Assembly (NCBI RefSeq): GCF_900112315.1
Contig: NZ_FOLL01000005.1
Span: forward strand, 124,001 to 188,000
Length of the DNA stretch: 64,000 bases
Source: Parapedobacter composti
GTDB taxonomy: Bacteria > Bacteroidota > Bacteroidia > Sphingobacteriales > Sphingobacteriaceae
Direction: 5' to 3'
Shown here: piece by piece, positions 1-64,000 of the stretch
How the letters are laid out: every line of letters starts with the position of its first letter
Numbering within the stretch: position 1 is the first letter of the stretch
Translations under genes and position numbers: made by a program
Notes under the pieces: model-generated
Told to the model about the DNA's origin: nothing
The model's database searches: none
What the model saw: only the letters and a program-made list of their open reading frames with translations

Positions 1-1856
1 AGCGACTCAGGCGGCACACACCAGTCGCCATACTTATCTTTGGTGATGATGCCGTTTTGCGTATATTTCCGCCGCATGTAGTCCATCCACTTTTTCATGG
101 ACGGATAGTGCTTTTGCAACGATCGGAAGTCTCCGAACTGATTATACAGCATATCGGCAATGGTCAAGTACGTGCCGGGCCAGGTTACGTTATCGCCGTA
201 GTAACGCCAGAACGCCGGGGCCACGTCCGGTATGCCGCCGTCGGTGGTCTGCGCCTGCTGGATGTCATCTAGCCATTTGGCATACAGCTTGGCATTGTCA
301 AACACGAAACTCTCACCATACGCCCCGGTGGTGCGGTCACCCAACCAGGGCTGACGCTCGTTCCGCTGTGGGCAGTCCACCGGCATCCCTTTGTAGTTGC
401 CCAGTATTCCCCAATATGCATTGCGAAACACCTGGTTGATGGTACTGTCGGACGTCTCGAACGAGCCGGTGGTAGCAATGCCGTCATACACCACCTTGCC
501 CACAAAATCATCGGCAGCCGGCACACCGGGGTAACCTGTTACTTCCACAAAACGGAAGCCGTGGTAAACAAACCGGGGTTCCCAGATTTCCGTTCCCGAG
601 CCTTTCAGCGTATATACATCGGTAACCTTGGCGTCCCGGAGATTAGCCAGGTAGAGCGAGCCGTCGTCCTGCAACGATTCCGCGAACCGCAGTTTTATAC
701 GCTGCCCGCGTATCCCCTTCACCCGGAGCTGTATCCAGCCGGTCATGTTCTGCCCCATATCCAAGATGTGAACGCTGTCGTTTAACCGGCTAACCGACCG
801 GGGCTGCAGCGTTTTCATTACTTTCATGTGTTCGCTCATCTGGGCAGTGGGCATACCACCGGGCTCCTGCACCAGCATGGCCGGCAGCCAGTCCGTATCA
901 TCGTAACCGGGCTGATGCCAGGCACCCAATTCCTTCGTTGCATCGTATTCCTCCCCATCATATTCGTTATTGGTGCGTATCGGCCCGTCCGGCGTCACCT
1001 TCCAGGAGTCATCTGAATGGACGGTTTCCATTGTGCCATCCGCATAGGTCACATACAGATTCATGCGCAGCTTAGGGTATCCGAATGTTTTGATTTTATG
1101 CGGTTTGTAAGCTTGCCGCATGGTATAATACCGTCCGTTACCTAAAATGACGCCAATGGCGTTCCGCCCTTCACGGAGGTGCGCCGTTACATCGAAGGTG
1201 TTGTACTTGACATCCTTCAGGTAATCGGTCGGCACAGGAGCCAGCACCTGGTCGCCTATGCGTTCACCGTTCAGGTACAGTTCATAAAGGCCGAGCCCGG
1301 TGATGTACAGCACGGCCTGTTTGATGGTTTGCCGGGCATCAAACTCTTTGCGGAAATACCGTGCCGACAGGCGGCTAAACTGGTCTTCGCGATCCCACGG
1401 GAATGCCCGGTCAAGCCCAATCCACCGCCCCCGCCAGTCCACGTAATCCAGCAGCCCCATACTCCAATGAGCCGGTTCGCTCCAGCCGGTCTCCCCTTGG
1501 GTGGTCCACAGCCGCACCTTCCAGAAGCAGTCCTGCCTGCTCACCAACGGTGCCCCGGCATACGCCACATGGACGGACTGCCGGCTGTCTACCCTACCGC
1601 TGTCCCAGAGGTCCGCATCCCCGGCCGCCAGCTTTTCCGGCGATGACGCCACGCAAAGCTGGTAAGCCAGCTGTTCAACACCCCGGCGTTCACTGTTGAT
1701 TTCCCAGCTCAGCCGTGGGGACCGCGTACCGATGCCCAGCGGGTTAGACAACAACTCTGTCCGCAGGTTGATCACCTTCACCTGTCCCAGCGCAGGCAGC
1801 GTATACCCTAGGAGAAGTAGCCATCCGAACAGCCATTGTATCATCATAAATTTCAT
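1..1856 (-). CDS. GH78-family alpha-L-rhamnosidase, C-terminus cut by the window edge
   Basis: About 618 codons are present; the gene runs off the left edge. It opens with a hydrophobic signal peptide (MKFMMIQWLFGWLLLL). Next comes a beta-sandwich stretch (TRSPRLSWE..., FWKVRLWTTQG...WSEP) and a second sugar-binding-like domain (YFRKEF...LYITGLGLYELYLNG). The start of the catalytic (alpha/alpha)6 barrel follows, with DCPQRNERQPWLGD, close to the GH78 signature DCPxRxERxxWxGD. Family members remove terminal L-rhamnose, here presumably from rhamnogalacturonan or another pectic side chain in the periplasm. The start ATG at 1856 overlaps the stop of the upstream gene (ATGA), which implies translational coupling and decides the start. 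It is the last visible gene of the SusC operon. Confidence 0.9.
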   Translation of the reverse strand, partial: MKFMMIQWLFGWLLLLGYTLPALGQVKVINLRTELLSNPLGIGTRSPRLSWEINSERRGVEQLAYQLCVASSPEKLAAGDADLWDSGRVDSRQSVHVAYAGAPLVSRQDCFWKVRLWTTQGETGWSEPAHWSMGLLDYVDWRGRWIGLDRAFPWDREDQFSRLSARYFRKEFDARQTIKQAVLYITGLGLYELYLNGERIGDQVLAPVPTDYLKDVKYNTFDVTAHLREGRNAIGVILGNGRYYTMRQAYKPHKIKTFGYPKLRMNLYVTYADGTMETVHSDDSWKVTPDGPIRTNNEYDGEEYDATKELGAWHQPGYDDTDWLPAMLVQEPGGMPTAQMSEHMKVMKTLQPRSVSRLNDSVHILDMGQNMTGWIQLRVKGIRGQRIKLRFAESLQDDGSLYLANLRDAKVTDVYTLKGSGTEIWEPRFVYHGFRFVEVTGYPGVPAADDFVGKVVYDGIATTGSFETSDSTINQVFRNAYWGILGNYKGMPVDCPQRNERQPWLGDRTTGAYGESFVFDNAKLYAKWLDDIQQAQTTDGGIPDVAPAFWRYYGDNVTWPGTYLTIADMLYNQFGDFRSLQKHYPSMKKWMDYMRRKYTQNGIITKDKYGDWCVPPES

Positions 1857-3706
1857 CGTCCCTCCGTTTTCAGGTAATCGATACGGAATGAGGCCTCCGG
1901 CAGGGGCTCCCCTGCATCGGACAGATCGTACGTCTGATCGGCCGGTGTGTCCGGATCGGGAAAGCGGCGGACGCCGCCGGTACGGAAGGCCACACGTTCG
2001 AACGCGCGCACCGGAGCAAATGCGATGCCGGTAAACAGTGGCTTTCCGTTTACGCTCACTGTGTAAAGGCGGTTACGGGCATCGGCCTCCACGCGTACAA
2101 CATAGCGCTGTCCTGCCCGGTAGTCCATGATTTTACGGTAGCGCGCGCCCGCCTTCGCACGGAATACGCCGGTAGAGTCAAAAGTCAGCCGTATGGAAGC
2201 AGTGCCCCTACCTTCAGCCAGTTCGAAGTCGAGCTGCCCGAAAGTATGCTGCGCGGCGGTAACCGCAAACTCCACCGCCACTTGTTCCGATTGCGGGATT
2301 ACTCGCTCAGCTTTGGCATAATCGTAACGGTCGCGGTCGGCCAGGCGCAGGTATCCCATGCCGCTGTCGTCCAGACCGATGGTCACCGGAGCCCAGAGCG
2401 GGCTGTAAATGTTCCATGCCGCCAACTGCTGGATTCCGTCCAGTTGTGCAAAACCGTCATCCGCGTGCCCCGCGGGGCGATCGGTCACCGGCACAGGCAC
2501 TTTAGACACCCAGATGTCTTCCTTATTCATGCTGTAGGTGACCCACAGGTTGCCGTCGGGCGGTGCCCCGTTACCTTCCAAGATACCCCGCACGTACTGG
2601 GGGCCGTACGACTTGTAATTGCCGCCATACCGCATGGGCGGGATTTCGCCATTTACCAATAACAGGCGGCGGTAGTTCAGGCCATCGGCGCTCAGCGAAA
2701 GCGCCAGGGGCCAGCGGTATTCCGCGGGATTATACACCGTGGCGTATGAACCGTCGGAAAGGCGCTGCCCCCAGATTTTGGCGTTGCTGTTGACGAAACC
2801 GGGTGCCCTCACGGCGTTTTCAGGCCACGTTCTACCACCATCTTCACTAATGGCCGTGAGGGCATGTTTCCAGAGCCCCACTACCCGGTCACCGGGCAGG
2901 CGATAATAGCTGAACGCCTTGTATTGCTTCTTCAGCGGGATCAGCGGGTCATCGCGGTCGGCTTCCTCCACCCACTGCATCATCATCAGCGGATCTGTCA
3001 ACAGCTCTTCACATGCCGCCACAAAGCCGGTGTCTTTACTGTCCTTGTAAAACGGATAACTGGACTGTGCCGGATCCCATGACGCATTATAACGGATAAA
3101 GTGGATAGGGCCGTAGCTACCATCTTTGCGGATTTCCCGTACCACGCGGCCGATTCCGTTTCCGTCATTCGGGTCGTCTTTCTCATCCATCGCGATGCCG
3201 TAATAACCCAACGTAAACAGGCGGCCCGATCGGGAAACGAAGAACCCCATCCGTTGATGCATCACCGCATCAAGGTCTTTTGCCACTCCGGGATGTCCTT
3301 TCTTGGTATACCCGTCCGGAATGCGGTAAGGCGGAAATACCACTTGGGGGGTCGACCAATGATAACCATCGGCCGAAGAAGAAATGTACGTCTGGCTGGG
3401 GGGAATGTGCTCTCCCACGGGGTCGGCCAGATGCTGCAGGTAAAAGTGTCCGTTCCAGTACGCCAACATCGGCGCGTGGTTGTACGTCCACCCATACCCC
3501 TCAGCCAAGTCAGGCCGTTCACGGTTTGCGCGGAGCACCTGGATATTATGTACACCGACGGCAAGCCGCAACTGCCCGTGATGCTCTTCCACATTGGCCA
3601 ACACAGAATCGATATAGCGCACGGTATCCCGCTGCGCATGACAATCCGCGCCCCACAGCAGCCCCGCTGCCAAGCATAACCCGTTCAGCATATCGCGTTT
3701 TTTCAT
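1853..3706 (-). CDS. Secreted sialidase-like beta-propeller protein with C-terminal jelly-roll
   Basis: 617 aa with a signal peptide (LNGLCLAAGLLWGADCHAQ). Residues about 30-430 read as a six- or seven-bladed propeller of the sialidase/BNR type, with Asp-box-like turns (SSADGYHWSTP, SEDGGRTWPE, SADGLNYRRL). Residues about 440-617 look like a LamG-like jelly roll (VAVEFAVTAAQHTFGQLDFELAEG...). Many Bacteroidota homologues are annotated 'exo-alpha-sialidase', but a sialidase makes little sense in this pectin locus. Propellers acting on Rha-GlcA linkages (GH145/PL27 type) are an alternative; I cannot assign a family. Start and stop overlap both neighbours by 4 bp, so the gene is tightly built into the operon between a GH43 and a GH78. 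Confidence 0.7.
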   Translation of the reverse strand: MKKRDMLNGLCLAAGLLWGADCHAQRDTVRYIDSVLANVEEHHGQLRLAVGVHNIQVLRANRERPDLAEGYGWTYNHAPMLAYWNGHFYLQHLADPVGEHIPPSQTYISSSADGYHWSTPQVVFPPYRIPDGYTKKGHPGVAKDLDAVMHQRMGFFVSRSGRLFTLGYYGIAMDEKDDPNDGNGIGRVVREIRKDGSYGPIHFIRYNASWDPAQSSYPFYKDSKDTGFVAACEELLTDPLMMMQWVEEADRDDPLIPLKKQYKAFSYYRLPGDRVVGLWKHALTAISEDGGRTWPENAVRAPGFVNSNAKIWGQRLSDGSYATVYNPAEYRWPLALSLSADGLNYRRLLLVNGEIPPMRYGGNYKSYGPQYVRGILEGNGAPPDGNLWVTYSMNKEDIWVSKVPVPVTDRPAGHADDGFAQLDGIQQLAAWNIYSPLWAPVTIGLDDSGMGYLRLADRDRYDYAKAERVIPQSEQVAVEFAVTAAQHTFGQLDFELAEGRGTASIRLTFDSTGVFRAKAGARYRKIMDYRAGQRYVVRVEADARNRLYTVSVNGKPLFTGIAFAPVRAFERVAFRTGGVRRFPDPDTPADQTYDLSDAGEPLPEASFRIDYLKTEGR

Positions 3707-4659
3707 CCTCCGTTGCGTTTTAAAAAGTCCTGTATCCGTTGCAAGTCTGCCTGCGTACCGGCAAAGATGGTTCCGTGTTTATGCCCCCGCGGCACGCTGA
3801 TTTCTTCGGTCGCATCCGTAAAGTGAACGAAGTCGCGCGTCTTCACCGCGCCGTACGTGTGCGTGCGGTATGCATCGAAATAAATATACCAGTCATCGCC
3901 GCGTTTCAACACGGTAGGCCCTTCCGTTAGGTGTCCGGTAAACGGTTCGCCCACCTCGGTGTACGGCCCCAGCGGATTGTCAGCGAAAGCCACCCGCAGG
4001 TTCCGGTTGGGCCGTGTGTTGTCTTTCAGCACCAATACATAATCGGCCTTCTCCCGCTTCGTAATAACGGCATCGATGACACTGAAGCCGGGATCAAGGA
4101 ACAACTTCGTTCCGGTAAACGTTTTAAAATCCTTGGTGGTGGTATAGTACATCCGGTGGTTGTTGTCCTCCTCTTCCATCCCCTTTTCAAACCGGTAGGG
4201 GACAGTTGACGCCCAGATGATGATAAACCGATCCGCTTCATCGTCGTAGAACAGCTCCGGCGCCCATACGTTCACGGTGGTCGGTTCATGGGCCATCACA
4301 TCGATGCTGCGCTGGTTGCTCCAACGGATTAAATCTTTGGACGAAGCATAGCCGAAACCTTTAGTGCCCCTCCATCCGGTAGTCCACACCAGGTGGAATG
4401 TGCCGTCAGGCCCCCGCACGACGGAGGGGTCGCGCATGATGCGCTGGTCGCCTATCCCCGGACGGATGAAAACGCCGCCGAGGGTATCCCACCTTAGTCC
4501 ATCGTGGCTGTACAGCAGCCGCATACCGTCCGTCGCCGGCTCGCGGAATGAGGTAAAAAAATAAACCGCCTCCGTGTCCTTTCCAGCCTGTTCCGTGCAG
4601 CCATCGATGAGAGCGGCAAACAGCAAGAGGCCAGCAATCAATATTTTCTGTTTATCCAT
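3703..4659 (-). CDS. GH43-family glycosidase, probable lipoprotein
   Basis: 318 aa five-bladed beta-propeller. The three GH43 carboxylates can be placed: Asp77 in MRDPSV (base), Asp196 in VIDAVI (pKa modulator) and Glu246 in EGPTV (acid). Family members remove arabinose, xylose or galactose units; in this setting an arabinan or galactan side chain of pectin is likely. The N-terminus has a lipoprotein-type signal ending at Cys21 (LIDGC; Asp at -2 is unusual). It overlaps the upstream DUF6298-like gene by 22 bp and the next gene by 4 bp, inside the SusC operon. Exact substrate is not inferable from sequence. Confidence 0.85.
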   Translation of the reverse strand: MDKQKILIAGLLLFAALIDGCTEQAGKDTEAVYFFTSFREPATDGMRLLYSHDGLRWDTLGGVFIRPGIGDQRIMRDPSVVRGPDGTFHLVWTTGWRGTKGFGYASSKDLIRWSNQRSIDVMAHEPTTVNVWAPELFYDDEADRFIIIWASTVPYRFEKGMEEEDNNHRMYYTTTKDFKTFTGTKLFLDPGFSVIDAVITKREKADYVLVLKDNTRPNRNLRVAFADNPLGPYTEVGEPFTGHLTEGPTVLKRGDDWYIYFDAYRTHTYGAVKTRDFVHFTDATEEISVPRGHKHGTIFAGTQADLQRIQDFLKRNGG

Positions 4660-7600
4660 ATCATCCAGTCTCGATTGTCCGGTTTAACCAAATCCGGCGT
4701 AACTGTTGTCGTTCCGTCTTCCGGGGATATCCAATGCACACGTACCGGGCCGTTCCCCAGGTTAACCGGCACCTCATCCCCTCTGCCCACATAGGCCACG
4801 TAGCTCCCCCTGCCGTCTGCGAGCACCATTGTGCCTTGCCGCTGCGGGTCGGGCTCCATTTCCGCTACGGCCGCCAGGAAACCTTCGGGTAAGCTGGAAG
4901 GGAGGTTCACCAACGATGCCCCCGCCAGAAGAGCAGGCCAGCCCATGCTCTCATGGTTGCCTGCCGAGAAGATGACGGCTTTTCCGGGGAACGCCTCCCG
5001 GTATTCCGCCACGGCACGGTAAACCGATGCTGCCGACAGCTTCCCCGGATTTTCCAGCCGCGCATGCTGGCGTGGAGCCAGGTGCATCCCCCCTTTAGGG
5101 GCATACAAACTGCCGTCTGCCCGGTAATGCCAGTAGCGGATATCAATCACGTCTACCACGGCTGCCCGTTCGCTGTCGGCCAGTATAGCATCCTGCACAT
5201 CTTTGGTGGCACTCAATACCACCATCGGCCTCCATCCGGTCTCGACCGCCCATTCGCGGATCACATCGATCCAAAACTGCATAAACGCCAGCGGTCCGGT
5301 ATACTCCGCACCGACAGCATGCAGCACATTGGGCTGCCCCCTGAAGTTGTCCAGACATTGCCGGATGTATGCCCTGTGAAGCTCCCGGCGTACCGGATGC
5401 GACACGTCATAGAACTGGGCATCCATGAAGATACGTTTGTCACCTGCGTAATGGGGGGGCTCCGGAAATCCCACCTGATTCACGTTGTTGGCGGCGCGCC
5501 ACGGAAAGTCGGCATAATGCGCCCCTGCTTCCAACACGTTATGCTGGAAATAATGCTGGTGGATGAGCAGCCGCCCAGAGCAAGTAGCCAGGCCGGCAAA
5601 TTCTTGGAGCCTGCTCCAGTACCAGGTATTATATTGGGTAAGATCGTATTGACTGAGGCCGTCCCAAGCCGTACCTTTGCCGCTACGGGCAAACGGCAGC
5701 TCATAGAACGGTGCCCATGCGTCGGCATCCATGCGGCGCACCCGCTGGTGGTCGTCGCGCCGCCGATCGTACCACAACCCGTAGTTGTGTTCTATCGCTA
5801 TCCAATGTTCCCGTTCCATCCATTGGACGACCTCACGGAGGTCGTCAGTGTATCCTGTTCCGGTGCGCCCCGGTACGAACCGGGTGATGTGAGGGGTTGC
5901 TTTGGCCACTTCCGGCTTCCGGAGGCTCCCCCGCCACCACATCACGTGGTGCCTTCTGCCCGCAGCCACCTGTCCGCCAACGGCGAGCCAGCCGTTGCGT
6001 AACACCAGCGGCTTGGCAATGGTCTGTTGCGCCGATGCATCTCCGGCGGAAGGTAATGTCGCGTTCCGCATATCCCGTGCAACCGGAGCAGCCACGGGGC
6101 GTAACACCGCAGCGCTGTCAATCCAGGCGGCCAGCGAGAGCGGCGGGGCGTACGCTTCTGCCGTCAGCGCGGCGGCCACCGCCGGCGATGGACTGCTGGA
6201 AGCCTCTCCACTGAACGGCAACAGGAAACTGCGTTCCCGGGCAGCCTCCCCTATACGCTCGGCCAGTTGGGCGTAGTACAGGCTGCGCGGCCGTACATGG
6301 GTGTCCGACTCGTACCATTCGCCGTTACCTGCATAGCGCCCCCATGTACCGAAAGCCCAGTTGCTGGCCCCAGGTGGCCGGTCGCAATCTATTTGGGCGG
6401 CACTGCAATTCCAGATCACACTGTTCGCTCCCGTCCATCCGGTTCCTTGTGCTTCAGGCCCGCGATTGGGGAAACCGAGCCGATGGCCATCTACCGTAAC
6501 GCCGTCCAGCAGCACGCCGGATGCCCAGCTTCCTATAGCCCCGCTGTAATGGAAGGGCAGGTGCGACTCGCACTGCACGAACACGTTGGGACCGGCTGCC
6601 CCGTAACCGACGGCAAAATCGTGATAACCATATTCCGCGTAGAGCCGCTGGAATAGCGTCTGCTGTCCGGCCGTAAAAAAAGTATTCCGCCGGTAGGCAG
6701 CAACTTCCGATACCGGCTGTAACGACTTGCAGTCTTCCACGGTAATGCGCCTGGCCGTCTCCGGTAAAAACACCGCTGAACCCGCAAAATGCCGGAACGT
6801 CACTTGCCTCACCCAAGCATCTATTACGTGTTCCATCCGGATGGCTATCCACCGGTGGTTTTCGTCCTTCGGATTGGATGTATCATATTCCGACAGGCAG
6901 ATGAGGTTTTCGATACCTATCTGCGTTAGCCGCCCCGGCCACCGGTAGGGGGCAACGTAGCCGCCGCCGAGCTGCTCATCAATAGCCGTGGTAATCGGCG
7001 CATCGATGCGTATTCTTCTGCCCTCCACGGCTACCACCTGCCTGTCCCATGTGATGTCATGCTCACCCGGCCGCCAGCCCAGCCAGTTGTTGTCGCCGCC
7101 GAACCGTTCCATGCCCAGCTGCGCAATCCACTCCGCCGAGGCGGGCCGGCAAACGGAAATCCGGTCGCCTGGTCGCAACAGGTGCGGTTCTTCGACAGCC
7201 AGCTCGAGGGCATTGACGGGAACATAGGCATCGGTGATACGGAGCCGTTTGCCGGCATCGGTACGGTCATTTTCACCGGCAACGTCAATGAGTGCCTCCC
7301 GACTGCCCCCCACGCCCAACAAAACCGTTCCGCCGTCGTGCATGCCGCTGCCCCGCAGCACCACACCGGAAGCCTGTATCCGCAGACTGCCTGCCACACG
7401 GTATACACCGCGATCCAGCAATACCGCTCCGCGGAACCCATCGATATCGACCGGCAGGGAACTGACATAGTTAATTGCATGCTGGATAGCGGCCGTAGCG
7501 TCCGCTCCGCCAGCCATAAGCGGCACATGGACCTTCGCAGGCACCGCAGGTATCGGCAGCTCCCCCGCCCGGTAGCCGGCGTAGGAAAAATCCGGTATAC

Positions 7601-7763
7601 GGTTACCCAGCGAATCCGGCCGGTAGTGCAGCGCCCCTGTTTCGGCAACGAGCAACGGCCGGCCTTCAGCCCTTTCCTGGGTAAACCCCCAAAAGAGCAA
7701 AGCATTGCCAGAAATTAATCCGGCAACGCTAAGCAGCAAACCAACAAACCGATAGTTAGCCAT
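4638..7763 (-). CDS. DUF6298-like two-part protein: pectate-lyase-type beta-helix plus barrel-like C-terminal domain
   Basis: 1041 aa from ATG at 7763; a TTG three codons upstream also opens the frame but has no clear ribosome site. After a signal anchor (LLLSVAGLISGNALLF), residues about 50-480 form a pectate-lyase-superfamily right-handed beta-helix (DATAAIQHAINYV, LLDRGVYRVAGSLRI, GVVLRGSGM). A linker rich in Ala, Pro and Ser follows. The last 430 or so residues look like a glycosidase barrel (HHVMWWRGSL, IHQHYFQHNVLEAG, GAEYTGPLAFMQFWIDVI, VVLSATKDVQDAI), with the conserved Glu of GAEYTGP a possible catalytic residue. The family is uncharacterised to my knowledge. The gene lies between the PL1 and GH43 genes, suggesting pectin-fragment cleavage. 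Confidence 0.7.
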   Translation of the reverse strand: MANYRFVGLLLSVAGLISGNALLFWGFTQERAEGRPLLVAETGALHYRPDSLGNRIPDFSYAGYRAGELPIPAVPAKVHVPLMAGGADATAAIQHAINYVSSLPVDIDGFRGAVLLDRGVYRVAGSLRIQASGVVLRGSGMHDGGTVLLGVGGSREALIDVAGENDRTDAGKRLRITDAYVPVNALELAVEEPHLLRPGDRISVCRPASAEWIAQLGMERFGGDNNWLGWRPGEHDITWDRQVVAVEGRRIRIDAPITTAIDEQLGGGYVAPYRWPGRLTQIGIENLICLSEYDTSNPKDENHRWIAIRMEHVIDAWVRQVTFRHFAGSAVFLPETARRITVEDCKSLQPVSEVAAYRRNTFFTAGQQTLFQRLYAEYGYHDFAVGYGAAGPNVFVQCESHLPFHYSGAIGSWASGVLLDGVTVDGHRLGFPNRGPEAQGTGWTGANSVIWNCSAAQIDCDRPPGASNWAFGTWGRYAGNGEWYESDTHVRPRSLYYAQLAERIGEAARERSFLLPFSGEASSSPSPAVAAALTAEAYAPPLSLAAWIDSAAVLRPVAAPVARDMRNATLPSAGDASAQQTIAKPLVLRNGWLAVGGQVAAGRRHHVMWWRGSLRKPEVAKATPHITRFVPGRTGTGYTDDLREVVQWMEREHWIAIEHNYGLWYDRRRDDHQRVRRMDADAWAPFYELPFARSGKGTAWDGLSQYDLTQYNTWYWSRLQEFAGLATCSGRLLIHQHYFQHNVLEAGAHYADFPWRAANNVNQVGFPEPPHYAGDKRIFMDAQFYDVSHPVRRELHRAYIRQCLDNFRGQPNVLHAVGAEYTGPLAFMQFWIDVIREWAVETGWRPMVVLSATKDVQDAILADSERAAVVDVIDIRYWHYRADGSLYAPKGGMHLAPRQHARLENPGKLSAASVYRAVAEYREAFPGKAVIFSAGNHESMGWPALLAGASLVNLPSSLPEGFLAAVAEMEPDPQRQGTMVLADGRGSYVAYVGRGDEVPVNLGNGPVRVHWISPEDGTTTVTPDLVKPDNRDWMIWINRKY

Positions 7764-7779
7764 GTATATCAATTGTCGA

Positions 7780-9420
7780 CTATCCAGCCGGAACCACGTT
7801 CCGGATATCGACCAGACTATTCAGATAAATTTCAATATTCGTGTAACCACTTTCTGTATAGGCCGATGCATCCGAGGGGTCATTCGGATTCAGCCCGTTT
7901 TTCGTTTCCCACTCATCGGGAATGCCGTCGTTGTCGGCATCCTGGTAAGGCGTTCCTTTATACTCCGGATATCCGCCGACCTGGTCAATAGCCGTAATGA
8001 TCCCAATTTTGTACGAATCCCGCGGTAACCGGCGGTGCTCAAACTCATACGCTGGCAACTTTACTTCCGGCAGCGGATCGATGTTTCCCGTGCGCACGGT
8101 GTTGGTCACCCGTACATCCACCGCATCACGCACCGGCAGCGTTGCGCCGGCATTCGCCAGCACATAGTCAAACGCGTCCGCGGCGGGAAGGATCGTGAAT
8201 TCCGGCTTCGCAAAAGGTTTCGATGCCCGGATGTAATCGGTATACTCCCCCGCATCGGCCTGGTCTTCAATCTGAACGCCCCCATCCCAATTATTGCGGG
8301 TGACCCGGTCGTTCCCCTCCACAATATTGCCTTCTACATAAGCCCGGCCATAGGTTTTTTCATCGAGCGCACTTCGCCCTGCTTCGGGTTTCAACAGCCG
8401 GTAGGCCAGCCGCGAATCCTTGGGTGTGGCAGGTCCGGGCTTATAGTAATTGTTGATAATGTTAAACTTGGCCGTATAGTCGCCCCCGTCTACATTGCGG
8501 TGCACCCAGTTGAACAACACATTATTGGCAAAATTGAACACCCCGTTCCAGCCAACGGATGGGTTCCGCCCCGCATTGTTAGCCCATAGGTTACGGATAA
8601 AGGAACAGTTCTCACCACCCAGTGTACTGCCGAATGAGTGGTTGTACGTGTCCAATGCCTCAGAAAATATCGAATTCTGTATGGTGAGGTTTACCGTACC
8701 TAACTTCTTCGGCGGTTTACCAATGCCTTCGTCATACATGTGGCGGTACATAGACATGTTTTCATCCAGCCCCCAGCTGGCCGATACATGGTCTATCATG
8801 ATATTGCCGATGGGGTTACCGCCGATGGCGTCATCCCGACGCCCTACCCAGGTTTCGCCCCTGCGGAAACGCATATAACGGATAATCACGTCATGCGTGT
8901 CAATCCATACCGATTCGCCCGCCACACACACCCCGTCGCCCGGGGCGGACTGCCCCGCGATGGTAATATAGGGCGCACGGATAATCAGGGGGCTTTTAAG
9001 CCGGATGATGCCGGCCACGTTGAACACCACGATGCGCGCGCCGCCCTGTTCACAAGCCCAGCGCAGCGTGCCGGGACCGCTGTCTTCCAGGCTGGTTACC
9101 ACCAGCACCTTGCCGCCCCTTCCGCCCGGGGTATAGGCACCCCCGCCTTCGGCTCCCGGAAACGCCGGAATATCAGCCTGCGGCAGGTCGTCTGGCCGAC
9201 TGGCCCAGGGCACGTACGGGCGGTCGCCCTTAGCTTCCTCCAAAATGATGGGCCACGCCACCGTCCAGGCCGAATCCGCGCGGCGCTCGGCCTCAGCCAT
9301 TAATTGGCGGGCAGCTTCCCCGTCTTCCTGAGGTACTTTTGGGTACTGCCCGGCAGACTTTCCGACAACCGCGGCGACCAAACACACCATTAACCAACTC
9401 TGTTTACCGTATAATCCCAT
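7780..9420 (-). CDS. Secreted PL1-type pectate lyase
   Basis: 546 aa. The ATG at 9420 is chosen over the upstream ATG at 9441 because GGAGG (about 9430-9434) sits at the right distance before it and a good signal peptide follows. The body is a parallel beta-helix: AFPGAEGGGAYTPGGRGG (typical PL1 N-terminus), GDGVCVAGESVWI, IMIDHVSASWGLDEN (the WIDH-like Ca-site strand of PL1) and AGRNPSVGWNG. The C-terminus carries DADNDGIPDEWE, an EF-hand/TSP3-like calcium loop common in Bacteroidota pectate lyases, then a sorting-like tail (GYTNIEIYLNSL). It would cleave homogalacturonan by beta-elimination outside the cytoplasm. It is directly upstream of the DUF6298-like gene (16 bp gap). Confidence 0.88.
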   Translation of the reverse strand: MGLYGKQSWLMVCLVAAVVGKSAGQYPKVPQEDGEAARQLMAEAERRADSAWTVAWPIILEEAKGDRPYVPWASRPDDLPQADIPAFPGAEGGGAYTPGGRGGKVLVVTSLEDSGPGTLRWACEQGGARIVVFNVAGIIRLKSPLIIRAPYITIAGQSAPGDGVCVAGESVWIDTHDVIIRYMRFRRGETWVGRRDDAIGGNPIGNIMIDHVSASWGLDENMSMYRHMYDEGIGKPPKKLGTVNLTIQNSIFSEALDTYNHSFGSTLGGENCSFIRNLWANNAGRNPSVGWNGVFNFANNVLFNWVHRNVDGGDYTAKFNIINNYYKPGPATPKDSRLAYRLLKPEAGRSALDEKTYGRAYVEGNIVEGNDRVTRNNWDGGVQIEDQADAGEYTDYIRASKPFAKPEFTILPAADAFDYVLANAGATLPVRDAVDVRVTNTVRTGNIDPLPEVKLPAYEFEHRRLPRDSYKIGIITAIDQVGGYPEYKGTPYQDADNDGIPDEWETKNGLNPNDPSDASAYTESGYTNIEIYLNSLVDIRNVVPAG

Positions 9421-9482
9421 TTTATCTTTCCTCCAATGCATTACATTTATTTATCCTGTTTGCGCTCACAAATTAGCGCCAT

Positions 9483-10652
9483 TTATCTCTTGGATTCCTC
9501 CAAACGGTTGGTGGCCGCGCGGAGGTCATACCCCTTTTTTGACAGGTAATTATTGGCCCGTCCGCAGTATTTGGCAAACCATTGGTTCTGTTCTCGCTCA
9601 GACAGCACATTGACTGCATTTTCCCTGGCCTCGATTAACAGTTGATACACCTGCCGTTTATCCTCCTCCGTCATGTCAGGCAACAATTTCTGAAATCGAT
9701 CGTATTCTTTCAGCAATCGGTATCCGGTCATTTCATCTTTGATCAGATCCAGCTGATCGGGCGGCAACCATTCGCCCAGCTTGTCAAAAAACTTGTTGCG
9801 TTGTTCGTCTTGTCTGGCTTTTGCCGCAGTCCAAACCATCGTAACCGCCTCGTCTCGTTGTTTAGTCGTCGTCGGAGTATCTTGTGCGCCAGCATCCCTC
9901 AACCGCGCATCCTTCCACTGCGCAATACGCTCCAACTGCTGGTATTGAAAAGCTGTCAGGTTACGAACCTGCTCATGGAGAACACCACCGTTCGGCACCA
10001 GTTTGTCCGCTATCCGGGCGGCGGCGACAATCATCAGTGTGCTGTCTTTAACATTCCTTCTTTTTGCCCAGTCTTCGCTTTCCTGCTTCAGATTAAACCC
10101 CTCTTGGGCTAAAAAGTTAGTGATTTTTCCCTTGTATTTATTGAACCAGGCATGCTTTTCTTCCGACGATCCACCATCCATTGCCTGCTCGCGGGCTTCC
10201 ACCAGCCACCCGTAAATCCTGGATAGCTGCGCATCACTCAAGTAAGGTAGCATCAGCTGATAGTTCAGGTAGGTCTTCGGCACCACGTCATAAGTCATGC
10301 CATCCTTCACTTTATCCACCTGTTCAGGGGTCAGTACTCCGGCCAATTTTCCGACGTACTCCTGGTGCAGTTCACCGGCCCTCTTCTCCGCTTCCGCTTG
10401 GATGGCATCGCTATCTTCGGGACGTTCAGCCAATTGTTTATCACGCAAGCCGTGTATCTGGTTTAGCGCGACATATTGGGCGGCTATCAATACGGTTACC
10501 TGCGCGGCCTTATCCGCATCTCGCAGTTCCAAGTTCCGCACAATCTTTTCAGCCCGTTCCGTGGCAGTCCGTTTGTAGGCTTCATCTTGGCCCTGCAAGG
10601 CCTCGGGCATCACTGTACCGGCCAACAAAAGGGCCAGAATCATTCTTCTCAT
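9483..10652 (-). CDS. Secreted DUF3826-like protein with two tandem copies of the domain
   Basis: 389 aa from ATG at 10652. A GTG at 10670 also opens the frame, but only the later ATG puts the signal peptide (MRRMILALLLAGTVMPEALQGQ) at the N-terminus. The mature protein is alpha-helical and repeats itself: LVEAREQAMDGGSSEEKHAW followed by FNKYKGKITNFLAQEGF in the first half, and LIEARENAVNVLSEREQNQW followed by FAKYCGRANNYLSKKGYDL in the second. Each half also has a VxxIxxxY...L and LxPEQVDxVKDxMT / LPPDQLDLIKDEMT segment. DUF3826 is a Bacteroidota family, usually single-copy, placed beside pectin and rhamnogalacturonan enzymes and suspected of sugar binding. The function here is unproven. 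Confidence 0.75.
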   Translation of the reverse strand: MRRMILALLLAGTVMPEALQGQDEAYKRTATERAEKIVRNLELRDADKAAQVTVLIAAQYVALNQIHGLRDKQLAERPEDSDAIQAEAEKRAGELHQEYVGKLAGVLTPEQVDKVKDGMTYDVVPKTYLNYQLMLPYLSDAQLSRIYGWLVEAREQAMDGGSSEEKHAWFNKYKGKITNFLAQEGFNLKQESEDWAKRRNVKDSTLMIVAAARIADKLVPNGGVLHEQVRNLTAFQYQQLERIAQWKDARLRDAGAQDTPTTTKQRDEAVTMVWTAAKARQDEQRNKFFDKLGEWLPPDQLDLIKDEMTGYRLLKEYDRFQKLLPDMTEEDKRQVYQLLIEARENAVNVLSEREQNQWFAKYCGRANNYLSKKGYDLRAATNRLEESKR

Positions 10653-10669
10653 CTGCTTAAAATTTATCA

Positions 10670-11638
10670 CTACCGCTGCATTTTCACACTGATGTTTATG
10701 TAGGGCCGTCCTTCCAAATCTTTCGTGCTCTGATTTACGTGTATGGCCCCGTACTTGCCTTCAGGCGTAAGGAAATACACCAGATTGCCCGGCGCAAGTC
10801 CGGCTTGCCATGTTCCGAAATCGGTAGACGTTACCGTCAAATCCCTGCTTTTGGCGTGCTCCTCAATAACGCTTGAGGAAACTAACGTGTATAGGAACGT
10901 GTTGGTCTGTCCGGTAAGCGGTGCGCTAAAGATCGTTTCCCGCTTCTCCCAGTCGCTGATATCATAGGGCTCAAACGGATTGGGATCCGTACTTAATGAA
11001 TAATAATTATAAATCAACTGATTGGCATGTGCAGGGCGTGGATCAGGCCTTACCCGGATACCAAAATCAATATCGGCCGAATGTTCCCGTCCCTCCGCAA
11101 AACTGAACGCCTCTCCCCTCATCAGGGAATAGAAAGAGGGGGTTGTACCGCTAACGCTGTCAGGCGCAAAAATCCTGCGATCCGGGATCACCCGATAGCT
11201 TGGCCTCACTTCTATAGTCACTTTCGTATAACCATCTCCCATATAGTGCCCCACCCGGTTCTTGGCAAAAATCCGGTACGATGTTTGGCCGTCGCGCTGC
11301 ATTTTCAATTTCAGAATTCGTGAATAGCTTCGGCGCTCAGACTCATCCGATATGACGGTTTCGGTGCGTTCGGGATTATTGCCCTGGGCTCCGCCAACTT
11401 TTTCCACAACCACGGCATACATGTCTTCGTTGGCTGAAGCTATGGTGTAGTCAATGTATACACTGTCGCCATCGTTCACCAGTTTATAGTCGGTGACGCT
11501 GAACGGGTGATCGCCGTGGAAAGTCACTGTTACATCCGTAAACATGTTGAATATATTGGCTGCTTCCTTCTTACAAGCCGCCATAACGAGCCCTCCCCCG
11601 AGAAGGACCATAAATATTCGTATATTAATCGTTTTCAT
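10670..11638 (-). CDS. PUL lipoprotein in the SusE/SGBP position
   Basis: 322 aa. Lipoprotein signal ending at Cys22 (GLVMAACKKEA). No family is recognised. The body reads as two or more beta domains, with alternating strands such as DSVYIDYTIASANEDMYAVV and TSYRIFAKNRVGHYMG, the latter like a fibronectin/Ig-type PUL domain. It follows susD by 37 bp and precedes the DUF3826-like gene with its stop at the edge of that gene's coding region. In Bacteroidota PULs this slot usually encodes a surface glycan-binding protein that helps SusCD capture the polysaccharide; that role is inferred from position only. Confidence 0.65.
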   Translation of the reverse strand: MKTINIRIFMVLLGGGLVMAACKKEAANIFNMFTDVTVTFHGDHPFSVTDYKLVNDGDSVYIDYTIASANEDMYAVVVEKVGGAQGNNPERTETVISDESERRSYSRILKLKMQRDGQTSYRIFAKNRVGHYMGDGYTKVTIEVRPSYRVIPDRRIFAPDSVSGTTPSFYSLMRGEAFSFAEGREHSADIDFGIRVRPDPRPAHANQLIYNYYSLSTDPNPFEPYDISDWEKRETIFSAPLTGQTNTFLYTLVSSSVIEEHAKSRDLTVTSTDFGTWQAGLAPGNLVYFLTPEGKYGAIHVNQSTKDLEGRPYINISVKMQR

Positions 11639-11675
11639 TGTCGGTTCTTTTCAAGAATTTGTTACGTATGCCGTT

Positions 11676-13556
11676 TCAATCATCCAATGGGTCAAATGTG
11701 CCTCCAGCCCACCCGACCGTAGGTTCGATATTGGCTCCTTTGTTCACGAAGTCATTATGGAACGTGTAAAACACATGGAATTCCGGCACAGCGTACGGGC
11801 CGTAATTCGGGGTGTTCAACGTGTAGGGCCTAAAATAGGTCAGATATGTGTCTTTATCATTCACATCCAGGCTTTCCCTGAATCTAAGCCCTGTCGCCGG
11901 ATCAATTTCCTCCAGAATTTCCCTTGTGTTATCTCCGTTAACCACGTCAAAAGCTACGGTTTGCATACTTCCTGTTAACAAATGCATGCGACGTGTTCTG
12001 CGCAAATCGGAATTGCGTTTATTTTCAAAGGCAAACTCTACCATGCGCTCATTTATTATCAAATCCCGCATTTCATCAACCCCGTTCACAGCGCCCAGGC
12101 CATAGTCATTTCCGCCGGGGCCTTCTTCGATACCCGCACGAATCCGAATTTGCCGCACCATATCCTTGGCTAGGGCCAAGTCGCCTGTTTCATTCGCGCA
12201 ATCAGCGTAATTAAGCATCACTTCTGCTAACCGGAGCTCTATCCAATCCATGCCATTGCCACCGATATTACTGGAATAGTTAACATTTCCTTGAGTCAGG
12301 TTGGGTGTGGTAAAGCGCTTGCAATATACCCCCCGCAAATTTGTTTCCTGTGTCGCGCCGACGTAATTCCATTGCCGACGGCCGGGGTTGCCATTCAGCG
12401 GCCAGTAGCTTCCATTGTAGGCGATGGTGGCCTCAAAGCGAGGGTCGCGGTTCACCCAGAACAAGATGTCGTCATATTCATAAGCACCTTCACCAATCGG
12501 GTTCCCATCTTTCATCGGGTATGCGTCCAATAAGCGTTTAGTCGCCACATACCCTTGGTAAGCCGAACCGCCGGCGGATGATGGCCGGGCCCGGTTTTCT
12601 CCGTTATGCCCCCGGTGCACTATGGCATTGGAATATGTGCGCACCAGAATGGCTTCGGGATTCTGCGTCCCTTCCAACCTGAAAATATCCGCGTAATCGG
12701 GAACAAGGCTGTGTCCGGCTGCCAAGCATAATTCGTAGGCTGTCCGGTTTGCTTCGAGCGCTACCTGCCAACGCTGGGCATCGTAGGGATGCTTTGGATC
12801 GTCCACCGGATTAAACTGGGGGCTCGCCCAGTAGAGCAGGACTTTTGCTTTCAAACTCGCGGCGATTACCTTGTTGATTTTCCCGCGTCCATTATTATCG
12901 TTCCAATCGACGTTGTCCAGCTTCACGATAGCGGAATCGAGGTCGTTCAACACGGCCTGGAAAATCTCCCGCGCGCTGTTCCGCCCACTTACCGTAATGT
13001 TGTCCGGATCAACAGGTTCCAGAATCAGCGGTACGCCGCCATACACTTTGGCCAGTTCAAAATACACCATGGCACGCAACGCGTAATATTGCCCCAGATA
13101 CGTGTTCTGCACTGTCGTCGGCAAGGCGCCCTGAGGGATGTACCGGATAGCATTGTTACAAAGAGCTATATCGAAGTACCTATTACTCATCCGATTGTAA
13201 TTATACGCGTTTCCTACGTACCGTACATCGTGGTTACCCAGTGTATAGCCAAAATCCATACCCAACGCCCGCCTCGCCCACTGATCCTGGTTCGGGAAAA
13301 AGTTTTCATCGCTGGCCAGATGTATGCCAAACCTGTCAGGCACTTGCTGATACAGAAACTGCGGGATAATGTTGTCATATGCCCGGTTCAGGTGCAACTG
13401 GATGGAACCCTCCGAATCCCATATCGCCGCGTCTATGCCACCTCTGTCCGGAAGCTCGAAAAAATCATCGTCGTTGCAGGAAACACATACCAAACTCGTA
13501 ATCAAGCCGACCAATGCTATATGTATGGAGAATAAGTTAATTTTCATCGTTTTCAT
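11676..13556 (-). CDS. SusD/RagB-family surface glycan-binding lipoprotein
   Basis: 626 aa. Lipoprotein signal ending at Cys27, followed by NDDDFFELP; the acidic run after the Cys resembles the Bacteroidota signal for export to the cell surface. SusD hallmarks follow: RAYDNIIPQF, the TPR-rich core (YFELAKVYGGVPLIL, AASLKAKVLLYWASPQFN) and the C-terminal RLAEVMLNYADCANETGD, with IRIRAGIEEGPG and DLIINERMVEFAFENKRNSDLRR. It forms the lid over its SusC partner and binds the glycan. It starts 10 bp after the susC stop, and the two are certainly co-transcribed. Confidence 0.95.
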   Translation of the reverse strand: MKTMKINLFSIHIALVGLITSLVCVSCNDDDFFELPDRGGIDAAIWDSEGSIQLHLNRAYDNIIPQFLYQQVPDRFGIHLASDENFFPNQDQWARRALGMDFGYTLGNHDVRYVGNAYNYNRMSNRYFDIALCNNAIRYIPQGALPTTVQNTYLGQYYALRAMVYFELAKVYGGVPLILEPVDPDNITVSGRNSAREIFQAVLNDLDSAIVKLDNVDWNDNNGRGKINKVIAASLKAKVLLYWASPQFNPVDDPKHPYDAQRWQVALEANRTAYELCLAAGHSLVPDYADIFRLEGTQNPEAILVRTYSNAIVHRGHNGENRARPSSAGGSAYQGYVATKRLLDAYPMKDGNPIGEGAYEYDDILFWVNRDPRFEATIAYNGSYWPLNGNPGRRQWNYVGATQETNLRGVYCKRFTTPNLTQGNVNYSSNIGGNGMDWIELRLAEVMLNYADCANETGDLALAKDMVRQIRIRAGIEEGPGGNDYGLGAVNGVDEMRDLIINERMVEFAFENKRNSDLRRTRRMHLLTGSMQTVAFDVVNGDNTREILEEIDPATGLRFRESLDVNDKDTYLTYFRPYTLNTPNYGPYAVPEFHVFYTFHNDFVNKGANIEPTVGWAGGTFDPLDD

Positions 13557-13566
13557 CGTTGAAGAT

Positions 13567-16500
13567 TTATAAGCTCACACTTAATCCCAATGAGATCGTT
13601 CTCAAAATCGGGTAGTCGTACGCGCTGGACGTATATGGATCTTTGTATTTCAGCGGATTCACCAACGTCCACAGGTTGTTGCCGGTAGCCAGTATACGTG
13701 CACTTTGCAGACCGGCTTTAGCGACCAAAGACGTAGGAAGCCGATAGCCAATGGTCATGTTGTTTACACGCACCATTGTTCCGTCTACCATCCAGAAAGT
13801 GGAATTACGCCCTAATGACGGGTCGTCAAACCGCGGCATCCAGCCGTCAGGATTATCCGGAGTCCAGCGATCCCGCCAAAGGGTGAGTACATTCCGTGTC
13901 AACTGCGGCGCTGTACGTGCCCTGCCGTCATACGCCACCTTGCCACCAATCCGGGCATTGATATTGGTACTGAGGTTGAACGCTTTGTAGCTTATGCCCA
14001 GCGTAATACCGGATGCAAAAAGCGGGTTGGTATTTTCATACATCGGCACCAAATCCCAGTCATTGATGATACCGTCGCCATTCGTGTCTTCAAAGTACAT
14101 CCAACCCGGCTGGGGAATGGAATTGTATAGCCTGTAGTTGGGATTTTCTGACAAAAAGGCATCCACTTCCTGCTGCGTACGGAAAGTGCCCCGGTACAGC
14201 AAACCGAAGTTGTTGTTGTTATACTTACGCGGATCGGTGCCGAAGGCAGCCGCCAGACCATCCTCGATATTGTTCTCCAGTAAATCTCCGGGAGCATACA
14301 ATACCCGCGTTACTATGGAATTGCCATAACTGAAGTTCATACTGGCACTCACATTTACCTCACGGGCAATCTTAGCCCGGTATCCGATGGTAAATTCGGA
14401 ACCCCAATTATACGCTTCCCGGTAATTGATACCGGGTGGCAAGTAGCCTACGTATAACGGGGTAATGTCGTTGCCCCCCTGATCAAAACCGTCAAACACT
14501 TTGTTCTGGAAAAACTCGGCCCCGATATCCAGTTTATTATCAAACAGCGACATTTCTACCCCGAAGTTAACCGTCCGCTTTTTTTCCCATGTAATAAACG
14601 GGTTGGGGATAACCGACGGCCTCAGGGAATTGCCGTTGTTTTCTCCATACAAATAGCCGTTGGTAACGTCAATGACGTACCGCTCCTGCCACAACCGCTC
14701 TTCTACGCGGTCGTCACCGGTGATACCAATGTTAAACTTGAGTTTCAGGAAATTGATAAACGGCACATGATCTGCGAAAAACTCTTCCTGGCTAACCACC
14801 CAGGCTGCGCCGATACTGGGCGACCATCCCCACCGGTTTCCCAGCGCAAAGTTGGAAGAAGCATCCAGTCGACTTACCACTTCCACAATATACCGCTTGT
14901 CCCAATCGTAATTTAACCGTCCGAAGAACGACCGCTTGGCAGTTTCCGTCCGAGTTACCCCGTCTTGGGTCAGGGTATTCACATCAAACGCCCAGTACTC
15001 TTCGCCTCCCGGGATCAGCTGGTCTCTCCAATAGAACCGCATACTCTCCGAATTGGATTCCAACTGCTCTCCGCCTACGATAGCCTCCAGGCTGTGACGG
15101 CCAAATGTGTTTGCATACTGTAACGTCAAAAATCCTTGATAGCTATTGCTCTCGCCCAATTGTGGGCGTACCCGGGCATCCCGCTGAGAGACCACGTCTA
15201 TATAAGGAGTTTCCGGATCCAACTGATCAGTAAACAACTGTTGATTCTGCCCCCGACGTACAAAATTATACGCCCTGAACTGCGGCTGGTATAACCGGCC
15301 ATTTGTTCCGCTGCTTCCCTGAGAAATCTGGAACCGGGCAGTGAAGCCTTTCAAAAACTCCGGTTGGTACGTCAAACTGGTATTGATTCGGTAGCCCCGG
15401 TACTTTTGGACATCGGAATACCCCGATTCCAAGTAGGCCATCGGGTTTCGGTTAGCACTATAATTCACAAACTGATCACCGATGCGTATGGGAACCCATT
15501 TGGGCGTCACGATCATCGACTCAATAAAACTGGCGTCATTTTCAGTGATGTTATGCCGTGCATTCCGCACATTTTGATCCACGTTGAAATTCACATCCGC
15601 TTTCAGTCCGTTCCCGAAATCCGCAGTGATGCCTGTACGGAACGAGTACTTATCGAAATTCATTCCGGCATAATTTGCATTCTCGTTCTGATAGCTCCCC
15701 CCGGCAAAAAAGGTCAGCCTATCGGATCCACCGGATATCCCCACATTATGCCGCTGGGTCAGCGAAGGTTGCCACATCTCTTCAAACCAGCTTTTGTAAT
15801 TCAGGCTTCGGATATATTCCAGATCTTCCCGGCTAAAAAAATCGCTTTCGGGCGCATTCCGCATGATATTGACTTCATTCATAAGCAGGGCGTGTTCATA
15901 GGCCGATAACATCTCCGGCCGGGTTGCTGCGTCAGACACGCCGGCGTAACCGTTATAAGTGATGCTCGGCTTGCCCGCTTTACCGCGTTTGGTGGTCACC
16001 AGCATTACGCCCTTGGCTCCCGCTGCTCCGTAGATGGCTGCGGATGCATCCTTCAATATCGAAATATTTTCAATCATGGAGGCGTCAAGGTTGTCAAACG
16101 TCGGCCGGTCGACAATAATCCCGTCTACGATATACAACGGCTCGGCCGTCGCCCCAGCCGGGGCGTTGGGCGACGTCGAAGCATTCCGGATGTTCAACGT
16201 GATGCTGGCTCCGGGCCTGCCGGACACCTGGCTGACTCCTACCCCGGCAATCCGGTTACGCATGGCTCCCGCGATATTCGGTGCCGGGATGTCCATTAAT
16301 TCTTCACCAGTCACCGTAGCCACCGAACCGACAATCTCCGAACGCTTCCGCTCGCCGTATCCGGTTACCACCACTTCATCCAAACTGGCATTATCCTGCT
16401 CCAGGAAAACCTCCAGCCTGGCTCGGCCGCCCACCTCTACCTCCTGCGACCGATAGCCCAAAAAATGGAAGACCAACACCTCTTTACCCGTAGGGACATT

Positions 16501-16749
16501 TATCCTGAACACTCCGTTTTCATCGGTCGTTGTCGCGGTCTGTGTGCCCTTGAGGGTGACGGTCACCCCCGCTAACGGCTCACCACGCGAGTTTTTCACA
16601 ACACCGGTAATATTGATAAACCGGTGTGCCGTAGGCTCTTCCGCATAGGTCATCGGTGACATGAGGCACCCTACCAGCATAAGCCAACTGAATAACGGCC
16701 TGATCCGCATCGGCGCGACTCTACTGTAATACGTCAACTTACTGATCAT
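13567..16749 (-). CDS. SusC/RagA-family TonB-dependent outer-membrane receptor
   Basis: 1060 aa. Signal peptide (LFSWLMLVGCLMSPMTYA), then a carboxypeptidase-D-like beta-sandwich (about 45-125, ITGVVKNSRGEPLAGVTVTL), the SusC TonB-box/plug entry LDEVVVTGYGERKRSEIVGS, the plug domain (LYIVDGIIVD, IENISILKDASAAIYGAAGA) and a 22-strand-type barrel ending in hydrophobic residues (TISLGLSVSL). There is no N-terminal STN domain, so transenvelope sigma/anti-sigma signalling is unlikely; that fits control by the AraC-type regulator at 27988. It imports pectin oligosaccharides with TonB energy and leads the operon. The start at 16749 is the first ATG; Met14 (16710) is an alternative giving a more compact signal peptide. 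Confidence 0.95.
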   Translation of the reverse strand: MISKLTYYSRVAPMRIRPLFSWLMLVGCLMSPMTYAEEPTAHRFINITGVVKNSRGEPLAGVTVTLKGTQTATTTDENGVFRINVPTGKEVLVFHFLGYRSQEVEVGGRARLEVFLEQDNASLDEVVVTGYGERKRSEIVGSVATVTGEELMDIPAPNIAGAMRNRIAGVGVSQVSGRPGASITLNIRNASTSPNAPAGATAEPLYIVDGIIVDRPTFDNLDASMIENISILKDASAAIYGAAGAKGVMLVTTKRGKAGKPSITYNGYAGVSDAATRPEMLSAYEHALLMNEVNIMRNAPESDFFSREDLEYIRSLNYKSWFEEMWQPSLTQRHNVGISGGSDRLTFFAGGSYQNENANYAGMNFDKYSFRTGITADFGNGLKADVNFNVDQNVRNARHNITENDASFIESMIVTPKWVPIRIGDQFVNYSANRNPMAYLESGYSDVQKYRGYRINTSLTYQPEFLKGFTARFQISQGSSGTNGRLYQPQFRAYNFVRRGQNQQLFTDQLDPETPYIDVVSQRDARVRPQLGESNSYQGFLTLQYANTFGRHSLEAIVGGEQLESNSESMRFYWRDQLIPGGEEYWAFDVNTLTQDGVTRTETAKRSFFGRLNYDWDKRYIVEVVSRLDASSNFALGNRWGWSPSIGAAWVVSQEEFFADHVPFINFLKLKFNIGITGDDRVEERLWQERYVIDVTNGYLYGENNGNSLRPSVIPNPFITWEKKRTVNFGVEMSLFDNKLDIGAEFFQNKVFDGFDQGGNDITPLYVGYLPPGINYREAYNWGSEFTIGYRAKIAREVNVSASMNFSYGNSIVTRVLYAPGDLLENNIEDGLAAAFGTDPRKYNNNNFGLLYRGTFRTQQEVDAFLSENPNYRLYNSIPQPGWMYFEDTNGDGIINDWDLVPMYENTNPLFASGITLGISYKAFNLSTNINARIGGKVAYDGRARTAPQLTRNVLTLWRDRWTPDNPDGWMPRFDDPSLGRNSTFWMVDGTMVRVNNMTIGYRLPTSLVAKAGLQSARILATGNNLWTLVNPLKYKDPYTSSAYDYPILRTISLGLSVSL

Positions 16750-16898
16750 AAAATAGTTAATTATTGGTTTATAAAAATATCAGCAACCTTCCGCCCAAAT
16801 GTCCCCGGTATCCGGCTGCCGTGTTTATATTAACTTGTATTTAAGACACTTTTTAATATAAAATTGGTTACAGTCGCCAATTGACCTATTTAACGCCT

Positions 16899-16929
16899 TG
16901 GCTCTACCCTGAGTTAGTTAGACAAAGTT
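16899..16929 (-). promoter_or_regulatory. Probable susC operon promoter (weak -7)
   Basis: Reading leftward, AACTTTGT (16929-16922) provides a -33-type TTTG/TTG. About 15 bp later TAGAGCCA (16906-16899) keeps only the TA of the Bacteroidota -7 consensus TAnnTTTG. A poor -7 fits a promoter that needs an activator. The predicted start leaves a leader of about 140 nt before susC. Confidence 0.5.
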
Positions 16930-16958
16930 CAAGAAAATACAGGATGGGATTTTACACC

Positions 16959-16989
16959 TTATTGCCTTGTTATTATACAATCTTATCAT
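16959..16989. promoter_or_regulatory. PUL operator candidate, copy 1 (susC)
   Basis: A 31-bp element (plus strand begins TTATTGCC, ends CTTATCAT) that recurs at 27867-27897 with one mismatch (position 11, G here and T there). It lies just downstream of the GH95 stop and 29 bp upstream of the AACTTTGT box of the susC promoter. The second copy has exactly the same 29-bp spacing to the same box before the symporter. The element is the likely target of the AraC-type regulator at 27988. Confidence 0.65.
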
Positions 16990-17003
16990 ATCCGGAAAAC
17001 AGC

Positions 17004-19823
17004 CTATAGCCGCTGCAATTTGCTATCAAAACGATAGCTGCTTCCCGGTTCGGTAGCCAGCTCCGCCAGGTATGCGGAATACCTGATGCGGAGCGGTCCG
17101 CCTTTTATCGAAAGTACCCGCAGCTCAGTGAGCCGGTGCTTTTCCCATTTCAGGTCAATGACGAAACCGCCCCTTGCCCGTATGCCGCTCACCTGACCAA
17201 ACGGCAGCATAGGCAACAGCGCTGGCAGCACGTCAATGCCTTCGGTGTGACTTTGCAGCAACGCCTCTACGATGCCCGCTGCCCCACCGAAATTACCATC
17301 AATCTGGAAAGGTGGGTGCGCGTCCAGCAAATTCGGATAAGAACCGCCTCCTCGGGCTGCCGGCGAAATCAGCATCTTAAGTAATTTCTCCGTCCGTGAA
17401 GCATCTAGCAACCGTGCCCAGAGGTTGATTTTCCAAGCCAGGCTCCATCCCGTTCCCTCGTCGCCGCGGTGGTTCAGGGAAATTCTCGCAGCCTCCATGA
17501 GGGCGGGATCATTAGCCCCGTTGATTCCGGCGCCCGGATGCACCGCCCAGAGGTGAGACATGTGCCGGTGCTTATTTTCCGGATCATCCACGTCATCCAG
17601 CCATTCCTGCAGCTGACCGAAGCGGCCTATCCGGTCGGGGGCGATCCGCGCTGCCAGCGCCCGGATATCCGCGGCCCAATCCTCGTCAATCCCCAGTCGG
17701 GCCGAAGCCGCAACCACGTAGCCGAAAAGTGCGCGGATCAACTGGTGATCCATCGCCGGCCCCGCCACCAGCCCCCCGTGTTCTGGCGAGTTGGACGGCG
17801 AGCTGATCAGATACCCCGTTTCGGTGTCTTCCTGCAGGTTATGTTGATAAAAGAGAGCGGCCTCTTTCATCACCGGATAGGCCCTGTCGCGTAGGAAGTC
17901 CTCGTCAAGTGTAAACAGGTAATGCTCCCACAGGTGGTGGCAGAGCCAGGCAGGTGCGCCCAGCCAGATACCGTGGTTCGGATGGTTTATCGGTGCCGTA
18001 CCCCGCCATAAGTCCGTATTGTGATGCACCACCCAGCCGGGGGTGCCGTAATGGATGCGCGCGGTTTCCCGTCCGCGCTCACGGAGCTCATCCACCATAT
18101 CAAACAGCGGCTCATGCAGGGCCGATAGCCCCATCACTTCGGCTGGCCAATAGTTCATTTCCAGATTGATGTTGGTGGTATACTTACTTCCCCATGGCGG
18201 GGTCATCAGGCCGTTCCAGAGGCCCTGAAGGTTCGCAGGCTGTGTGCCCGGCCGTGAGCTGGATATCAGCAGGTATCTTCCGTACTGTGCGTAAAGGGCC
18301 AGCAGTTGGGGGTCCTTACCGTCGGCAAATCGCGCAATGCGCTGGTCGGTGGGCAGATGATTAAGTGTATCGCCCCCAAAGCCGATGGAAAATGTGTCGA
18401 AAAATGAGCGGTAGTCCGCAATATGGTCTTGTTTCACCCGGTGATACGGCTGCCCTTCAAGAGCCGCCAGGGTATGGTTTACAGCCTCATCCGGACGTCC
18501 GGATGTATCGTCATAGCGTTTGAAATTGGTGGCCGCCGCAAGATATAGTGTCACCTCATCGGCGCCGGCGACGGTAATCGATGTGTCAGTGACCGATACG
18601 TCACCGCCCCTCGGCACGACACGCAGTAAGCTTTCGCCGCGGAGCGCTCCGCGCTTCACCTGCAACGTAAGACCCAGCGTCCGGCCGTCCACCCGTCGCA
18701 TACGCGAATTTTTATGGGGGCTGCGCAGGGAGGCGCGGACCGATACCGCGCCGCGCTGGTCGGCGCGGATGTGGGCTACCAGCACATTGGCAGGGTAGCT
18801 TGCGAAATACTCTCTCGTGAACGTAACGCCATTAACCATGTAAGACGTCGTAGCCACGGCATTGGCAATGTCGAGCATCCTCCGGTAGCTGGCCACTGAA
18901 TCATGCCCCGGCAACTGCAACAGCAGGTCGGCAAAAGGTTGGTAATCGGCCTGGTACCGAGGTTCCGCAGGTGCATCGTCGTTCTGCACGAAATAGTGCC
19001 AACGCTCCGGCAACGGCAGCCCGGCCTCATGCGATTTGCCCGCGGGATAAAGCGCCAGTGGAACCGTGGTATCTTTATAACCGACGAAACCACCTTTGTC
19101 GTAATAGTTCAGTACAAGCACGGTGAGTTGGTTGTTGCTTGCTTTTAACGATCCGGCTGGCACGAGGTAGCGTCTATCTTTCCCTGCTCCATCGGTATTG
19201 CCGATTAACCGCCCGTTCAGGTAGGTAAAATCCTCATCGCGTATTTTACCGAGGTCAAGCACCAAGGGCTGTTCCAATAGGCTGTCAGGTACATCGAACG
19301 CCGTGCGGAACCATACCGCACCGTCCAACCCTTCGAGCCCGGGGATGCCCGCCACCTCCCATCCACCGTGGGTGGGAAGTTCCATCACCTGCCAGAAATC
19401 ATCGTTATCCGGGGTGCCCGCAGCCAGCACCTTTGACCGCCAAGCGTTGCGGTCGCCCGCAGGTGACCGCAGCCCCATGAACCGTTCACCCGCCAGCCGC
19501 TCGGCTTCGGCCTGACGGCCCTCTGCCAGCAGCTGCCGCAGTTGCCCTACCACGGTTGCCGCTCCGGGCCGGTTGTATTCCCTCGGCTCGCCCGTCCAAA
19601 GCGTTTCTTCGTTGAATTGTATGCGTTCATGGGCCGTTCCGCCAAAAACCATCGCGCCCAGGCGGCCGTTCCCGATGGGCAGGGCCTCATTCCATTCCAC
19701 GGCGGGGCGGTCATACCAAAGCTCGAGCGCTCCGCCGGAACTACCGCCGGCGCATGCGCCGCACACCGCCATGATAATCAGCCAACGGCTCCCCTGTAAA
19801 CGTTTCAATAGCTGTAATCCCAT
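17004..19823 (-). CDS. GH95-family alpha-L-fucosidase/alpha-L-galactosidase with inserted beta domain
   Basis: 939 aa from ATG at 19823, 4 bp after the GH28 stop; the longer frame would overlap that gene by 59 bp. Residues 33-140 begin the GH95 N-terminal domain (LWYDRPAVEWNEALPIGNG). It is interrupted at about 140-262 by a galactose-binding-like fold (WEVAGIPGLEGLDGAVWFRT, DFTYLNGRLIG) of the kind seen in sialate O-acetylesterases, then resumes (YQADYQPFADLLL). The catalytic barrel has N551/N553 in NINLEMNYW, Glu681 in SPSNSPEH (predicted acid) and Asp788 in RGDEGTGWS, matching residues known from the bifidobacterial GH95 enzyme. Export signal at the N-terminus; SPI or lipoprotein is unclear. 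It is the last gene of its operon. Confidence 0.88.
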   Translation of the reverse strand: MGLQLLKRLQGSRWLIIMAVCGACAGGSSGGALELWYDRPAVEWNEALPIGNGRLGAMVFGGTAHERIQFNEETLWTGEPREYNRPGAATVVGQLRQLLAEGRQAEAERLAGERFMGLRSPAGDRNAWRSKVLAAGTPDNDDFWQVMELPTHGGWEVAGIPGLEGLDGAVWFRTAFDVPDSLLEQPLVLDLGKIRDEDFTYLNGRLIGNTDGAGKDRRYLVPAGSLKASNNQLTVLVLNYYDKGGFVGYKDTTVPLALYPAGKSHEAGLPLPERWHYFVQNDDAPAEPRYQADYQPFADLLLQLPGHDSVASYRRMLDIANAVATTSYMVNGVTFTREYFASYPANVLVAHIRADQRGAVSVRASLRSPHKNSRMRRVDGRTLGLTLQVKRGALRGESLLRVVPRGGDVSVTDTSITVAGADEVTLYLAAATNFKRYDDTSGRPDEAVNHTLAALEGQPYHRVKQDHIADYRSFFDTFSIGFGGDTLNHLPTDQRIARFADGKDPQLLALYAQYGRYLLISSSRPGTQPANLQGLWNGLMTPPWGSKYTTNINLEMNYWPAEVMGLSALHEPLFDMVDELRERGRETARIHYGTPGWVVHHNTDLWRGTAPINHPNHGIWLGAPAWLCHHLWEHYLFTLDEDFLRDRAYPVMKEAALFYQHNLQEDTETGYLISSPSNSPEHGGLVAGPAMDHQLIRALFGYVVAASARLGIDEDWAADIRALAARIAPDRIGRFGQLQEWLDDVDDPENKHRHMSHLWAVHPGAGINGANDPALMEAARISLNHRGDEGTGWSLAWKINLWARLLDASRTEKLLKMLISPAARGGGSYPNLLDAHPPFQIDGNFGGAAGIVEALLQSHTEGIDVLPALLPMLPFGQVSGIRARGGFVIDLKWEKHRLTELRVLSIKGGPLRIRYSAYLAELATEPGSSYRFDSKLQRL

Positions 19824-19827
19824 CGTA

Positions 19828-21396
19828 TTATGGTTTAAGCGTAACACAATCAACGCCGTCGCGTTGGACGACCTGCTGGACCGCAAGATCCAATACGTTG
19901 TTTTTCAGCACCACATTGGCACTCCGGATTCCGCTGACTTCCAGGAATACGTCCGTCCCGGATGCTGCTGTGGAAGTATGGATAAACACATTGCGAGTAT
20001 CAGCCAGTTTAACCAGCGGTGTCCCGGCCGGTGGCCGGCGCACGGCCAACCCACCTATTTCCAGACCGGTGACCCATTGCGCCTGCAGCGCCGATCCGGC
20101 TTCCGTCTGAATGCGGATGCCATGGAAATCAAGTTGGTTGGCATGACGGACCAGAATACCTTCCTTGGCACGGATATCGACGTCGTAAAACGACACGTCC
20201 TGCACGGGCATTTCCTCCAATCCATGAATCAGTACGGCACGGTTGCCTTCAGCTGTCATGTTGCTGAAGCGGATATTCCGGAATACCGGCGTACGCTCGG
20301 ACACCGGTTCCGGAGCCGTTTCTGCATATTGCATATTCAGCACGATAACCTCCTCCCGGATGTTCCGCATTACGATATTGCTCATGCGGATATCTTCTAC
20401 GATCCCACCCCTGCCTCGGGCAGTTTTGATGCGTAAGCCGCGATGGGTGCCGTCAAACACGCAGTTGCTGATGCTGATATTACGAACACCGCCGGACATC
20501 TCGCTGCCGATGACCACACCGCCGTGCCCGCGGAGCATCGTGCAATTGGTAATCACGTAGTTTTCGGCGGGCGCAGCCGCAAGGCGGCCTGAGCGGTCCT
20601 TACCCGACTTGATGGTGATGCAGTCGTCCCCCACCGAGATATGGCAGTTAGCAATATGCACGTTCCGACACGACTCGGGGTTAATTCCATCCGTATTCGG
20701 CGAGGGCGGGTTATTGATGGTCACCGCATCAATCTTCACGTTTTCACAATATTGCGGGTTGAGTGTCCAGAACGGTGAGTTGGTGATGGTTATTCCTTCC
20801 ACCAGCACATCCCTGCAATGCATGAACTGGATGAAAGGCGGTCTCAGAAAACCCTTTGCTATCCATCCGGGTTCGTCAGGGGGCACCACATTTCGGTTCT
20901 GACTGAAAAATTCGCGCTGCCATCGCGACACGTTGCCTGCTGTGTCCTTGCCGTAGATGTGGTCAAAAAAATACATCCACCACGTACGTCCGTTACCGTT
21001 GAGCCTGCCGCGTCCGGTGATGGCGATATTTTCGGCCCCGTAAGCATAAATGAGCGGTGAAAAATTGATAACGTCCGTCCCCTCCCACCGGCTGGGCACC
21101 ATCGGCAGATAATGGTCAAAATTGTCGCTGAAATGCAACTCTGCCCCGGCATCAAGATACAGCGTGATGTTGCTTTTCAGGTGAATCGGTCCGGTGAGGT
21201 ATTTCCCTGCGGGGAAAAAGATAGTCCCTCCGCCGTTATCGGATGCCTTGGCAATGGCCAGGCGCACGGCTTCGGTGATCAGCGCCGAACTATCATTCAC
21301 CGCGCCATACTCCAATACATTGTAATAAGGCTGCGCCCGCGCAGTGCCAATGCCAACCCCAATCCACAACAACAGTCCGACTCGGAATACGCTCAT
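19828..21396 (-). CDS. GH28 galacturonidase (exo-polygalacturonase type)
   Basis: 522 aa with signal peptide (VGLLLWIGVGIGTARA). Right-handed beta-helix with all GH28 active-site motifs: NTDG at 234-237, GDDC at 256-259 (D257, D258), GHGG from 290 (H291) and RIK at 322-324. The context PSPNTDGINPESC...ISVGDDCITIKSG is that of exo-acting enzymes that take galacturonic acid from oligogalacturonides or rhamnogalacturonan ends. It starts 4 bp after the preceding gene and is followed by the GH95. It supports pectin as the target of the locus and would supply monomers for the symporter and the cytosolic enzymes of the same operon. Confidence 0.93.
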   Translation of the reverse strand: MSVFRVGLLLWIGVGIGTARAQPYYNVLEYGAVNDSSALITEAVRLAIAKASDNGGGTIFFPAGKYLTGPIHLKSNITLYLDAGAELHFSDNFDHYLPMVPSRWEGTDVINFSPLIYAYGAENIAITGRGRLNGNGRTWWMYFFDHIYGKDTAGNVSRWQREFFSQNRNVVPPDEPGWIAKGFLRPPFIQFMHCRDVLVEGITITNSPFWTLNPQYCENVKIDAVTINNPPSPNTDGINPESCRNVHIANCHISVGDDCITIKSGKDRSGRLAAAPAENYVITNCTMLRGHGGVVIGSEMSGGVRNISISNCVFDGTHRGLRIKTARGRGGIVEDIRMSNIVMRNIREEVIVLNMQYAETAPEPVSERTPVFRNIRFSNMTAEGNRAVLIHGLEEMPVQDVSFYDVDIRAKEGILVRHANQLDFHGIRIQTEAGSALQAQWVTGLEIGGLAVRRPPAGTPLVKLADTRNVFIHTSTAASGTDVFLEVSGIRSANVVLKNNVLDLAVQQVVQRDGVDCVTLKP

Positions 21397-21400
21397 CGCT

Positions 21401-22945
21401 TCAAAGTTTTACGTTCAGTTTCGTCAGCCGCCTGCTTTTCGCCACGACTTTTCCATCGACATAAATTTTCAGTCCCTTACCTTTTCCGTACCGGGTGCCG
21501 CGCTTGTCCCACAGAATAGTCACGGTTTTACCGCCGTACGATAGCCTGTCCAGGCAAAACCAGTCCCATTTGCCCTCCGGAATCAGCGGGTTGAACAAAA
21601 ATCCGCCATCCTCGGCTGGCTTGAAGCCCACCAAATCATGGATAATCAAATCACAGAATGCCGAATGGTTGTAGAATTCGCTCCGCGGGTTGTCACCTTT
21701 TAGCCAATAGCCGGTTTTTTCATCCTGATATTCGCCGAGGTACAGTTGGCCGTCTTTCTGGTGTGCGTTGGCGTAGGTCCACAGCTCGTCATAAAACACG
21801 GCCTTGCTCATTTCCCCGCTGTGCCTGTAGCCAGAGAGCAGATTGGCCAGCCCCTTGAGCGTCTGCGTTGTCGCAAACGGCCATATGGCACCGTCCCATT
21901 CGCAGCCATGCCCTGATCCCCTGGTCCTGAATGTCGGTTCGCGGCGTTCCGCCGTGGTCAGCCCCCAAGGTGCATCAAATCCATTCGTGTCAACCAGTTG
22001 GCTCCACGCTTGGGCACGGTCTGGACGGTCATCTGGCAGGTTAAAATACCACGGAATGAACCCGATAGCCTCACGCGGGGCGAGTGAGGCGTCCGCCTCC
22101 AGCTTCGTTTTGTAAAATTTCGCGGTGTCATCCCACAAGTGTCGGTCAACGAGCTGTTTGATCTCGGCGGCCCTCCTGCTGTAATGGTCCTTCAGGCGGT
22201 TGTCACCAGCCATCGCAGCGATTTTGGCCAGCGCTACCGCATTGCCATGCATATATGCGTTGATGGTCGGCCGTGCGTTTTTCTCGCGGCGGCCGCCGCT
22301 TACGGATTCTTCCATTCCGTCTTTCACGTCATGCTGCCAGAACAGTCCGCCGGGCAGTAGCCGGTTGGCTTCCCACCACCGGAAATCGGCGTCAAGCAAC
22401 GCCAGCCGTTCCACCAAAAACCGCTCGTCGCGGTTCACCAGATACAGGTGGTATACGGCGTCGGACAGCCAATTGCTGAAATTATGAAACTTTGAGCCGG
22501 GCTGGTGCTGTTCGTACTTCAACCAAAAATCAATGTACTGGTTGATGTAAACCGGGTTGCGCAGCCATCTGCCTTCATAAATGTGGTGACCCAGTGCGCA
22601 ACTGATCGAATTGAACTCGCCGGCATGTTTGACGGGGGTAATGAACTCCGTAAAGATGTACCCATGAGGCGTCTTCTTGAGATGCTTCCGGAAGCTCCAC
22701 CATCGGTAGTAATAAATTTGTTCCAGTTTTTCATCCGGGCACTCAAAAAACGGAATGTTGGCAGCGAGCCAGTCAAACGCCTGCGCGTTGGAAATCTCGT
22801 TAACCACATGCTCCGGATCGGCGCGGTTAAAATCAGCTGCGTAAGCCGCCAGGAGGCTGTCGCCGAGCACCCGGAAGGCCGGCTGGGCATAGCCGAGGTT
22901 TGCGGCCAGCATAAACGTTAATCCCAATAATAATCTATTAACCAT
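21401..22945 (-). CDS. Secreted (alpha/alpha)6-barrel glycosidase, MGH1/GH63-like
   Basis: 514 aa from ATG at 22945, chosen because GGGAGGGG lies just before it and a signal peptide follows (MVNRLLLGLTFMLAANLGYAQ). The helix-pair pattern and motifs (YYYRWWSFRKHLK, SNWLSDAVYHLYLVN, ARPTINAYMHGNAVALAKIA, CEWDGAIWPFATTQTLKGL, SEFYNHSAFCDLIIHDLVGF) are those of MGH1-like or GH63/trehalase-type glycosidases. The reaction is not inferable. Neighbours (GH28, GH95, L-sugar enzymes) suggest a pectic or other plant glycoside substrate. The 120 bp upstream hold an inverted repeat and possibly an internal promoter. Confidence 0.7.
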   Translation of the reverse strand: MVNRLLLGLTFMLAANLGYAQPAFRVLGDSLLAAYAADFNRADPEHVVNEISNAQAFDWLAANIPFFECPDEKLEQIYYYRWWSFRKHLKKTPHGYIFTEFITPVKHAGEFNSISCALGHHIYEGRWLRNPVYINQYIDFWLKYEQHQPGSKFHNFSNWLSDAVYHLYLVNRDERFLVERLALLDADFRWWEANRLLPGGLFWQHDVKDGMEESVSGGRREKNARPTINAYMHGNAVALAKIAAMAGDNRLKDHYSRRAAEIKQLVDRHLWDDTAKFYKTKLEADASLAPREAIGFIPWYFNLPDDRPDRAQAWSQLVDTNGFDAPWGLTTAERREPTFRTRGSGHGCEWDGAIWPFATTQTLKGLANLLSGYRHSGEMSKAVFYDELWTYANAHQKDGQLYLGEYQDEKTGYWLKGDNPRSEFYNHSAFCDLIIHDLVGFKPAEDGGFLFNPLIPEGKWDWFCLDRLSYGGKTVTILWDKRGTRYGKGKGLKIYVDGKVVAKSRRLTKLNVKL

Positions 22946-23037
22946 ACCCCTCCCTATTATTGTGTTTTTCAATTGGTTAATTACAAGTATATTGCTTTCG
23001 GCCAATGTATTCAGCGTTCCGATACGTTTAATTTGCG

Positions 23038-23059
23038 CAAACGTTGCCGGTAACGTTTG
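23038..23059. promoter_or_regulatory. 22-bp inverted repeat (operator-like or hairpin)
   Basis: CAAACGTT, six bases (GCCGGT), then AACGTTTG. Twenty of 22 positions are palindromic around CCGG. It lies between the stop of the dehydrogenase gene and the start of the MGH1-like gene. Shape and CG-rich centre resemble LacI-family operators; a transcript hairpin is the alternative. No LacI-type gene is in the window. Confidence 0.45.
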
Positions 23060-23065
23060 TAATTG

Positions 23066-24076
23066 TCACAAGGTCACCATCGCTTTGATGACGTCCGACT
23101 CGGGCCGGAGCAACTGCGGAAAATCGCGGCCCACCTTTTCAAACGGAATCCGGTGGGTGATGTAGCTGGCCGGGTCAATCAGATGCTCGTCCATGCAGGC
23201 AAGCACCTGGTCAAAGTCGGCCCTGGTGGCATTCCTGCTGCTCATTAACGTGGCCTCCCGCTTATGAAACGCTGGATGGTTTACCGTGATATCGCCTTTT
23301 TGCAGGCCGATGAGCACGTAGCGCGCACCGTGGGCCAGGTATTCGAACGACTGGTTGATGGCCCTCAGGCTGCCCGTACAATCAATCACCACGGTGGGCA
23401 TATCCCCATGGGTAAGCGTTTCGAGCGCCTCCCGCACATCGCCTTCCAGGGCGTTTAAAGTATGGGATACGCCCAAAGCAGACCTGCAGAATGCCAGCCG
23501 ATTCGGGTTAACATCCAGCGCAATCACCTCCGCACCGGCAATTCGGGCGAAGGTCATGGTGCCTAAGCCAATCGGCCCTGCGCCCACTACCAGTACATAT
23601 TCACCGGGACCTACCCCTGCCCGGCGTACCCCGTGTGCCCCTATCGCGAACGGCTCCACCAAAGCTAGCTGGTCTGCCGTAAGGCCGCGGCCTTGAATCA
23701 GCGCCCTGTCGGGCACGACGAAATATTCAGCCATGGCACCATCTACGTGCACGCCGCATACCGCAATAGCTGCACAGCAGTTGGGTTTGCCCCGCCTGCA
23801 CGCCACGCACGCGCCGCAACTGAAATAAGGAATAACCGTTACTGCATCACCCACTGAAAAGCCCGGCGCATCGGTTTCGGCGACTTCGGCCGCTATCTCA
23901 TGCCCCAGTATCCGCGGATAGTCAAAAAACGGCTGTGTACCTTCAAACGCATGGATGTCGGTACCGCAAATTCCCACCTGCCGGATTTTCAGCAGCGTAT
24001 GCCCGGCGCGGCGCCGGGGCACCGCCAACTCATGATAGTCCAACTGACCAGGTTTTGTACATACAAGCGAGTTCAT
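23066..24076 (-). CDS. Zinc-dependent MDR dehydrogenase, likely acting on a sugar or sugar acid
   Basis: 336 aa, cytosolic. Catalytic zinc ligands C37 (GICGTD), H59-E60 (GHE) and E141 (VEPFAIG); structural zinc Cys at 87, 90, 93 and 101. Nucleotide fold GAGPIG at 165-170 with Asp188 after the second strand, which favours NAD over NADP. MDR enzymes of this build include L-galactonate, L-fuconate/L-rhamnonate pathway and L-idonate dehydrogenases. Translationally coupled (4-bp overlap) to the DapA-family aldolase upstream. Together they suggest breakdown of an L-sugar or uronic acid released by the GH78, GH95 or GH28 enzymes; the exact substrate is unknown. Confidence 0.82.
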   Translation of the reverse strand: MNSLVCTKPGQLDYHELAVPRRRAGHTLLKIRQVGICGTDIHAFEGTQPFFDYPRILGHEIAAEVAETDAPGFSVGDAVTVIPYFSCGACVACRRGKPNCCAAIAVCGVHVDGAMAEYFVVPDRALIQGRGLTADQLALVEPFAIGAHGVRRAGVGPGEYVLVVGAGPIGLGTMTFARIAGAEVIALDVNPNRLAFCRSALGVSHTLNALEGDVREALETLTHGDMPTVVIDCTGSLRAINQSFEYLAHGARYVLIGLQKGDITVNHPAFHKREATLMSSRNATRADFDQVLACMDEHLIDPASYITHRIPFEKVGRDFPQLLRPESDVIKAMVTL

Positions 24077-25020
24077 CGGTCTACGGTATTATTCGTTAAA
24101 TAATCGAGTTTGCGGTACAAATGCTGCATGTGGGCATGCAGGACGTCCATATTTCTCTTCACAACCCCGTTGAACACCCCGATATCCCGTCTCGTAAAGG
24201 TAGAAATAGGGATGCCTCTTTGCTGCAAAAAGTACTTTGCAGCCGTAGGATATACCTGATGCATCACATCCATATGGTCAATAAAAAACTGCTGCACCAG
24301 TTCCACCTGCTCCCCACAGGCGGAATTGTCGTAATTCCGGCAAAGCCACACCACCAATTCCGGAAAATAATTTGCTTGGATGCAAGAGAGCCCCGCCGAA
24401 CCGGCCTTGAGCGATGCCACAGCATGCACCATGTAGGCATCATACAGCCCGAAAGAAGGCATATCCTGCGTTGCCTGCAATTTAGCTGTTACCTGCTCGA
24501 TATCCAAACAGGTATCCTTGTGGTAAATAACCCTCCCGGTATCTGCAAACCGTTTCAGCTGCCCAGCGGAGAGTACCCGCTTGAATGGATCGGGGCACTC
24601 GTAAAATCCCAGCGGAACGCCGTGGGTGGCATCGAGCAATTGGAACACGTTGTGCTCAAACACGTCGTCTCCCTCGCTTTCCCCGGCCAACATATTGGTA
24701 ATGGCGATAGCCGCTTCAATGCCCGTATCGTACATCTGCTTGATGAAATCTGTCTGATGGTGGATGGGGCCTCCGAACGTAGCGGTGGCTACCACCGGTA
24801 CCGCCGCTCCCACCACGTCAACAATATGGCGGACAACAGCCAGGCGCTCGGCATCGGTCAGCTCGAACATTTCGCTGGAGAGGCAGTTAGCAAAAAGGCC
24901 TGACGCACCCGCCTCCAGGTACCATTCGGTTAACTTGGTCAGTCCGTCAAAGTCAATAGTTCCGTCTTCCCTGAACGGCGTCAGCATCACGGGAATAAGT
25001 CCCTTGGGTGTTTCGCGCAT
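24073..25020 (-). CDS. DapA/NAL-superfamily aldolase or dehydratase with atypical carboxylate motif
   Basis: 315 aa class I aldolase barrel. The Schiff-base lysine is K168 (VIYHKDTC) and the general base Y140 (LGFYECPDP). The usual pyruvate-carboxylate loop G-x-T-G-E is replaced by ANCLSSE at about 45-50, so the substrate may differ from DHDPS or NAL. It leads an operon with a zinc dehydrogenase and secreted pectin enzymes, pointing to a 2-keto-3-deoxy sugar acid as substrate (for example 2-keto-3-deoxy-L-rhamnonate or -fuconate); this is inference. A clear -7 box (25074-25081) lies upstream. Confidence 0.8.
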   Translation of the reverse strand: MRETPKGLIPVMLTPFREDGTIDFDGLTKLTEWYLEAGASGLFANCLSSEMFELTDAERLAVVRHIVDVVGAAVPVVATATFGGPIHHQTDFIKQMYDTGIEAAIAITNMLAGESEGDDVFEHNVFQLLDATHGVPLGFYECPDPFKRVLSAGQLKRFADTGRVIYHKDTCLDIEQVTAKLQATQDMPSFGLYDAYMVHAVASLKAGSAGLSCIQANYFPELVVWLCRNYDNSACGEQVELVQQFFIDHMDVMHQVYPTAAKYFLQQRGIPISTFTRRDIGVFNGVVKRNMDVLHAHMQHLYRKLDYLTNNTVDR

Positions 25021-25073
25021 GGATATATCAGTAACTCGTCACGTTTTATTTTCTGTGTTTTACAAATGGCTAA

Positions 25074-25081
25074 CAAAGGTA
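25074..25081 (-). promoter_or_regulatory. -7 promoter box for the aldolase-GH28-GH95 operon
   Basis: TACCTTTG on the minus strand matches TAnnTTTG exactly, 54 bp upstream of the aldolase start. The nearest upstream TTG is only 13 bp away, shorter than the usual 17-23, and no copy of the 31-bp PUL element is present. Confidence 0.5.
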
Positions 25082-25186
25082 GTCCAGACATATACAACGG
25101 TTCTATACCAAATTTGCGGAGTATTGTAGGATATTAGCGATCTGCTTTACTTCGGACTGAGGCTTCCGCTATTCGCTGCTCGCTAT

Positions 25187-25232
25187 GAGTCCAATATGAG
25201 TCCGATATAAATCCAATATAGGTCCGATTTTT
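25187..25232. repeat. Four degenerate 11-12-bp tandem repeats
   Basis: GAGTCCAATAT, GAGTCCGATATA, AATCCAATATA and GGTCCGATTTTT follow one another in the 328-bp gap between the aldolase gene and the divergent unknown gene. The shared core is rTCCrATAT. Apart from these repeats and the aldolase -7 box I see nothing else in this gap. Confidence 0.6.
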
Positions 25233-25348
25233 GTGGTAAAAAACCAGACTTCTTTTTGATACTTAATGGGTTATGTTCTGATTCACATATAAGCAAATAT
25301 AAATGGGGAAAAAGCAAAGATATATTATCATCCAAATAACTTTCAACA

Positions 25349-26215
25349 ATGGCAATACAAGGGCGAAACGGCAAAATAAAGGGTAAAATCAACAACATCG
25401 TTTACCGCAGCTACCGCGATAAGCAAGTGCTGCAAATCCTTCCGGACCGCGTGCGGCAGACCTACGCTACCAAGCTCGCTGCACTCGAGTTTGGGCTGGC
25501 CAGCATTCAGGCAAAAATACTGCGCCGTATCTTGTGTAATTTTGTCGGCGAATACGATGGAAAAATGGCCGTACGGCTGAATGCAGCGGTACTGGAATGC
25601 CTGCGTACTTCGCAGCGGGAAGTGGGTGAACGGACGCTTCATGATGCCGATTTAGGGGGACTGAAAGGATTCCAGTTCAACGCCAACGCGCCGATTGAAC
25701 GGTTGGTAAAGGTGAGGCCGTCGATCGACCTAGCACCAAATGGCCAAATCCGGATTGCGCTGCCCCGGTTCAATGTGATGAGCGACTTGGTTTACCCGAA
25801 GGAGCCGCAGCGGTTTGTTCCCTGCTTTTTCATTACGGTGGCCGCTTTCAACTTCTTTGAGGAATCGCTCCATATCATTGACTACGCGTCTTTTGAGTTC
25901 ACGGGCGACAACCAGGAGGCAGAAATCGACTGGTTATGCAGCAGACAGCTGCCGAAGGGCAGCATGGTGTTTATCACGCTTGCGCTGAGTTATGTGCATA
26001 CCAACTGGGTCGGGCAGCGCCAAGTTACCAAAGACAGCGCGTTTTCGCCGTCCATCATACTGGATGCGTTCCATGTTACCGACGCAATGGCTTCCAAAGG
26101 GGCTGAAGATGGCCTCGAAACACCGAAAGAAGCCATGCCGTGCGATGATATATTCACCCGCAAGTTACGGGAAATCGCCTACTTCAAGAAAAAATATGCC
26201 AAGAACGCCCGATAG
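25349..26215 (+). CDS. Hypothetical protein
   Basis: 288 aa, cytosolic by sequence (no signal peptide or membrane segment). The N-terminus (GRNGKIKGKINNIVYRSYRD) recalls short Bacteroidota proteins of unknown function that begin with a G-K-I/V-N-x-V-Y/G-Y segment (DUF6266-like), but I cannot assign the family. Basic N-terminal helices are followed by a beta-rich middle (PNGQIRIALPRF, CFFITVAAFNFFEE) and a basic tail (KKKYAKNAR). It is convergent with the symporter gene (11-bp gap) and interrupts the PUL; codon use looks like that of the neighbours. A role in the PUL is not supported by anything in the sequence. Confidence 0.7.
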   Translation: MAIQGRNGKIKGKINNIVYRSYRDKQVLQILPDRVRQTYATKLAALEFGLASIQAKILRRILCNFVGEYDGKMAVRLNAAVLECLRTSQREVGERTLHDADLGGLKGFQFNANAPIERLVKVRPSIDLAPNGQIRIALPRFNVMSDLVYPKEPQRFVPCFFITVAAFNFFEESLHIIDYASFEFTGDNQEAEIDWLCSRQLPKGSMVFITLALSYVHTNWVGQRQVTKDSAFSPSIILDAFHVTDAMASKGAEDGLETPKEAMPCDDIFTRKLREIAYFKKKYAKNAR

Positions 26216-26226
26216 TATCTGGCGAG

Positions 26227-27774
26227 TTAACGTCGCATAGCCGCCAGACCCGTCCCCACCAGCGATATCACCAGTGTACCTATCACGATGATCATATTGG
26301 CATGCAGCGGGTACCGGAGATATCCATAATGTTCGGGGATGAGATAAGAAAACGTCATCCACAGGATGGCCAGCACCCCGGCTATCACCGCGATAGCGGC
26401 ATCACCGCCTCTTGCCTTTTTGCTGATGATGCCCAGCAGAAACAAACCGAGCATGCCGCCTGCAAAAATGCCGGAAAGCTGCCACCAGGCATCAAGCACG
26501 CTTTTGATGCCAATCATCGCTACCCCGGCGAACATTCCCATGATGCCGAAAACGGCGGTGGCGGTATACAACAGCCGCAACTGTCCCTTTGCACTGAGGC
26601 GTGGATTAACGTACCGCTTGTAAATGTCCTCCAGAAAAACCGTGGCCGAGGCATTCATGCCGGAACTGATGGTACTCATCGCGGCGGACAGCAGGGCCGA
26701 TACGATGAGTCCGACCAAACCTGCCGGTATCTGGGTGACCATAAAATGCGGCATCACTTTGTCGCCGTAATCTTCGGGCTTCAGCGTTGCTGCCAACTCC
26801 ACGATTTCCTCCTGCGTGGCCGATGCGCCCAGTTGTTCAGACGCCGCTTGCAATTTTACAGGCTCTATCAAATCGGGATTCATCCCGTAATAAGCAAACA
26901 GGCAAGTACCGATGACGAAAAAAAGCAAGGAGGCCGGCACATATATCAGTACGCAGAGCCACACCGATTTGCTGGCTTCTTTGACTGAAGAGGCGGTATG
27001 ATAACGCTGCACGTAGTTCTGATCCATGCCGAAGTTATTCAGGTTGATGAAGAACCCGTACAGCAGGACAACCCAAAACGTGGATGACGAGAGATCCAGC
27101 GACAACCCACCCAGGCTGAATTTGCCGTTTACATTCGCTATTTCGATGATTTCAGGTATGCCGCCGGGCATATTATTCACCACAAGGTATACAATCAATA
27201 CGGCTCCCAGCGTTTTGATGACCCCTTGCACCACCTCCGTCCAGATGACCGCCTCGATGCCGCCCATTACGGTGTAGATGATGATGCAGATACCCGTAAC
27301 GACCATGATGGTTTCCATTGAATAGCCCGTAAGCGCCTGCAGACTCAGCGCTATCCCGAAAAATATGGAACCCATGCGGGCGAGTTGCGTGAGCAGGAAA
27401 CAGATGACGGCATAGCTCCTAGCCCAGGGACCGAACCGTTTCTCCAGGTTGGTGTAGGCCGACACCTCTCCTGTAGCACGGTAGAAGGGCACGAAGTACT
27501 TTACAGCCACCCACGCCGCCAACGGCATGGAGATACTGAAGACGAAGGCGTTCCAGTTGCTGCCGAAAGCCTTTCCAGGAACGCCCAGAAATGTATTGCT
27601 GCTCAGAAACGTGGCATATATCGACAGTCCAATGGCCCACCCCGGAATAAGTCCGGATGCCTTGGTGAACTGTTCGGCGTCTTTGTTCCGCCGTGAAAAC
27701 CACACGCCCACCAGGACCATTGCCAGCAGGTAGCTCAGAATCACGGCGATATCAAACAAGGGAAGTTGTTTCAT
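26227..27774 (-). CDS. SSS-family sodium:solute symporter
   Basis: 515 aa from ATG at 27774 (a TTG one codon upstream opens the frame). About 13-14 membrane helices. SSS-family features: DIAVILSYLLAMVLVGVWFSRRNKD at the first helix, ASGLIPGWAIGLSIYATFLSSNTFLGVPGKAF (Na2-site region), GGIEAVIWTEVVQGVIKTLGA, and SSGMNASATVFLEDIYKRY. It would bring a released monosaccharide or uronate into the cytoplasm with Na+. Its promoter carries the second copy of the 31-bp element at the same spacing as susC, which ties it to the PUL. It diverges from the AraC-type gene. Confidence 0.9.
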   Translation of the reverse strand: MKQLPLFDIAVILSYLLAMVLVGVWFSRRNKDAEQFTKASGLIPGWAIGLSIYATFLSSNTFLGVPGKAFGSNWNAFVFSISMPLAAWVAVKYFVPFYRATGEVSAYTNLEKRFGPWARSYAVICFLLTQLARMGSIFFGIALSLQALTGYSMETIMVVTGICIIIYTVMGGIEAVIWTEVVQGVIKTLGAVLIVYLVVNNMPGGIPEIIEIANVNGKFSLGGLSLDLSSSTFWVVLLYGFFINLNNFGMDQNYVQRYHTASSVKEASKSVWLCVLIYVPASLLFFVIGTCLFAYYGMNPDLIEPVKLQAASEQLGASATQEEIVELAATLKPEDYGDKVMPHFMVTQIPAGLVGLIVSALLSAAMSTISSGMNASATVFLEDIYKRYVNPRLSAKGQLRLLYTATAVFGIMGMFAGVAMIGIKSVLDAWWQLSGIFAGGMLGLFLLGIISKKARGGDAAIAVIAGVLAILWMTFSYLIPEHYGYLRYPLHANMIIVIGTLVISLVGTGLAAMRR

Positions 27775-27807
27775 CAAGGCTCATCTATTGGTTTCCGCGC
27801 TCGGCTA

Positions 27808-27837
27808 CAAATATAAGGGGCGGAACAATACAAAGTT
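27808..27837 (-). promoter_or_regulatory. Symporter promoter
   Basis: AACTTTGT (27837-27830) gives the -33 TTTG and TATATTTG (27815-27808) a perfect TAnnTTTG -7 box; 15 bp separate TTTG and the -7 box, slightly short of the usual spacing. The 31-bp element ends 29 bp upstream of the AACTTTGT. Confidence 0.65.
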
Positions 27838-27866
27838 GCGCTAAACGGCCACCGCATTATTGAAAT

Positions 27867-27897
27867 TTATTGCCTTTTTATTATACAATCTTATCAT
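27867..27897. promoter_or_regulatory. PUL operator candidate, copy 2 (symporter/araC-type gene)
   Basis: Second copy of the 31-bp element found at 16959-16989 (30/31 identical, same orientation). It sits in the 213-bp divergent region, 90 bp from either start codon, so it could serve the symporter, the regulator gene or both. Confidence 0.65.
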
Positions 27898-27987
27898 TTG
27901 CTTGGATATGAGTATAGCATTGCTTACCTTAGTTTTCTCAGTGATTATAAACCATCTGCCCGTTTCAAATGAGCGGAGAAAAAACAA

Positions 27988-28887
27988 ATGATAAGCGTCA
28001 TGAAACCATTGTTTCACAAAGTACCTACCCAAATGCAGTCGTCATTCAGCGTACGGCACGATGTGCAGGAAAACTTCGGTTCGCTGTGGCATTATCACCC
28101 GGAGCTCGAACTGCACCACGTAATACGGGGCCGGGGCGTCCGGTTCATCGGTGATAATATCGGCAACTTTTCGGAAGGGGAAGTATTGCTACTGGGTAGC
28201 AACCTACCGCATATGTGGCGGTGTAATGAAGAGTATTACCAAAACAACCCTGAACGGAAAGTGGAAGCCATCGTCATCCATTTTCTCCCTGATTGCCTGG
28301 GCAGGGACTTTTTGAGCCTTCCCGAAACTTACCTGATACCCAAACTGCTTGAACAGGCGAGGAAGGGCATGAAATTTTCCGGAAGGAGCCGGGAAAAATT
28401 GATAGAACTGATGCACAGGGCCATGACTGCAACGTATATCGACCGATTAATTATCTTGCTGAACATTCTTAAAACCGCTTCCGAAACGGATGAATACGTT
28501 CCTATCGCTTCAGCACATGCGTTCTACAAATCAAATGAAATGGACGCCGCACGTTTCAACCGGGTCTGCACATACACCTTGAGCAATTACAAAAAGGTTA
28601 TCACGCTGGAAGACATCGCCTCGGTGGCTAACCTCAGTGTCACCTCGTTCTGCCGGTATTTCAAGCTGATGACCAAGAAGACCTATTATGATTTCCTCAT
28701 TGAAATCCGCATCAGCCATGCCTGCAGGCTGTTGGTGGAGGATCTGCTGCCCACGGAAGTCATCTGTTTTGAATGCGGTTTTAACAATGTGTCCAACTTT
28801 TACCGGCATTTCAAAAAAGTATCCGGCATGACACCGCTGGAATACAAAAAGCGCTACCTGCAAAACAACGTGCTGGCTGCAAGTTAG
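27988..28887 (+). CDS. AraC-family transcriptional regulator with N-terminal cupin
   Basis: 299 aa. Residues about 20-100 form a cupin sugar-sensing fold (HYHPELELHHVIRGRGVRFIGD, FSEGEVLLLGSNLPHMWR). Residues about 200-295 are the double helix-turn-helix AraC domain (ITLEDIASVANLSVTSFCRYFKLMTKKTYYDFLIEIRISHAC, GFNNVSNFYRHFKKVSGMTPLEYKKRY). A one-component regulator of this type commonly activates sugar uptake operons. It lies at the end of the PUL beside the conserved 31-bp element, and no HTCS or sigma/anti-sigma pair is present, so it is the likely PUL regulator. GGAG lies before the ATG at 27988; Met5 (28000) is an alternative. Confidence 0.92.
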   Translation: MISVMKPLFHKVPTQMQSSFSVRHDVQENFGSLWHYHPELELHHVIRGRGVRFIGDNIGNFSEGEVLLLGSNLPHMWRCNEEYYQNNPERKVEAIVIHFLPDCLGRDFLSLPETYLIPKLLEQARKGMKFSGRSREKLIELMHRAMTATYIDRLIILLNILKTASETDEYVPIASAHAFYKSNEMDAARFNRVCTYTLSNYKKVITLEDIASVANLSVTSFCRYFKLMTKKTYYDFLIEIRISHACRLLVEDLLPTEVICFECGFNNVSNFYRHFKKVSGMTPLEYKKRYLQNNVLAAS

Positions 28888-28942
28888 GCGTGCATAGTCG
28901 TTTTAGCGGTTGACCCACCGTATCACGACGGACTTCCGGCAA

Positions 28943-30958
<2,016 letters not shown>

Positions 30959-30983
30959 TCAGGGAAATGTGGGATTTTTATAG

Positions 30984-30991
30984 TAGGTTTG
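30984..30991 (+). promoter_or_regulatory. -7 promoter box of the OmpH-like gene
   Basis: TAGGTTTG matches TAnnTTTG. The predicted transcription start (about 30998) makes the ATG at 31000 improbable and supports the start at 31024. Confidence 0.55.
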
Positions 30992-31023
30992 CCCTTTGAA
31001 TGAAAAAACGATCAGGAAAAGAA

Positions 31024-31626
31024 ATGAACAACGCATTCGCAACAATTGCTAAAGCTGGTATATGTGCGTTGCTGGCCGCCACGGTGGTGTCTTGCAACAA
31101 CCAAGGGACCAAACCGGCCGCCACGGTGGCAACAGCAGACTCCGCACAGGCCCAGGTGGAAAAAATTGTCTTTGTAAACATCGACACCTTACTTGAAAAG
31201 TACGAATATTTCAAAGATGTGCGGACAAAATTGGAAGAAAAGGCAAAAAAAGCCCAAGCTGATCTGCAATCGCGGAGCAATGCGTTCCAGCGCGAGGTAG
31301 CCGACTACCAGCAAAAAGCGCCCACCATGAGCGCGGCCGACCGCCAAAGCACTGAAGAGCGCCTTGCACGTAAACAAGATGAACTTGCACGTCATAACCA
31401 AAACGCCAGTGCTTCGTTTGCGCAGGAGGAAGCCTCTGAAAATGAAAAACTTTATTCGAGGATAACGGACTACCTGAAAAAGCATGCGAAAGAAAACGGC
31501 TACAAACTGGTGCTTACCTATTCAGCGGCTAATCCGGGCGTGTTGTATGCCGATGAAAGCCTGGAAATTACCACCGAGGTACTTACTGCACTGAATGCCG
31601 CTTACGCAACCGAAAAGAAAAAGTAA
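31024..31626 (+). CDS. OmpH/Skp-family periplasmic chaperone-like lipoprotein
   Basis: 200 aa from ATG at 31024, preceded by AGGAAAAG. The upstream ATG at 31000 would lie at the predicted transcription start. Lipoprotein signal to Cys24 (LLAATVVSC). After a short linker comes the OmpH/Skp fold: KIVFVNIDTLLEKYEYFKDV (first strand and helix), a long charged coiled coil (EEKAKKAQADLQSRSNAFQREVADYQQ...), then YLKKHAKENGYKLVLTYSAANPGVLYADESLEIT. Skp-like proteins hold unfolded outer-membrane proteins. Membrane-anchored versions are common in Bacteroidota. Single gene, followed by an intrinsic terminator. Confidence 0.88.
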   Translation: MNNAFATIAKAGICALLAATVVSCNNQGTKPAATVATADSAQAQVEKIVFVNIDTLLEKYEYFKDVRTKLEEKAKKAQADLQSRSNAFQREVADYQQKAPTMSAADRQSTEERLARKQDELARHNQNASASFAQEEASENEKLYSRITDYLKKHAKENGYKLVLTYSAANPGVLYADESLEITTEVLTALNAAYATEKKK

Positions 31627-31649
31627 ATACCTATTGCACGATATCAAAC

Positions 31650-31679
31650 AAGGCTGCCTTAGGGCGGCCTTTGTTTTTT
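31650..31679 (+). terminator. Intrinsic terminator after the OmpH-like gene
   Basis: AAGGCTGCC, loop TTAG, GGCGGCCTT (one G-U pair) followed by TGTTTTTT, 23 bp after the stop codon. Confidence 0.85.
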
Positions 31680-31810
31680 AGAATCAACTGCCATATTTTC
31701 AGCCGCCCTCAACGAAGGTTCGCCTGGCATGAAGTTGGCTATCCCTGTTGCGTGGTTTATTGCTGAATTTTTGTCAGTAATACCAAACAATAGTTGTGTT
31801 TCTTTGCTTT

Positions 31811-31818
31811 TAACTTTG
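31811..31818 (+). promoter_or_regulatory. -7 promoter box of the GT4 fusion gene
   Basis: TAACTTTG matches TAnnTTTG; the predicted start near 31825 gives a leader of about 47 nt to the ATG at 31872. Confidence 0.55.
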
Positions 31819-31871
31819 GTTCCAATCGATTGGCAGAACTGTTAGTTGACAAAATTTACCATAAAAAAGTT

Positions 31872-34163
31872 ATGAAAGTAGCACTTATCGGCACCTACAA
31901 GCCTCGCCAATGCGGTATCGGCTCTTTTTCCAAAGATCTGTTTGATGCGGTTACAGCTTCCAACGTCATCGACGCCAAAGGGAGTTTCGTTGTAGCTATT
32001 ACGGATCCGGGCAGTACCTATGAATATCCGCCCGAAGTGCAGTGCATTATTAATCAGGACGACCACGATACTTACCTCGAAGCGGCCGAATTCATCAATC
32101 GGAGCGGAGTAGATGCCTGCGTCGTCCAACATGAATATGGCATTTTCGGAGGCCAAAACGGCGTATATATTCTATCCCTGCTGCACAGCCTCGAGGTGCC
32201 GGTTATCAGCACTTTCCACACCGTACTCAAGAAACCTTCGTACAATGAGCTGTTTATCCTGAAGGAGATCGCCAAGATTGCACAACGGGTAGTCGTGATG
32301 GCCGACAAGGCCGTGGAGCTGCTCCAACAGATATATGAGGTGCCGCTGGAGAAAATCGACATGATCCCCCACGGTGTGCCCGATATCCGCTACGAGCGGA
32401 TGGAGGTGCGCAATGAATTGGGGCTCGCTGACAGGAAAGTATTGCTTACATTCGGTTTCATCGGCAGAAACAAGGGGATTGAAACGGTTCTCTCGGCGTT
32501 ACCTGAGGTTGCGGAAAAGCACCCCGATGTACTGTATATTATATTGGGCAAAACCCATCCGAACGTCATTAAGCACTCTGGCGAAGAGTACCGACTGTTC
32601 CTGCACCGCATGGTGAAGAAGCTGGGGCTGCAGGACAATGTGATGTTCCTCAACCGCTATGCTTCACAGCAGGAGCTTTTCAAGTACCTCAGCGCTTCCG
32701 ATATTTACCTCACTCCCTATCTCAACGAGGTGCAGATCACCAGCGGCACCCTGTCGTATGCTGTGGGCGTAGGCGCCCCGGTCATCTCCACCCCTTATTG
32801 GCACGCCGCCGAATTGCTTGCGGGAGGGCGGGGCATGCTGTTTGGGTTCAACGACAGCCGACAGCTTTCGGGAATGCTTCTCGACCTGTTCAACCATCCC
32901 GAAAAACTGGGCGTTATGCGTGCTGAAGCCAAGCAATACGGCGAAGCGGTTACCTGGCCCAAAATCGGTGAGCGGTATGCATCGCTGCTCCAACAGGTAG
33001 TTGAGCGGGCCTCGCTTAATCCCGTCAAGCCGGATCCGGCATTCGACCGGAGCATTCTGCCGCCTTTGAAACTTGACCACCTGGAACGGCTTACCGACAG
33101 TACGGGCATCTTCCAGCATGCCACCTATGGTATTCCGAATTATCACGAAGGGTATTGCCTGGACGACAATGCCCGTGCGTTACTGATGACGTTAATGGCC
33201 TACCGGAGAACTAAAAATGAGATTGCGCTCCGGTATATTCCCACTTATTTAGCCTACATCCACTACGCGCAGAACGACGATGGCACATTCCGCAATTTCA
33301 TGAGCTTCAACCGTAATTTCCTCGACAAAGTGGGGTCCGAGGATGCTTTTGGACGGGCGATATGGGCTATCGGATATGCTATGGCCCACGCTCCCAAAGA
33401 CGCGTATTTCCAGGTGGCCCGATCCGTATTCTTCAAGGCGGTGCCGCAGTTTGAACGGCTGCAGTCGATACGGGCTATTGCCAACACGATTTTCGGGCTT
33501 TACCACTACCTGAAGAGCAACCCGTCTGATGATGGAATGATGGAGCTTACCCGCAAACTCGCTGTGCGGCTGCACCGGGAATATCAAGCATACCGGCGTG
33601 CTGACTGGCATTGGTTCGAGTCATTGCTTGCCTATGACAACGCGTTATTGCCCTTGGCTATGCTGCGTGCAGGCGAATTGCTTAACGATGAGACGTTTTT
33701 ACAGGTGGGCTTCGAAAGCATGGCCTTTCTTGAAAAGCACACCATGCGCAAGGGTCACCTTAGCTTGGTAGGCAATGAGGGCTGGTTCAAACAGGATGGC
33801 CTTCCCGCCCGATTCGATCAGCAACCGGTAGACGCTATGGCTACCGTGCTGCTCTTCCTCCAGGCGTATAACCTCACGGGTGATCCGTACTACCTGCAAC
33901 TGGTGTATACGGCATTCATGTGGTTCCTTGGCGAAAACGATCTGCGCTTAAGCCTTTACGACTTTGAAACGGGAGGTTGCTGTGACGGACTGGAAAAAGA
34001 CGGCGTGAACCGCAATCAGGGTGCCGAAAGCACGCTTGCTTACCTCATCGCTTACCTCGCCGTGCAGCAAACGTTTGAAAAACCTGTTGAACGCTCCGCT
34101 AAAACCGTAGTCTATGAAGATAGCCATATTAGCGCCGATAGCCTGGCGGACGCCGCCTCGTAA
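31872..34163 (+). CDS. Fusion of a GT4 glycosyltransferase and an (alpha/alpha)6-type domain
   Basis: 763 aa from ATG at 31872; the longer frame back to 31794 would include the promoter. Residues about 1-385 are a GT-B retaining glycosyltransferase of family GT4: N-terminal KVALIGTYKPRQCGIGSFS, KVLLTFGFIGRNKGIETVL, and SDIYLTPYLNEVQITSGTLSYAVGVGAPVISTP (donor-binding E-x7-E region). Residues about 400-763 are helical pairs of an (alpha/alpha)6 toroid (YCLDDNARALLMTLMAYRR, FGRAIWAIGYAMAHAP, WHWFESLLAYDNALLPLAML, NQGAESTLAYLIAYLAV). The second GT4 gene overlaps the 3' end by 50 bp and a GH130 gene follows convergently. Probably cytosolic oligosaccharide or mannan metabolism; the product is unknown. 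Confidence 0.82.
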   Translation: MKVALIGTYKPRQCGIGSFSKDLFDAVTASNVIDAKGSFVVAITDPGSTYEYPPEVQCIINQDDHDTYLEAAEFINRSGVDACVVQHEYGIFGGQNGVYILSLLHSLEVPVISTFHTVLKKPSYNELFILKEIAKIAQRVVVMADKAVELLQQIYEVPLEKIDMIPHGVPDIRYERMEVRNELGLADRKVLLTFGFIGRNKGIETVLSALPEVAEKHPDVLYIILGKTHPNVIKHSGEEYRLFLHRMVKKLGLQDNVMFLNRYASQQELFKYLSASDIYLTPYLNEVQITSGTLSYAVGVGAPVISTPYWHAAELLAGGRGMLFGFNDSRQLSGMLLDLFNHPEKLGVMRAEAKQYGEAVTWPKIGERYASLLQQVVERASLNPVKPDPAFDRSILPPLKLDHLERLTDSTGIFQHATYGIPNYHEGYCLDDNARALLMTLMAYRRTKNEIALRYIPTYLAYIHYAQNDDGTFRNFMSFNRNFLDKVGSEDAFGRAIWAIGYAMAHAPKDAYFQVARSVFFKAVPQFERLQSIRAIANTIFGLYHYLKSNPSDDGMMELTRKLAVRLHREYQAYRRADWHWFESLLAYDNALLPLAMLRAGELLNDETFLQVGFESMAFLEKHTMRKGHLSLVGNEGWFKQDGLPARFDQQPVDAMATVLLFLQAYNLTGDPYYLQLVYTAFMWFLGENDLRLSLYDFETGGCCDGLEKDGVNRNQGAESTLAYLIAYLAVQQTFEKPVERSAKTVVYEDSHISADSLADAAS

Positions 34164-35124
34164 ATACGGGCCATGGGAGCAGGTGGCTTCGACGTTAACA
34201 GAGGGACTGGTACAGCGGGGCTTCGACGTCACGCTGTTTGCCACGGCAGATTCCATCACGCGGGGCAGACTCAGGCACCATGCACCGAGGGGATATGCCG
34301 AAGACCCTGCCCTGGATCCGAAAGTGGAGGAATGCCTGCACATAAGTTTACTGATGGAAGAAGCAGGGGCGTATGACCTTATTCACAATCATTTTGATTT
34401 CCTACCCCTTACCTATTCCCGGTTGGTTGACACGCCCATGATGACTACCATACATGGCTTTTCGTCGCCTAAAATTATCCCGGTGTACCGGAAATACAAC
34501 AGCCATGTTGCGTACGTATCCATCAGCGACGCGGATCGGTCGCCAGAGCTGAACTATATTGCCACGGTATACAATGGCATTGATACCGCGTTATTTCCTT
34601 TTGTGAATAAACCGGACGACTACTTGCTGTATTTCGGGCGGATACACCCCGAAAAGGGTGCTCATTTGGCTATTGATGTTGCGAAAAAGGCCGGGAGGCG
34701 ACTTATCATAGCCGGCCTGGTGCAGGATGAGCAGTATTTCTCGACAGCGGTATTGCCCCATGTGGATGGCACCCAGATTAAATACGTGGGGAACGTGGGG
34801 CCTGAAGCCCGTGCGGAGCTGCTCGGCGGGGCGGAGGCCTTACTTCACTTAATCGGATTTGATGAGCCGTTCGGGTTAAGCGTAGCGGAAGCCATGATGT
34901 GCGGCACGCCGGTTATCGCCATCAACCGGGGCTCGATGCCTGAGCTCATCATCCATGGCAAAACGGGCTTCCTGGTCGCCAACGCAGAGGAAGCCGTGGC
35001 AGCGGTTGCCGATATACCGCGCCTGAACCGGCCTGACTGCTCCCAATGGGCGCGGGCCAAGTTTTCCCAGGAAGCGATGGTTACGCGTTATATACAGATT
35101 TACGAGCAACTACTGGACCGTTGA
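34114..35124 (+). CDS. GT4-family glycosyltransferase
   Basis: 336 aa, GT-B fold: N-terminal KIAILAPIAWRTPPRKYGPWEQV (acceptor side), FDVTLFATADS, YVSISDADRSP; C-terminal YLLYFGRIHPEKGAHLAIDVAKKAG and GFDEPFGLSVAEAMMCGTPVIAINRGSMPELI (donor nucleotide-sugar site with the E-x7-E pair). It overlaps the upstream fusion gene by 50 bp and the convergent GH130 gene by 15 bp. Such tight packing suggests a common pathway. Donor sugar not inferable; GDP-mannose would fit the GH130 neighbour. Confidence 0.88.
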   Translation: MKIAILAPIAWRTPPRKYGPWEQVASTLTEGLVQRGFDVTLFATADSITRGRLRHHAPRGYAEDPALDPKVEECLHISLLMEEAGAYDLIHNHFDFLPLTYSRLVDTPMMTTIHGFSSPKIIPVYRKYNSHVAYVSISDADRSPELNYIATVYNGIDTALFPFVNKPDDYLLYFGRIHPEKGAHLAIDVAKKAGRRLIIAGLVQDEQYFSTAVLPHVDGTQIKYVGNVGPEARAELLGGAEALLHLIGFDEPFGLSVAEAMMCGTPVIAINRGSMPELIIHGKTGFLVANAEEAVAAVADIPRLNRPDCSQWARAKFSQEAMVTRYIQIYEQLLDR

Positions 35125-36609
35125 AACAGTGTGGCTGCTGAGCAGCTGCGCCAACAGTTCCTTCAAGTTGATCACCGCATAGGTAGACGCATAATCAGAC
35201 ATCGCATACGGGATAACGAGCTGACCCTCATGGATATATCCTCCGCATGAATATACCACATTGGGCACGTACCCTTCACGCTCCTTCCGGTTGGGCGTGA
35301 GCAGGGGCTGCTTTAAACGGCCGATTTCGCGTTCAGGGTTTTCAAGGTCGAGCAGCGATGCACCCAGTACATATTCACGCATGGGCCCTACGCCATGAGT
35401 AAGAACCAACCAACCCGCTTCTGTCTCCAGCGGTGAACCGCAATTACCCATCTGTATCAATTCCCAGGGTTCCCTGGGTGTCTGAATCAGTTTCGCTTCG
35501 CGCCATACATTCACCGTATCGGAATAAGCGATGTAATTGTTAACACCGTCGATGCGGCACAGCATCGCATATTTTCCATTAATCTTACGCGGAAACAAGG
35601 CCATTCCCTTATTCTGCGCAATATAACCATGCATGGGCAATACCTGGAAATGGCGAAAATCTTTCGTCATCAACAGCTTGGGCAGGATGGATATCCCGTC
35701 ATACGCCGTATACGTGGCGTAGTACGTTACGCTTCCCTTGTCGCCAACAAACCGGACGAACCGGGCATCCTCAATACCGTTCTTCTCCGTATCAGCGATG
35801 GGAAAAATAACCCGTTCGCAAACCGAAGTATCGGCAGAAAAGGTCATTTCATAATGCGACGAGGCCAGCCATTTCACCTCCTGCAGGAACGCCAGGTTTT
35901 CCTGGCGGGGCTCAAGCTTAATCTGCACCTCCTTCAACGCATGCTTCAGTTCCTCATATGTAAACGTATCGTTCAATTGTTCACTGATGATTTCATACGC
36001 CTCATCGTTGCGATAACCGCTGTCGCTCCACATTTCCCGTAATTTCCGGAGAAAAGATTTCTTGTGATAGGTATGGTTCTTTACGTGTTCGGGAACTTCC
36101 AGCATTTTGCCCGGCGGCTCCACGTCGATATCCATATTCGCATCCAGCACTCCCTGCCGGAACACAATGGACGAAATATGCCCCTCTCCTGTAGCCCTGA
36201 AGCTGAGGATGACCCGCTTCTGTCCGCGGGCGAGCGCGGTTTGATCGGGATGCTCGATGATGGAAGGATTAAAGAAAGCCGCCGCTTCAATGGAATATTC
36301 CATGGTAAAATAGGAGCCGATGAGCAGCTTCAAGTGTTCGGGCAGCTCGGCATGTTCGATTTCCATCTGCTCCATTATCGGGGTAATCCGTTCAAAGTGC
36401 TTAGCAAATATCCGCTGTATGCTTCGGTGCCGTTTGGAATATTTGCGCAGCACCTGATTGAACACCTCATGCTGCGTGTGATCAGGAAGGGCCATTACGG
36501 CCATTATCAATCGTTTCGCCCGCTCATCTCCGGTATATAGAAACCTAGCAATCACCCTGCTGGAGTCCGGCTCAAATATCTTATCTTTTCTGACTACTGT
36601 TATTGGCAT
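35110..36609 (-). CDS. GH130-family mannosidase or mannoside phosphorylase, long form
   Basis: 499 aa. An N-terminal helical extension of about 110 residues precedes the five-bladed propeller. GH130 marks: AAFFNPSIIEHPDQ, the catalytic-acid region GIEDARFVRF (Asp of ED), and GNCGSPLETEAGWLVLTHGVG with GPMREYVLGASLLDL; C-terminal YVPNVVYSCGGYIHEGQLVIPYAMSD. GH130 enzymes phosphorolyse or hydrolyse beta-mannosides. No signal peptide, so cytosolic. Phosphorylase versus hydrolase depends on phosphate-binding residues I cannot judge safely. Convergent with the GT4 pair (15-bp overlap), consistent with making and breaking the same glycan. Confidence 0.85.
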   Translation of the reverse strand: MPITVVRKDKIFEPDSSRVIARFLYTGDERAKRLIMAVMALPDHTQHEVFNQVLRKYSKRHRSIQRIFAKHFERITPIMEQMEIEHAELPEHLKLLIGSYFTMEYSIEAAAFFNPSIIEHPDQTALARGQKRVILSFRATGEGHISSIVFRQGVLDANMDIDVEPPGKMLEVPEHVKNHTYHKKSFLRKLREMWSDSGYRNDEAYEIISEQLNDTFTYEELKHALKEVQIKLEPRQENLAFLQEVKWLASSHYEMTFSADTSVCERVIFPIADTEKNGIEDARFVRFVGDKGSVTYYATYTAYDGISILPKLLMTKDFRHFQVLPMHGYIAQNKGMALFPRKINGKYAMLCRIDGVNNYIAYSDTVNVWREAKLIQTPREPWELIQMGNCGSPLETEAGWLVLTHGVGPMREYVLGASLLDLENPEREIGRLKQPLLTPNRKEREGYVPNVVYSCGGYIHEGQLVIPYAMSDYASTYAVINLKELLAQLLSSHTVSTVQ

Positions 36610-36710
36610 CTATTCAAACTAAATGAAAGCACTCCGCTCTTTTAAGGCAAAAGAAGTATTTTTATTAGAAAAAATAGCACAAAAGCCAAGTTTTTTTTAG
36701 ACATTCGATT

Positions 36711-37613
36711 ATGATTCGGTTGCTGGCAACAAAGGCATTGAACGGCTTCGATTGGATTGACCTGTCAGCCCCCACAGACGAAGAAATCAAGCAGGTGGCC
36801 GGGCAATATGCACTGCATGAAGCGTCTATTAAAGACAGCATGCAACCCGATCATCTACCTAAATATGAGCTGTTTGACAATTACACGTTTATCATCTTCC
36901 GGTTAATGGCTCCGGACGCTGCGCACGAGGCCGATACCATTCAGGAACTGACCAACAAACTATCCGTATTCTTCACCAAGGAATACCTGATTACCGTTCA
37001 CCGGAAGGAACATCCCCTTGTTGAACAGGTTAAAATAAAGCGTATAGACAACGGCAAATGCGACTCTACGCTTAATCTGCTGAACGCCTTGATCCGGGAG
37101 TCGTTACTGACGTTCGAACAGCCGGGCATCAAACTTTCGGAAACCCTCGATTATTACGAGGAACGGGTATTCCTCCGGCAGCAAAAATCACCCATACTCC
37201 GTGGGTTGTATTTCGTGAAACGAAAAATAGACGTTATCCGGAAGCTGATGTTACTGTCGTTCGAAATTGTGGACAATATCGACTCCGCCGAGCAAAGCAA
37301 CGCATACACCCGTGACCTCCGCGATTTGTATGTCCGCACCCAGACATTGTTCGACAGCTTATCAGAAAACACCGCTCAACTGCTTTCCGTCTACTTCTCC
37401 CTGGCTTCACAACGTACCAATGAAACCATGCGGGTGCTGACGATTTTTTCCGTGTTCTTCATGCCGCTTACCTTCGTTGCCGGCATCTATGGGATGAATT
37501 TCGAGCATATGCCTGAGCTGGCCTGGCCATATGGTTATCCGGCTGTAATGGCGCTTATGATAGCCATTTCTGCAGCCATTTATTTCTGGTTCAAACGTAA
37601 AGGGTGGCTGTGA
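36711..37613 (+). CDS. corA: CorA-family magnesium transporter
   Basis: 300 aa. Long cytoplasmic alpha/beta domain with charged helices, then two C-terminal membrane helices with the signature YGMNFEHMPEL (Mg2+ selectivity motif GMN at about 261-263) between them. It imports Mg2+ (or Co2+/Ni2+) as a pentamer. Divergent from the GH130 gene and convergent with tsaB (3-bp gap). The 100-bp divergent region is AT-rich; I found no exact -7 box in it. Confidence 0.93.
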   Translation: MIRLLATKALNGFDWIDLSAPTDEEIKQVAGQYALHEASIKDSMQPDHLPKYELFDNYTFIIFRLMAPDAAHEADTIQELTNKLSVFFTKEYLITVHRKEHPLVEQVKIKRIDNGKCDSTLNLLNALIRESLLTFEQPGIKLSETLDYYEERVFLRQQKSPILRGLYFVKRKIDVIRKLMLLSFEIVDNIDSAEQSNAYTRDLRDLYVRTQTLFDSLSENTAQLLSVYFSLASQRTNETMRVLTIFSVFFMPLTFVAGIYGMNFEHMPELAWPYGYPAVMALMIAISAAIYFWFKRKGWL

Positions 37614-37616
37614 CCG

Positions 37617-38315
37617 CTATTTTTTGGGCACCGTAGCCACAAAATCCTTCAGATAATACGGCTCAAAATAGGCAACGTCTTGGAATTTCCCCTGCAAAAA
37701 TGTTTCATAGGCGAAGCGGCTCATGTGCCTTGCGGAGTTTTTGAATCCGGGAACGACCTGTACGTGCGCTTTGCCGACAAACAGTTGCTCAAATTTATCC
37801 GCACCGCTGCCAAACAGGATGATTCGCTCGCTTCCGGTTATCCCGTTGAACGAATGCTCATCGATGATGTTAGCTGACGGCGGGGCAATACAATGCAACC
37901 GATGGTCAAAAATCGCTGAATAGACCTCCATCCTGCGGGCATCCACCATAGGACACAGCCGAGTGTCCGCATCGATGTTTTCTTCCTGCAACGCCACAAA
38001 CCCTTCCGCCATGCCCCTGAGGGTATCCAGCGCAATAAGAGGCAAACCGGCAGCATAACAAAGCCCTTTTGCTGTGGAAACCCCAATGCGCAGCCCGGTA
38101 TATGATCCGGGCCCCTTACTGACGGCTACGGCCGCGAGATCGGTGAATGACAGCCCGCAGGCTTGCAGCACATCGGATATCAACAGGGTGAGCTGCGACG
38201 CATGTACATTGGGTTCATCGAGCTCGCGGTATTCCATCGTAACGCCATTCTCTGACAATGCCACGGCGCATACCTGCGTCGCGGTCTCGATTTGGAGGAT
38301 ATATTGACTGGCCAT
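37617..38315 (-). CDS. tsaB: tRNA threonylcarbamoyladenosine biosynthesis protein TsaB
   Basis: 232 aa ASKHA-fold protein: ILQIETATQVCAVALSENG (first strand), the dimer/TsaD-interface region LAAVAVSKGPGSYTGLRIGVSTAKGLCYA, and PLIALDTLRGMAEGF. It partners TsaD and TsaE for t6A37 synthesis on ANN-decoding tRNAs. The 5' region holds a C-rich repeat (G-quadruplex-capable on the opposite strand). Confidence 0.95.
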   Translation of the reverse strand: MASQYILQIETATQVCAVALSENGVTMEYRELDEPNVHASQLTLLISDVLQACGLSFTDLAAVAVSKGPGSYTGLRIGVSTAKGLCYAAGLPLIALDTLRGMAEGFVALQEENIDADTRLCPMVDARRMEVYSAIFDHRLHCIAPPSANIIDEHSFNGITGSERIILFGSGADKFEQLFVGKAHVQVVPGFKNSARHMSRFAYETFLQGKFQDVAYFEPYYLKDFVATVPKK

Positions 38316-38340
38316 GATATATGGGTGCGAAGTTAGTGAT

Positions 38341-38457
38341 TTTTTTTGGTGGTGGTGGGTGGTCGGTGATGGGGGGTGGGTGGTGGGTGATGGGTGGTCG
38401 GTGATGGGTGATCGGTGATCGGTGGTCAGCGATGGGTGGTCGGTGATCGGTGATGAC
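38341..38457. repeat. Degenerate GGTGATCGGTGATGGG-type repeat tract with G-quadruplex motif
   Basis: The space between tsaB and yidD is filled with G-rich, imperfect 8-9-bp units (ggtgatcg, ggtgatgg, ggtggtcg, ggtggtgg). Within it, 38371-38394 reads G6-T-G3-TGGT-G3-TGAT-G3, a canonical four-run G-quadruplex pattern with loops of 1, 4 and 4. No coding sense is seen; frames crossing it encode only His/Pro/Ile/Asp repeats. Confidence 0.8.
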
Positions 38458-38711
38458 TATGGCACAGGGTCGTGGCCATGGCCGCCCCAGGGATGGCAAC
38501 GGGCTATCCGCTTAACTGCCAGCCAGCCGCCCCGGAACGGCCCGTGCCGCCGGATGGCTTCGACGGCATACTGGGAACAAGTGGGGGTGTAACGGCAGGA
38601 AGCGCCGAGCATGGGCGACAGCAAAAGCTGATAAGCCCGGATAATCACCAGGAAAAAACCGCTGATCAAGGGTTTTATGATACGCTCCCAGATAAACCGG
38701 ACTGGCCTCAT
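38457..38711 (-). CDS. yidD: Membrane protein insertion efficiency factor YidD
   Basis: 84 aa. N-terminal amphipathic/hydrophobic helix ([21 protein letters not shown]) and the YidD core [46 protein letters not shown] with its conserved Cys residues. It aids YidC-dependent membrane insertion. Overlaps rnpA by 4 bp (ATGA), completing the usual rpmH-rnpA-yidD order. Confidence 0.97.
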
Positions 38712-39103
38712 GGATTCTCTCGCTGCAATTTCTTCATTACCTCAGCCATCTGCCTGTACATATGCCCGTAATCGGGCTTGCCGTCACCCACATACTGGAT
38801 AGCCAACGCCAACCCGTAGGGATGTTTTTCGAGCGCCGGAAACAGCAGCCCGTTTTTCTGAAGACGGTAAGCCTCCCGCATACGCCTTTTCAAGCGGTTG
38901 CGTTGTACGGCATGCGGAAAACGGCGTTTAGCGGCAGATAGTAATACCTGCACCTTGGGATTTAATCCGTCGACACGGAGGAAAGTAACGCGGTAAGGAT
39001 ATATAAAAAAAGAAGAACCATGGTGGAAGAGGCGTTCAATCAACCGCTTACTACACAACCGTTCTTCTTTGGGGAATCTATGTCTTTCCATCATCGATGA
39101 CAT
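38708..39103 (-). CDS. rnpA: Ribonuclease P protein component
   Basis: 131 aa. The frame is open back to 39211, but RnpA homology begins at [21 protein letters not shown], so the start is one of the ATGs at 39103, 39094 or 39091; 39103 is used. Signature [18 protein letters not shown] binds the RNase P RNA. It assists 5' maturation of tRNAs. Second gene of the rpmH-rnpA-yidD operon, 52 bp after rpmH. Confidence 0.93.
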
Positions 39104-39155
39104 ATCCGAAACCGGTTGAAGGCTCCGGACGCAAGCAGTCACCGGCAATGCAACT

Positions 39156-39314
39156 TTAGGCTTTATGACGGCCTTCGTCCGATACAGATAGGCGCTTCCG
39201 GCCTTTTGCACGCCTGGCAGCCAATACGCGACGGCCGTTGGCGGTGCTCATGCGCTCCCTAAACCCATGCTTATTCCTTCTTTTCCGTAGCGAGGGCTGA
39301 AATGTTCTCTTCAT
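39156..39314 (-). CDS. rpmH: 50S ribosomal protein L34
   Basis: 52 aa from ATG at 39314: [20 protein letters not shown], then [24 protein letters not shown], a typical L34 with a short extra C-terminal tail (SDEGRHKA) seen in Bacteroidota. The frame open further upstream is not coding, since the -7 box lies at 39357. First gene of its operon. Confidence 0.98.
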
Positions 39315-39356
39315 GACGCTTAATATCTTATGTAAAAACTTCCGAAAATGAGAGCG

Positions 39357-39388
39357 CAAATGTACGGGATAAAAGTATAAATATCAAA
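39357..39388 (-). promoter_or_regulatory. rpmH operon promoter
   Basis: TTTG (39388-39385), 20-bp spacer, TACATTTG (39364-39357): a full match to the Bacteroidota consensus TTG-N17-23-TAnnTTTG. Predicted transcription start near 39350, leader about 36 nt. Confidence 0.8.
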
Positions 39389-39496
39389 TTTATCGACGAT
39401 AATTTTCCTATACTGACCTTAACGGCCGGCGCTTTACCGGCTTAGGTGAACTTAATTTTATGCAAATCATTGAATGTGTGTTATATTCGTGGCGTG

Positions 39497-40369
39497 ATGA
39501 AATGGATGCTTTGCTGTATAGTCATTTTCGGCCTGCTGCCCGCCGGTGCCCGGTGTTTTCCGGCAGATAGCACGCTGTACCGCATATATGACGCACAGCA
39601 ACAACGGGAAATCACCTTGCCGGAATTGGTTACTGCCCTGGGCGGCGCCGACGTGGTGTTCTTTGGCGAAGAACACAATGATTCAGCAGCCCATGTATTG
39701 CAATATGCGTTATTGCAGGCGCTGGATGAGCACTATGACGGGTTGGCCTTGTCTATGGAAATGTTCGTGAGTGATGACCAATTGGTCTTGGACGAATACC
39801 TGACCGGCCTCATTACGGAACGCAATTTCCGTAACGATGCCACATTATGGCCCAACTATAACGATTACCGGCCCATGATAGAATACGCCAAAACAAGGGG
39901 GATAGCCGTACTGGCCGCAAACGCACCGAGCCGCTACACTAACCGGGTAACCCGAGAAGGCTTGGAAAGCCTGAAATTGTTGGATAAGGCTGCAAGGGCT
40001 TTGCTTGCCCCGCTGCCCATTGATACGCTTACCGGGCCTTATTACCGCAAGTTCAGCGAACTGATGGGTGGCCACGTGGGGATGAGCGGCCTGAACATTT
40101 ACCAAAGCCAGAACCTGTGGGATGCGACCATGGCCTATCGCATCAGCAGATTAGCCAAAAGAAAAAAGGTGAGGAAAATCCTGCACCTTAACGGCCGCTT
40201 TCACAGCGATGAAAAGCTGGGAACGGTGGCGCACCTACGGACATACGCGCCCCGGCTCACCGTTGCCAATATATCCTGTTTTCCCTACAACGGGCCTGGG
40301 CAACCCGACTGGAACACGTTCAGCCACTTGGGCGATTTCATTATCCTGACGGTGCCTCGACAGCCTTAG
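39497..40369 (+). CDS. ChaN-family (Tiki/TraB-like fold) lipoprotein-type protein
   Basis: 290 aa from ATG at 39497, where the signal peptide begins (MKWMLCCIVIFGLLPAGARC). ChaN-like motifs: DVVFFGEEHNDSAAH, LSMEMFVSDDQLVLDEYLTG, and the C-terminal ILHLNGRFHSDEKLGT. Characterised ChaN binds haem and is linked to iron uptake in Campylobacter; here there are no iron genes nearby, so only the family is assigned. Stands alone between rpmH and mscL. Confidence 0.82.
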   Translation: MKWMLCCIVIFGLLPAGARCFPADSTLYRIYDAQQQREITLPELVTALGGADVVFFGEEHNDSAAHVLQYALLQALDEHYDGLALSMEMFVSDDQLVLDEYLTGLITERNFRNDATLWPNYNDYRPMIEYAKTRGIAVLAANAPSRYTNRVTREGLESLKLLDKAARALLAPLPIDTLTGPYYRKFSELMGGHVGMSGLNIYQSQNLWDATMAYRISRLAKRKKVRKILHLNGRFHSDEKLGTVAHLRTYAPRLTVANISCFPYNGPGQPDWNTFSHLGDFIILTVPRQP

Positions 40370-40418
40370 CCCTGAACGCCCGGGAGCGCGCCCCCCTTCA
40401 GTCAACGTCGGGAAGCAT

Positions 40419-40442
40419 CAAAAAAGGCGCCTTGCGGCGCCT
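40419..40442 (-). terminator. Intrinsic terminator after mscL
   Basis: On the minus strand AGGCGCC, loop GCAA, GGCGCCT, then TTTTT, 12 bp after the mscL stop. No U-run in the plus direction. Confidence 0.88.
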
Positions 40443-40453
40443 CTGCTAAACGA

Positions 40454-40864
40454 TTATTGCTTAGCCCGTAACAAGTCTCTGATTTCAGTAAGCAGCACTT
40501 CTTCCTTGGTCGGAGCCGGCGGTGCCGCGGGGGCTGCCTCCTCCTTACGTTTCAGGGAATTTATCCCCTTGATCATTAAGAAAATGAAAAACGCTACGAT
40601 GAGGAACTGAATCACCACATTGATGAAATTACCATATCTAATAGCCACCTCCGCTATACCGGCAGCCTCATCACCGGGTTCGATAACATATTTCATCTCG
40701 GCAAAATCAACCCCTCCGGTTAAATAACCGATCGGCGGCATGATGACATCGTCTACCAACGAGGTAACAATCCTACCGAATGCCCCGCCGATGATTACAC
40801 CGACAGCAAGGTCAACCACGCTTCCGCGCATGGCGAATTCCTTGAACTCTTTGAAAAATCCCAT
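40454..40864 (-). CDS. mscL: Large-conductance mechanosensitive channel MscL
   Basis: 136 aa. N-terminal [42 protein letters not shown] (first pore helix with the Gly/Ala-rich packing face), periplasmic loop, second helix [21 protein letters not shown], and a cytoplasmic helix ([13 protein letters not shown]). It opens under membrane tension to release solutes. Single gene with a terminator. Confidence 0.97.
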
Positions 40865-41062
40865 AAATAAACGGTTAAGTAATGAATTAATTTTTCCTAT
40901 CCCTAAATTGATAATTTTCCATATTTATACAAATTTTTTTTCAAAAGATTTCCCAGCCTGATTGGGGCCAAGACGGCCGGGAACACTATTAACCGCAACG
41001 AACACATTTTTACAATATTTTATTAATTTTAATCTGTGTGTATCATAATCCATAAATAAATT

Positions 41063-41070
41063 TATATTTG
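41063..41070 (+). promoter_or_regulatory. -7 promoter box of the response regulator gene
   Basis: TATATTTG matches TAnnTTTG; predicted start near 41077, leader about 75 nt. The rest of the 287-bp gap back to mscL is AT-rich without further recognisable sites. Confidence 0.55.
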
Positions 41071-41151
41071 TATGATTGCATATGGCGTTGCTAAGGCAAC
41101 ATTATAAACACTATCTATTGACATGATGCCTACTTGGCAAGATTAGTTTAC

Positions 41152-41793
41152 ATGACAGAGGTATTGATAGCTGACGATCACGGAATCGTGAGACTTGGCA
41201 CGTCTATCGTGATAAAGGAGGCATTGCCCTTAGCCAACATCACCCAGGCCGGAGATGTTGACGAACTCATCAGATTTTTGTCTGAGAAGCAGTATGACTT
41301 ATTGCTGCTGGATATCAATATGCCGGGCGGCAATAATATCACAATGGTTGAGAAAGTTCTGGCTGTCCAGCCCGGCATCAAGATACTGGTATTTTCCTCT
41401 TATGACGAAACGCTGTATGCACTGCGCTACCTGCAGGCCGGCGCTTCAGGCTATTTAAGTAAAAACGCATCGAAGACTGAACTGAAAAATGCCATCCTCG
41501 CCGTAGTACAACGCGGTAAGTACATGAGTCCGGAAATACAAGAGCTGTATTACCACACGCTGACGATGGGCAAATCGTTTATTGCGGCCGACAATCCCCT
41601 CAATAAGCTTTCCAACCGGGAGGTTGACGTTGCCAAATACCTAGTGCAGGGTATGGGCATACAGGACGTATCCAAAACACTTAATCTCAGTACATCCACG
41701 GTAAGCACTTACAAAACCCGTATTTTTGAAAAACTCCAGGTGAACAATCTCGTGGAGCTGATAGAAAAATTCCGTTTATATTCCGGATCCTGA
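41152..41793 (+). CDS. NarL/FixJ-family response regulator
   Basis: 213 aa from ATG at 41152; the frame continues 6 codons back to a TTG without a start signal. Receiver domain with acidic pocket D8-D9 (LIADDHG), phospho-acceptor D54 (LLLDINMPGG) and the conserved Lys in YLSKNASKTEL. C-terminal LuxR-type HTH (LSNREVDVAKYLVQGMGIQDVSKTLNLSTSTVSTYKTRIFEKLQVNNLVELI). It should bind DNA upon phosphorylation, but no histidine kinase is adjacent, so it is an orphan here. Confidence 0.92.
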   Translation: MTEVLIADDHGIVRLGTSIVIKEALPLANITQAGDVDELIRFLSEKQYDLLLLDINMPGGNNITMVEKVLAVQPGIKILVFSSYDETLYALRYLQAGASGYLSKNASKTELKNAILAVVQRGKYMSPEIQELYYHTLTMGKSFIAADNPLNKLSNREVDVAKYLVQGMGIQDVSKTLNLSTSTVSTYKTRIFEKLQVNNLVELIEKFRLYSGS

Positions 41794-41796
41794 ACC

Positions 41797-42942
41797 TTAT
41801 CCCTGCAATTTATCAATGGTCATTACCGGTATGTCGCGCACGTTGGGGAGCGACAGTTCCTTTTTTCCGCTATATGCATAGCCGGCTGTTTCATCGAGCT
41901 CCCATAGCATCGGTTTGAGGAAGCCGACCGCCGTCTGATAACCCTGCACCACCGCAGCGAAGTTGCCGGTGTCTTTTGAATTCCTGGCCTCGTTCTCAAT
42001 TTCGTACGGCCCGCGGAATCCTTTTTCATTGAGCAGGTCGATGAAGGCGCGCCAATCCATACTATCGGTACCCCCGAAGCCCGGCAACATCGCTTCGTAA
42101 TGATGCCTATCCCAGTCGTTGAGGGGCGTATCGACATCGGCTTTTGCGGCCAGGTTCTCATCCACAGCTTGCATCGGATACATACCTCCCCAATCTACCC
42201 GGGCCCTGGTTTTCAGGTTACGGGTGGCTTTCACATGAATGCGGTGTATGCGTGAAATATCGCTTTGGGCTATGACATCGATGGGGTCGGTATGCTGCCA
42301 AACATCATGAGACGGATCGTATATTTCCCCGTGCGCCTTACTCGGGATAAGCGCATACATGAGCTTACGCGCGGCTAAAACACCTGGCAGGTTGTTGTAC
42401 GTCGTGGCATAGGAGGCCGGTCTCCATCCCTCCATGGGACAATTTTCATACAAAATGGTGACGCCTAACCCTTCGGCATACCTGATAATGGGTTCGAAAA
42501 CGCGCCGGTATTCATCCAGGTTCTTCTGGAACCCTCCTTCTTCTGCTCCCAATTCATGATTGTAGCCGACAAACGTTCCCACTTTCACATCGTTGGCATC
42601 TCCCCCTAAAAGGTACGCTATGCGGATGAGCTTGAGCAGGTGGTTCTGGTTTTTGATCCGATCTGCCGGGTCGCCCCCGATTATGTTCTCAAATGCTCCC
42701 AGCGACAGTCCGAGGCCGGCATCATTGAAATGGCTTAACAATTGTTTGGCTGTATCTGGCGTAAACCGATCATAATCAAGGTGCGTGGCCGTATGGTCCT
42801 TACGGGTGCCGTCCCGCCTGAAAACGCATAGATCGATCCCTTGGGCACCGATCTTTTGGGTGACGGCAATAAGGTCCGCTAAGGCGGATTTATCGAATGC
42901 GGAGCTCATTACCCATATAGGGTTATTTCGTTTACGGGTCAT
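41797..42942 (-). CDS. TIM-barrel sugar phosphate isomerase/epimerase-like protein
   Basis: 381 aa, AP-endonuclease-2-type barrel: IDLCVFRRDG, LGLSLGAFENIIGGDP, VKVGTFVGYNHELG, VTILYENCPMEGW, EIYDPSHDVWQ, IHRIHVKATRN, GPYEIENEARNS; these Glu, His and Asp residues fit a metal-binding sugar isomerase site. No signal peptide. Substrate unknown. A TTG lies 20 bp before a TATCATCG immediately upstream, a weak promoter that would give an almost leaderless message. Convergent with the response regulator (3-bp gap). Confidence 0.8.
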   Translation of the reverse strand: MTRKRNNPIWVMSSAFDKSALADLIAVTQKIGAQGIDLCVFRRDGTRKDHTATHLDYDRFTPDTAKQLLSHFNDAGLGLSLGAFENIIGGDPADRIKNQNHLLKLIRIAYLLGGDANDVKVGTFVGYNHELGAEEGGFQKNLDEYRRVFEPIIRYAEGLGVTILYENCPMEGWRPASYATTYNNLPGVLAARKLMYALIPSKAHGEIYDPSHDVWQHTDPIDVIAQSDISRIHRIHVKATRNLKTRARVDWGGMYPMQAVDENLAAKADVDTPLNDWDRHHYEAMLPGFGGTDSMDWRAFIDLLNEKGFRGPYEIENEARNSKDTGNFAAVVQGYQTAVGFLKPMLWELDETAGYAYSGKKELSLPNVRDIPVMTIDKLQG

Positions 42943-43018
42943 CCCGCGATGATACGAAAATTACCCTATATCGTCAAGCGCTGTGTGGCGGTCCGGCGAA
43001 ACAGGCCAAGTCTGCACC

Positions 43019-43051
43019 AAAAAAGAAAAAGCCCTGATTATCCAGGGCTTT
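43019..43051 (-). terminator. Intrinsic terminator after the histone H1-like gene
   Basis: AAAGCCCTG, loop GATAAT, CAGGGCTTT on the minus strand, then a T-rich run (TTTTTCTTTTTT), 30 bp after the stop at 43082. Confidence 0.88.
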
Positions 43052-43081
43052 CCAACGTTGAACGTCCTGTCAACGTGATGC

Positions 43082-43267
43082 CTATTTTGTGTTTTTTGCT
43101 TCTTGTATCTCCAAACGGATGGCCTGAGCCAAATTCTTCACTTCCTGCAACCCCTTCCGCACACGGGTACCAGCAGCATTGTTACCCTTGTTAAAGAACT
43201 TGTCTGCGTCTGCGTCCAGTCCTTCGATCAAGCTTTTTAGCTCATTAAATTTTTGAATACTTGCCAT
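43082..43267 (-). CDS. Histone H1-like (Hc1-type) small protein
   Basis: 61 aa: MASIQKFNELKSLIEGLDAD, then ADKFFNKGNNAAGTRVRKGLQEVKNLAQAIRLEIQ. This matches the short proteins annotated 'histone H1' in Bacteroidota (Hc1 N-terminal helix pair), without the Lys/Ala-rich tail of chlamydial Hc1. A nucleoid role is assumed from the name, not shown. Strong expression signals: AAGGAG before the ATG, a good promoter and a terminator of its own. Confidence 0.88.
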   Translation of the reverse strand: MASIQKFNELKSLIEGLDADADKFFNKGNNAAGTRVRKGLQEVKNLAQAIRLEIQEAKNTK

Positions 43268-43318
43268 AATAATACTCCTTTAGTTTTGATTTAATTAAGT
43301 TAATAATCTACAGTGGGT

Positions 43319-43349
43319 TAAAAGTAGAATCTTTTTTCGGAAAAACAAA
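43319..43349 (-). promoter_or_regulatory. Promoter of the histone H1-like gene
   Basis: TTTG (43349-43346), 19-bp spacer, TACTTTTA (43326-43319; 7 of 8 to TAnnTTTG). Leader about 45 nt, ending in an AAAGGAG ribosome site. Confidence 0.7.
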
Positions 43350-43475
43350 CTTTAGTATGGCCAAAACAGGCTGTAAAGGCACTTTTTTTTCCACAACCAC
43401 GATGGCGCCGTACAAGCAGGCGTAAATTAAAAAATCACAACGTACTGAAAATCAATACAATACATTTAATCCTAA

Positions 43476-43523
43476 ACTAAAAAACAAAAACACCCGAAAA
43501 ATGCTTTTTAAGCAGTTTCCGGG
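43476..43523 (-). terminator. Terminator after the alpha-oxoamine synthase gene
   Basis: Imperfect 14-bp stem (12 of 14 paired, 43493-43506 with 43510-43523, 3-nt loop) followed on the minus strand by GTTTTTGTTTTTTAG. The plus strand also has a U-run, so it could work both ways. It separates this gene from the histone-like gene. Confidence 0.75.
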
Positions 43524-43551
43524 CGTCTTTTTTTTCTGAACAGCTGTTTTT

Positions 43552-44796
43552 TTAATCCGATTGCACGGATACGGCCTGCTTATAATAACCGGCATTGAGT
43601 TTTTCGCTGATTGCGGTGAACGCCTCAAGGGTATAGTTCACGTCTTCCTGAGTGTGCATTGCCGTGGGGATGAGCCGCAATTCGATGAGGCCTTTCGGGA
43701 TGACCGGATATACCACAATAGAGCAGAATATGCCATGCGTTTCGCGTAAGTCGCGAGTCAGTGCGGTGGCCTCCTGAAGGTCGCCTTTAAGAAAGACCGG
43801 GGTGACCATCGTGTTGGTTGCACCGATATCGAAACCGCGTTCGCGCAGCCCGTTCTGTAGCGACCGGGCAACGTTCCACAGTCGCTCTCTCAGTTCCGGA
43901 CTGCTCTTCAGCAGTTCGAAACGCTTCCTAAGCCCCAATACCATGGGCATGGGCAACGACTTCGCGAACGTCTGCGACCGCATGTTGTAACGCAGATAGG
44001 TGATAACCGGTCTTGTGGCTGCCACGAAGGCCCCAATTCCCGCCATGGACTTAGCGAAAGTTCCGAAGTAAATATCAATCTCATCCATACAGCCCTGTGC
44101 TTCATGCGTACCTGCGCCGGTAGCCCCCATGGTTCCGAAGCCATGGGCATCGTCGACAAGCATACGAAAGCCGTATTTGGCTTTCAGCGCTGCGATTTCT
44201 TTCAATTGGCCCTGAACACCCGACATTCCGAAAACGCCTTCTGTAATCAACAATACCGAGCCGCCATTGGCGTGGGCCAGTTTAGTGGCGCGAATCAACT
44301 GTCGTTCGCAACTTTCAATGTCATTATGGCGATATACAAACCGCTTGCCGATATGCAATCTTACGCCGTCAATTATGCAGGCGTGCGATTCGGCATCATA
44401 AACTATCACGTCATTCCGGTCTACCAGCGCATCAATGATAGAGACCATTCCCTGATAGCCGTAGTTCAAAAGAAAAGCATCCTCTTTGCCGACGAATGTA
44501 GCGAGGTTCTGTTCCAACTCTTCGTGATAGACGCTATTTCCTGACATCATCCGAGCCCCCATGGGGTATGCCATCCCGAAATCCGCCGCCGCTTTCGCGT
44601 CCACCGCCCTGACTTCGGGATGATTGGCTAAACCGAGGTAGTTGTTCAGGCTCCAGACCAAGTGCTCTTTGCCGTTAAATAACATACGGGGCGCAATCTC
44701 TCCTTCCAATTTAGGAAATGAAAAATAACCGTGCGACCACTCATAGTGCTGGCCTATCGGCCCGAGGTTTTTCGCAATTTTATCAAATAAGTCCAA
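43552..44796 (-). CDS. Alpha-oxoamine synthase family PLP enzyme (serine palmitoyltransferase-like)
   Basis: 414 aa fold-type I PLP enzyme: LNNYLGLANHPEV, H138 (ESHAC, ring stacking), D215 and H218 (VDDAHGFG) and the Schiff-base Lys249 (FGTFAKSMAG). The family joins an amino acid to an acyl-CoA (serine palmitoyltransferase, KBL, AONS). With no biotin or threonine genes around, and since Sphingobacteriaceae make sphingolipids, a serine palmitoyltransferase or the related cysteate acyltransferase of sulfonolipid synthesis is likely; this is inference. Single gene with its own promoter and terminator. Confidence 0.8.
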   Translation of the reverse strand: MDLFDKIAKNLGPIGQHYEWSHGYFSFPKLEGEIAPRMLFNGKEHLVWSLNNYLGLANHPEVRAVDAKAAADFGMAYPMGARMMSGNSVYHEELEQNLATFVGKEDAFLLNYGYQGMVSIIDALVDRNDVIVYDAESHACIIDGVRLHIGKRFVYRHNDIESCERQLIRATKLAHANGGSVLLITEGVFGMSGVQGQLKEIAALKAKYGFRMLVDDAHGFGTMGATGAGTHEAQGCMDEIDIYFGTFAKSMAGIGAFVAATRPVITYLRYNMRSQTFAKSLPMPMVLGLRKRFELLKSSPELRERLWNVARSLQNGLRERGFDIGATNTMVTPVFLKGDLQEATALTRDLRETHGIFCSIVVYPVIPKGLIELRLIPTAMHTQEDVNYTLEAFTAISEKLNAGYYKQAVSVQSD

Positions 44797-44833
44797 TATC
44801 GTTGTTCAATATTAATTGTACAAAAATTGTTTG

Positions 44834-44864
44834 CAAAGATAAACTTTATATCAAAAGGTAACAA
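44834..44864 (-). promoter_or_regulatory. Promoter of the alpha-oxoamine synthase gene
   Basis: TTG (44864-44862), 20-bp spacer, TATCTTTG (44841-44834): full match to the Bacteroidota promoter consensus; leader about 30 nt. Confidence 0.8.
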
Positions 44865-44910
44865 CAGACCAATTCATTCCTATGGACGGCACTGCAATCA
44901 ACGTTTTGCT

Positions 44911-44958
44911 AAAAAAAACTGTTTGGTTCCAATTCAGCCGAATCTTTACCAAACAGTT
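44911..44958 (-). terminator. Strong terminator after ftsZ (end of the dcw cluster)
   Basis: Perfect 11-bp stem AACTGTTTGGT / ACCAAACAGTT with a 20-nt loop, followed on the minus strand by eight T, 32 bp after the ftsZ stop. Confidence 0.88.
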
Positions 44959-44990
44959 AATTGAATGATGGAGCACAGCAGATCAGCGGA

Positions 44991-46688
44991 CTAATCTACA
45001 TTATCGTGCAAAAACGAGTTGTTCGGCCTGATTTCCGTGATTCCTTCTTCGGTTGACAGCGTAAACCGCGACACCTGGGATTCCGATGAATGCGGAACAT
45101 CTTCGAGGGCCATTTGTTTTCTTCGGTAAGCCGGTTCGGTTTCCAGCTCCTGTAAGCCGTTTGCCGACTTGAGTTTCATGCTCAATTCCTTCAGGCGGAG
45201 AATGCGCTCTTTGGTCTTCAGCAGCTGCTCCTCCACGAATTCCGGTGTCTTGTGGGAATCGCCTCCCGGCACTGTTCCGGCAGGTTGCGGCGTTACCTCT
45301 GCCTTAGGCTCAGGCACTTCCGGTTCCGGTTCGGCTTCACGCCGTTCTTCGATACGGGACGACGGGATTTCGAAGTGGAACGCGGAGGGCGTAACTTTTA
45401 CCTCATATCCGTCGTCATTGCTACGTTCCTCTTCTGCCGGCTCATTCTGGGGCGACAATGTATGGCGGATGATACCGTCGTTGTCAGGCGTGCTGTTCCG
45501 CAGCTGCGGCTTAGCGGTAGCGGCGGCACTGAACAGGTCCACTTGCTGGGCCGTTGGGCGGATGGTATGCGGTGTTACGGCCGGCTTTGCCGTTTCTTCC
45601 TCCCGCATCTCGTTACTCTCTTTCTGTACAAACTGGTTAATGGGTTTGATGTAAGGTGTTTTCGGTTCCTCGGGAGTAAGCGGTATTTCGATACGTTCGT
45701 TTTCCCGTTCCTGCCTGCGCTCCTCTGAAGTTTGAAAACCGGTTGCGATGATCGTGACGGACAACTCGTTTTCCAGCGACTCGTTGATACAGTTTCCCCA
45801 AATCAGATCTGCTGACAGCCCTGCTTTTTCCTGGATGTAATCGGTGATAACCGTTACCTCATCCATAGTCACCTCCTGTTTGCCGGAAGTGATGTTGAGC
45901 AAGATATAACGGGCTCCCTGTATCTCATTATCTTTCAGCAGCGGCGACGCCAATGCACCTTCCACGGCACGCAGCGCACGCTGTTCGCCTTCTGCCACAG
46001 CATTACCCATGATAGCCACACCGCTGTCGTTCATTACCGTACGTACGTCCTTAAAGTCAACGTTAACATACCCCGGAATCGTGATGATTTCCGCGATACC
46101 TTTCGCGGCCGTGGTGAGGATATCATCTGCCTTGGCGAAAGCTGCCGTCATGGTCAGGTTGCCGAATATATCCCTCAGCCTGTCATTGGAAATCACCAGG
46201 TAGGAATCGACATACTTCTTGAGCTCTGACAATCCTTCATCAGCCTGCATCCTTCTTCTTTTGCCCTCAAAAGCAAAGGGTGTGGTAACGATGGCCACGG
46301 TAAGGATGCCCATTTCTTTGGCAGCCTTGGCCAATACCGGACTTGCGCCCGTACCTGTGCCACCCCCCATGCCGGCGGTTATGAACAGCATCTTGGTATT
46401 GGACCCCAACATGCGCTTGATGTCTTCTATGCTTTCGATGGCTGAGTTCTCCCCCACTGTGGGATCTGCGCCGGCCCCCATCCCTTCGGTAAGGCTTGCA
46501 CCCAATTGGACTTTATTGGGAATCGGACTCAGTTCGAGGGCCTGTGCATCCGTGTTGCAAACGATGAAATCCACACCGCTGATCCCTTGCTTATACATGT
46601 GGTTGACCGCATTTCCGCCCCCACCGCCAACGCCAATTACCTTAATAATTGCCGATTGCTCCTTTAACATTTCAAATTTAAAAGACAT
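44991..46688 (-). CDS. ftsZ: Cell division GTPase FtsZ
   Basis: 565 aa. Tubulin-like GTPase core: VIGVGGGGGNAVNHM at 18-31, nucleotide loop GGGTGTG at 108-114, T7-type loop NLTMTAAFAKAD. The C-terminal linker of about 230 residues is long and rich in Glu, Pro and Thr, and ends in the Bacteroidota tail EIRPNNSFLHDNVD. It assembles the Z ring. Last gene of the dcw cluster; it follows ftsA after 139 bp containing its own -7 box and an inverted DnaA-box-like pair, so it can be expressed apart from the cluster. Confidence 0.98.
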   Translation of the reverse strand: MSFKFEMLKEQSAIIKVIGVGGGGGNAVNHMYKQGISGVDFIVCNTDAQALELSPIPNKVQLGASLTEGMGAGADPTVGENSAIESIEDIKRMLGSNTKMLFITAGMGGGTGTGASPVLAKAAKEMGILTVAIVTTPFAFEGKRRRMQADEGLSELKKYVDSYLVISNDRLRDIFGNLTMTAAFAKADDILTTAAKGIAEIITIPGYVNVDFKDVRTVMNDSGVAIMGNAVAEGEQRALRAVEGALASPLLKDNEIQGARYILLNITSGKQEVTMDEVTVITDYIQEKAGLSADLIWGNCINESLENELSVTIIATGFQTSEERRQERENERIEIPLTPEEPKTPYIKPINQFVQKESNEMREEETAKPAVTPHTIRPTAQQVDLFSAAATAKPQLRNSTPDNDGIIRHTLSPQNEPAEEERSNDDGYEVKVTPSAFHFEIPSSRIEERREAEPEPEVPEPKAEVTPQPAGTVPGGDSHKTPEFVEEQLLKTKERILRLKELSMKLKSANGLQELETEPAYRRKQMALEDVPHSSESQVSRFTLSTEEGITEIRPNNSFLHDNVD

Positions 46689-46723
46689 ATCTCAATCGTA
46701 TTTTGCTCCAACAGAGCGTGATA

Positions 46724-46731
46724 CAAATCTA
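46724..46731 (-). promoter_or_regulatory. ftsZ internal -7 promoter box
   Basis: TAGATTTG matches TAnnTTTG, 36 bp upstream of the ftsZ ATG. No standard-spaced TTG. Confidence 0.55.
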
Positions 46732-46780
46732 ATTTTGACCCTATATTCGTAGTGTAATAATAGCACTTTTTACACAATAG

Positions 46781-46809
46781 TTTTCCACAATTGTTAATAA
46801 TGTGGAAAA
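46781..46809. repeat. Inverted TTTTCCACA pair between ftsA and ftsZ
   Basis: TTTTCCACA (46781-46789), 11 bp, TGTGGAAAA (46801-46809). Each arm differs from the DnaA box TTATCCACA by one base. It could also fold as a hairpin 19 bp after the ftsA stop, but no U-run follows. Confidence 0.6.
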
Positions 46810-46827
46810 AACAGCCGTTGTTGAAAA

Positions 46828-48174
46828 CTATTTCTTCCCGAGGTAAGTTTCGTCATCGATTTCATTACCGTCTTTGATGATATCCCTGAACCATTTGAAG
46901 AAACCTTTCTCCTTGTTGCCTTTTTCGGTAATCTCTCTTACCGACATGGGTGAGCCGTTTTTCTGATGCATTTCCTCCTGTTCCTCCTCGGCCTGAATAC
47001 CTTTAATAAGCAAGCCGATTCCGGTGGCATACAGGGGGCTTTTCAATTCATCGTACACGTTTTTCGGCAACACCTCGTTCTTTGCCAGGTGCTCATTGGG
47101 GAAGCCCACGCGGCAATCGATTCCGGTGATATATTCCACCAGTTGCACCAGGTGCTTTAACTGCGCACCGCCCCCGGTGATGACGATACCCCCGATAAGC
47201 TTGTTTTCGTAACCCGAAGATTTGATTTCATAATACACATGTTCAATAATTTCTTCCATACGGGCTTGGATGATATAGGCGAGGTTCTTGACGGAAATCT
47301 CTTTCGGCTCGCGTCCGCGGAGCCCCGGTACACAGATAACCTCATTTTCTTTATTTTCGTCGGCCAGCGCTGAACCGAAGCGGATTTTCAGCAATTCCGC
47401 CTGATTGCGCAACACGGCGCACCCCTGTTTAATGTCTTCGGTAACGATGTTGCCTCCCAACGGGATTACGGCTGTATGACGGATGATTCCCTCGTGGAAG
47501 ATGGCTACGTCGGTGGTACCGCCGCCGATGTCCACCAACACTACACCGGCATCTTTGTCTGCCTCGTCCAATACCGCTTCAGACGATGCCAGCGGCTCCA
47601 GGATGAGATCCTGCACTTCCAGCGTGGCATTGTCTATGCATTTTTTGATGTTTTTAATGGCACTCACATGTCCGGAGATGATGTGGAAATTGGCTTCCAT
47701 CCGGCGGCCTGCCATCCCGATGGGATCTTTGATGCCCGGCTCGTTGTCTATGGTAAACTCCTGCGGCAGTACATGGATGATTTCCTCACCCGGAGGCAAC
47801 ACCAGTTTATACATGTCTTCAATGAGCCGCTCGATATCCAGCCGGCTGATTTCGCTGTCGTCTTTCCGGGTCAGGATGCCGCGGTGCTGGATACTTTTGA
47901 TGTGCTGGCCGGCAATCCCAACATTCACCACCTTGATGTCGACGTTGGACTGGGCACCGGCTTCCTCCACCGCCTGAACGATGCTATTTACCGTTTTCTG
48001 GATATTGGCCACAACTCCCCTGCTCACTCCGGATGATTCGGCTTTTCCAACGCCCAGTATCTCAATTTTGTTATTGCTGCTCCTCCTGCCGACCGTGACG
48101 CATATTTTGGTGGTACCAATATCAAGTCCCACGACGATTGGCGAGTCTTTTTCAGTTGTCACTTTTGTCTTCAT
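46828..48174 (-). CDS. ftsA: Cell division protein FtsA
   Basis: 448 aa actin-like ATPase: IVVGLDIGTTKICVTVGRR (phosphate-1), VLVDIGGGTTDVAIFHEG (phosphate-2), NKLIGGIVITGGGAQLKHLVQL (adenosine). The 1C domain lies at about 90-170 (IQHRGILTRKDDSEISRLDIERLIEDMY...). The C-terminal part carries a charged linker and an amphipathic membrane helix (KGFFKWFRDIIKDG). It anchors the Z ring to the membrane. 39 bp after ftsQ. Confidence 0.97.
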   Translation of the reverse strand: MKTKVTTEKDSPIVVGLDIGTTKICVTVGRRSSNNKIEILGVGKAESSGVSRGVVANIQKTVNSIVQAVEEAGAQSNVDIKVVNVGIAGQHIKSIQHRGILTRKDDSEISRLDIERLIEDMYKLVLPPGEEIIHVLPQEFTIDNEPGIKDPIGMAGRRMEANFHIISGHVSAIKNIKKCIDNATLEVQDLILEPLASSEAVLDEADKDAGVVLVDIGGGTTDVAIFHEGIIRHTAVIPLGGNIVTEDIKQGCAVLRNQAELLKIRFGSALADENKENEVICVPGLRGREPKEISVKNLAYIIQARMEEIIEHVYYEIKSSGYENKLIGGIVITGGGAQLKHLVQLVEYITGIDCRVGFPNEHLAKNEVLPKNVYDELKSPLYATGIGLLIKGIQAEEEQEEMHQKNGSPMSVREITEKGNKEKGFFKWFRDIIKDGNEIDDETYLGKK

Positions 48175-48213
48175 AACTATTGTGTATTGATGCTATTATT
48201 TATACGACGTTTG

Positions 48214-49044
48214 TTAAATGGTATCCTTCGTTACGATATTATCTTCCGGATTGAACTTTTCGTCCCGCTCGCAGACAATCTGGCCGGCATATTTAAGGTT
48301 CACGGACTTGTAGGCTCCAATACCGGTTTTTGGTACGATTTTGCTGTAAAACAGCCTCAGCTTTTCAAATTTCCGATCCAGCGAGTCGGCATTGCCCAGT
48401 ATAATCTGCTGCTTACCTACACGTGGCACAAGTTCAATATCCCGTTGCTGGTTAACATACAACTGAACCACCTGACTGCTCCAAAGGCTGTCGGCATTGA
48501 TAAACCGGGCGGTTTCGAAAATATCTTTAACCACCTGGCCGTGCATGGTATCGAGCACGCCATTGTAAGGTTCTGCGATGTACCCGTTGGCCACCGGTAC
48601 CCGCGGCACATATTTGAGCGACACCGGCATCTTCAACCCTTCCTGATCAATGTAAAAGTCCGGCCCGCCGTTGCCAATTATCCTAACTACGGCCTCCCGT
48701 TGCCTGACGCGCACCGTCAGCATTCCGTTCATGTCGGTTGTCACGGTGGCCGAAAACACATAAGGTATCTGGCGTAGGTCCCGCTCCATATCGTGGATGG
48801 GTATGCTTTCCAGCGTACGTCCTTGCAGTTCGCCGTATTTTTCGACTAATGTGGCTAAAATCTCTTTCTGCTCGATAAATGCCTCGTTGCCCAGCACGAT
48901 GACCCGCACCGTTGAACAGGCCTGTTCGCTGCTTTTCATGCTGATGAATCCCATAAGCGATATCAGTGCACCCAGCACCGCAAGCGCAGCAATGCCATAT
49001 GCCAGGTTACGCCAATTGATCCGATGCCAAAAACCGCTACGCAT
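48214..49044 (-). CDS. ftsQ: Cell division protein FtsQ
   Basis: 276 aa bitopic protein: short cytoplasmic N-terminus, one membrane helix (LAYGIAALAVLGALISLMGFI), then POTRA-like and beta domains (ESIPIHDMERDLRQIPYVFSATVTTDMNGMLTVRVRQREAVVRI). Low overall similarity is normal for FtsQ, but the position between murC and ftsA is decisive. Its start overlaps murC by 8 bp. Confidence 0.92.
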   Translation of the reverse strand: MRSGFWHRINWRNLAYGIAALAVLGALISLMGFISMKSSEQACSTVRVIVLGNEAFIEQKEILATLVEKYGELQGRTLESIPIHDMERDLRQIPYVFSATVTTDMNGMLTVRVRQREAVVRIIGNGGPDFYIDQEGLKMPVSLKYVPRVPVANGYIAEPYNGVLDTMHGQVVKDIFETARFINADSLWSSQVVQLYVNQQRDIELVPRVGKQQIILGNADSLDRKFEKLRLFYSKIVPKTGIGAYKSVNLKYAGQIVCERDEKFNPEDNIVTKDTI

Positions 49045-50392
49045 GTTCCAGAATGGCTTTCATAGGTTCAACCAATAAATCAATATCACCTGCCCCCACG
49101 GTTACCACCAATGGCGGGCGTTTATGCCTCACGTAGTCCAATACGCCCTGAGCGTTTATCAGGTGCTTGTCGGCCACGGCTATCTTTTCGAGCAGCATCC
49201 GCGAGTTCACTCCGGGTATCGGCAATTCCCTGGCCGGATAGATGTCCATTAACAGCAAGGTATCCGCCAGGGCCAATACCGCTGCAAATTCATCCGCAAA
49301 ATCTCGTGTACGCGTGTAAAGGTGCGGCTGGAAGACCACGGTTAAGGCCCTATCGGGATAAAGCTGTTTTACTGCGGAGAGGAATGCCCTCAGCTCTTCG
49401 GGGTGATGCGCGTAATCGTCGATATAAACGGCGCTATCGGACTTGATGACGTATTCAAACCGCCGCTTCACACCGGAAAAACTGGATAAGGCACGAACAA
49501 TCTGACCGGTATCAATACCCAATTGACGTGCAACGGTGATGGCTGCCACAGCGTTTTCAACATTATGCGTCCCCGGCACACCGAGGTGCACCGAAGGGAT
49601 CCTTCCTTCGCTCCACACATAGTCGAAGTAAAACTCGCCCGCTACAATACGGATGTTATCCGCAAAGGCATCAGCGGATTCGGTTGCGGAATAGCGGATG
49701 GTGGCTTCAAACGGCAGCCCGCTTTTTACAATACCGACACCATCATCTTGCAGTTGGCCCAGGAATAAACGGAACGACTCGTGAAGGTGATCCTTATCAC
49801 CGTAAATATCAAGGTGATCCGCATCGGCCGACGTGACCACAGCGATATCGGGGTATAACGTCAGGAACGACCGATCGTATTCATCGGCTTCAACCACAAT
49901 CACATTGTTGTCCGAAAAAAGAATATTGCTTTGGTAATTGGTACTGATACCGCCCAGGAAGGCCGAACAATCATAGCCGCTATCTTTCAAAATATGGGCG
50001 ATAAGTGTAGACGTGGTAGTTTTTCCGTGGGTGCCGGCCACTGCGATGGTAAATCTATCCCGACTGATTAACCCTAACACCTGTGACCGCTTGAACAGGG
50101 TATGTCCCAGCCCGTGAAACCGGTTGAGGATATTCAGTTCAGCAGGCACCGCCGGGGTATATATAACCAGGGTATGTTTGTCGACCGTCTTAAAAGCGTC
50201 GTCTACCACGGAAAAGTCGTCAGCATAGCTCACGGGAATACCTTCGGAAACGAGTTGCTTGGTGAGTGCCGTTTCCGTCTTGTCATATCCTGCCACAACG
50301 CATCCCAGATGACGGAAATAACGTGCCAGGGCACTCATGCCAATGCCACCTATTCCGATAAGATACACGTACCTGATGCTGTCGACATTCAT
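49037..50392 (-). CDS. murC: UDP-N-acetylmuramate--L-alanine ligase
   Basis: 451 aa Mur ligase. UDP-binding GIGGIGMSALA from residue 13, ATP loop AGTHGKTTT at about 119-127, central YDRSFLTLYPDIAVVTSADADHLDIYG, IDDYAHHPEELRAFL and the C-terminal VVFQPHLYTRTRDFADEF, which is characteristic of MurC. Adds L-Ala to UDP-MurNAc. 30 bp after murG. Confidence 0.98.
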   Translation of the reverse strand: MNVDSIRYVYLIGIGGIGMSALARYFRHLGCVVAGYDKTETALTKQLVSEGIPVSYADDFSVVDDAFKTVDKHTLVIYTPAVPAELNILNRFHGLGHTLFKRSQVLGLISRDRFTIAVAGTHGKTTTSTLIAHILKDSGYDCSAFLGGISTNYQSNILFSDNNVIVVEADEYDRSFLTLYPDIAVVTSADADHLDIYGDKDHLHESFRLFLGQLQDDGVGIVKSGLPFEATIRYSATESADAFADNIRIVAGEFYFDYVWSEGRIPSVHLGVPGTHNVENAVAAITVARQLGIDTGQIVRALSSFSGVKRRFEYVIKSDSAVYIDDYAHHPEELRAFLSAVKQLYPDRALTVVFQPHLYTRTRDFADEFAAVLALADTLLLMDIYPARELPIPGVNSRMLLEKIAVADKHLINAQGVLDYVRHKRPPLVVTVGAGDIDLLVEPMKAILEHA

Positions 50393-50422
50393 ATATTATA
50401 ATTTACCTTAGCGTATCCATTG

Positions 50423-51529
50423 TTAATCTTTTCTGTTTGCCAGTTGCAGCACCTCCCGTGCAATCACCTCATCGGCGTCCAAAATCGCCAGTTCTGCGAT
50501 ATGGGTGCGCAATGTACTGCAACGGGCTTCATCGCCCAGCAGTTGCAATGCAGTTTGAATCAAGTGAAGCGGTGCTTCGGCATCGGTAACCATCACTGCG
50601 GCGTTCCTGTCTACCAATGCTTTGGCGTTTTTGGTTTGGTGGTCTTCCGCCACATTGGGCGAAGGGACTAAGATCACCGGCTTGCCCACGGCGCAAAGCT
50701 CGGCAATCGTGCCTGCCCCAGCACGCGCAATGATGATGTCTGCTGCCGCATAGGCCAAATCCATACGATGGAGGAAGGCGGTAAGCGTTATCCGGTCGGG
50801 ATATTTCTCCGCCACCATGGGCTTCAATGCTTCATAATAATATTGGCCGCACTGCCAGATCAGCTGCACATCTGCCGCTACCAAGCTGCCCAGCCCCTGC
50901 AGCATGCATTCATTCAATGTGCGTGCACCCAGGCTGCCCCCGGTTAGCAGGATGGTTTTCCGCCCTGGAGACATGCCGAAGTATTCCAGGGCTTCCGCCC
51001 GCTTATGTTGGATGTCTACCGATTCGCGCCTTATGGGATTACCGGTAAACAACAGCTTGTCTTTTGAAAAAAACCTGTCCATCCCCTCGAAAGCCACACA
51101 AATCCGATCAACCTTGCGCCCCAAGCGCTTGTTGGTGATGCCGGCATAAGAGTTCTGCTCCTGGATGAGACAGGGGATCCCCATGCCAGAAGCGGCCAGC
51201 AGCAACGGTCCGGAAGCGTAGCCTCCTACCCCTACCGCCACATCCGGCTTGAAGTCGCGGATGATCTGCCTGGCGCGGCGGAGACTCTTGTACAACTTGA
51301 AAGGCAGCGCAAGATTTTTCCACAGCGACTGCCGGTTAATACCTTGAATATCCAGGCCAACGATTTCATATCCCGCGGCGGGCACTTTTTCCATCTCCAT
51401 CCTGCCGATTGCTCCTACAAACAACAGCTGGGTGTCAGGGGCCAGGCGTTTTAACGCGTGGGCAATGGCCACGGCGGGAAAAATATGCCCTCCCGTGCCT
51501 CCTCCGCTGATGATGATCCGTTTTGCCAT
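50423..51529 (-). CDS. murG: UDP-GlcNAc:lipid I N-acetylglucosaminyltransferase
   Basis: 368 aa from ATG at 51529 (frame opens at a TTG five codons earlier). GT28 fold: IIISGGGTGGHIFPAVAIAHAL, GVGGYASGPLLLAA, and the donor site ILLTGGSLGARTLNE, IIARAGAGTIAELCAVGKPVILVPSPNVAEDHQTKNA. It makes lipid II on the inner membrane face. Confidence 0.98.
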   Translation of the reverse strand: MAKRIIISGGGTGGHIFPAVAIAHALKRLAPDTQLLFVGAIGRMEMEKVPAAGYEIVGLDIQGINRQSLWKNLALPFKLYKSLRRARQIIRDFKPDVAVGVGGYASGPLLLAASGMGIPCLIQEQNSYAGITNKRLGRKVDRICVAFEGMDRFFSKDKLLFTGNPIRRESVDIQHKRAEALEYFGMSPGRKTILLTGGSLGARTLNECMLQGLGSLVAADVQLIWQCGQYYYEALKPMVAEKYPDRITLTAFLHRMDLAYAAADIIIARAGAGTIAELCAVGKPVILVPSPNVAEDHQTKNAKALVDRNAAVMVTDAEAPLHLIQTALQLLGDEARCSTLRTHIAELAILDADEVIAREVLQLANRKD

Positions 51530-51559
51530 ATCGTTATTATCCAATATTATCCCCTTACG

Positions 51560-52735
51560 TTATCCCATTGCCGGGATTTCACCGACCACTACCTTTTTAT
51601 TCCGATCAATTAATTCCTTCCCTTTTAGTTCATCAATATTGCGGCTAACGCTCAGGATGATCCCGAAAGCAACGCTGGTAAACAAGATGGAAGTCCCCCC
51701 CATGCTTACCAGTGGCAGTGGAATACCCGTAACCGGCCCTAACCCTACGGCCACAGCCATGTTTCCGAGCGCCTGCAAGGTTAAGCTAAACCCTAACCCC
51801 GCCGCGAGCAGCGCCCCGAATGCTTTGGGGCTAAGGGTGACAATGCGTATACACCTGAACATGAGTGCCACATACAGGCATACCAATATAAAACCACCGA
51901 CCGTTCCGTATTCCTCCACAATGATTGCGAAAATAAAATCCGAATAAGGATGCGGGAGCACATTACGCTGCGTACTGTTGCCGGGTCCTTTTCCCAGCAG
52001 GCCGCCCGTTGCAATGGCAATCTTGGCGTGGTCAGATTGGAAAGATTTATCATCATCGGCAGCTTCTCCGCTAAGGTACGTTTCCACGCGGGACATATAG
52101 GTCTGCCGACGTGGTCCCAGGGCTACCACCAAAATAAGCAGCACAAAAACACCAAAGCAAACATAAGCTATTTGTTTGATACTAATCCGTCCGATAATCA
52201 GCAGCAGCACACTTACACCGAACAACATCAAAGCGGTGGAAAGGTTTGCCGGCGCGATGAGCACGAAGATGAGGCATACCGACCCCATGATGGGAAGGAA
52301 AGCCTTTTTTACATCTTTTATATTTTCCTGCTTACGGGTCAGCGTACGGGCCAAAAACGTAATTAACGCCAGCTTAGCCAAATCGGAAGTCTGGAATGTC
52401 TGGTTAATCACCGGTATGGTCACCCAACGATTCGCCTCGTTTATGGTATTACCGAACAATAACGTATACAACAGCAGCGGGATGGTAATCGCCATCAGGA
52501 TTTTAGAAATCCCGGCATACCAGCGGTAGTCCAACAAATGAGAAAAGTACATCAACGCAAAGCCGCCGAATATCAATAAGGTGTGTTTAATCAGGTACAC
52601 CTCCGTTCCCTTACCCTCTTTATAGGCCAGCGTACCCACCGAGCTGTACACAGCAAGCAGCGACCACACAGACAATACGATGATGATAATCCACAACCAG
52701 CGGTCACCTTTTAACTTTGAAAACGCCTGTTCCAT
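51560..52735 (-). CDS. ftsW: SEDS peptidoglycan polymerase FtsW
   Basis: 391 aa from ATG at 52735 (a TTG eight codons upstream also opens the frame). About ten membrane helices with SEDS hallmarks: WVTIPVINQTFQTSDLAKLALITFLA, LLIAPANLSTALMLFGV-type segment, GLLGKGPGNSTQRNVLPHPYSDFIFAIIVEEYG, and GPVTGIPLPLVSMGGTSIL. Divisome glycosyltransferase paired with the PBP encoded upstream. Confidence 0.97.
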   Translation of the reverse strand: MEQAFSKLKGDRWLWIIIIVLSVWSLLAVYSSVGTLAYKEGKGTEVYLIKHTLLIFGGFALMYFSHLLDYRWYAGISKILMAITIPLLLYTLLFGNTINEANRWVTIPVINQTFQTSDLAKLALITFLARTLTRKQENIKDVKKAFLPIMGSVCLIFVLIAPANLSTALMLFGVSVLLLIIGRISIKQIAYVCFGVFVLLILVVALGPRRQTYMSRVETYLSGEAADDDKSFQSDHAKIAIATGGLLGKGPGNSTQRNVLPHPYSDFIFAIIVEEYGTVGGFILVCLYVALMFRCIRIVTLSPKAFGALLAAGLGFSLTLQALGNMAVAVGLGPVTGIPLPLVSMGGTSILFTSVAFGIILSVSRNIDELKGKELIDRNKKVVVGEIPAMG

Positions 52736-52782
52736 TCTTTCTTCATTAAATTGAACCAATCACCAATCACCAACTGCCACAA

Positions 52783-54156
52783 TCACAGATTCATTACGGC
52801 CTCTTTAAACTGGTCGCCTCGATCTTCAAAATTCTTGAACCAGTCGAAACTTGCACACGCCGGCGACAGCAGTACGGTATCACCTTTTTGCGCGAGGTGT
52901 GAAGCGATTTCAACTGCATCCCTCATATTCGCGCTATTAACCATAATCTGGGTGTCTTCCTCCAGCGCGTCGTATATTCTGGAGTTGTCTTTTCCGATAC
53001 ACACGATAGCCCGCACTTTGGTACGTACCAGATCGCGTAGCATCTCGTAGTCATTACCTTTATCTACGCCACCCATAATCAGCACGATTTTGGGTGGGAG
53101 GCTTTCCAGTGCGTACCAAACGGCATTGACGTTGGTCGCCTTCGAGTCATTGATATAATTTACCCCTGCAATGCAGGCCACAAATTCCAGGCGGTGCGGG
53201 ATGTTCCTGAACGACCCCATGCTTTCCTTCATGGAAGCGTTACGGAGCTCCTGCGCTTTGGCCACCAATCCGGAAGCCATATTGTTGTACACGTTGTGTT
53301 TACCCTGTAGGGAAAGTTCATGAATATCCATCGTAAATGTATCTTGATAAGGTACGTTAATCACTATTTCTTCTTGATCATTCAAATACGCTCCGGGCTG
53401 CAGTTTATCCGTCAAACTGAACGGCAGCGCCATCGCTACGGGGTGATGTTTTTTTAACCCCTCCGTTGTAATCGGATCGTCCGCACAGTAGATGAACAGG
53501 TCGCCCGGCTGCTGGTTGCGGATGATGCGGAACTTCGAATCCACATAATTTTCCAGCTTATGTTCATATCTGTCCAGGTGATCTGGTGTAATATTGAGCA
53601 ATACCGCCACGTCCGCACGGAAATACTCCATATCATCCAGCATAAAACTACTGATTTCCAGCACGTAACAATCGTATTGTTCGTTTGCCACCTGCAAGGC
53701 GAAGCTTCTTCCGATATTACCTGCCAACCCCACGTTAAGGCCACCCTGGCTCAGGATATACCATGTGAGCATGGTTGTGGTAGATTTACCGTTTGATCCG
53801 GTTATACATATCAGTTTGGCATCGGTATACTGCGCGGCAAACTCTATCTCACCGATCACGGGAATCCCTTTGGAGATAAGCTGCCGTATGATGGGCACGG
53901 TTCGCGGTATTCCGGGGCTTTTGACCACCAGGGCAGCATCCAATATTTGCGCTTCGCTGTGTTTTCCCTCTTCATAGGGTATGCCTGCGTCTTCCAAATG
54001 TTGCTTATAGCGGGGCGCTATGGCACCTGCATCAGAAACCCACACGTCAAACCCTTTTTGCTTTGCCAATATAGCGGTGCCCACCCCGCTTTCCCCTGCG
54101 CCGAGGATAACGAGCTTGCCTTGCTGCGGATAATGATATGTTGGTATGGCCGCCAT
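52783..54156 (-). CDS. murD: UDP-N-acetylmuramoylalanine--D-glutamate ligase
   Basis: 457 aa. KLVILGAGESGVGTAILA (UDP site), ATP loop GSNGKSTTT at 120-127, LLNITPDHLDRYEH, NDSKATNVNAVWYALE and VLIMGGVDKGNDY typical of MurD. Adds D-Glu to UDP-MurNAc-L-Ala. Starts 2 bp after mraY. Confidence 0.98.
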   Translation of the reverse strand: MAAIPTYHYPQQGKLVILGAGESGVGTAILAKQKGFDVWVSDAGAIAPRYKQHLEDAGIPYEEGKHSEAQILDAALVVKSPGIPRTVPIIRQLISKGIPVIGEIEFAAQYTDAKLICITGSNGKSTTTMLTWYILSQGGLNVGLAGNIGRSFALQVANEQYDCYVLEISSFMLDDMEYFRADVAVLLNITPDHLDRYEHKLENYVDSKFRIIRNQQPGDLFIYCADDPITTEGLKKHHPVAMALPFSLTDKLQPGAYLNDQEEIVINVPYQDTFTMDIHELSLQGKHNVYNNMASGLVAKAQELRNASMKESMGSFRNIPHRLEFVACIAGVNYINDSKATNVNAVWYALESLPPKIVLIMGGVDKGNDYEMLRDLVRTKVRAIVCIGKDNSRIYDALEEDTQIMVNSANMRDAVEIASHLAQKGDTVLLSPACASFDWFKNFEDRGDQFKEAVMNL

Positions 54157-54158
54157 AG

Positions 54159-55403
54159 TTACCTCACTTTCAATGTAACGATGGTCAGGATGGCCAGTAT
54201 GATGCCCAATATCCAGAACCTCGTTACGATCTTCGCTTCATGGTATCCCTTTTTCTGGTAATGATGATGCAATGGCGACATCAGAAAAATCCGCCGCCCT
54301 TCCCCGTATTTCCGCTTTGTGTATTTGAAGTAGGAAACCTGCAGGATAACCGACAGGTTTTCGATGAGGAACACTCCGCAGAGTATGGGGATAAGCAATT
54401 CTTTCCGGATAAGCACCGCAAATGCAGCGATGATGCCACCGATGGCCAGGCTGCCGGTGTCGCCCATAAATACCTGTGCAGGATAGGAGTTATACCAAAG
54501 GAAACCTGTGCAAGCGCCAACAAATGCTCCCGCAAAAATTACCAGCTCGCCCGAATTGGGGATATACATGATATTCAGGTAATCCGAGAAGATCACGTTG
54601 CCCGACACATAAGCCAATATAGCCAGCGTTCCCCCGATGGTAGCCGACGTACCCGTTGCCAGTCCATCAATGCCGTCGGTGATATTGGCACCGTTGGATA
54701 CGGCCGTAACAATAAACACAACAAATACCAGAAAAACCAGAAAAGTGACCGTAGCGCTATTGAGGCCAAACAGACTCAGCACCTTGGCGTAATCGAATTC
54801 ATTGTTTTTGTAGAATGGTATGTTTGTTTTAGTTGATTTCACATCCCGAGTGTAATACGTTTCATCCGAACCCTCGCGCAGGCGCAATTCAGCTTCCGGC
54901 ATCAATTTCGGATTGGTGACCTGTTCGCGCACCACAATGTCGGGATGAAAATACATGGTGCAGGCGATAAGGGTTCCGAGCCCCACCTGTCCGACCACCT
55001 TGAAACGACCGGCGAGTCCCTCCTTATTTTTCCGGAACACTTTGATATAGTCGTCAACAAAACCGATGGTACCCATCCAGACGGTCGTTATGAGCATGAG
55101 AATAACATAGATATTTTCCAATTTCGCAAATAACAAGGTGGGGATGAGGATTCCGGCCAAAATAATCAGTCCGCCCATGGTAGGCGTGCCCTGCTTCTGT
55201 TTTTCCCCTTCCAGCCCCAGGTCACGGATGGTTTCTCCGACCTGACGGGCTCGCAGCACACGAATCAAACGGCTGCCATACCCTGTAGTAATGATAAGCG
55301 ACACAATAACCGCCATTGCGGTACGGAACGAGATGTATTGAAACAAACCCGATCCGGGCACATGCATGTATTGTTCTATCCAGTTAAAAAAATAATATAA
55401 CAT
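54159..55403 (-). CDS. mraY: Phospho-N-acetylmuramoyl-pentapeptide transferase
   Basis: 414 aa, about ten membrane helices. MraY motifs: [32 protein letters not shown] (Mg2+ aspartates), [14 protein letters not shown], and [18 protein letters not shown] with [14 protein letters not shown] (cytoplasmic His loop). A periplasmic/cytoplasmic insertion around residues 150-205 makes it longer than E. coli MraY (360 aa); such insertions occur in Bacteroidota. Forms lipid I. Confidence 0.98.
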
Positions 55404-55410
55404 ACAGGGG

Positions 55411-56868
55411 TTATTGTTCGTTAAATGCGTTAATCAAAACTTGCTTATCGTCAAAATCATAGCGTTTTCCGTTAATCTCCTGGTATTTCTCGTGACCTTT
55501 ACCAGCAATCAGCAGGATATCACCCGGCTTTGCCAGGTGGCAGGCCGCGCGAATTGCTTCCCGCCTGTCGGCAATGGAAAAAACATCCCGCTTCCTATCC
55601 GCTGGAATGCCCGCCTCCATATCATGGATTATCTGCAATGGATCCTCCGTGCGCGGATTGTCTGAGGTAATAATAACTTTGTCGCTGTATTTTGCCGCTA
55701 CGGCAGCCATTTTCGGCCGTTTTGCCTTGTCCCTGTCGCCCCCGCATCCCAGCACGGTGATGATGGTTTCGTTATTCTTACGGAGACTCTGGATGGTCTG
55801 CAATACATTTTGCACCGCATCGGGCGTATGCGCATAATCTACCACACCCACAACACCGTGTTTGGATATCGTGGCATCAAAACGCCCTTCAGCACCGGTG
55901 ATGCTGCTCAACGCTGTAAGCACCTTCATGGTTTCCTGCTCCAGCAGGATTGCAGCGCCATATACCGCTAAGATATTATAAGCGTTGAAGCCCCCCACCA
56001 ACTTCACCCACACTTCATGGCCGTCAAGATGCAGTAACATGCCGTCAAAATGACTTTCAATTACCTTTGCCTTAAAGTCGGCCATGCTTTTAATGCCGTA
56101 AGTTTTGCGATGCGCAAACGTGTTCTGCAGCATGATCAACCCATTTTTATCATCTGCATTGGAAAGCGCAAAAGCAAACCGGTCAAGCCCGTCGAAAAAC
56201 GTTTTTTTGGCTTTAATGTATGCATCAAACGTTTTATGGAAATCCAGATGGTCGTGAGTGATGTTGGAGAAAATCCCGCCTGCGAAATTCAGTCCGGCTA
56301 TACGTTGCTGGGCAATGGCATGCGAGCTTACTTCCATAAAACAGTAATCGCAACCTGTCTGAACCATTTCCTGCAATAACCCGTTCAGTGCAACCGGATC
56401 GGGCGTGGTATGCGTTGCGGCCACCGTACGATCGCCAACTTGGTTCTTTACGGTAGAGATTAATCCCGCTTCATACCCCATCTCTCGGAAGAGCTTATAA
56501 AGCAATGTTGCTATGGTAGTCTTCCCGTTGGTTCCGGTGATGCCTACGAGCCGCAGCTTTTTGGAAGGGTTCTCAAAATAATTAGCGGCAGATACTCCCA
56601 GAGCAAACGCCGTATCGTCCACCTGGACGTACGTGACATCGTCATGTGTAGTCTCTGGCAATTGCTCGCAAAGGATTGCCGATGCACCACTTGACACGGC
56701 GGCGCCGATAAACCGATGCCCGTCTACCTGGGTACCCTTCACTGCCACAAATAAGCAGTTTACCCCCACTTTCCGCGAATCAAAGGTCAAGCTGTCCACT
56801 GCGACATTCAAATTACCGATAACTTGCCGCACCGGAATACCATGCAATATGTCTTTCAGTCCCCTCAT
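55411..56868 (-). CDS. murE: UDP-MurNAc-tripeptide synthetase MurE
   Basis: 485 aa. [19 protein letters not shown] (UDP site), ATP loop GTNGKTTI at 112-119, [30 protein letters not shown], and the DNPR motif ([11 protein letters not shown]), which marks enzymes adding meso-diaminopimelate rather than lysine. Start overlaps the PBP stop by 4 bp (ATGA). Confidence 0.97.
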
Positions 56869-58958
56869 TCCAGTTCTATCTGTATTGGCGTACCTGTTTT
56901 AATTCGTTGTCCCGCAGGGAGTGACTGCGCGACCACCTGCCCTCTGCCTCTTACCTTTGCCCGGCATCCGGCGTTCTCAAGTGCATATAAAGCATCGATG
57001 AGCCCCATCCCGCGAACATCGGGCACAATACCTTCTTTGATGTCAACATCCACAAAGGGGATTCCCTTCACTGTGTCTACGTGCTGCAATGGTTCCGTAG
57101 AAGCATACGTGGCTTTAACACCCAGGGCTTCAAACACCCGTAACGTAGCCGATTTGGATCCTTTGCGTGTCGGCGGCAATTCCGTATTGCCAACAAACCG
57201 CATCTGTTCGAAATCGTCATGCATATCGAGGTCGTTGGCGTAGACCATGTCGGCCAGCTCACGGAATACCGGCCCGGCAATCGACGCGCCATAATAGCCG
57301 TTGCGCGGGTTCTGGACCACAACAATCATCGAATATTTGGGGTTATCAGCCGGAAAGTATCCTGCGAAAGAAGACTGATATTTGCGGTTCCGGTAACCTG
57401 CTGCTCCATCGGCCATTTGGGCTGTTCCCGTTTTTCCGGCGGTAGTGAACATAGAGTTTCGCAGCCGTTTGCCCGTCCCTTCAATCATCACACCTTCCAG
57501 CATGGCTTGCAGCTTCCGGATGGTACGCTCCGAAGCAATTCGGTCTTCAATCACACGCGACTCAAAACGCTTAACCGTATTGCCTAAATGCCGGATTTCT
57601 TTCACAAACAACGGCGCCACCATCTTACCGTCATTTGCCACTGCATTATACAGCGTGAGCATCTGTAGCGGTGTCATTTTCAATTCGTAACCGTATGCCA
57701 TCTGGGGCAATGAGAGGCCGCTCCAGCTTTTTGCTTCCGGCGTTTTGATAAGCGGGTTGCCCTCTCCCGGGATTTGCAGCCCCAACGGTTCGTTGAGATG
57801 TAATGCATGCAAACGCTTGGTGAATTTTGCCGGATTATTCCGGTAATACGTATTGATAATTTTAGTGATGGCGACATTGGATGATACCTCGAATGCCTGT
57901 TTGACCGTTACAGTGCCATAAGCATGGGTATCCCTAATGGTATGCCTGTGTACCCGATAAGTACCGTTACCGGTTTCAACGATGGTATTTGTATCGATTA
58001 AGCCATCTTCCAGTGCCACCAGGTACGAGGCGAGTTTAAACGTGGAACCCGGTTCGGCGCTTTGCGCAATAGCATAATTGAATTTCTCACGGTATACGCC
58101 ATCCGTATCTTTTGTAAAATTGGCCACCGCCTTTATTTCTCCCGTAGCGACCTCCATTAATATGACGCAGCCATTGTCGGCATTGCTGGCAATTAACTGC
58201 TTTTCCAGTGCCCGTTGGGCCATATCCTGCATATTCACGTCAATGGTGGCGATAATATCGGAGCCGTCCACCGGAGCCACTTCGATTTCTCGATTTACCG
58301 GCATCCATACGCCCCCTGCGATTCGCTGCACCAACCGTTTACCGCTTTTGCCGTCAATATATTCGCCGTAGGCACCCTCCAGCCCCACATGTACATTTTC
58401 ACTGGGAATCTTGTAACCGATGGTGCGCGCAGCCAGGGTGGTAAAAGGCAATATCCGTTTGTTCTTCCGTTCGGCTATCAACCCGCCTTTATACCTGCCG
58501 AGGTTGAAAATCGGGAACGTCCGGATTTGCTTTAATTGCTGATGCCCTACGTCCCGTTTAATCAAGAAATACCTGTTCTTTTTCGCGCGCGCCTCCTTAA
58601 GGAGGCGCGCGTACTGGGCTGACGACTTGTCTTTGAAAAAGGCCGATAAGCTGGCAGCCAAGGAATCCACCTTGGCATAGAACACGTCGTCTTCCTGGAT
58701 TCCCGGCGCTAACAAATCCATGCGGATATCATACTCGGGGACCGATGTGGCAAGCAGGCTTCCATCCGCGGAATAAATATTGCCTCGCACCGCTTCCACA
58801 TCCACGTAACGGGTGGACAGGCTGTCGGCCATCGCCCGCCATTGGTCACCTTCGACATATTGAAGATGAACAAGTTTAACCAACACAGCCACCGCAATAA
58901 GCACGATCAACCCGAACGATAGGTATACTCTGAGCAGTATGTCGGTTCTGATATTCAT
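56865..58958 (-). CDS. ftsI: Divisome transpeptidase (class B PBP, FtsI-like) with C-terminal PASTA domain
   Basis: 697 aa. One N-terminal membrane helix (VYLSFGLIVLIAVAVLVKL), a dimerisation domain (RYVDVEAVRGNIYSADGSLLA) and the transpeptidase with SxxK at 305-308 (GSTFK), SSN at 359-361 and KTGTAQ near 508. Residues about 635-697 form one PASTA domain (GIVPDVRGMGLIDALYALEN). It cross-links septal peptidoglycan together with FtsW. Located between ftsL and murE as in other Bacteroidota. Confidence 0.96.
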   Translation of the reverse strand: MNIRTDILLRVYLSFGLIVLIAVAVLVKLVHLQYVEGDQWRAMADSLSTRYVDVEAVRGNIYSADGSLLATSVPEYDIRMDLLAPGIQEDDVFYAKVDSLAASLSAFFKDKSSAQYARLLKEARAKKNRYFLIKRDVGHQQLKQIRTFPIFNLGRYKGGLIAERKNKRILPFTTLAARTIGYKIPSENVHVGLEGAYGEYIDGKSGKRLVQRIAGGVWMPVNREIEVAPVDGSDIIATIDVNMQDMAQRALEKQLIASNADNGCVILMEVATGEIKAVANFTKDTDGVYREKFNYAIAQSAEPGSTFKLASYLVALEDGLIDTNTIVETGNGTYRVHRHTIRDTHAYGTVTVKQAFEVSSNVAITKIINTYYRNNPAKFTKRLHALHLNEPLGLQIPGEGNPLIKTPEAKSWSGLSLPQMAYGYELKMTPLQMLTLYNAVANDGKMVAPLFVKEIRHLGNTVKRFESRVIEDRIASERTIRKLQAMLEGVMIEGTGKRLRNSMFTTAGKTGTAQMADGAAGYRNRKYQSSFAGYFPADNPKYSMIVVVQNPRNGYYGASIAGPVFRELADMVYANDLDMHDDFEQMRFVGNTELPPTRKGSKSATLRVFEALGVKATYASTEPLQHVDTVKGIPFVDVDIKEGIVPDVRGMGLIDALYALENAGCRAKVRGRGQVVAQSLPAGQRIKTGTPIQIELE

Positions 58959-59000
58959 GCGTTACACGTTTTCTATGTCCTTTTCAGATGTCTCCTATTT

Positions 59001-59408
59001 CTATTGACCACCTCTTACTACCACGATTTTTTTAGGTGGTGCTGTCCGTTCCTTTAGCCCCATGGTATCTACCCGTTTGGCTATCTCCGTTTGGGTGGTC
59101 AGTTTCATCAAATCGGCCGACAGCGACTTGTAATCCCAGTTCATTTCCTTTACCTCCCTGCCCAATTGGTCAATTTCCCGCACGGTGCGTTCTGCGTAAT
59201 GCCGATTAGCGATATAAATAATAGCCAATAGCCCAACGAAAGCAATAAACGGGATATAGTTTACAAATGCCGCCGAAGAGAAACGATCAGAAGAAAACAG
59301 CGACTGGAAGAACGAGTTGGTGGCATCTGCCCGCTCTTCCACAGTCTCCTGCAGTTCTGCTTGCTGCTCTTCACTCAACGGTCCCTTTTTATATGTATTC
59401 CTCATCAC
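59001..59408 (-). CDS. ftsL: FtsL-like cell division protein
   Basis: 135 aa bitopic protein: charged cytoplasmic N-terminus of about 50 residues, a single membrane helix (AAFVNYIPFIAFVGLLAIIYIA) and a periplasmic coiled coil (ERTVREIDQLGREVKEMNWDYKSLSADLMKLTTQTEIAKRVDTMGLKE). Sequence similarity to E. coli FtsL is weak; the call rests on build and on position between rsmH and ftsI. The first or second Met may be the start. Confidence 0.88.
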   Translation of the reverse strand: MMRNTYKKGPLSEEQQAELQETVEERADATNSFFQSLFSSDRFSSAAFVNYIPFIAFVGLLAIIYIANRHYAERTVREIDQLGREVKEMNWDYKSLSADLMKLTTQTEIAKRVDTMGLKERTAPPKKIVVVRGGQ

Positions 59409-59413
59409 CGCAT

Positions 59414-60334
59414 TTATTTTTCCGTGCCCACAGCTTTCTCCGCTACCCTCAGTTTCGCGCTCCTTGCCCGGGGATTCCGGGCCACTTCCCCTTCAGTTGC
59501 AACCACCGCCTTACGGCTGATGACATGAAGCGGTTTGATTTCATTACCATAAAAGTCTTTCTCCACCTCGCCCCGAAACTTGCCTTTGGCCATGAAGTTT
59601 TTAACCAGCCTATCTTCCAAGGAATGATAGGACATTACGACCAGTCGGCCACCGGGCTTCAGCACGGTTACGCTCTGTTGCAGAAACTCCTGCAGCGCAT
59701 CCAGCTCCCTGTTTACTTCAATACGCAGCGACTGGAACAATTGCGCGTAATACTTATGCGCTTTGCCGCGCGGCACCAGCCTCTCTACCACCGCTTTCAA
59801 TTGGCCGACGGTGTGAATCGGTTGCGCGATGCGTGCGGTCACGATCGTCTTTGCCAACGTGCGGGCGTTCTGCAATTCGCCATACATGCCGAAAATCCGG
59901 TGCAGTTCGGCCTCTGTATAGGTATTCAGCACGTGTTTCGCATCAAGCTCTCCCGATTGACCCATCCGCATATCCAGTTCCGCGTCGAACCGGGTGGAAA
60001 AACCCCGCTGCGCATCGTCAAACTGATGCGAAGACACACCCAAATCCGCTAAAATTCCGTCCACCTCCCTGACGTTGTACAGCCTCAAATTGTTCTTCAG
60101 AAACCTGAAATTCTGATGGATGAGCACAAACCGCTCATCGGCTATCGCATTTCGCAACGCGTCAGGGTCCTGATCAAACGCGAATAGACGCCCTTCCGGC
60201 CCCAGGTGCTTTAGCAGCTCCCGCGAATGCCCCCCGCCTCCGAAAGTGACGTCGACATATGTACCATCCCGCTTTATCGCCAATGCATCCATACACTCCC
60301 GCAACATCACCGGCACGTGGTATCCGCTATTCAT
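59414..60334 (-). CDS. rsmH: 16S rRNA (cytosine-1402-N4)-methyltransferase RsmH
   Basis: 306 aa from ATG at 60334; GGAG 6 bp before it favours it over the adjacent ATG at 60337. HVPVMLRECMDAL (RsmH N-terminus), SAM loop VDVTFGGGGHSRELL, LADLGVSSHQFDDAQRGFS, and LVVMSYHSLEDRLVKNFM. Methylates C1402 of 16S rRNA. Overlaps the mraZ stop by 8 bp; second gene of the dcw cluster. Confidence 0.97.
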   Translation of the reverse strand: MNSGYHVPVMLRECMDALAIKRDGTYVDVTFGGGGHSRELLKHLGPEGRLFAFDQDPDALRNAIADERFVLIHQNFRFLKNNLRLYNVREVDGILADLGVSSHQFDDAQRGFSTRFDAELDMRMGQSGELDAKHVLNTYTEAELHRIFGMYGELQNARTLAKTIVTARIAQPIHTVGQLKAVVERLVPRGKAHKYYAQLFQSLRIEVNRELDALQEFLQQSVTVLKPGGRLVVMSYHSLEDRLVKNFMAKGKFRGEVEKDFYGNEIKPLHVISRKAVVATEGEVARNPRARSAKLRVAEKAVGTEK

Positions 60335-60800
60335 CATCCTCTCCGCCAAAACTATCACTGCCCATTACTTCTTCTGCCAACGCCGCGAAATCATCATCTT
60401 CGCTATCTTCCCACAACTTATTATAAGCCTCTTTAGACCATACCTCTATCTTGTTGAATTGACAGGAAAGCACGATATCCGTTTCAATACCGCCGTATTC
60501 AAGCAACGATTTGGGCAATAATACACGACCTGAGGCATCCAATGCCAGTTCTGTGGCACCCCGCGTAAAATCGCGGATAAACTTGCGGTTTCTCGCCACA
60601 TACTGGTTCAACTTTGCCAACTTACGGGTAATCTTATCCCACTCGCTTCTCGGGTAAATCACCAGGTGTTTTTCAAAGCCGCGATTAATTACAAGGCCAG
60701 CACGCTCAACATCAGGCATCTGCCTTTTGAGCGCAGCCGGCAACACCATCCTTCCCTTGGTGTCCAACTTGCAATCAAATTCGCCTATTAAATGGCCCAT
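60327..60800 (-). CDS. mraZ: Transcriptional regulator MraZ
   Basis: 157 aa with two SpoVT-AbrB-like halves: GEFDCKLDTKGRMVLPAALK (about 6-25) and ATELALDASGRVLLPKSLLEY (about 80-100), each with the DxKGR/DxxGR motif. Acidic C-terminal tail (SEDDDFAALAEEVMGSDSFGGEDDE). MraZ forms a ring that binds tandem repeats upstream of its own gene and controls the dcw cluster; three such repeats lie at 60841-60870. Confidence 0.97.
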   Translation of the reverse strand: MGHLIGEFDCKLDTKGRMVLPAALKRQMPDVERAGLVINRGFEKHLVIYPRSEWDKITRKLAKLNQYVARNRKFIRDFTRGATELALDASGRVLLPKSLLEYGGIETDIVLSCQFNKIEVWSKEAYNKLWEDSEDDDFAALAEEVMGSDSFGGEDDE

Positions 60801-60828
60801 AGTTACACTTTACCCAATAAATATGATG

Positions 60829-60836
60829 TAAAAGTA
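60829..60836 (-). promoter_or_regulatory. mraZ -7 promoter box
   Basis: TACTTTTA (7 of 8 to TAnnTTTG), 28 bp upstream of the mraZ ATG and just downstream of the MraZ repeats, so bound MraZ would cover the -33 region. Confidence 0.55.
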
Positions 60837-60840
60837 GGAA

Positions 60841-60870
60841 TTTACTCCACTTTCTCCCACTTTTCCCCAC
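60841..60870 (-). promoter_or_regulatory. MraZ operator: three 10-bp direct repeats
   Basis: On the minus strand GTGGGGAAAA, GTGGGAGAAA, GTGGAGTAAA follow each other without gaps. They match the known MraZ site, TGGG-type pentamers spaced by 5 bp. Position over the mraZ promoter implies autorepression. Confidence 0.88.
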
Positions 60871-60988
60871 AAAAAAGTTTTCCACATTTATTTTCAGGAG
60901 GTTCCGCCCTCTGTGCCTCCACCAACGCGCTATTAATAGGCGGGAAAAAATCTCGTCCCAACGGCTGCGAGTTGTTCCGGAAAACCGC

Positions 60989-60996
60989 TATTTTTG
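60989..60996 (+). promoter_or_regulatory. aspS -7 promoter box
   Basis: TATTTTTG matches TAnnTTTG, 20 bp before the aspS ATG; leader about 14 nt. Confidence 0.55.
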
Positions 60997-61016
60997 CCGC
61001 TTAACAGAACGGAAAA

Positions 61017-62759
61017 ATGCATAGAACACATACTTGCGGAGAACTGACCCTCGCGAACCTTGGAAAGCCGGTGGTACTGAGCGGGTGGGTACAGAAGTCG
61101 CGCGACCTGGGCGGCATGACATTTATTGACGTACGCGATCGTTATGGGGTAACCCAATTGGTTTTTGATGCGGCCGACGATGAATCATTGCGCAGCAAGG
61201 CCAGGACATTGGGCCGCGAATATGTCATTAAAGTGACGGGAACGGTTATCGAACGGGAAAACAAAAACCCGAAACTGCCCACGGGCGATATCGAGATCAA
61301 AGTTTCGTCACTTGAGATTTTGAATCCGGCCAAACTCCCCCCTTTTACGATTGAAGACGAGACGGACGGAGGCGATGATCTGCGCATGAAATACCGTTAC
61401 CTCGACTTGCGGCGCAACCCCGTGCGAAATAACCTGATATTACGCCATAAGCTCGCACAAGAGACCCGCAGGTACCTGGATGCACAGCATTTTCTGGAAG
61501 TGGAAACTCCGGTGTTAATCAAGTCTACTCCAGAGGGTGCCCGTGACTTCGTTGTGCCCAGCCGGATGAATCCCGGTGAATTCTATGCACTTCCGCAGTC
61601 GCCACAGACTTTCAAGCAGCTGTTAATGGTATCCGGATTTGACCGTTATTTCCAAATCGTCAAGTGCTTTCGGGACGAAGATCTCCGTGCCGACCGGCAA
61701 CCTGAGTTTACCCAGATCGACTGCGAAATGGCATTTGTGGAGCAGGAAGACGTGCTGAACCTTTTCGAGGGACTGATCAAACACCTATTCAAAACGGTCA
61801 AGGGCATCGATCTGGGAGACATTCCCCGCATGCCGTATGATCAGGCCATGCGCTTATATGGCTCTGATAAGCCGGACATCCGGTTCGGGATGCCGTTTGT
61901 TGAGCTCAATACGGCGGTTAAAGGCGCCGGATTTCCTGTGTTTGACGATGCGGAGCTGGTTGTCGGCATAAACGCGGAAGGATGTGCATCGTATACGCGC
62001 AAACAACTGGACGCGCTGACCGATTTTGTGCGGCGGCCGCAAATCGGCGCCACCGGATTAGTATACGCACGATGCAACGAAGACGGTTCGCTCAAATCCT
62101 CTGTGGATAAATTTTACAGTCCGGAACAACTTCAATTATGGGCGGAAGCCTTCGATGCCAAGCCGGGCGATCTATTGCTCGTAATGGCCGGTAAAGCCGA
62201 CAAGGTTCGCAAACAGTTGTGCGAACTCCGACTGGAGGTAGCATCGCAATTGGGTTTGCGCAACAGGCAGCAGTTTGCTCCCCTTTGGGTAATTGACTTT
62301 CCGCTGCTGGAGTGGGATGAAGAAAGTGGACGCTATCACGCCATGCACCACCCGTTTACATCGCCCAAACCGGAAGACATTCCGTTATTGGACACGCAGC
62401 CGGGTGCCGTGCGTGCAAACGCTTACGATTTGGTCATCAACGGCACGGAAATAGGTGGCGGATCCATCCGGATACACGACAGGGACCTGCAGTCGCTGCT
62501 GTTTAAGCACCTCGGGTTTACGCAGGAAGAGGCTCAGAAACAATTCGGATTCCTGCTGGAAGCGTTCACGTATGGCGCACCCCCGCATGGCGGCATTGCC
62601 TTCGGCTTTGACCGCCTTGTAGCTATGTTTGGCGGCCTTGACAGCATCCGCGATGTCATCGCGTTTCCGAAAAACAATGCGGGCAGGGACGTGATGATTG
62701 ACTCACCCTCACCCATTTCCGCCGCACAGCTTAGTGAGCTTGGGATCGGGATACGCTAA
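61017..62759 (+). CDS. aspS: Aspartyl-tRNA synthetase
   Basis: 580 aa, bacterial type. OB-fold anticodon domain ([32 protein letters not shown]), class II motif 1 region ([20 protein letters not shown]), motif 2 ([18 protein letters not shown]), the GAD insertion (about 290-420) and motif 3 ([15 protein letters not shown]), with [13 protein letters not shown]. Charges tRNA-Asp. Divergent from mraZ. Asp/Asn specificity (discriminating or not) was not judged. Confidence 0.98.
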
Positions 62760-62788
62760 TTGTCGCAACACTTGCGCGTTTTTTCCGT

Positions 62789-62804
62789 TGTTATTATAAT
62801 AACA
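62789..62804. promoter_or_regulatory. 16-bp perfect palindrome before the lutB-like gene
   Basis: TGTTATTATAATAACA, centre between 62796 and 62797, ending 8 bp before the ATG at 62813. Could be a repressor operator for the lactate-utilisation genes; no regulator gene is visible. Confidence 0.5.
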
Positions 62805-62812
62805 CGTTGTTT

Positions 62813-64000
62813 ATGCCGTCTATACAAGAAACTTCTTTCCTGAAAGACAGCGCTGCCAAAGCGTTTGAGACTCGCCACCGGCAGATTATCAACTATAATA
62901 TCGACAAGTACGATGCCGCCGTCCGCATCGGGTTGGCCCCGTTCCAGCATATCGAAAACTCAAAACGCAAAGCCCACATCATCAAGTGGAAGGTGATGGA
63001 AAACCTTGACAAGCTGCTGCCCGAGTTCGAAGCCAATTTCCTGCGGAAGGGCGGAAAGGTTATCTGGGCTAACGATGCCGAGGAGGCCCGACAGGAAATC
63101 TGGAAAATCATGGAAAACGCCGGAGCCAAAACGGTGGTCAAGTCGAAGTCAATGACCACCGAGGAGGTTGAACTCAATGCTTTTCTCGAAGAAAAGGGAG
63201 TGCAGGCATTTGAAACCGATTTGGGGGAATATATCGTACAACTGCTCAAGCAGAAGCCCTACCATATCGTAACGCCGGCTATGCACCTGAGTCTGCAGGA
63301 TATCGCGGCGCTCTTCCATCAGCATTTCGGCACGCCTCCTGATGCAACCGCGCAGGAGCTGACGCTGAAAGCCCGCGAATTGCTCCGCGAACAGTACGTC
63401 ACGGCCGACGTGGGCATTACCGGCGGCAATTTTCTCATTGCGGATACCGGCAGTGTCGCCATCACGGAAAATGAAGGGAACGCCCGGCTTACCACTACCT
63501 TTCCCAGAATCCACATCGCCATTGTGGGCATTGAAAAGATCATCCCTTCTTTGAACGACCTTGACCTGTTTTGGCCGCTGCTGGCGACCCACGGCACAGG
63601 CCAGCGGCTCACAGTATACAACAGCATCATAGGTGGCCCCAGGCAGGAGGGAGAAACCGATGGGCCCGCTGAAATGTACGTTGTGCTGCTCGACAATGGC
63701 CGCACTGATCTATTGGCACAGAAAGAGCAGCGCCAAGGGCTGTATTGCATCCGCTGCGGCGCCTGCCTTAATGGTTGTCCGATTTATAAAAACGTGGGCG
63801 GTCACACATACAACACGACCTATAGCGGACCGATAGGCTCACTCATAACGCCACACCTGCGGGGCATGGAGGAGTTTAAGCACTTAAGCTACGCATCCAG
63901 CCTGTGTGGAAAATGCACCGCGGTTTGTCCGGTAAAGATAGACATCCATAAAATGCTGCTGCTTAACCGCCGAGATGCCGTAGCCAACAACATGGTTCCT
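62813..64000 (+). CDS. lutB: LutB-like lactate utilisation iron-sulfur protein, C-terminus cut by the window edge
   Basis: 396 codons to the right edge, no stop reached. Residues about 60-290 form the LUD domain (GGKVIWANDAEEARQEIW, VTADVGITGGNFLIADTGSVAITENEGNARL). Two 4Fe-4S clusters follow: CIRCGACLNGCPIY and CGKCTAVCPVKIDIH, the pattern of LutB/YkgF. With LutA and LutC it oxidises L-lactate to pyruvate. The start at 62813 is the first ATG after the aspS stop; partners would lie beyond the window. Confidence 0.92.
   Translation, partial: MPSIQETSFLKDSAAKAFETRHRQIINYNIDKYDAAVRIGLAPFQHIENSKRKAHIIKWKVMENLDKLLPEFEANFLRKGGKVIWANDAEEARQEIWKIMENAGAKTVVKSKSMTTEEVELNAFLEEKGVQAFETDLGEYIVQLLKQKPYHIVTPAMHLSLQDIAALFHQHFGTPPDATAQELTLKARELLREQYVTADVGITGGNFLIADTGSVAITENEGNARLTTTFPRIHIAIVGIEKIIPSLNDLDLFWPLLATHGTGQRLTVYNSIIGGPRQEGETDGPAEMYVVLLDNGRTDLLAQKEQRQGLYCIRCGACLNGCPIYKNVGGHTYNTTYSGPIGSLITPHLRGMEEFKHLSYASSLCGKCTAVCPVKIDIHKMLLLNRRDAVANNMVP

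Follow-up and report, generated by a model that had tools for sequence, protein, structure and literature searches.

The 31-bp element that is repeated within the window (the whole stretch of Parapedobacter composti DNA that was analysed, 64,000 nucleotides long) is best explained as the greater part of an operator serving the neighbouring AraC-family regulator (27988-28887), which would activate operons of this pectin-degrading locus from promoters lacking a -33 element. Judging from the sequence evidence, we assign this reading a probability of about 0.86. The anatomy of the operator, its conservation, its fixed spacing to the promoter and its co-occurrence with the regulator could be read directly from the DNA compared. 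Binding by the regulator, activation rather than repression, and the nature of the effector are what we infer from them.

A pairwise comparison of the plus-strand segments 16959-16989 and 27867-27897 showed identity at 30 of 31 positions and a loss of identity outside both copies, in agreement with the original prediction. Also as claimed there, an identical box, AACTTTGT on the minus strand, was located 29 bp away from each copy. Read on the plus strand this box is ACAAAGTT, at 16922-16929 and 27830-27837, and these are the only two minus-strand occurrences of AACTTTGT within the 64-kb window. Both copies have the common orientation that had been proposed, each being directed towards a minus-strand gene, SusC (13567-16749) in one case and a sodium:solute symporter (26227-27777) in the other. 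The pair is not the sole repeat between promoters of the locus, as had been thought, since a diverged third copy of the operator was found at 25104-25140. The features identified are as follows, where the class offset is the distance to TTTG shared by sites of this type.

16953-16989, minus strand: operator 1, before the SusC operon (34.6 bits, E 1.1e-7 in its own genome with a 69-column model; match 16922-16989); half-site 1 at 16974-16987 and half-site 2 at 16953-16966, read off as a direct repeat
16923-16930, minus strand: -7 box of the SusC promoter, GAACTTTG, with TTTG at the class offset
11676-16749, minus strand: SusC (13567-16749) and SusD (11676-13556) genes, lead genes of a leftward operon
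25104-25140, minus strand: operator 3, before the aldolase-dehydrogenase-MGH1-GH28-GH95 block (20.9 bits, E 0.0023; match 25073-25138); half-site 1 at 25125-25138 and half-site 2 at 25104-25117
25074-25081, minus strand: -7 box of the aldolase promoter, TACCTTTG
17004-25020, minus strand: aldolase (DHDPS family), dehydrogenase, MGH1-like, GH28 and GH95 genes, proposed as the operon of operator 3
27861-27897, minus strand: operator 2, between the symporter gene, which it precedes, and the divergent AraC gene, 90 bp upstream of the latter (36.2 bits, E 3.7e-8; match 27829-27897); half-site 1 at 27882-27895 and half-site 2 at 27861-27874
27831-27838, minus strand: -7 box of the symporter promoter, CAACTTTG, with TTTG at the class offset
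26227-27777, minus strand: sodium:solute symporter gene, target of operator 2
27988-28887, plus strand: AraC-family regulator of 299 aa (HTH_18), proposed binder of the three operators

Both half-sites are present in operator 3, with the box at the class offset, and its model match stops 52 bp short of the aldolase gene. In Parapedobacter luteus, too, the symporter and aldolase genes have a similar site between them (L074 4113). The regulator carries a C-terminal double HTH of the AraC type (HTH_18, 69.4 bits with a cut-off of 33.6; HTH_AraC, 42 bits with a cut-off of 26.6), and where an N-terminal ligand-binding domain would be expected, residues 27-81 match Cupin_2 at 21.9 bits, under the cut-off of 27.2. 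The domain search gave nothing beyond these HTH matches and the weak cupin match, and in particular neither a kinase nor a receiver domain. Other features of the window were recorded as well. Between the operons, 25349-26215 (plus strand) encodes a 288-aa protein with no Pfam or NCBIfam match, relatives of which (51-56% identity) are similarly placed in three Parapedobacter genomes. A G-rich tandem array with units spaced 14 bp (GGTGATGGGTGGTC-like) occupies 38337-38455, and an imperfect palindrome with overlapping 23-nt arms, 78% complementary, is found at 31811-31844, where a glycosyltransferase ORF begins nearby.

Read on the strand of the regulated gene, the operator is composed of two direct half-sites 21 bp apart, GATAANATNNTAYA-N7-GNNAANAWNNTAYA, followed by a fixed gap and the -7 box AnnTTTG. 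The half-site GATAANATNNTAYA recurs at +21 bp, where the half-to-half identity is 0.585; among the lags of 8-30 compared, the second best was 13 (0.461). The 31-mer includes the whole of half-site 1 and part of half-site 2, and the conserved columns extend 6 bp nearer the gene. The view of the 31-mer as the operator was supported by its conservation beside the regulator, but the operator is longer than 31 bp. A 51-site alignment was drawn from 60 scan matches of a 31-column model, leaving out G000 40740, G007 3040, G033 9465, G060 18067, G025 4996, G022 14386, G013b 10313, G047b 9015 and G011 14533. In this alignment, in which all sites are oriented to the leftward gene, TTTG is found 32 bases past the 31-mer in 44 cases. 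The seven exceptions have TTCG (three), TTTA (one), TTTG one base off (one) or no box at that offset (two, the symporter-side sites of G004 and G007); these departures count against the proposed explanation. Weaker operator copies in the G003, G005 and G006 loci (L040, L034 and L042) precede 579-aa genes, one of them annotated as a GMC oxidoreductase, and have TTCG replacing TTTG, possibly a variant -7 box. The omitted site of the window's own genome, at 40740 (minus strand), scored 21.3 bits with the 31-column model (reversed maximum 13.5), lies within a 136-aa ORF and was rejected as a candidate, being absent from the 69-column matches at E <= 10 among the best 150 of 2036 candidates.

The sigma-A promoter of Bacteroidota includes a TTG element at -33. 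The promoters behind the operator were compared in a second alignment of 71 sites, hand-picked for diversity from 113 sites that scored above 18 bits and had TTTG to begin with; the invariant TTTG of this alignment is thus there by selection. At the place of the -33 element TTG was not enriched, with nine starts in total across the 71 sites in columns 34-44 and a maximum of three per column. The match of the -7 box to TAnnTTTG is partial, the T of TA being present in 29 of the 71 sites and missing in 42. The poor -7 box of the susC copy had been taken as a sign of an activated promoter; the fixed spacing and the absent -33 TTG fit activation, but a poor box is ordinary in this class. The -7 box of Flavobacterium psychrophilum extends from -12 to -5 (PMC9723704). 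By analogy with that position, transcription starts are predicted near 16918 for SusC and near 27826 for the symporter; the predicted aldolase start lies near 25069. If the -7 box is taken as -12 to -5, half-site 2 would lie at about -48 to -35 and half-site 1 at about -69 to -56. The AraC-type dimer would then sit at about -69 to -35, with both of its HTH domains on one face of the DNA, 21 bp being two helical turns. In this position it may stand in for the -33 contact when RNA polymerase is recruited, a class-II-like mode of activation, presumably upon sensing a pectin-derived sugar. The operons driven in this manner would be those of SusC, of aldolase-GH28-GH95 and of the symporter, and probably a fourth one 35 kb off in the same cluster.

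The regulator has orthologues in 19 relatives, with 67-86% identity. In all of them, as well as in the window's genome, the best-matching element was found 54-140 bp upstream of the AraC gene. Across these 20 genomes 15 of the 31 element columns are invariant, and leave-one-out scores were 31.6-44.6 bits, while the maximum in reversed sequences was 13.5 bits (1.69 million positions). Two nearly identical copies in one locus could also be a chance or mobile repeat with no regulatory role, and this is the only point that speaks for such an origin, whose probability we regard as negligible. A match of at least 30 of 31 positions to such a 31-mer is expected about 1e-10 times by chance (2 x 64 kb, independent bases, 65% A+T), and the 4.62-Mb genome held no further copies at three or fewer mismatches. 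Furthermore, Sphingobacteriaceae, Flavobacterium, Hymenobacter, Spirosoma and others share the half-site columns and the promoter offset, and the remaining sequence has diverged. We therefore rejected an origin by chance or mobility.

Scans of the related loci revealed more copies before relatives of the window's SusC, symporter, pectate-lyase-like (7780), DUF6298 (4638), DUF3826 (9483) and aldolase genes. SusC-side copies were present in seven relatives (eight sites), where some of the SusC proteins share only about 30% identity with that of the window. Six of the seven genus relatives having the regulator showed no site directly before SusC in the loci retrieved from them, including G007, where SusC is 57% identical, and this result counts against the proposed explanation. 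With respect to the claim that the two copies control SusC and the symporter, both do face those genes, but the SusC-symporter pairing is not conserved and the targets vary.

The presence of a site next to the regulator in all 20 genomes is also what would be expected if the AraC-type protein bound these sites mainly as a repressor, or mainly to control its own gene, and the regulator-side site is kept in G004 and G007 despite the missing leftward -7 box. However, the sites have a single orientation, to the leftward gene, and a fixed offset to the -7 box of that gene, whereas their distance to the regulator gene varies, and the absent -33 element fits activation. A further argument comes from CgrA of Zobellia galactanivorans, likewise an AraC-family regulator encoded in a polysaccharide locus, whose positive role was demonstrated by deletion (PMC5698469); CgrA acts on a carrageenan locus, and it is likened here by description, not by sequence. 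We consider repression or self-regulation as the main role to be improbable. The site beside the regulator is also upstream of the regulator gene, a point against the favoured reading, and may have a role in autoregulation.

A 40-column model devoid of the -7 box, built on 48 of the 51 sites (the three before 579-aa genes were dropped), was used to scan held-out loci. The set consisted of 69 of 80 loci, 11 having been put aside for overlap with training genomes, and includes Pedobacter, Flavobacterium, Hymenobacter, Spirosoma, Dyadobacter, Mucilaginibacter and Terrimonas. Sites above 15 bits were found in 69 of 69 loci (the maximum of the reversed control was 12.8 bits over 2.0 million positions in all 80 loci), and in 64 of them within 500 bp upstream of the regulator. 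The other five lacked a site above 15 bits within those 500 bp, which counts against the explanation. The box, which the scan did not use, was recovered as TTTG at the class offset in 115 of 128 held-out sites, with 0 or 1 occurrences at the other offsets of 24-40. Loss of the element from loci that keep the regulator had been named as the outcome that would speak against an operator; instead, the element was present in 19 of 19 relatives and in these 69 further non-training loci. The next downstream gene of the 115 boxed sites most resembles that of the symporter (41), a fucose-isomerase-like protein (30), the DUF3826 protein (26), MGH1 (4), the aldolase (3), SusC (2) or the pectate-lyase-like protein (1), with six sites lacking an assignment and two at a locus edge. 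The first three are the commonest targets (97 of 115). The fucose-isomerase name derives from Pfam Fucose_iso_C, which scored 28.9-39.9 bits in five proteins with a cut-off of 29.3, one being just under.

Co-occurrence was assessed in 100 genomes, including that of the window. Strong sites (E <= 4.4e-5) were present in all 24 genomes with an orthologue of at least 60% identity and in 2 of the 76 without one (Fisher 4e-21, with genomes treated as independent though related), which supports the operator interpretation overall. In this search 50 candidates were scored per genome under strict filters, so that weak sites can escape, and the scan that gathered the 71 sites drew its training sites from genomes that include some of these 100. 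The two exceptions, G027 (E 3.6e-5) and G028 (E 1.8e-5), count against the explanation; the remaining genomes without such an orthologue had no site or none better than E 0.00126. Within-genus contrasts were concordant in g1, g2, g7, g11, g13 and g18, and the exception, g20, is due to G027, in which the best regulator homologue is 44% identical.

These results also bear on which protein binds the sites. The AraC gene, considered the only regulator gene by the original prediction, is not so for the whole cluster, as an IclR-type regulator gene (C39:118711-119490, plus strand) lies 4.5 kb left of the window within the same gene cluster. This protein could be the binder, or else a hybrid two-component regulator (HTCS) encoded elsewhere, given that HTCS operators of Bacteroides thetaiotaomicron are likewise direct repeats, averaging 21 bp apart, bound by an AraC-type HTH at polysaccharide utilization locus (PUL) targets including susC (PMC3878776). 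Nonetheless, the sites track the AraC orthologue across genomes, and a tblastn search (1e-8) of 80 loci and 32 assembled regions, site-bearing loci among them, found no relative of the IclR protein, although these stretches span 3-64 kb and a distant copy could escape. We regard another binder as very improbable, and the IclR protein is disfavoured on these sequence comparisons. The adjacent regulator, our preferred binder, is not itself an HTCS: those are membrane fusions of a periplasmic sensor, histidine kinase, receiver and AraC-type HTH, a composition that the domain search did not find in the 299-aa protein.

The genome was searched with a 69-column model built on 71 sites, the window's own sites being excluded. 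Among the best 150 of 2036 candidates scored, three matches had E < 0.01, all within this locus. A fourth match, 35 kb left of the window, is weaker (E 0.24) and has the full operator anatomy; it is probably a fourth copy in the same cluster. The gene behind it heads a run of genes for solute-binding-protein-like, CoA-transferase III and oxidoreductase proteins, where two adjacent CoA-transferase III genes are flanked by solute-binding-protein-like genes within the polysaccharide cluster (G000 C39:85378-87676, L162). Minus-strand genes continue for about 50 kb left of the window, interrupted by the plus-strand IclR-type gene. The region C39:70252-125460 (L162-L164), nearly all minus-strand, encodes apiosidase-like, GH141, GH106, GH78, GH127, GH2, GH28 and SusD proteins and runs into the window. 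We take the enzyme set of the cluster to resemble that of Bacteroides rhamnogalacturonan-II loci. DUF3826 is present in a rhamnogalacturonan-II locus (PMC7939467).

The upstream regions of seven paralogous regulators with 47-54% identity were inspected. Four of them (G000 C24, G003 C2, G004 C10 and G006 C1; 50-54% identity) have a 21-bp repeat in the divergent upstream region with other inner bases (approximately GATAAATNNGTATACA) and TTTG at the offset of the orthologues, and with the orthologue model these repeats reach just -3.7 to 5.7 bits. In a fifth, G033 C1, TTTG again occupies the offset and the repeat is poorer, and neither repeat nor box was seen upstream of the other two. In L166, L167, L171 and L172, a second conserved block, AAAAGTGTATACANATACAAA, lies next to the repeat, a short way ahead of the paralogous AraC genes. 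In 60 upstream regions of distant AraC homologues with 156 AnnTTTG anchors, z was 2.7 at lag 21 and 3.1 at lag 24, with 7 strong pairs at lag 21 versus 0-8 at other lags. It is conceivable, if somewhat doubtful, that operator and promoter form a rigid unit of about 67 bp, made up of the 21-bp direct repeat, a fixed gap and AnnTTTG and lacking a -33 element, which is common to several Bacteroidota AraC-type subfamilies that differ only in the inner half-site bases. If so, it would offer a readable code from which to predict operators for many AraC-type PUL regulators that are still uncharacterised.

Direct repeats of 21 bp have been described for RhaR of Bacteroides, also an AraC-family activator of sugar use in Bacteroidota (PMC3870299); its target pathway is different, and the likeness is by description, not by motif letters. 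SusR operators are also direct-repeat operators of PUL activators, but SusR boxes are 67 or 77 bp apart (PMC3878776), whereas the half-sites here are 21 bp apart. Since such repeats were already described for RhaR and HTCS, the operator type is known and this instance is new; no description of this operator was found in the titles and abstracts of the open-licence PMC literature searched. Its notable features are the fixed promoter spacing and the wide conservation. For a regulator that occurs widely at pectin-type loci outside gut Bacteroides, the results supply a candidate operator, together with a 71-site, 69-column model that finds candidate target operons genome-wide. They suggest that one AraC-type protein may coordinate outer-membrane uptake, inner-membrane uptake and catabolism.
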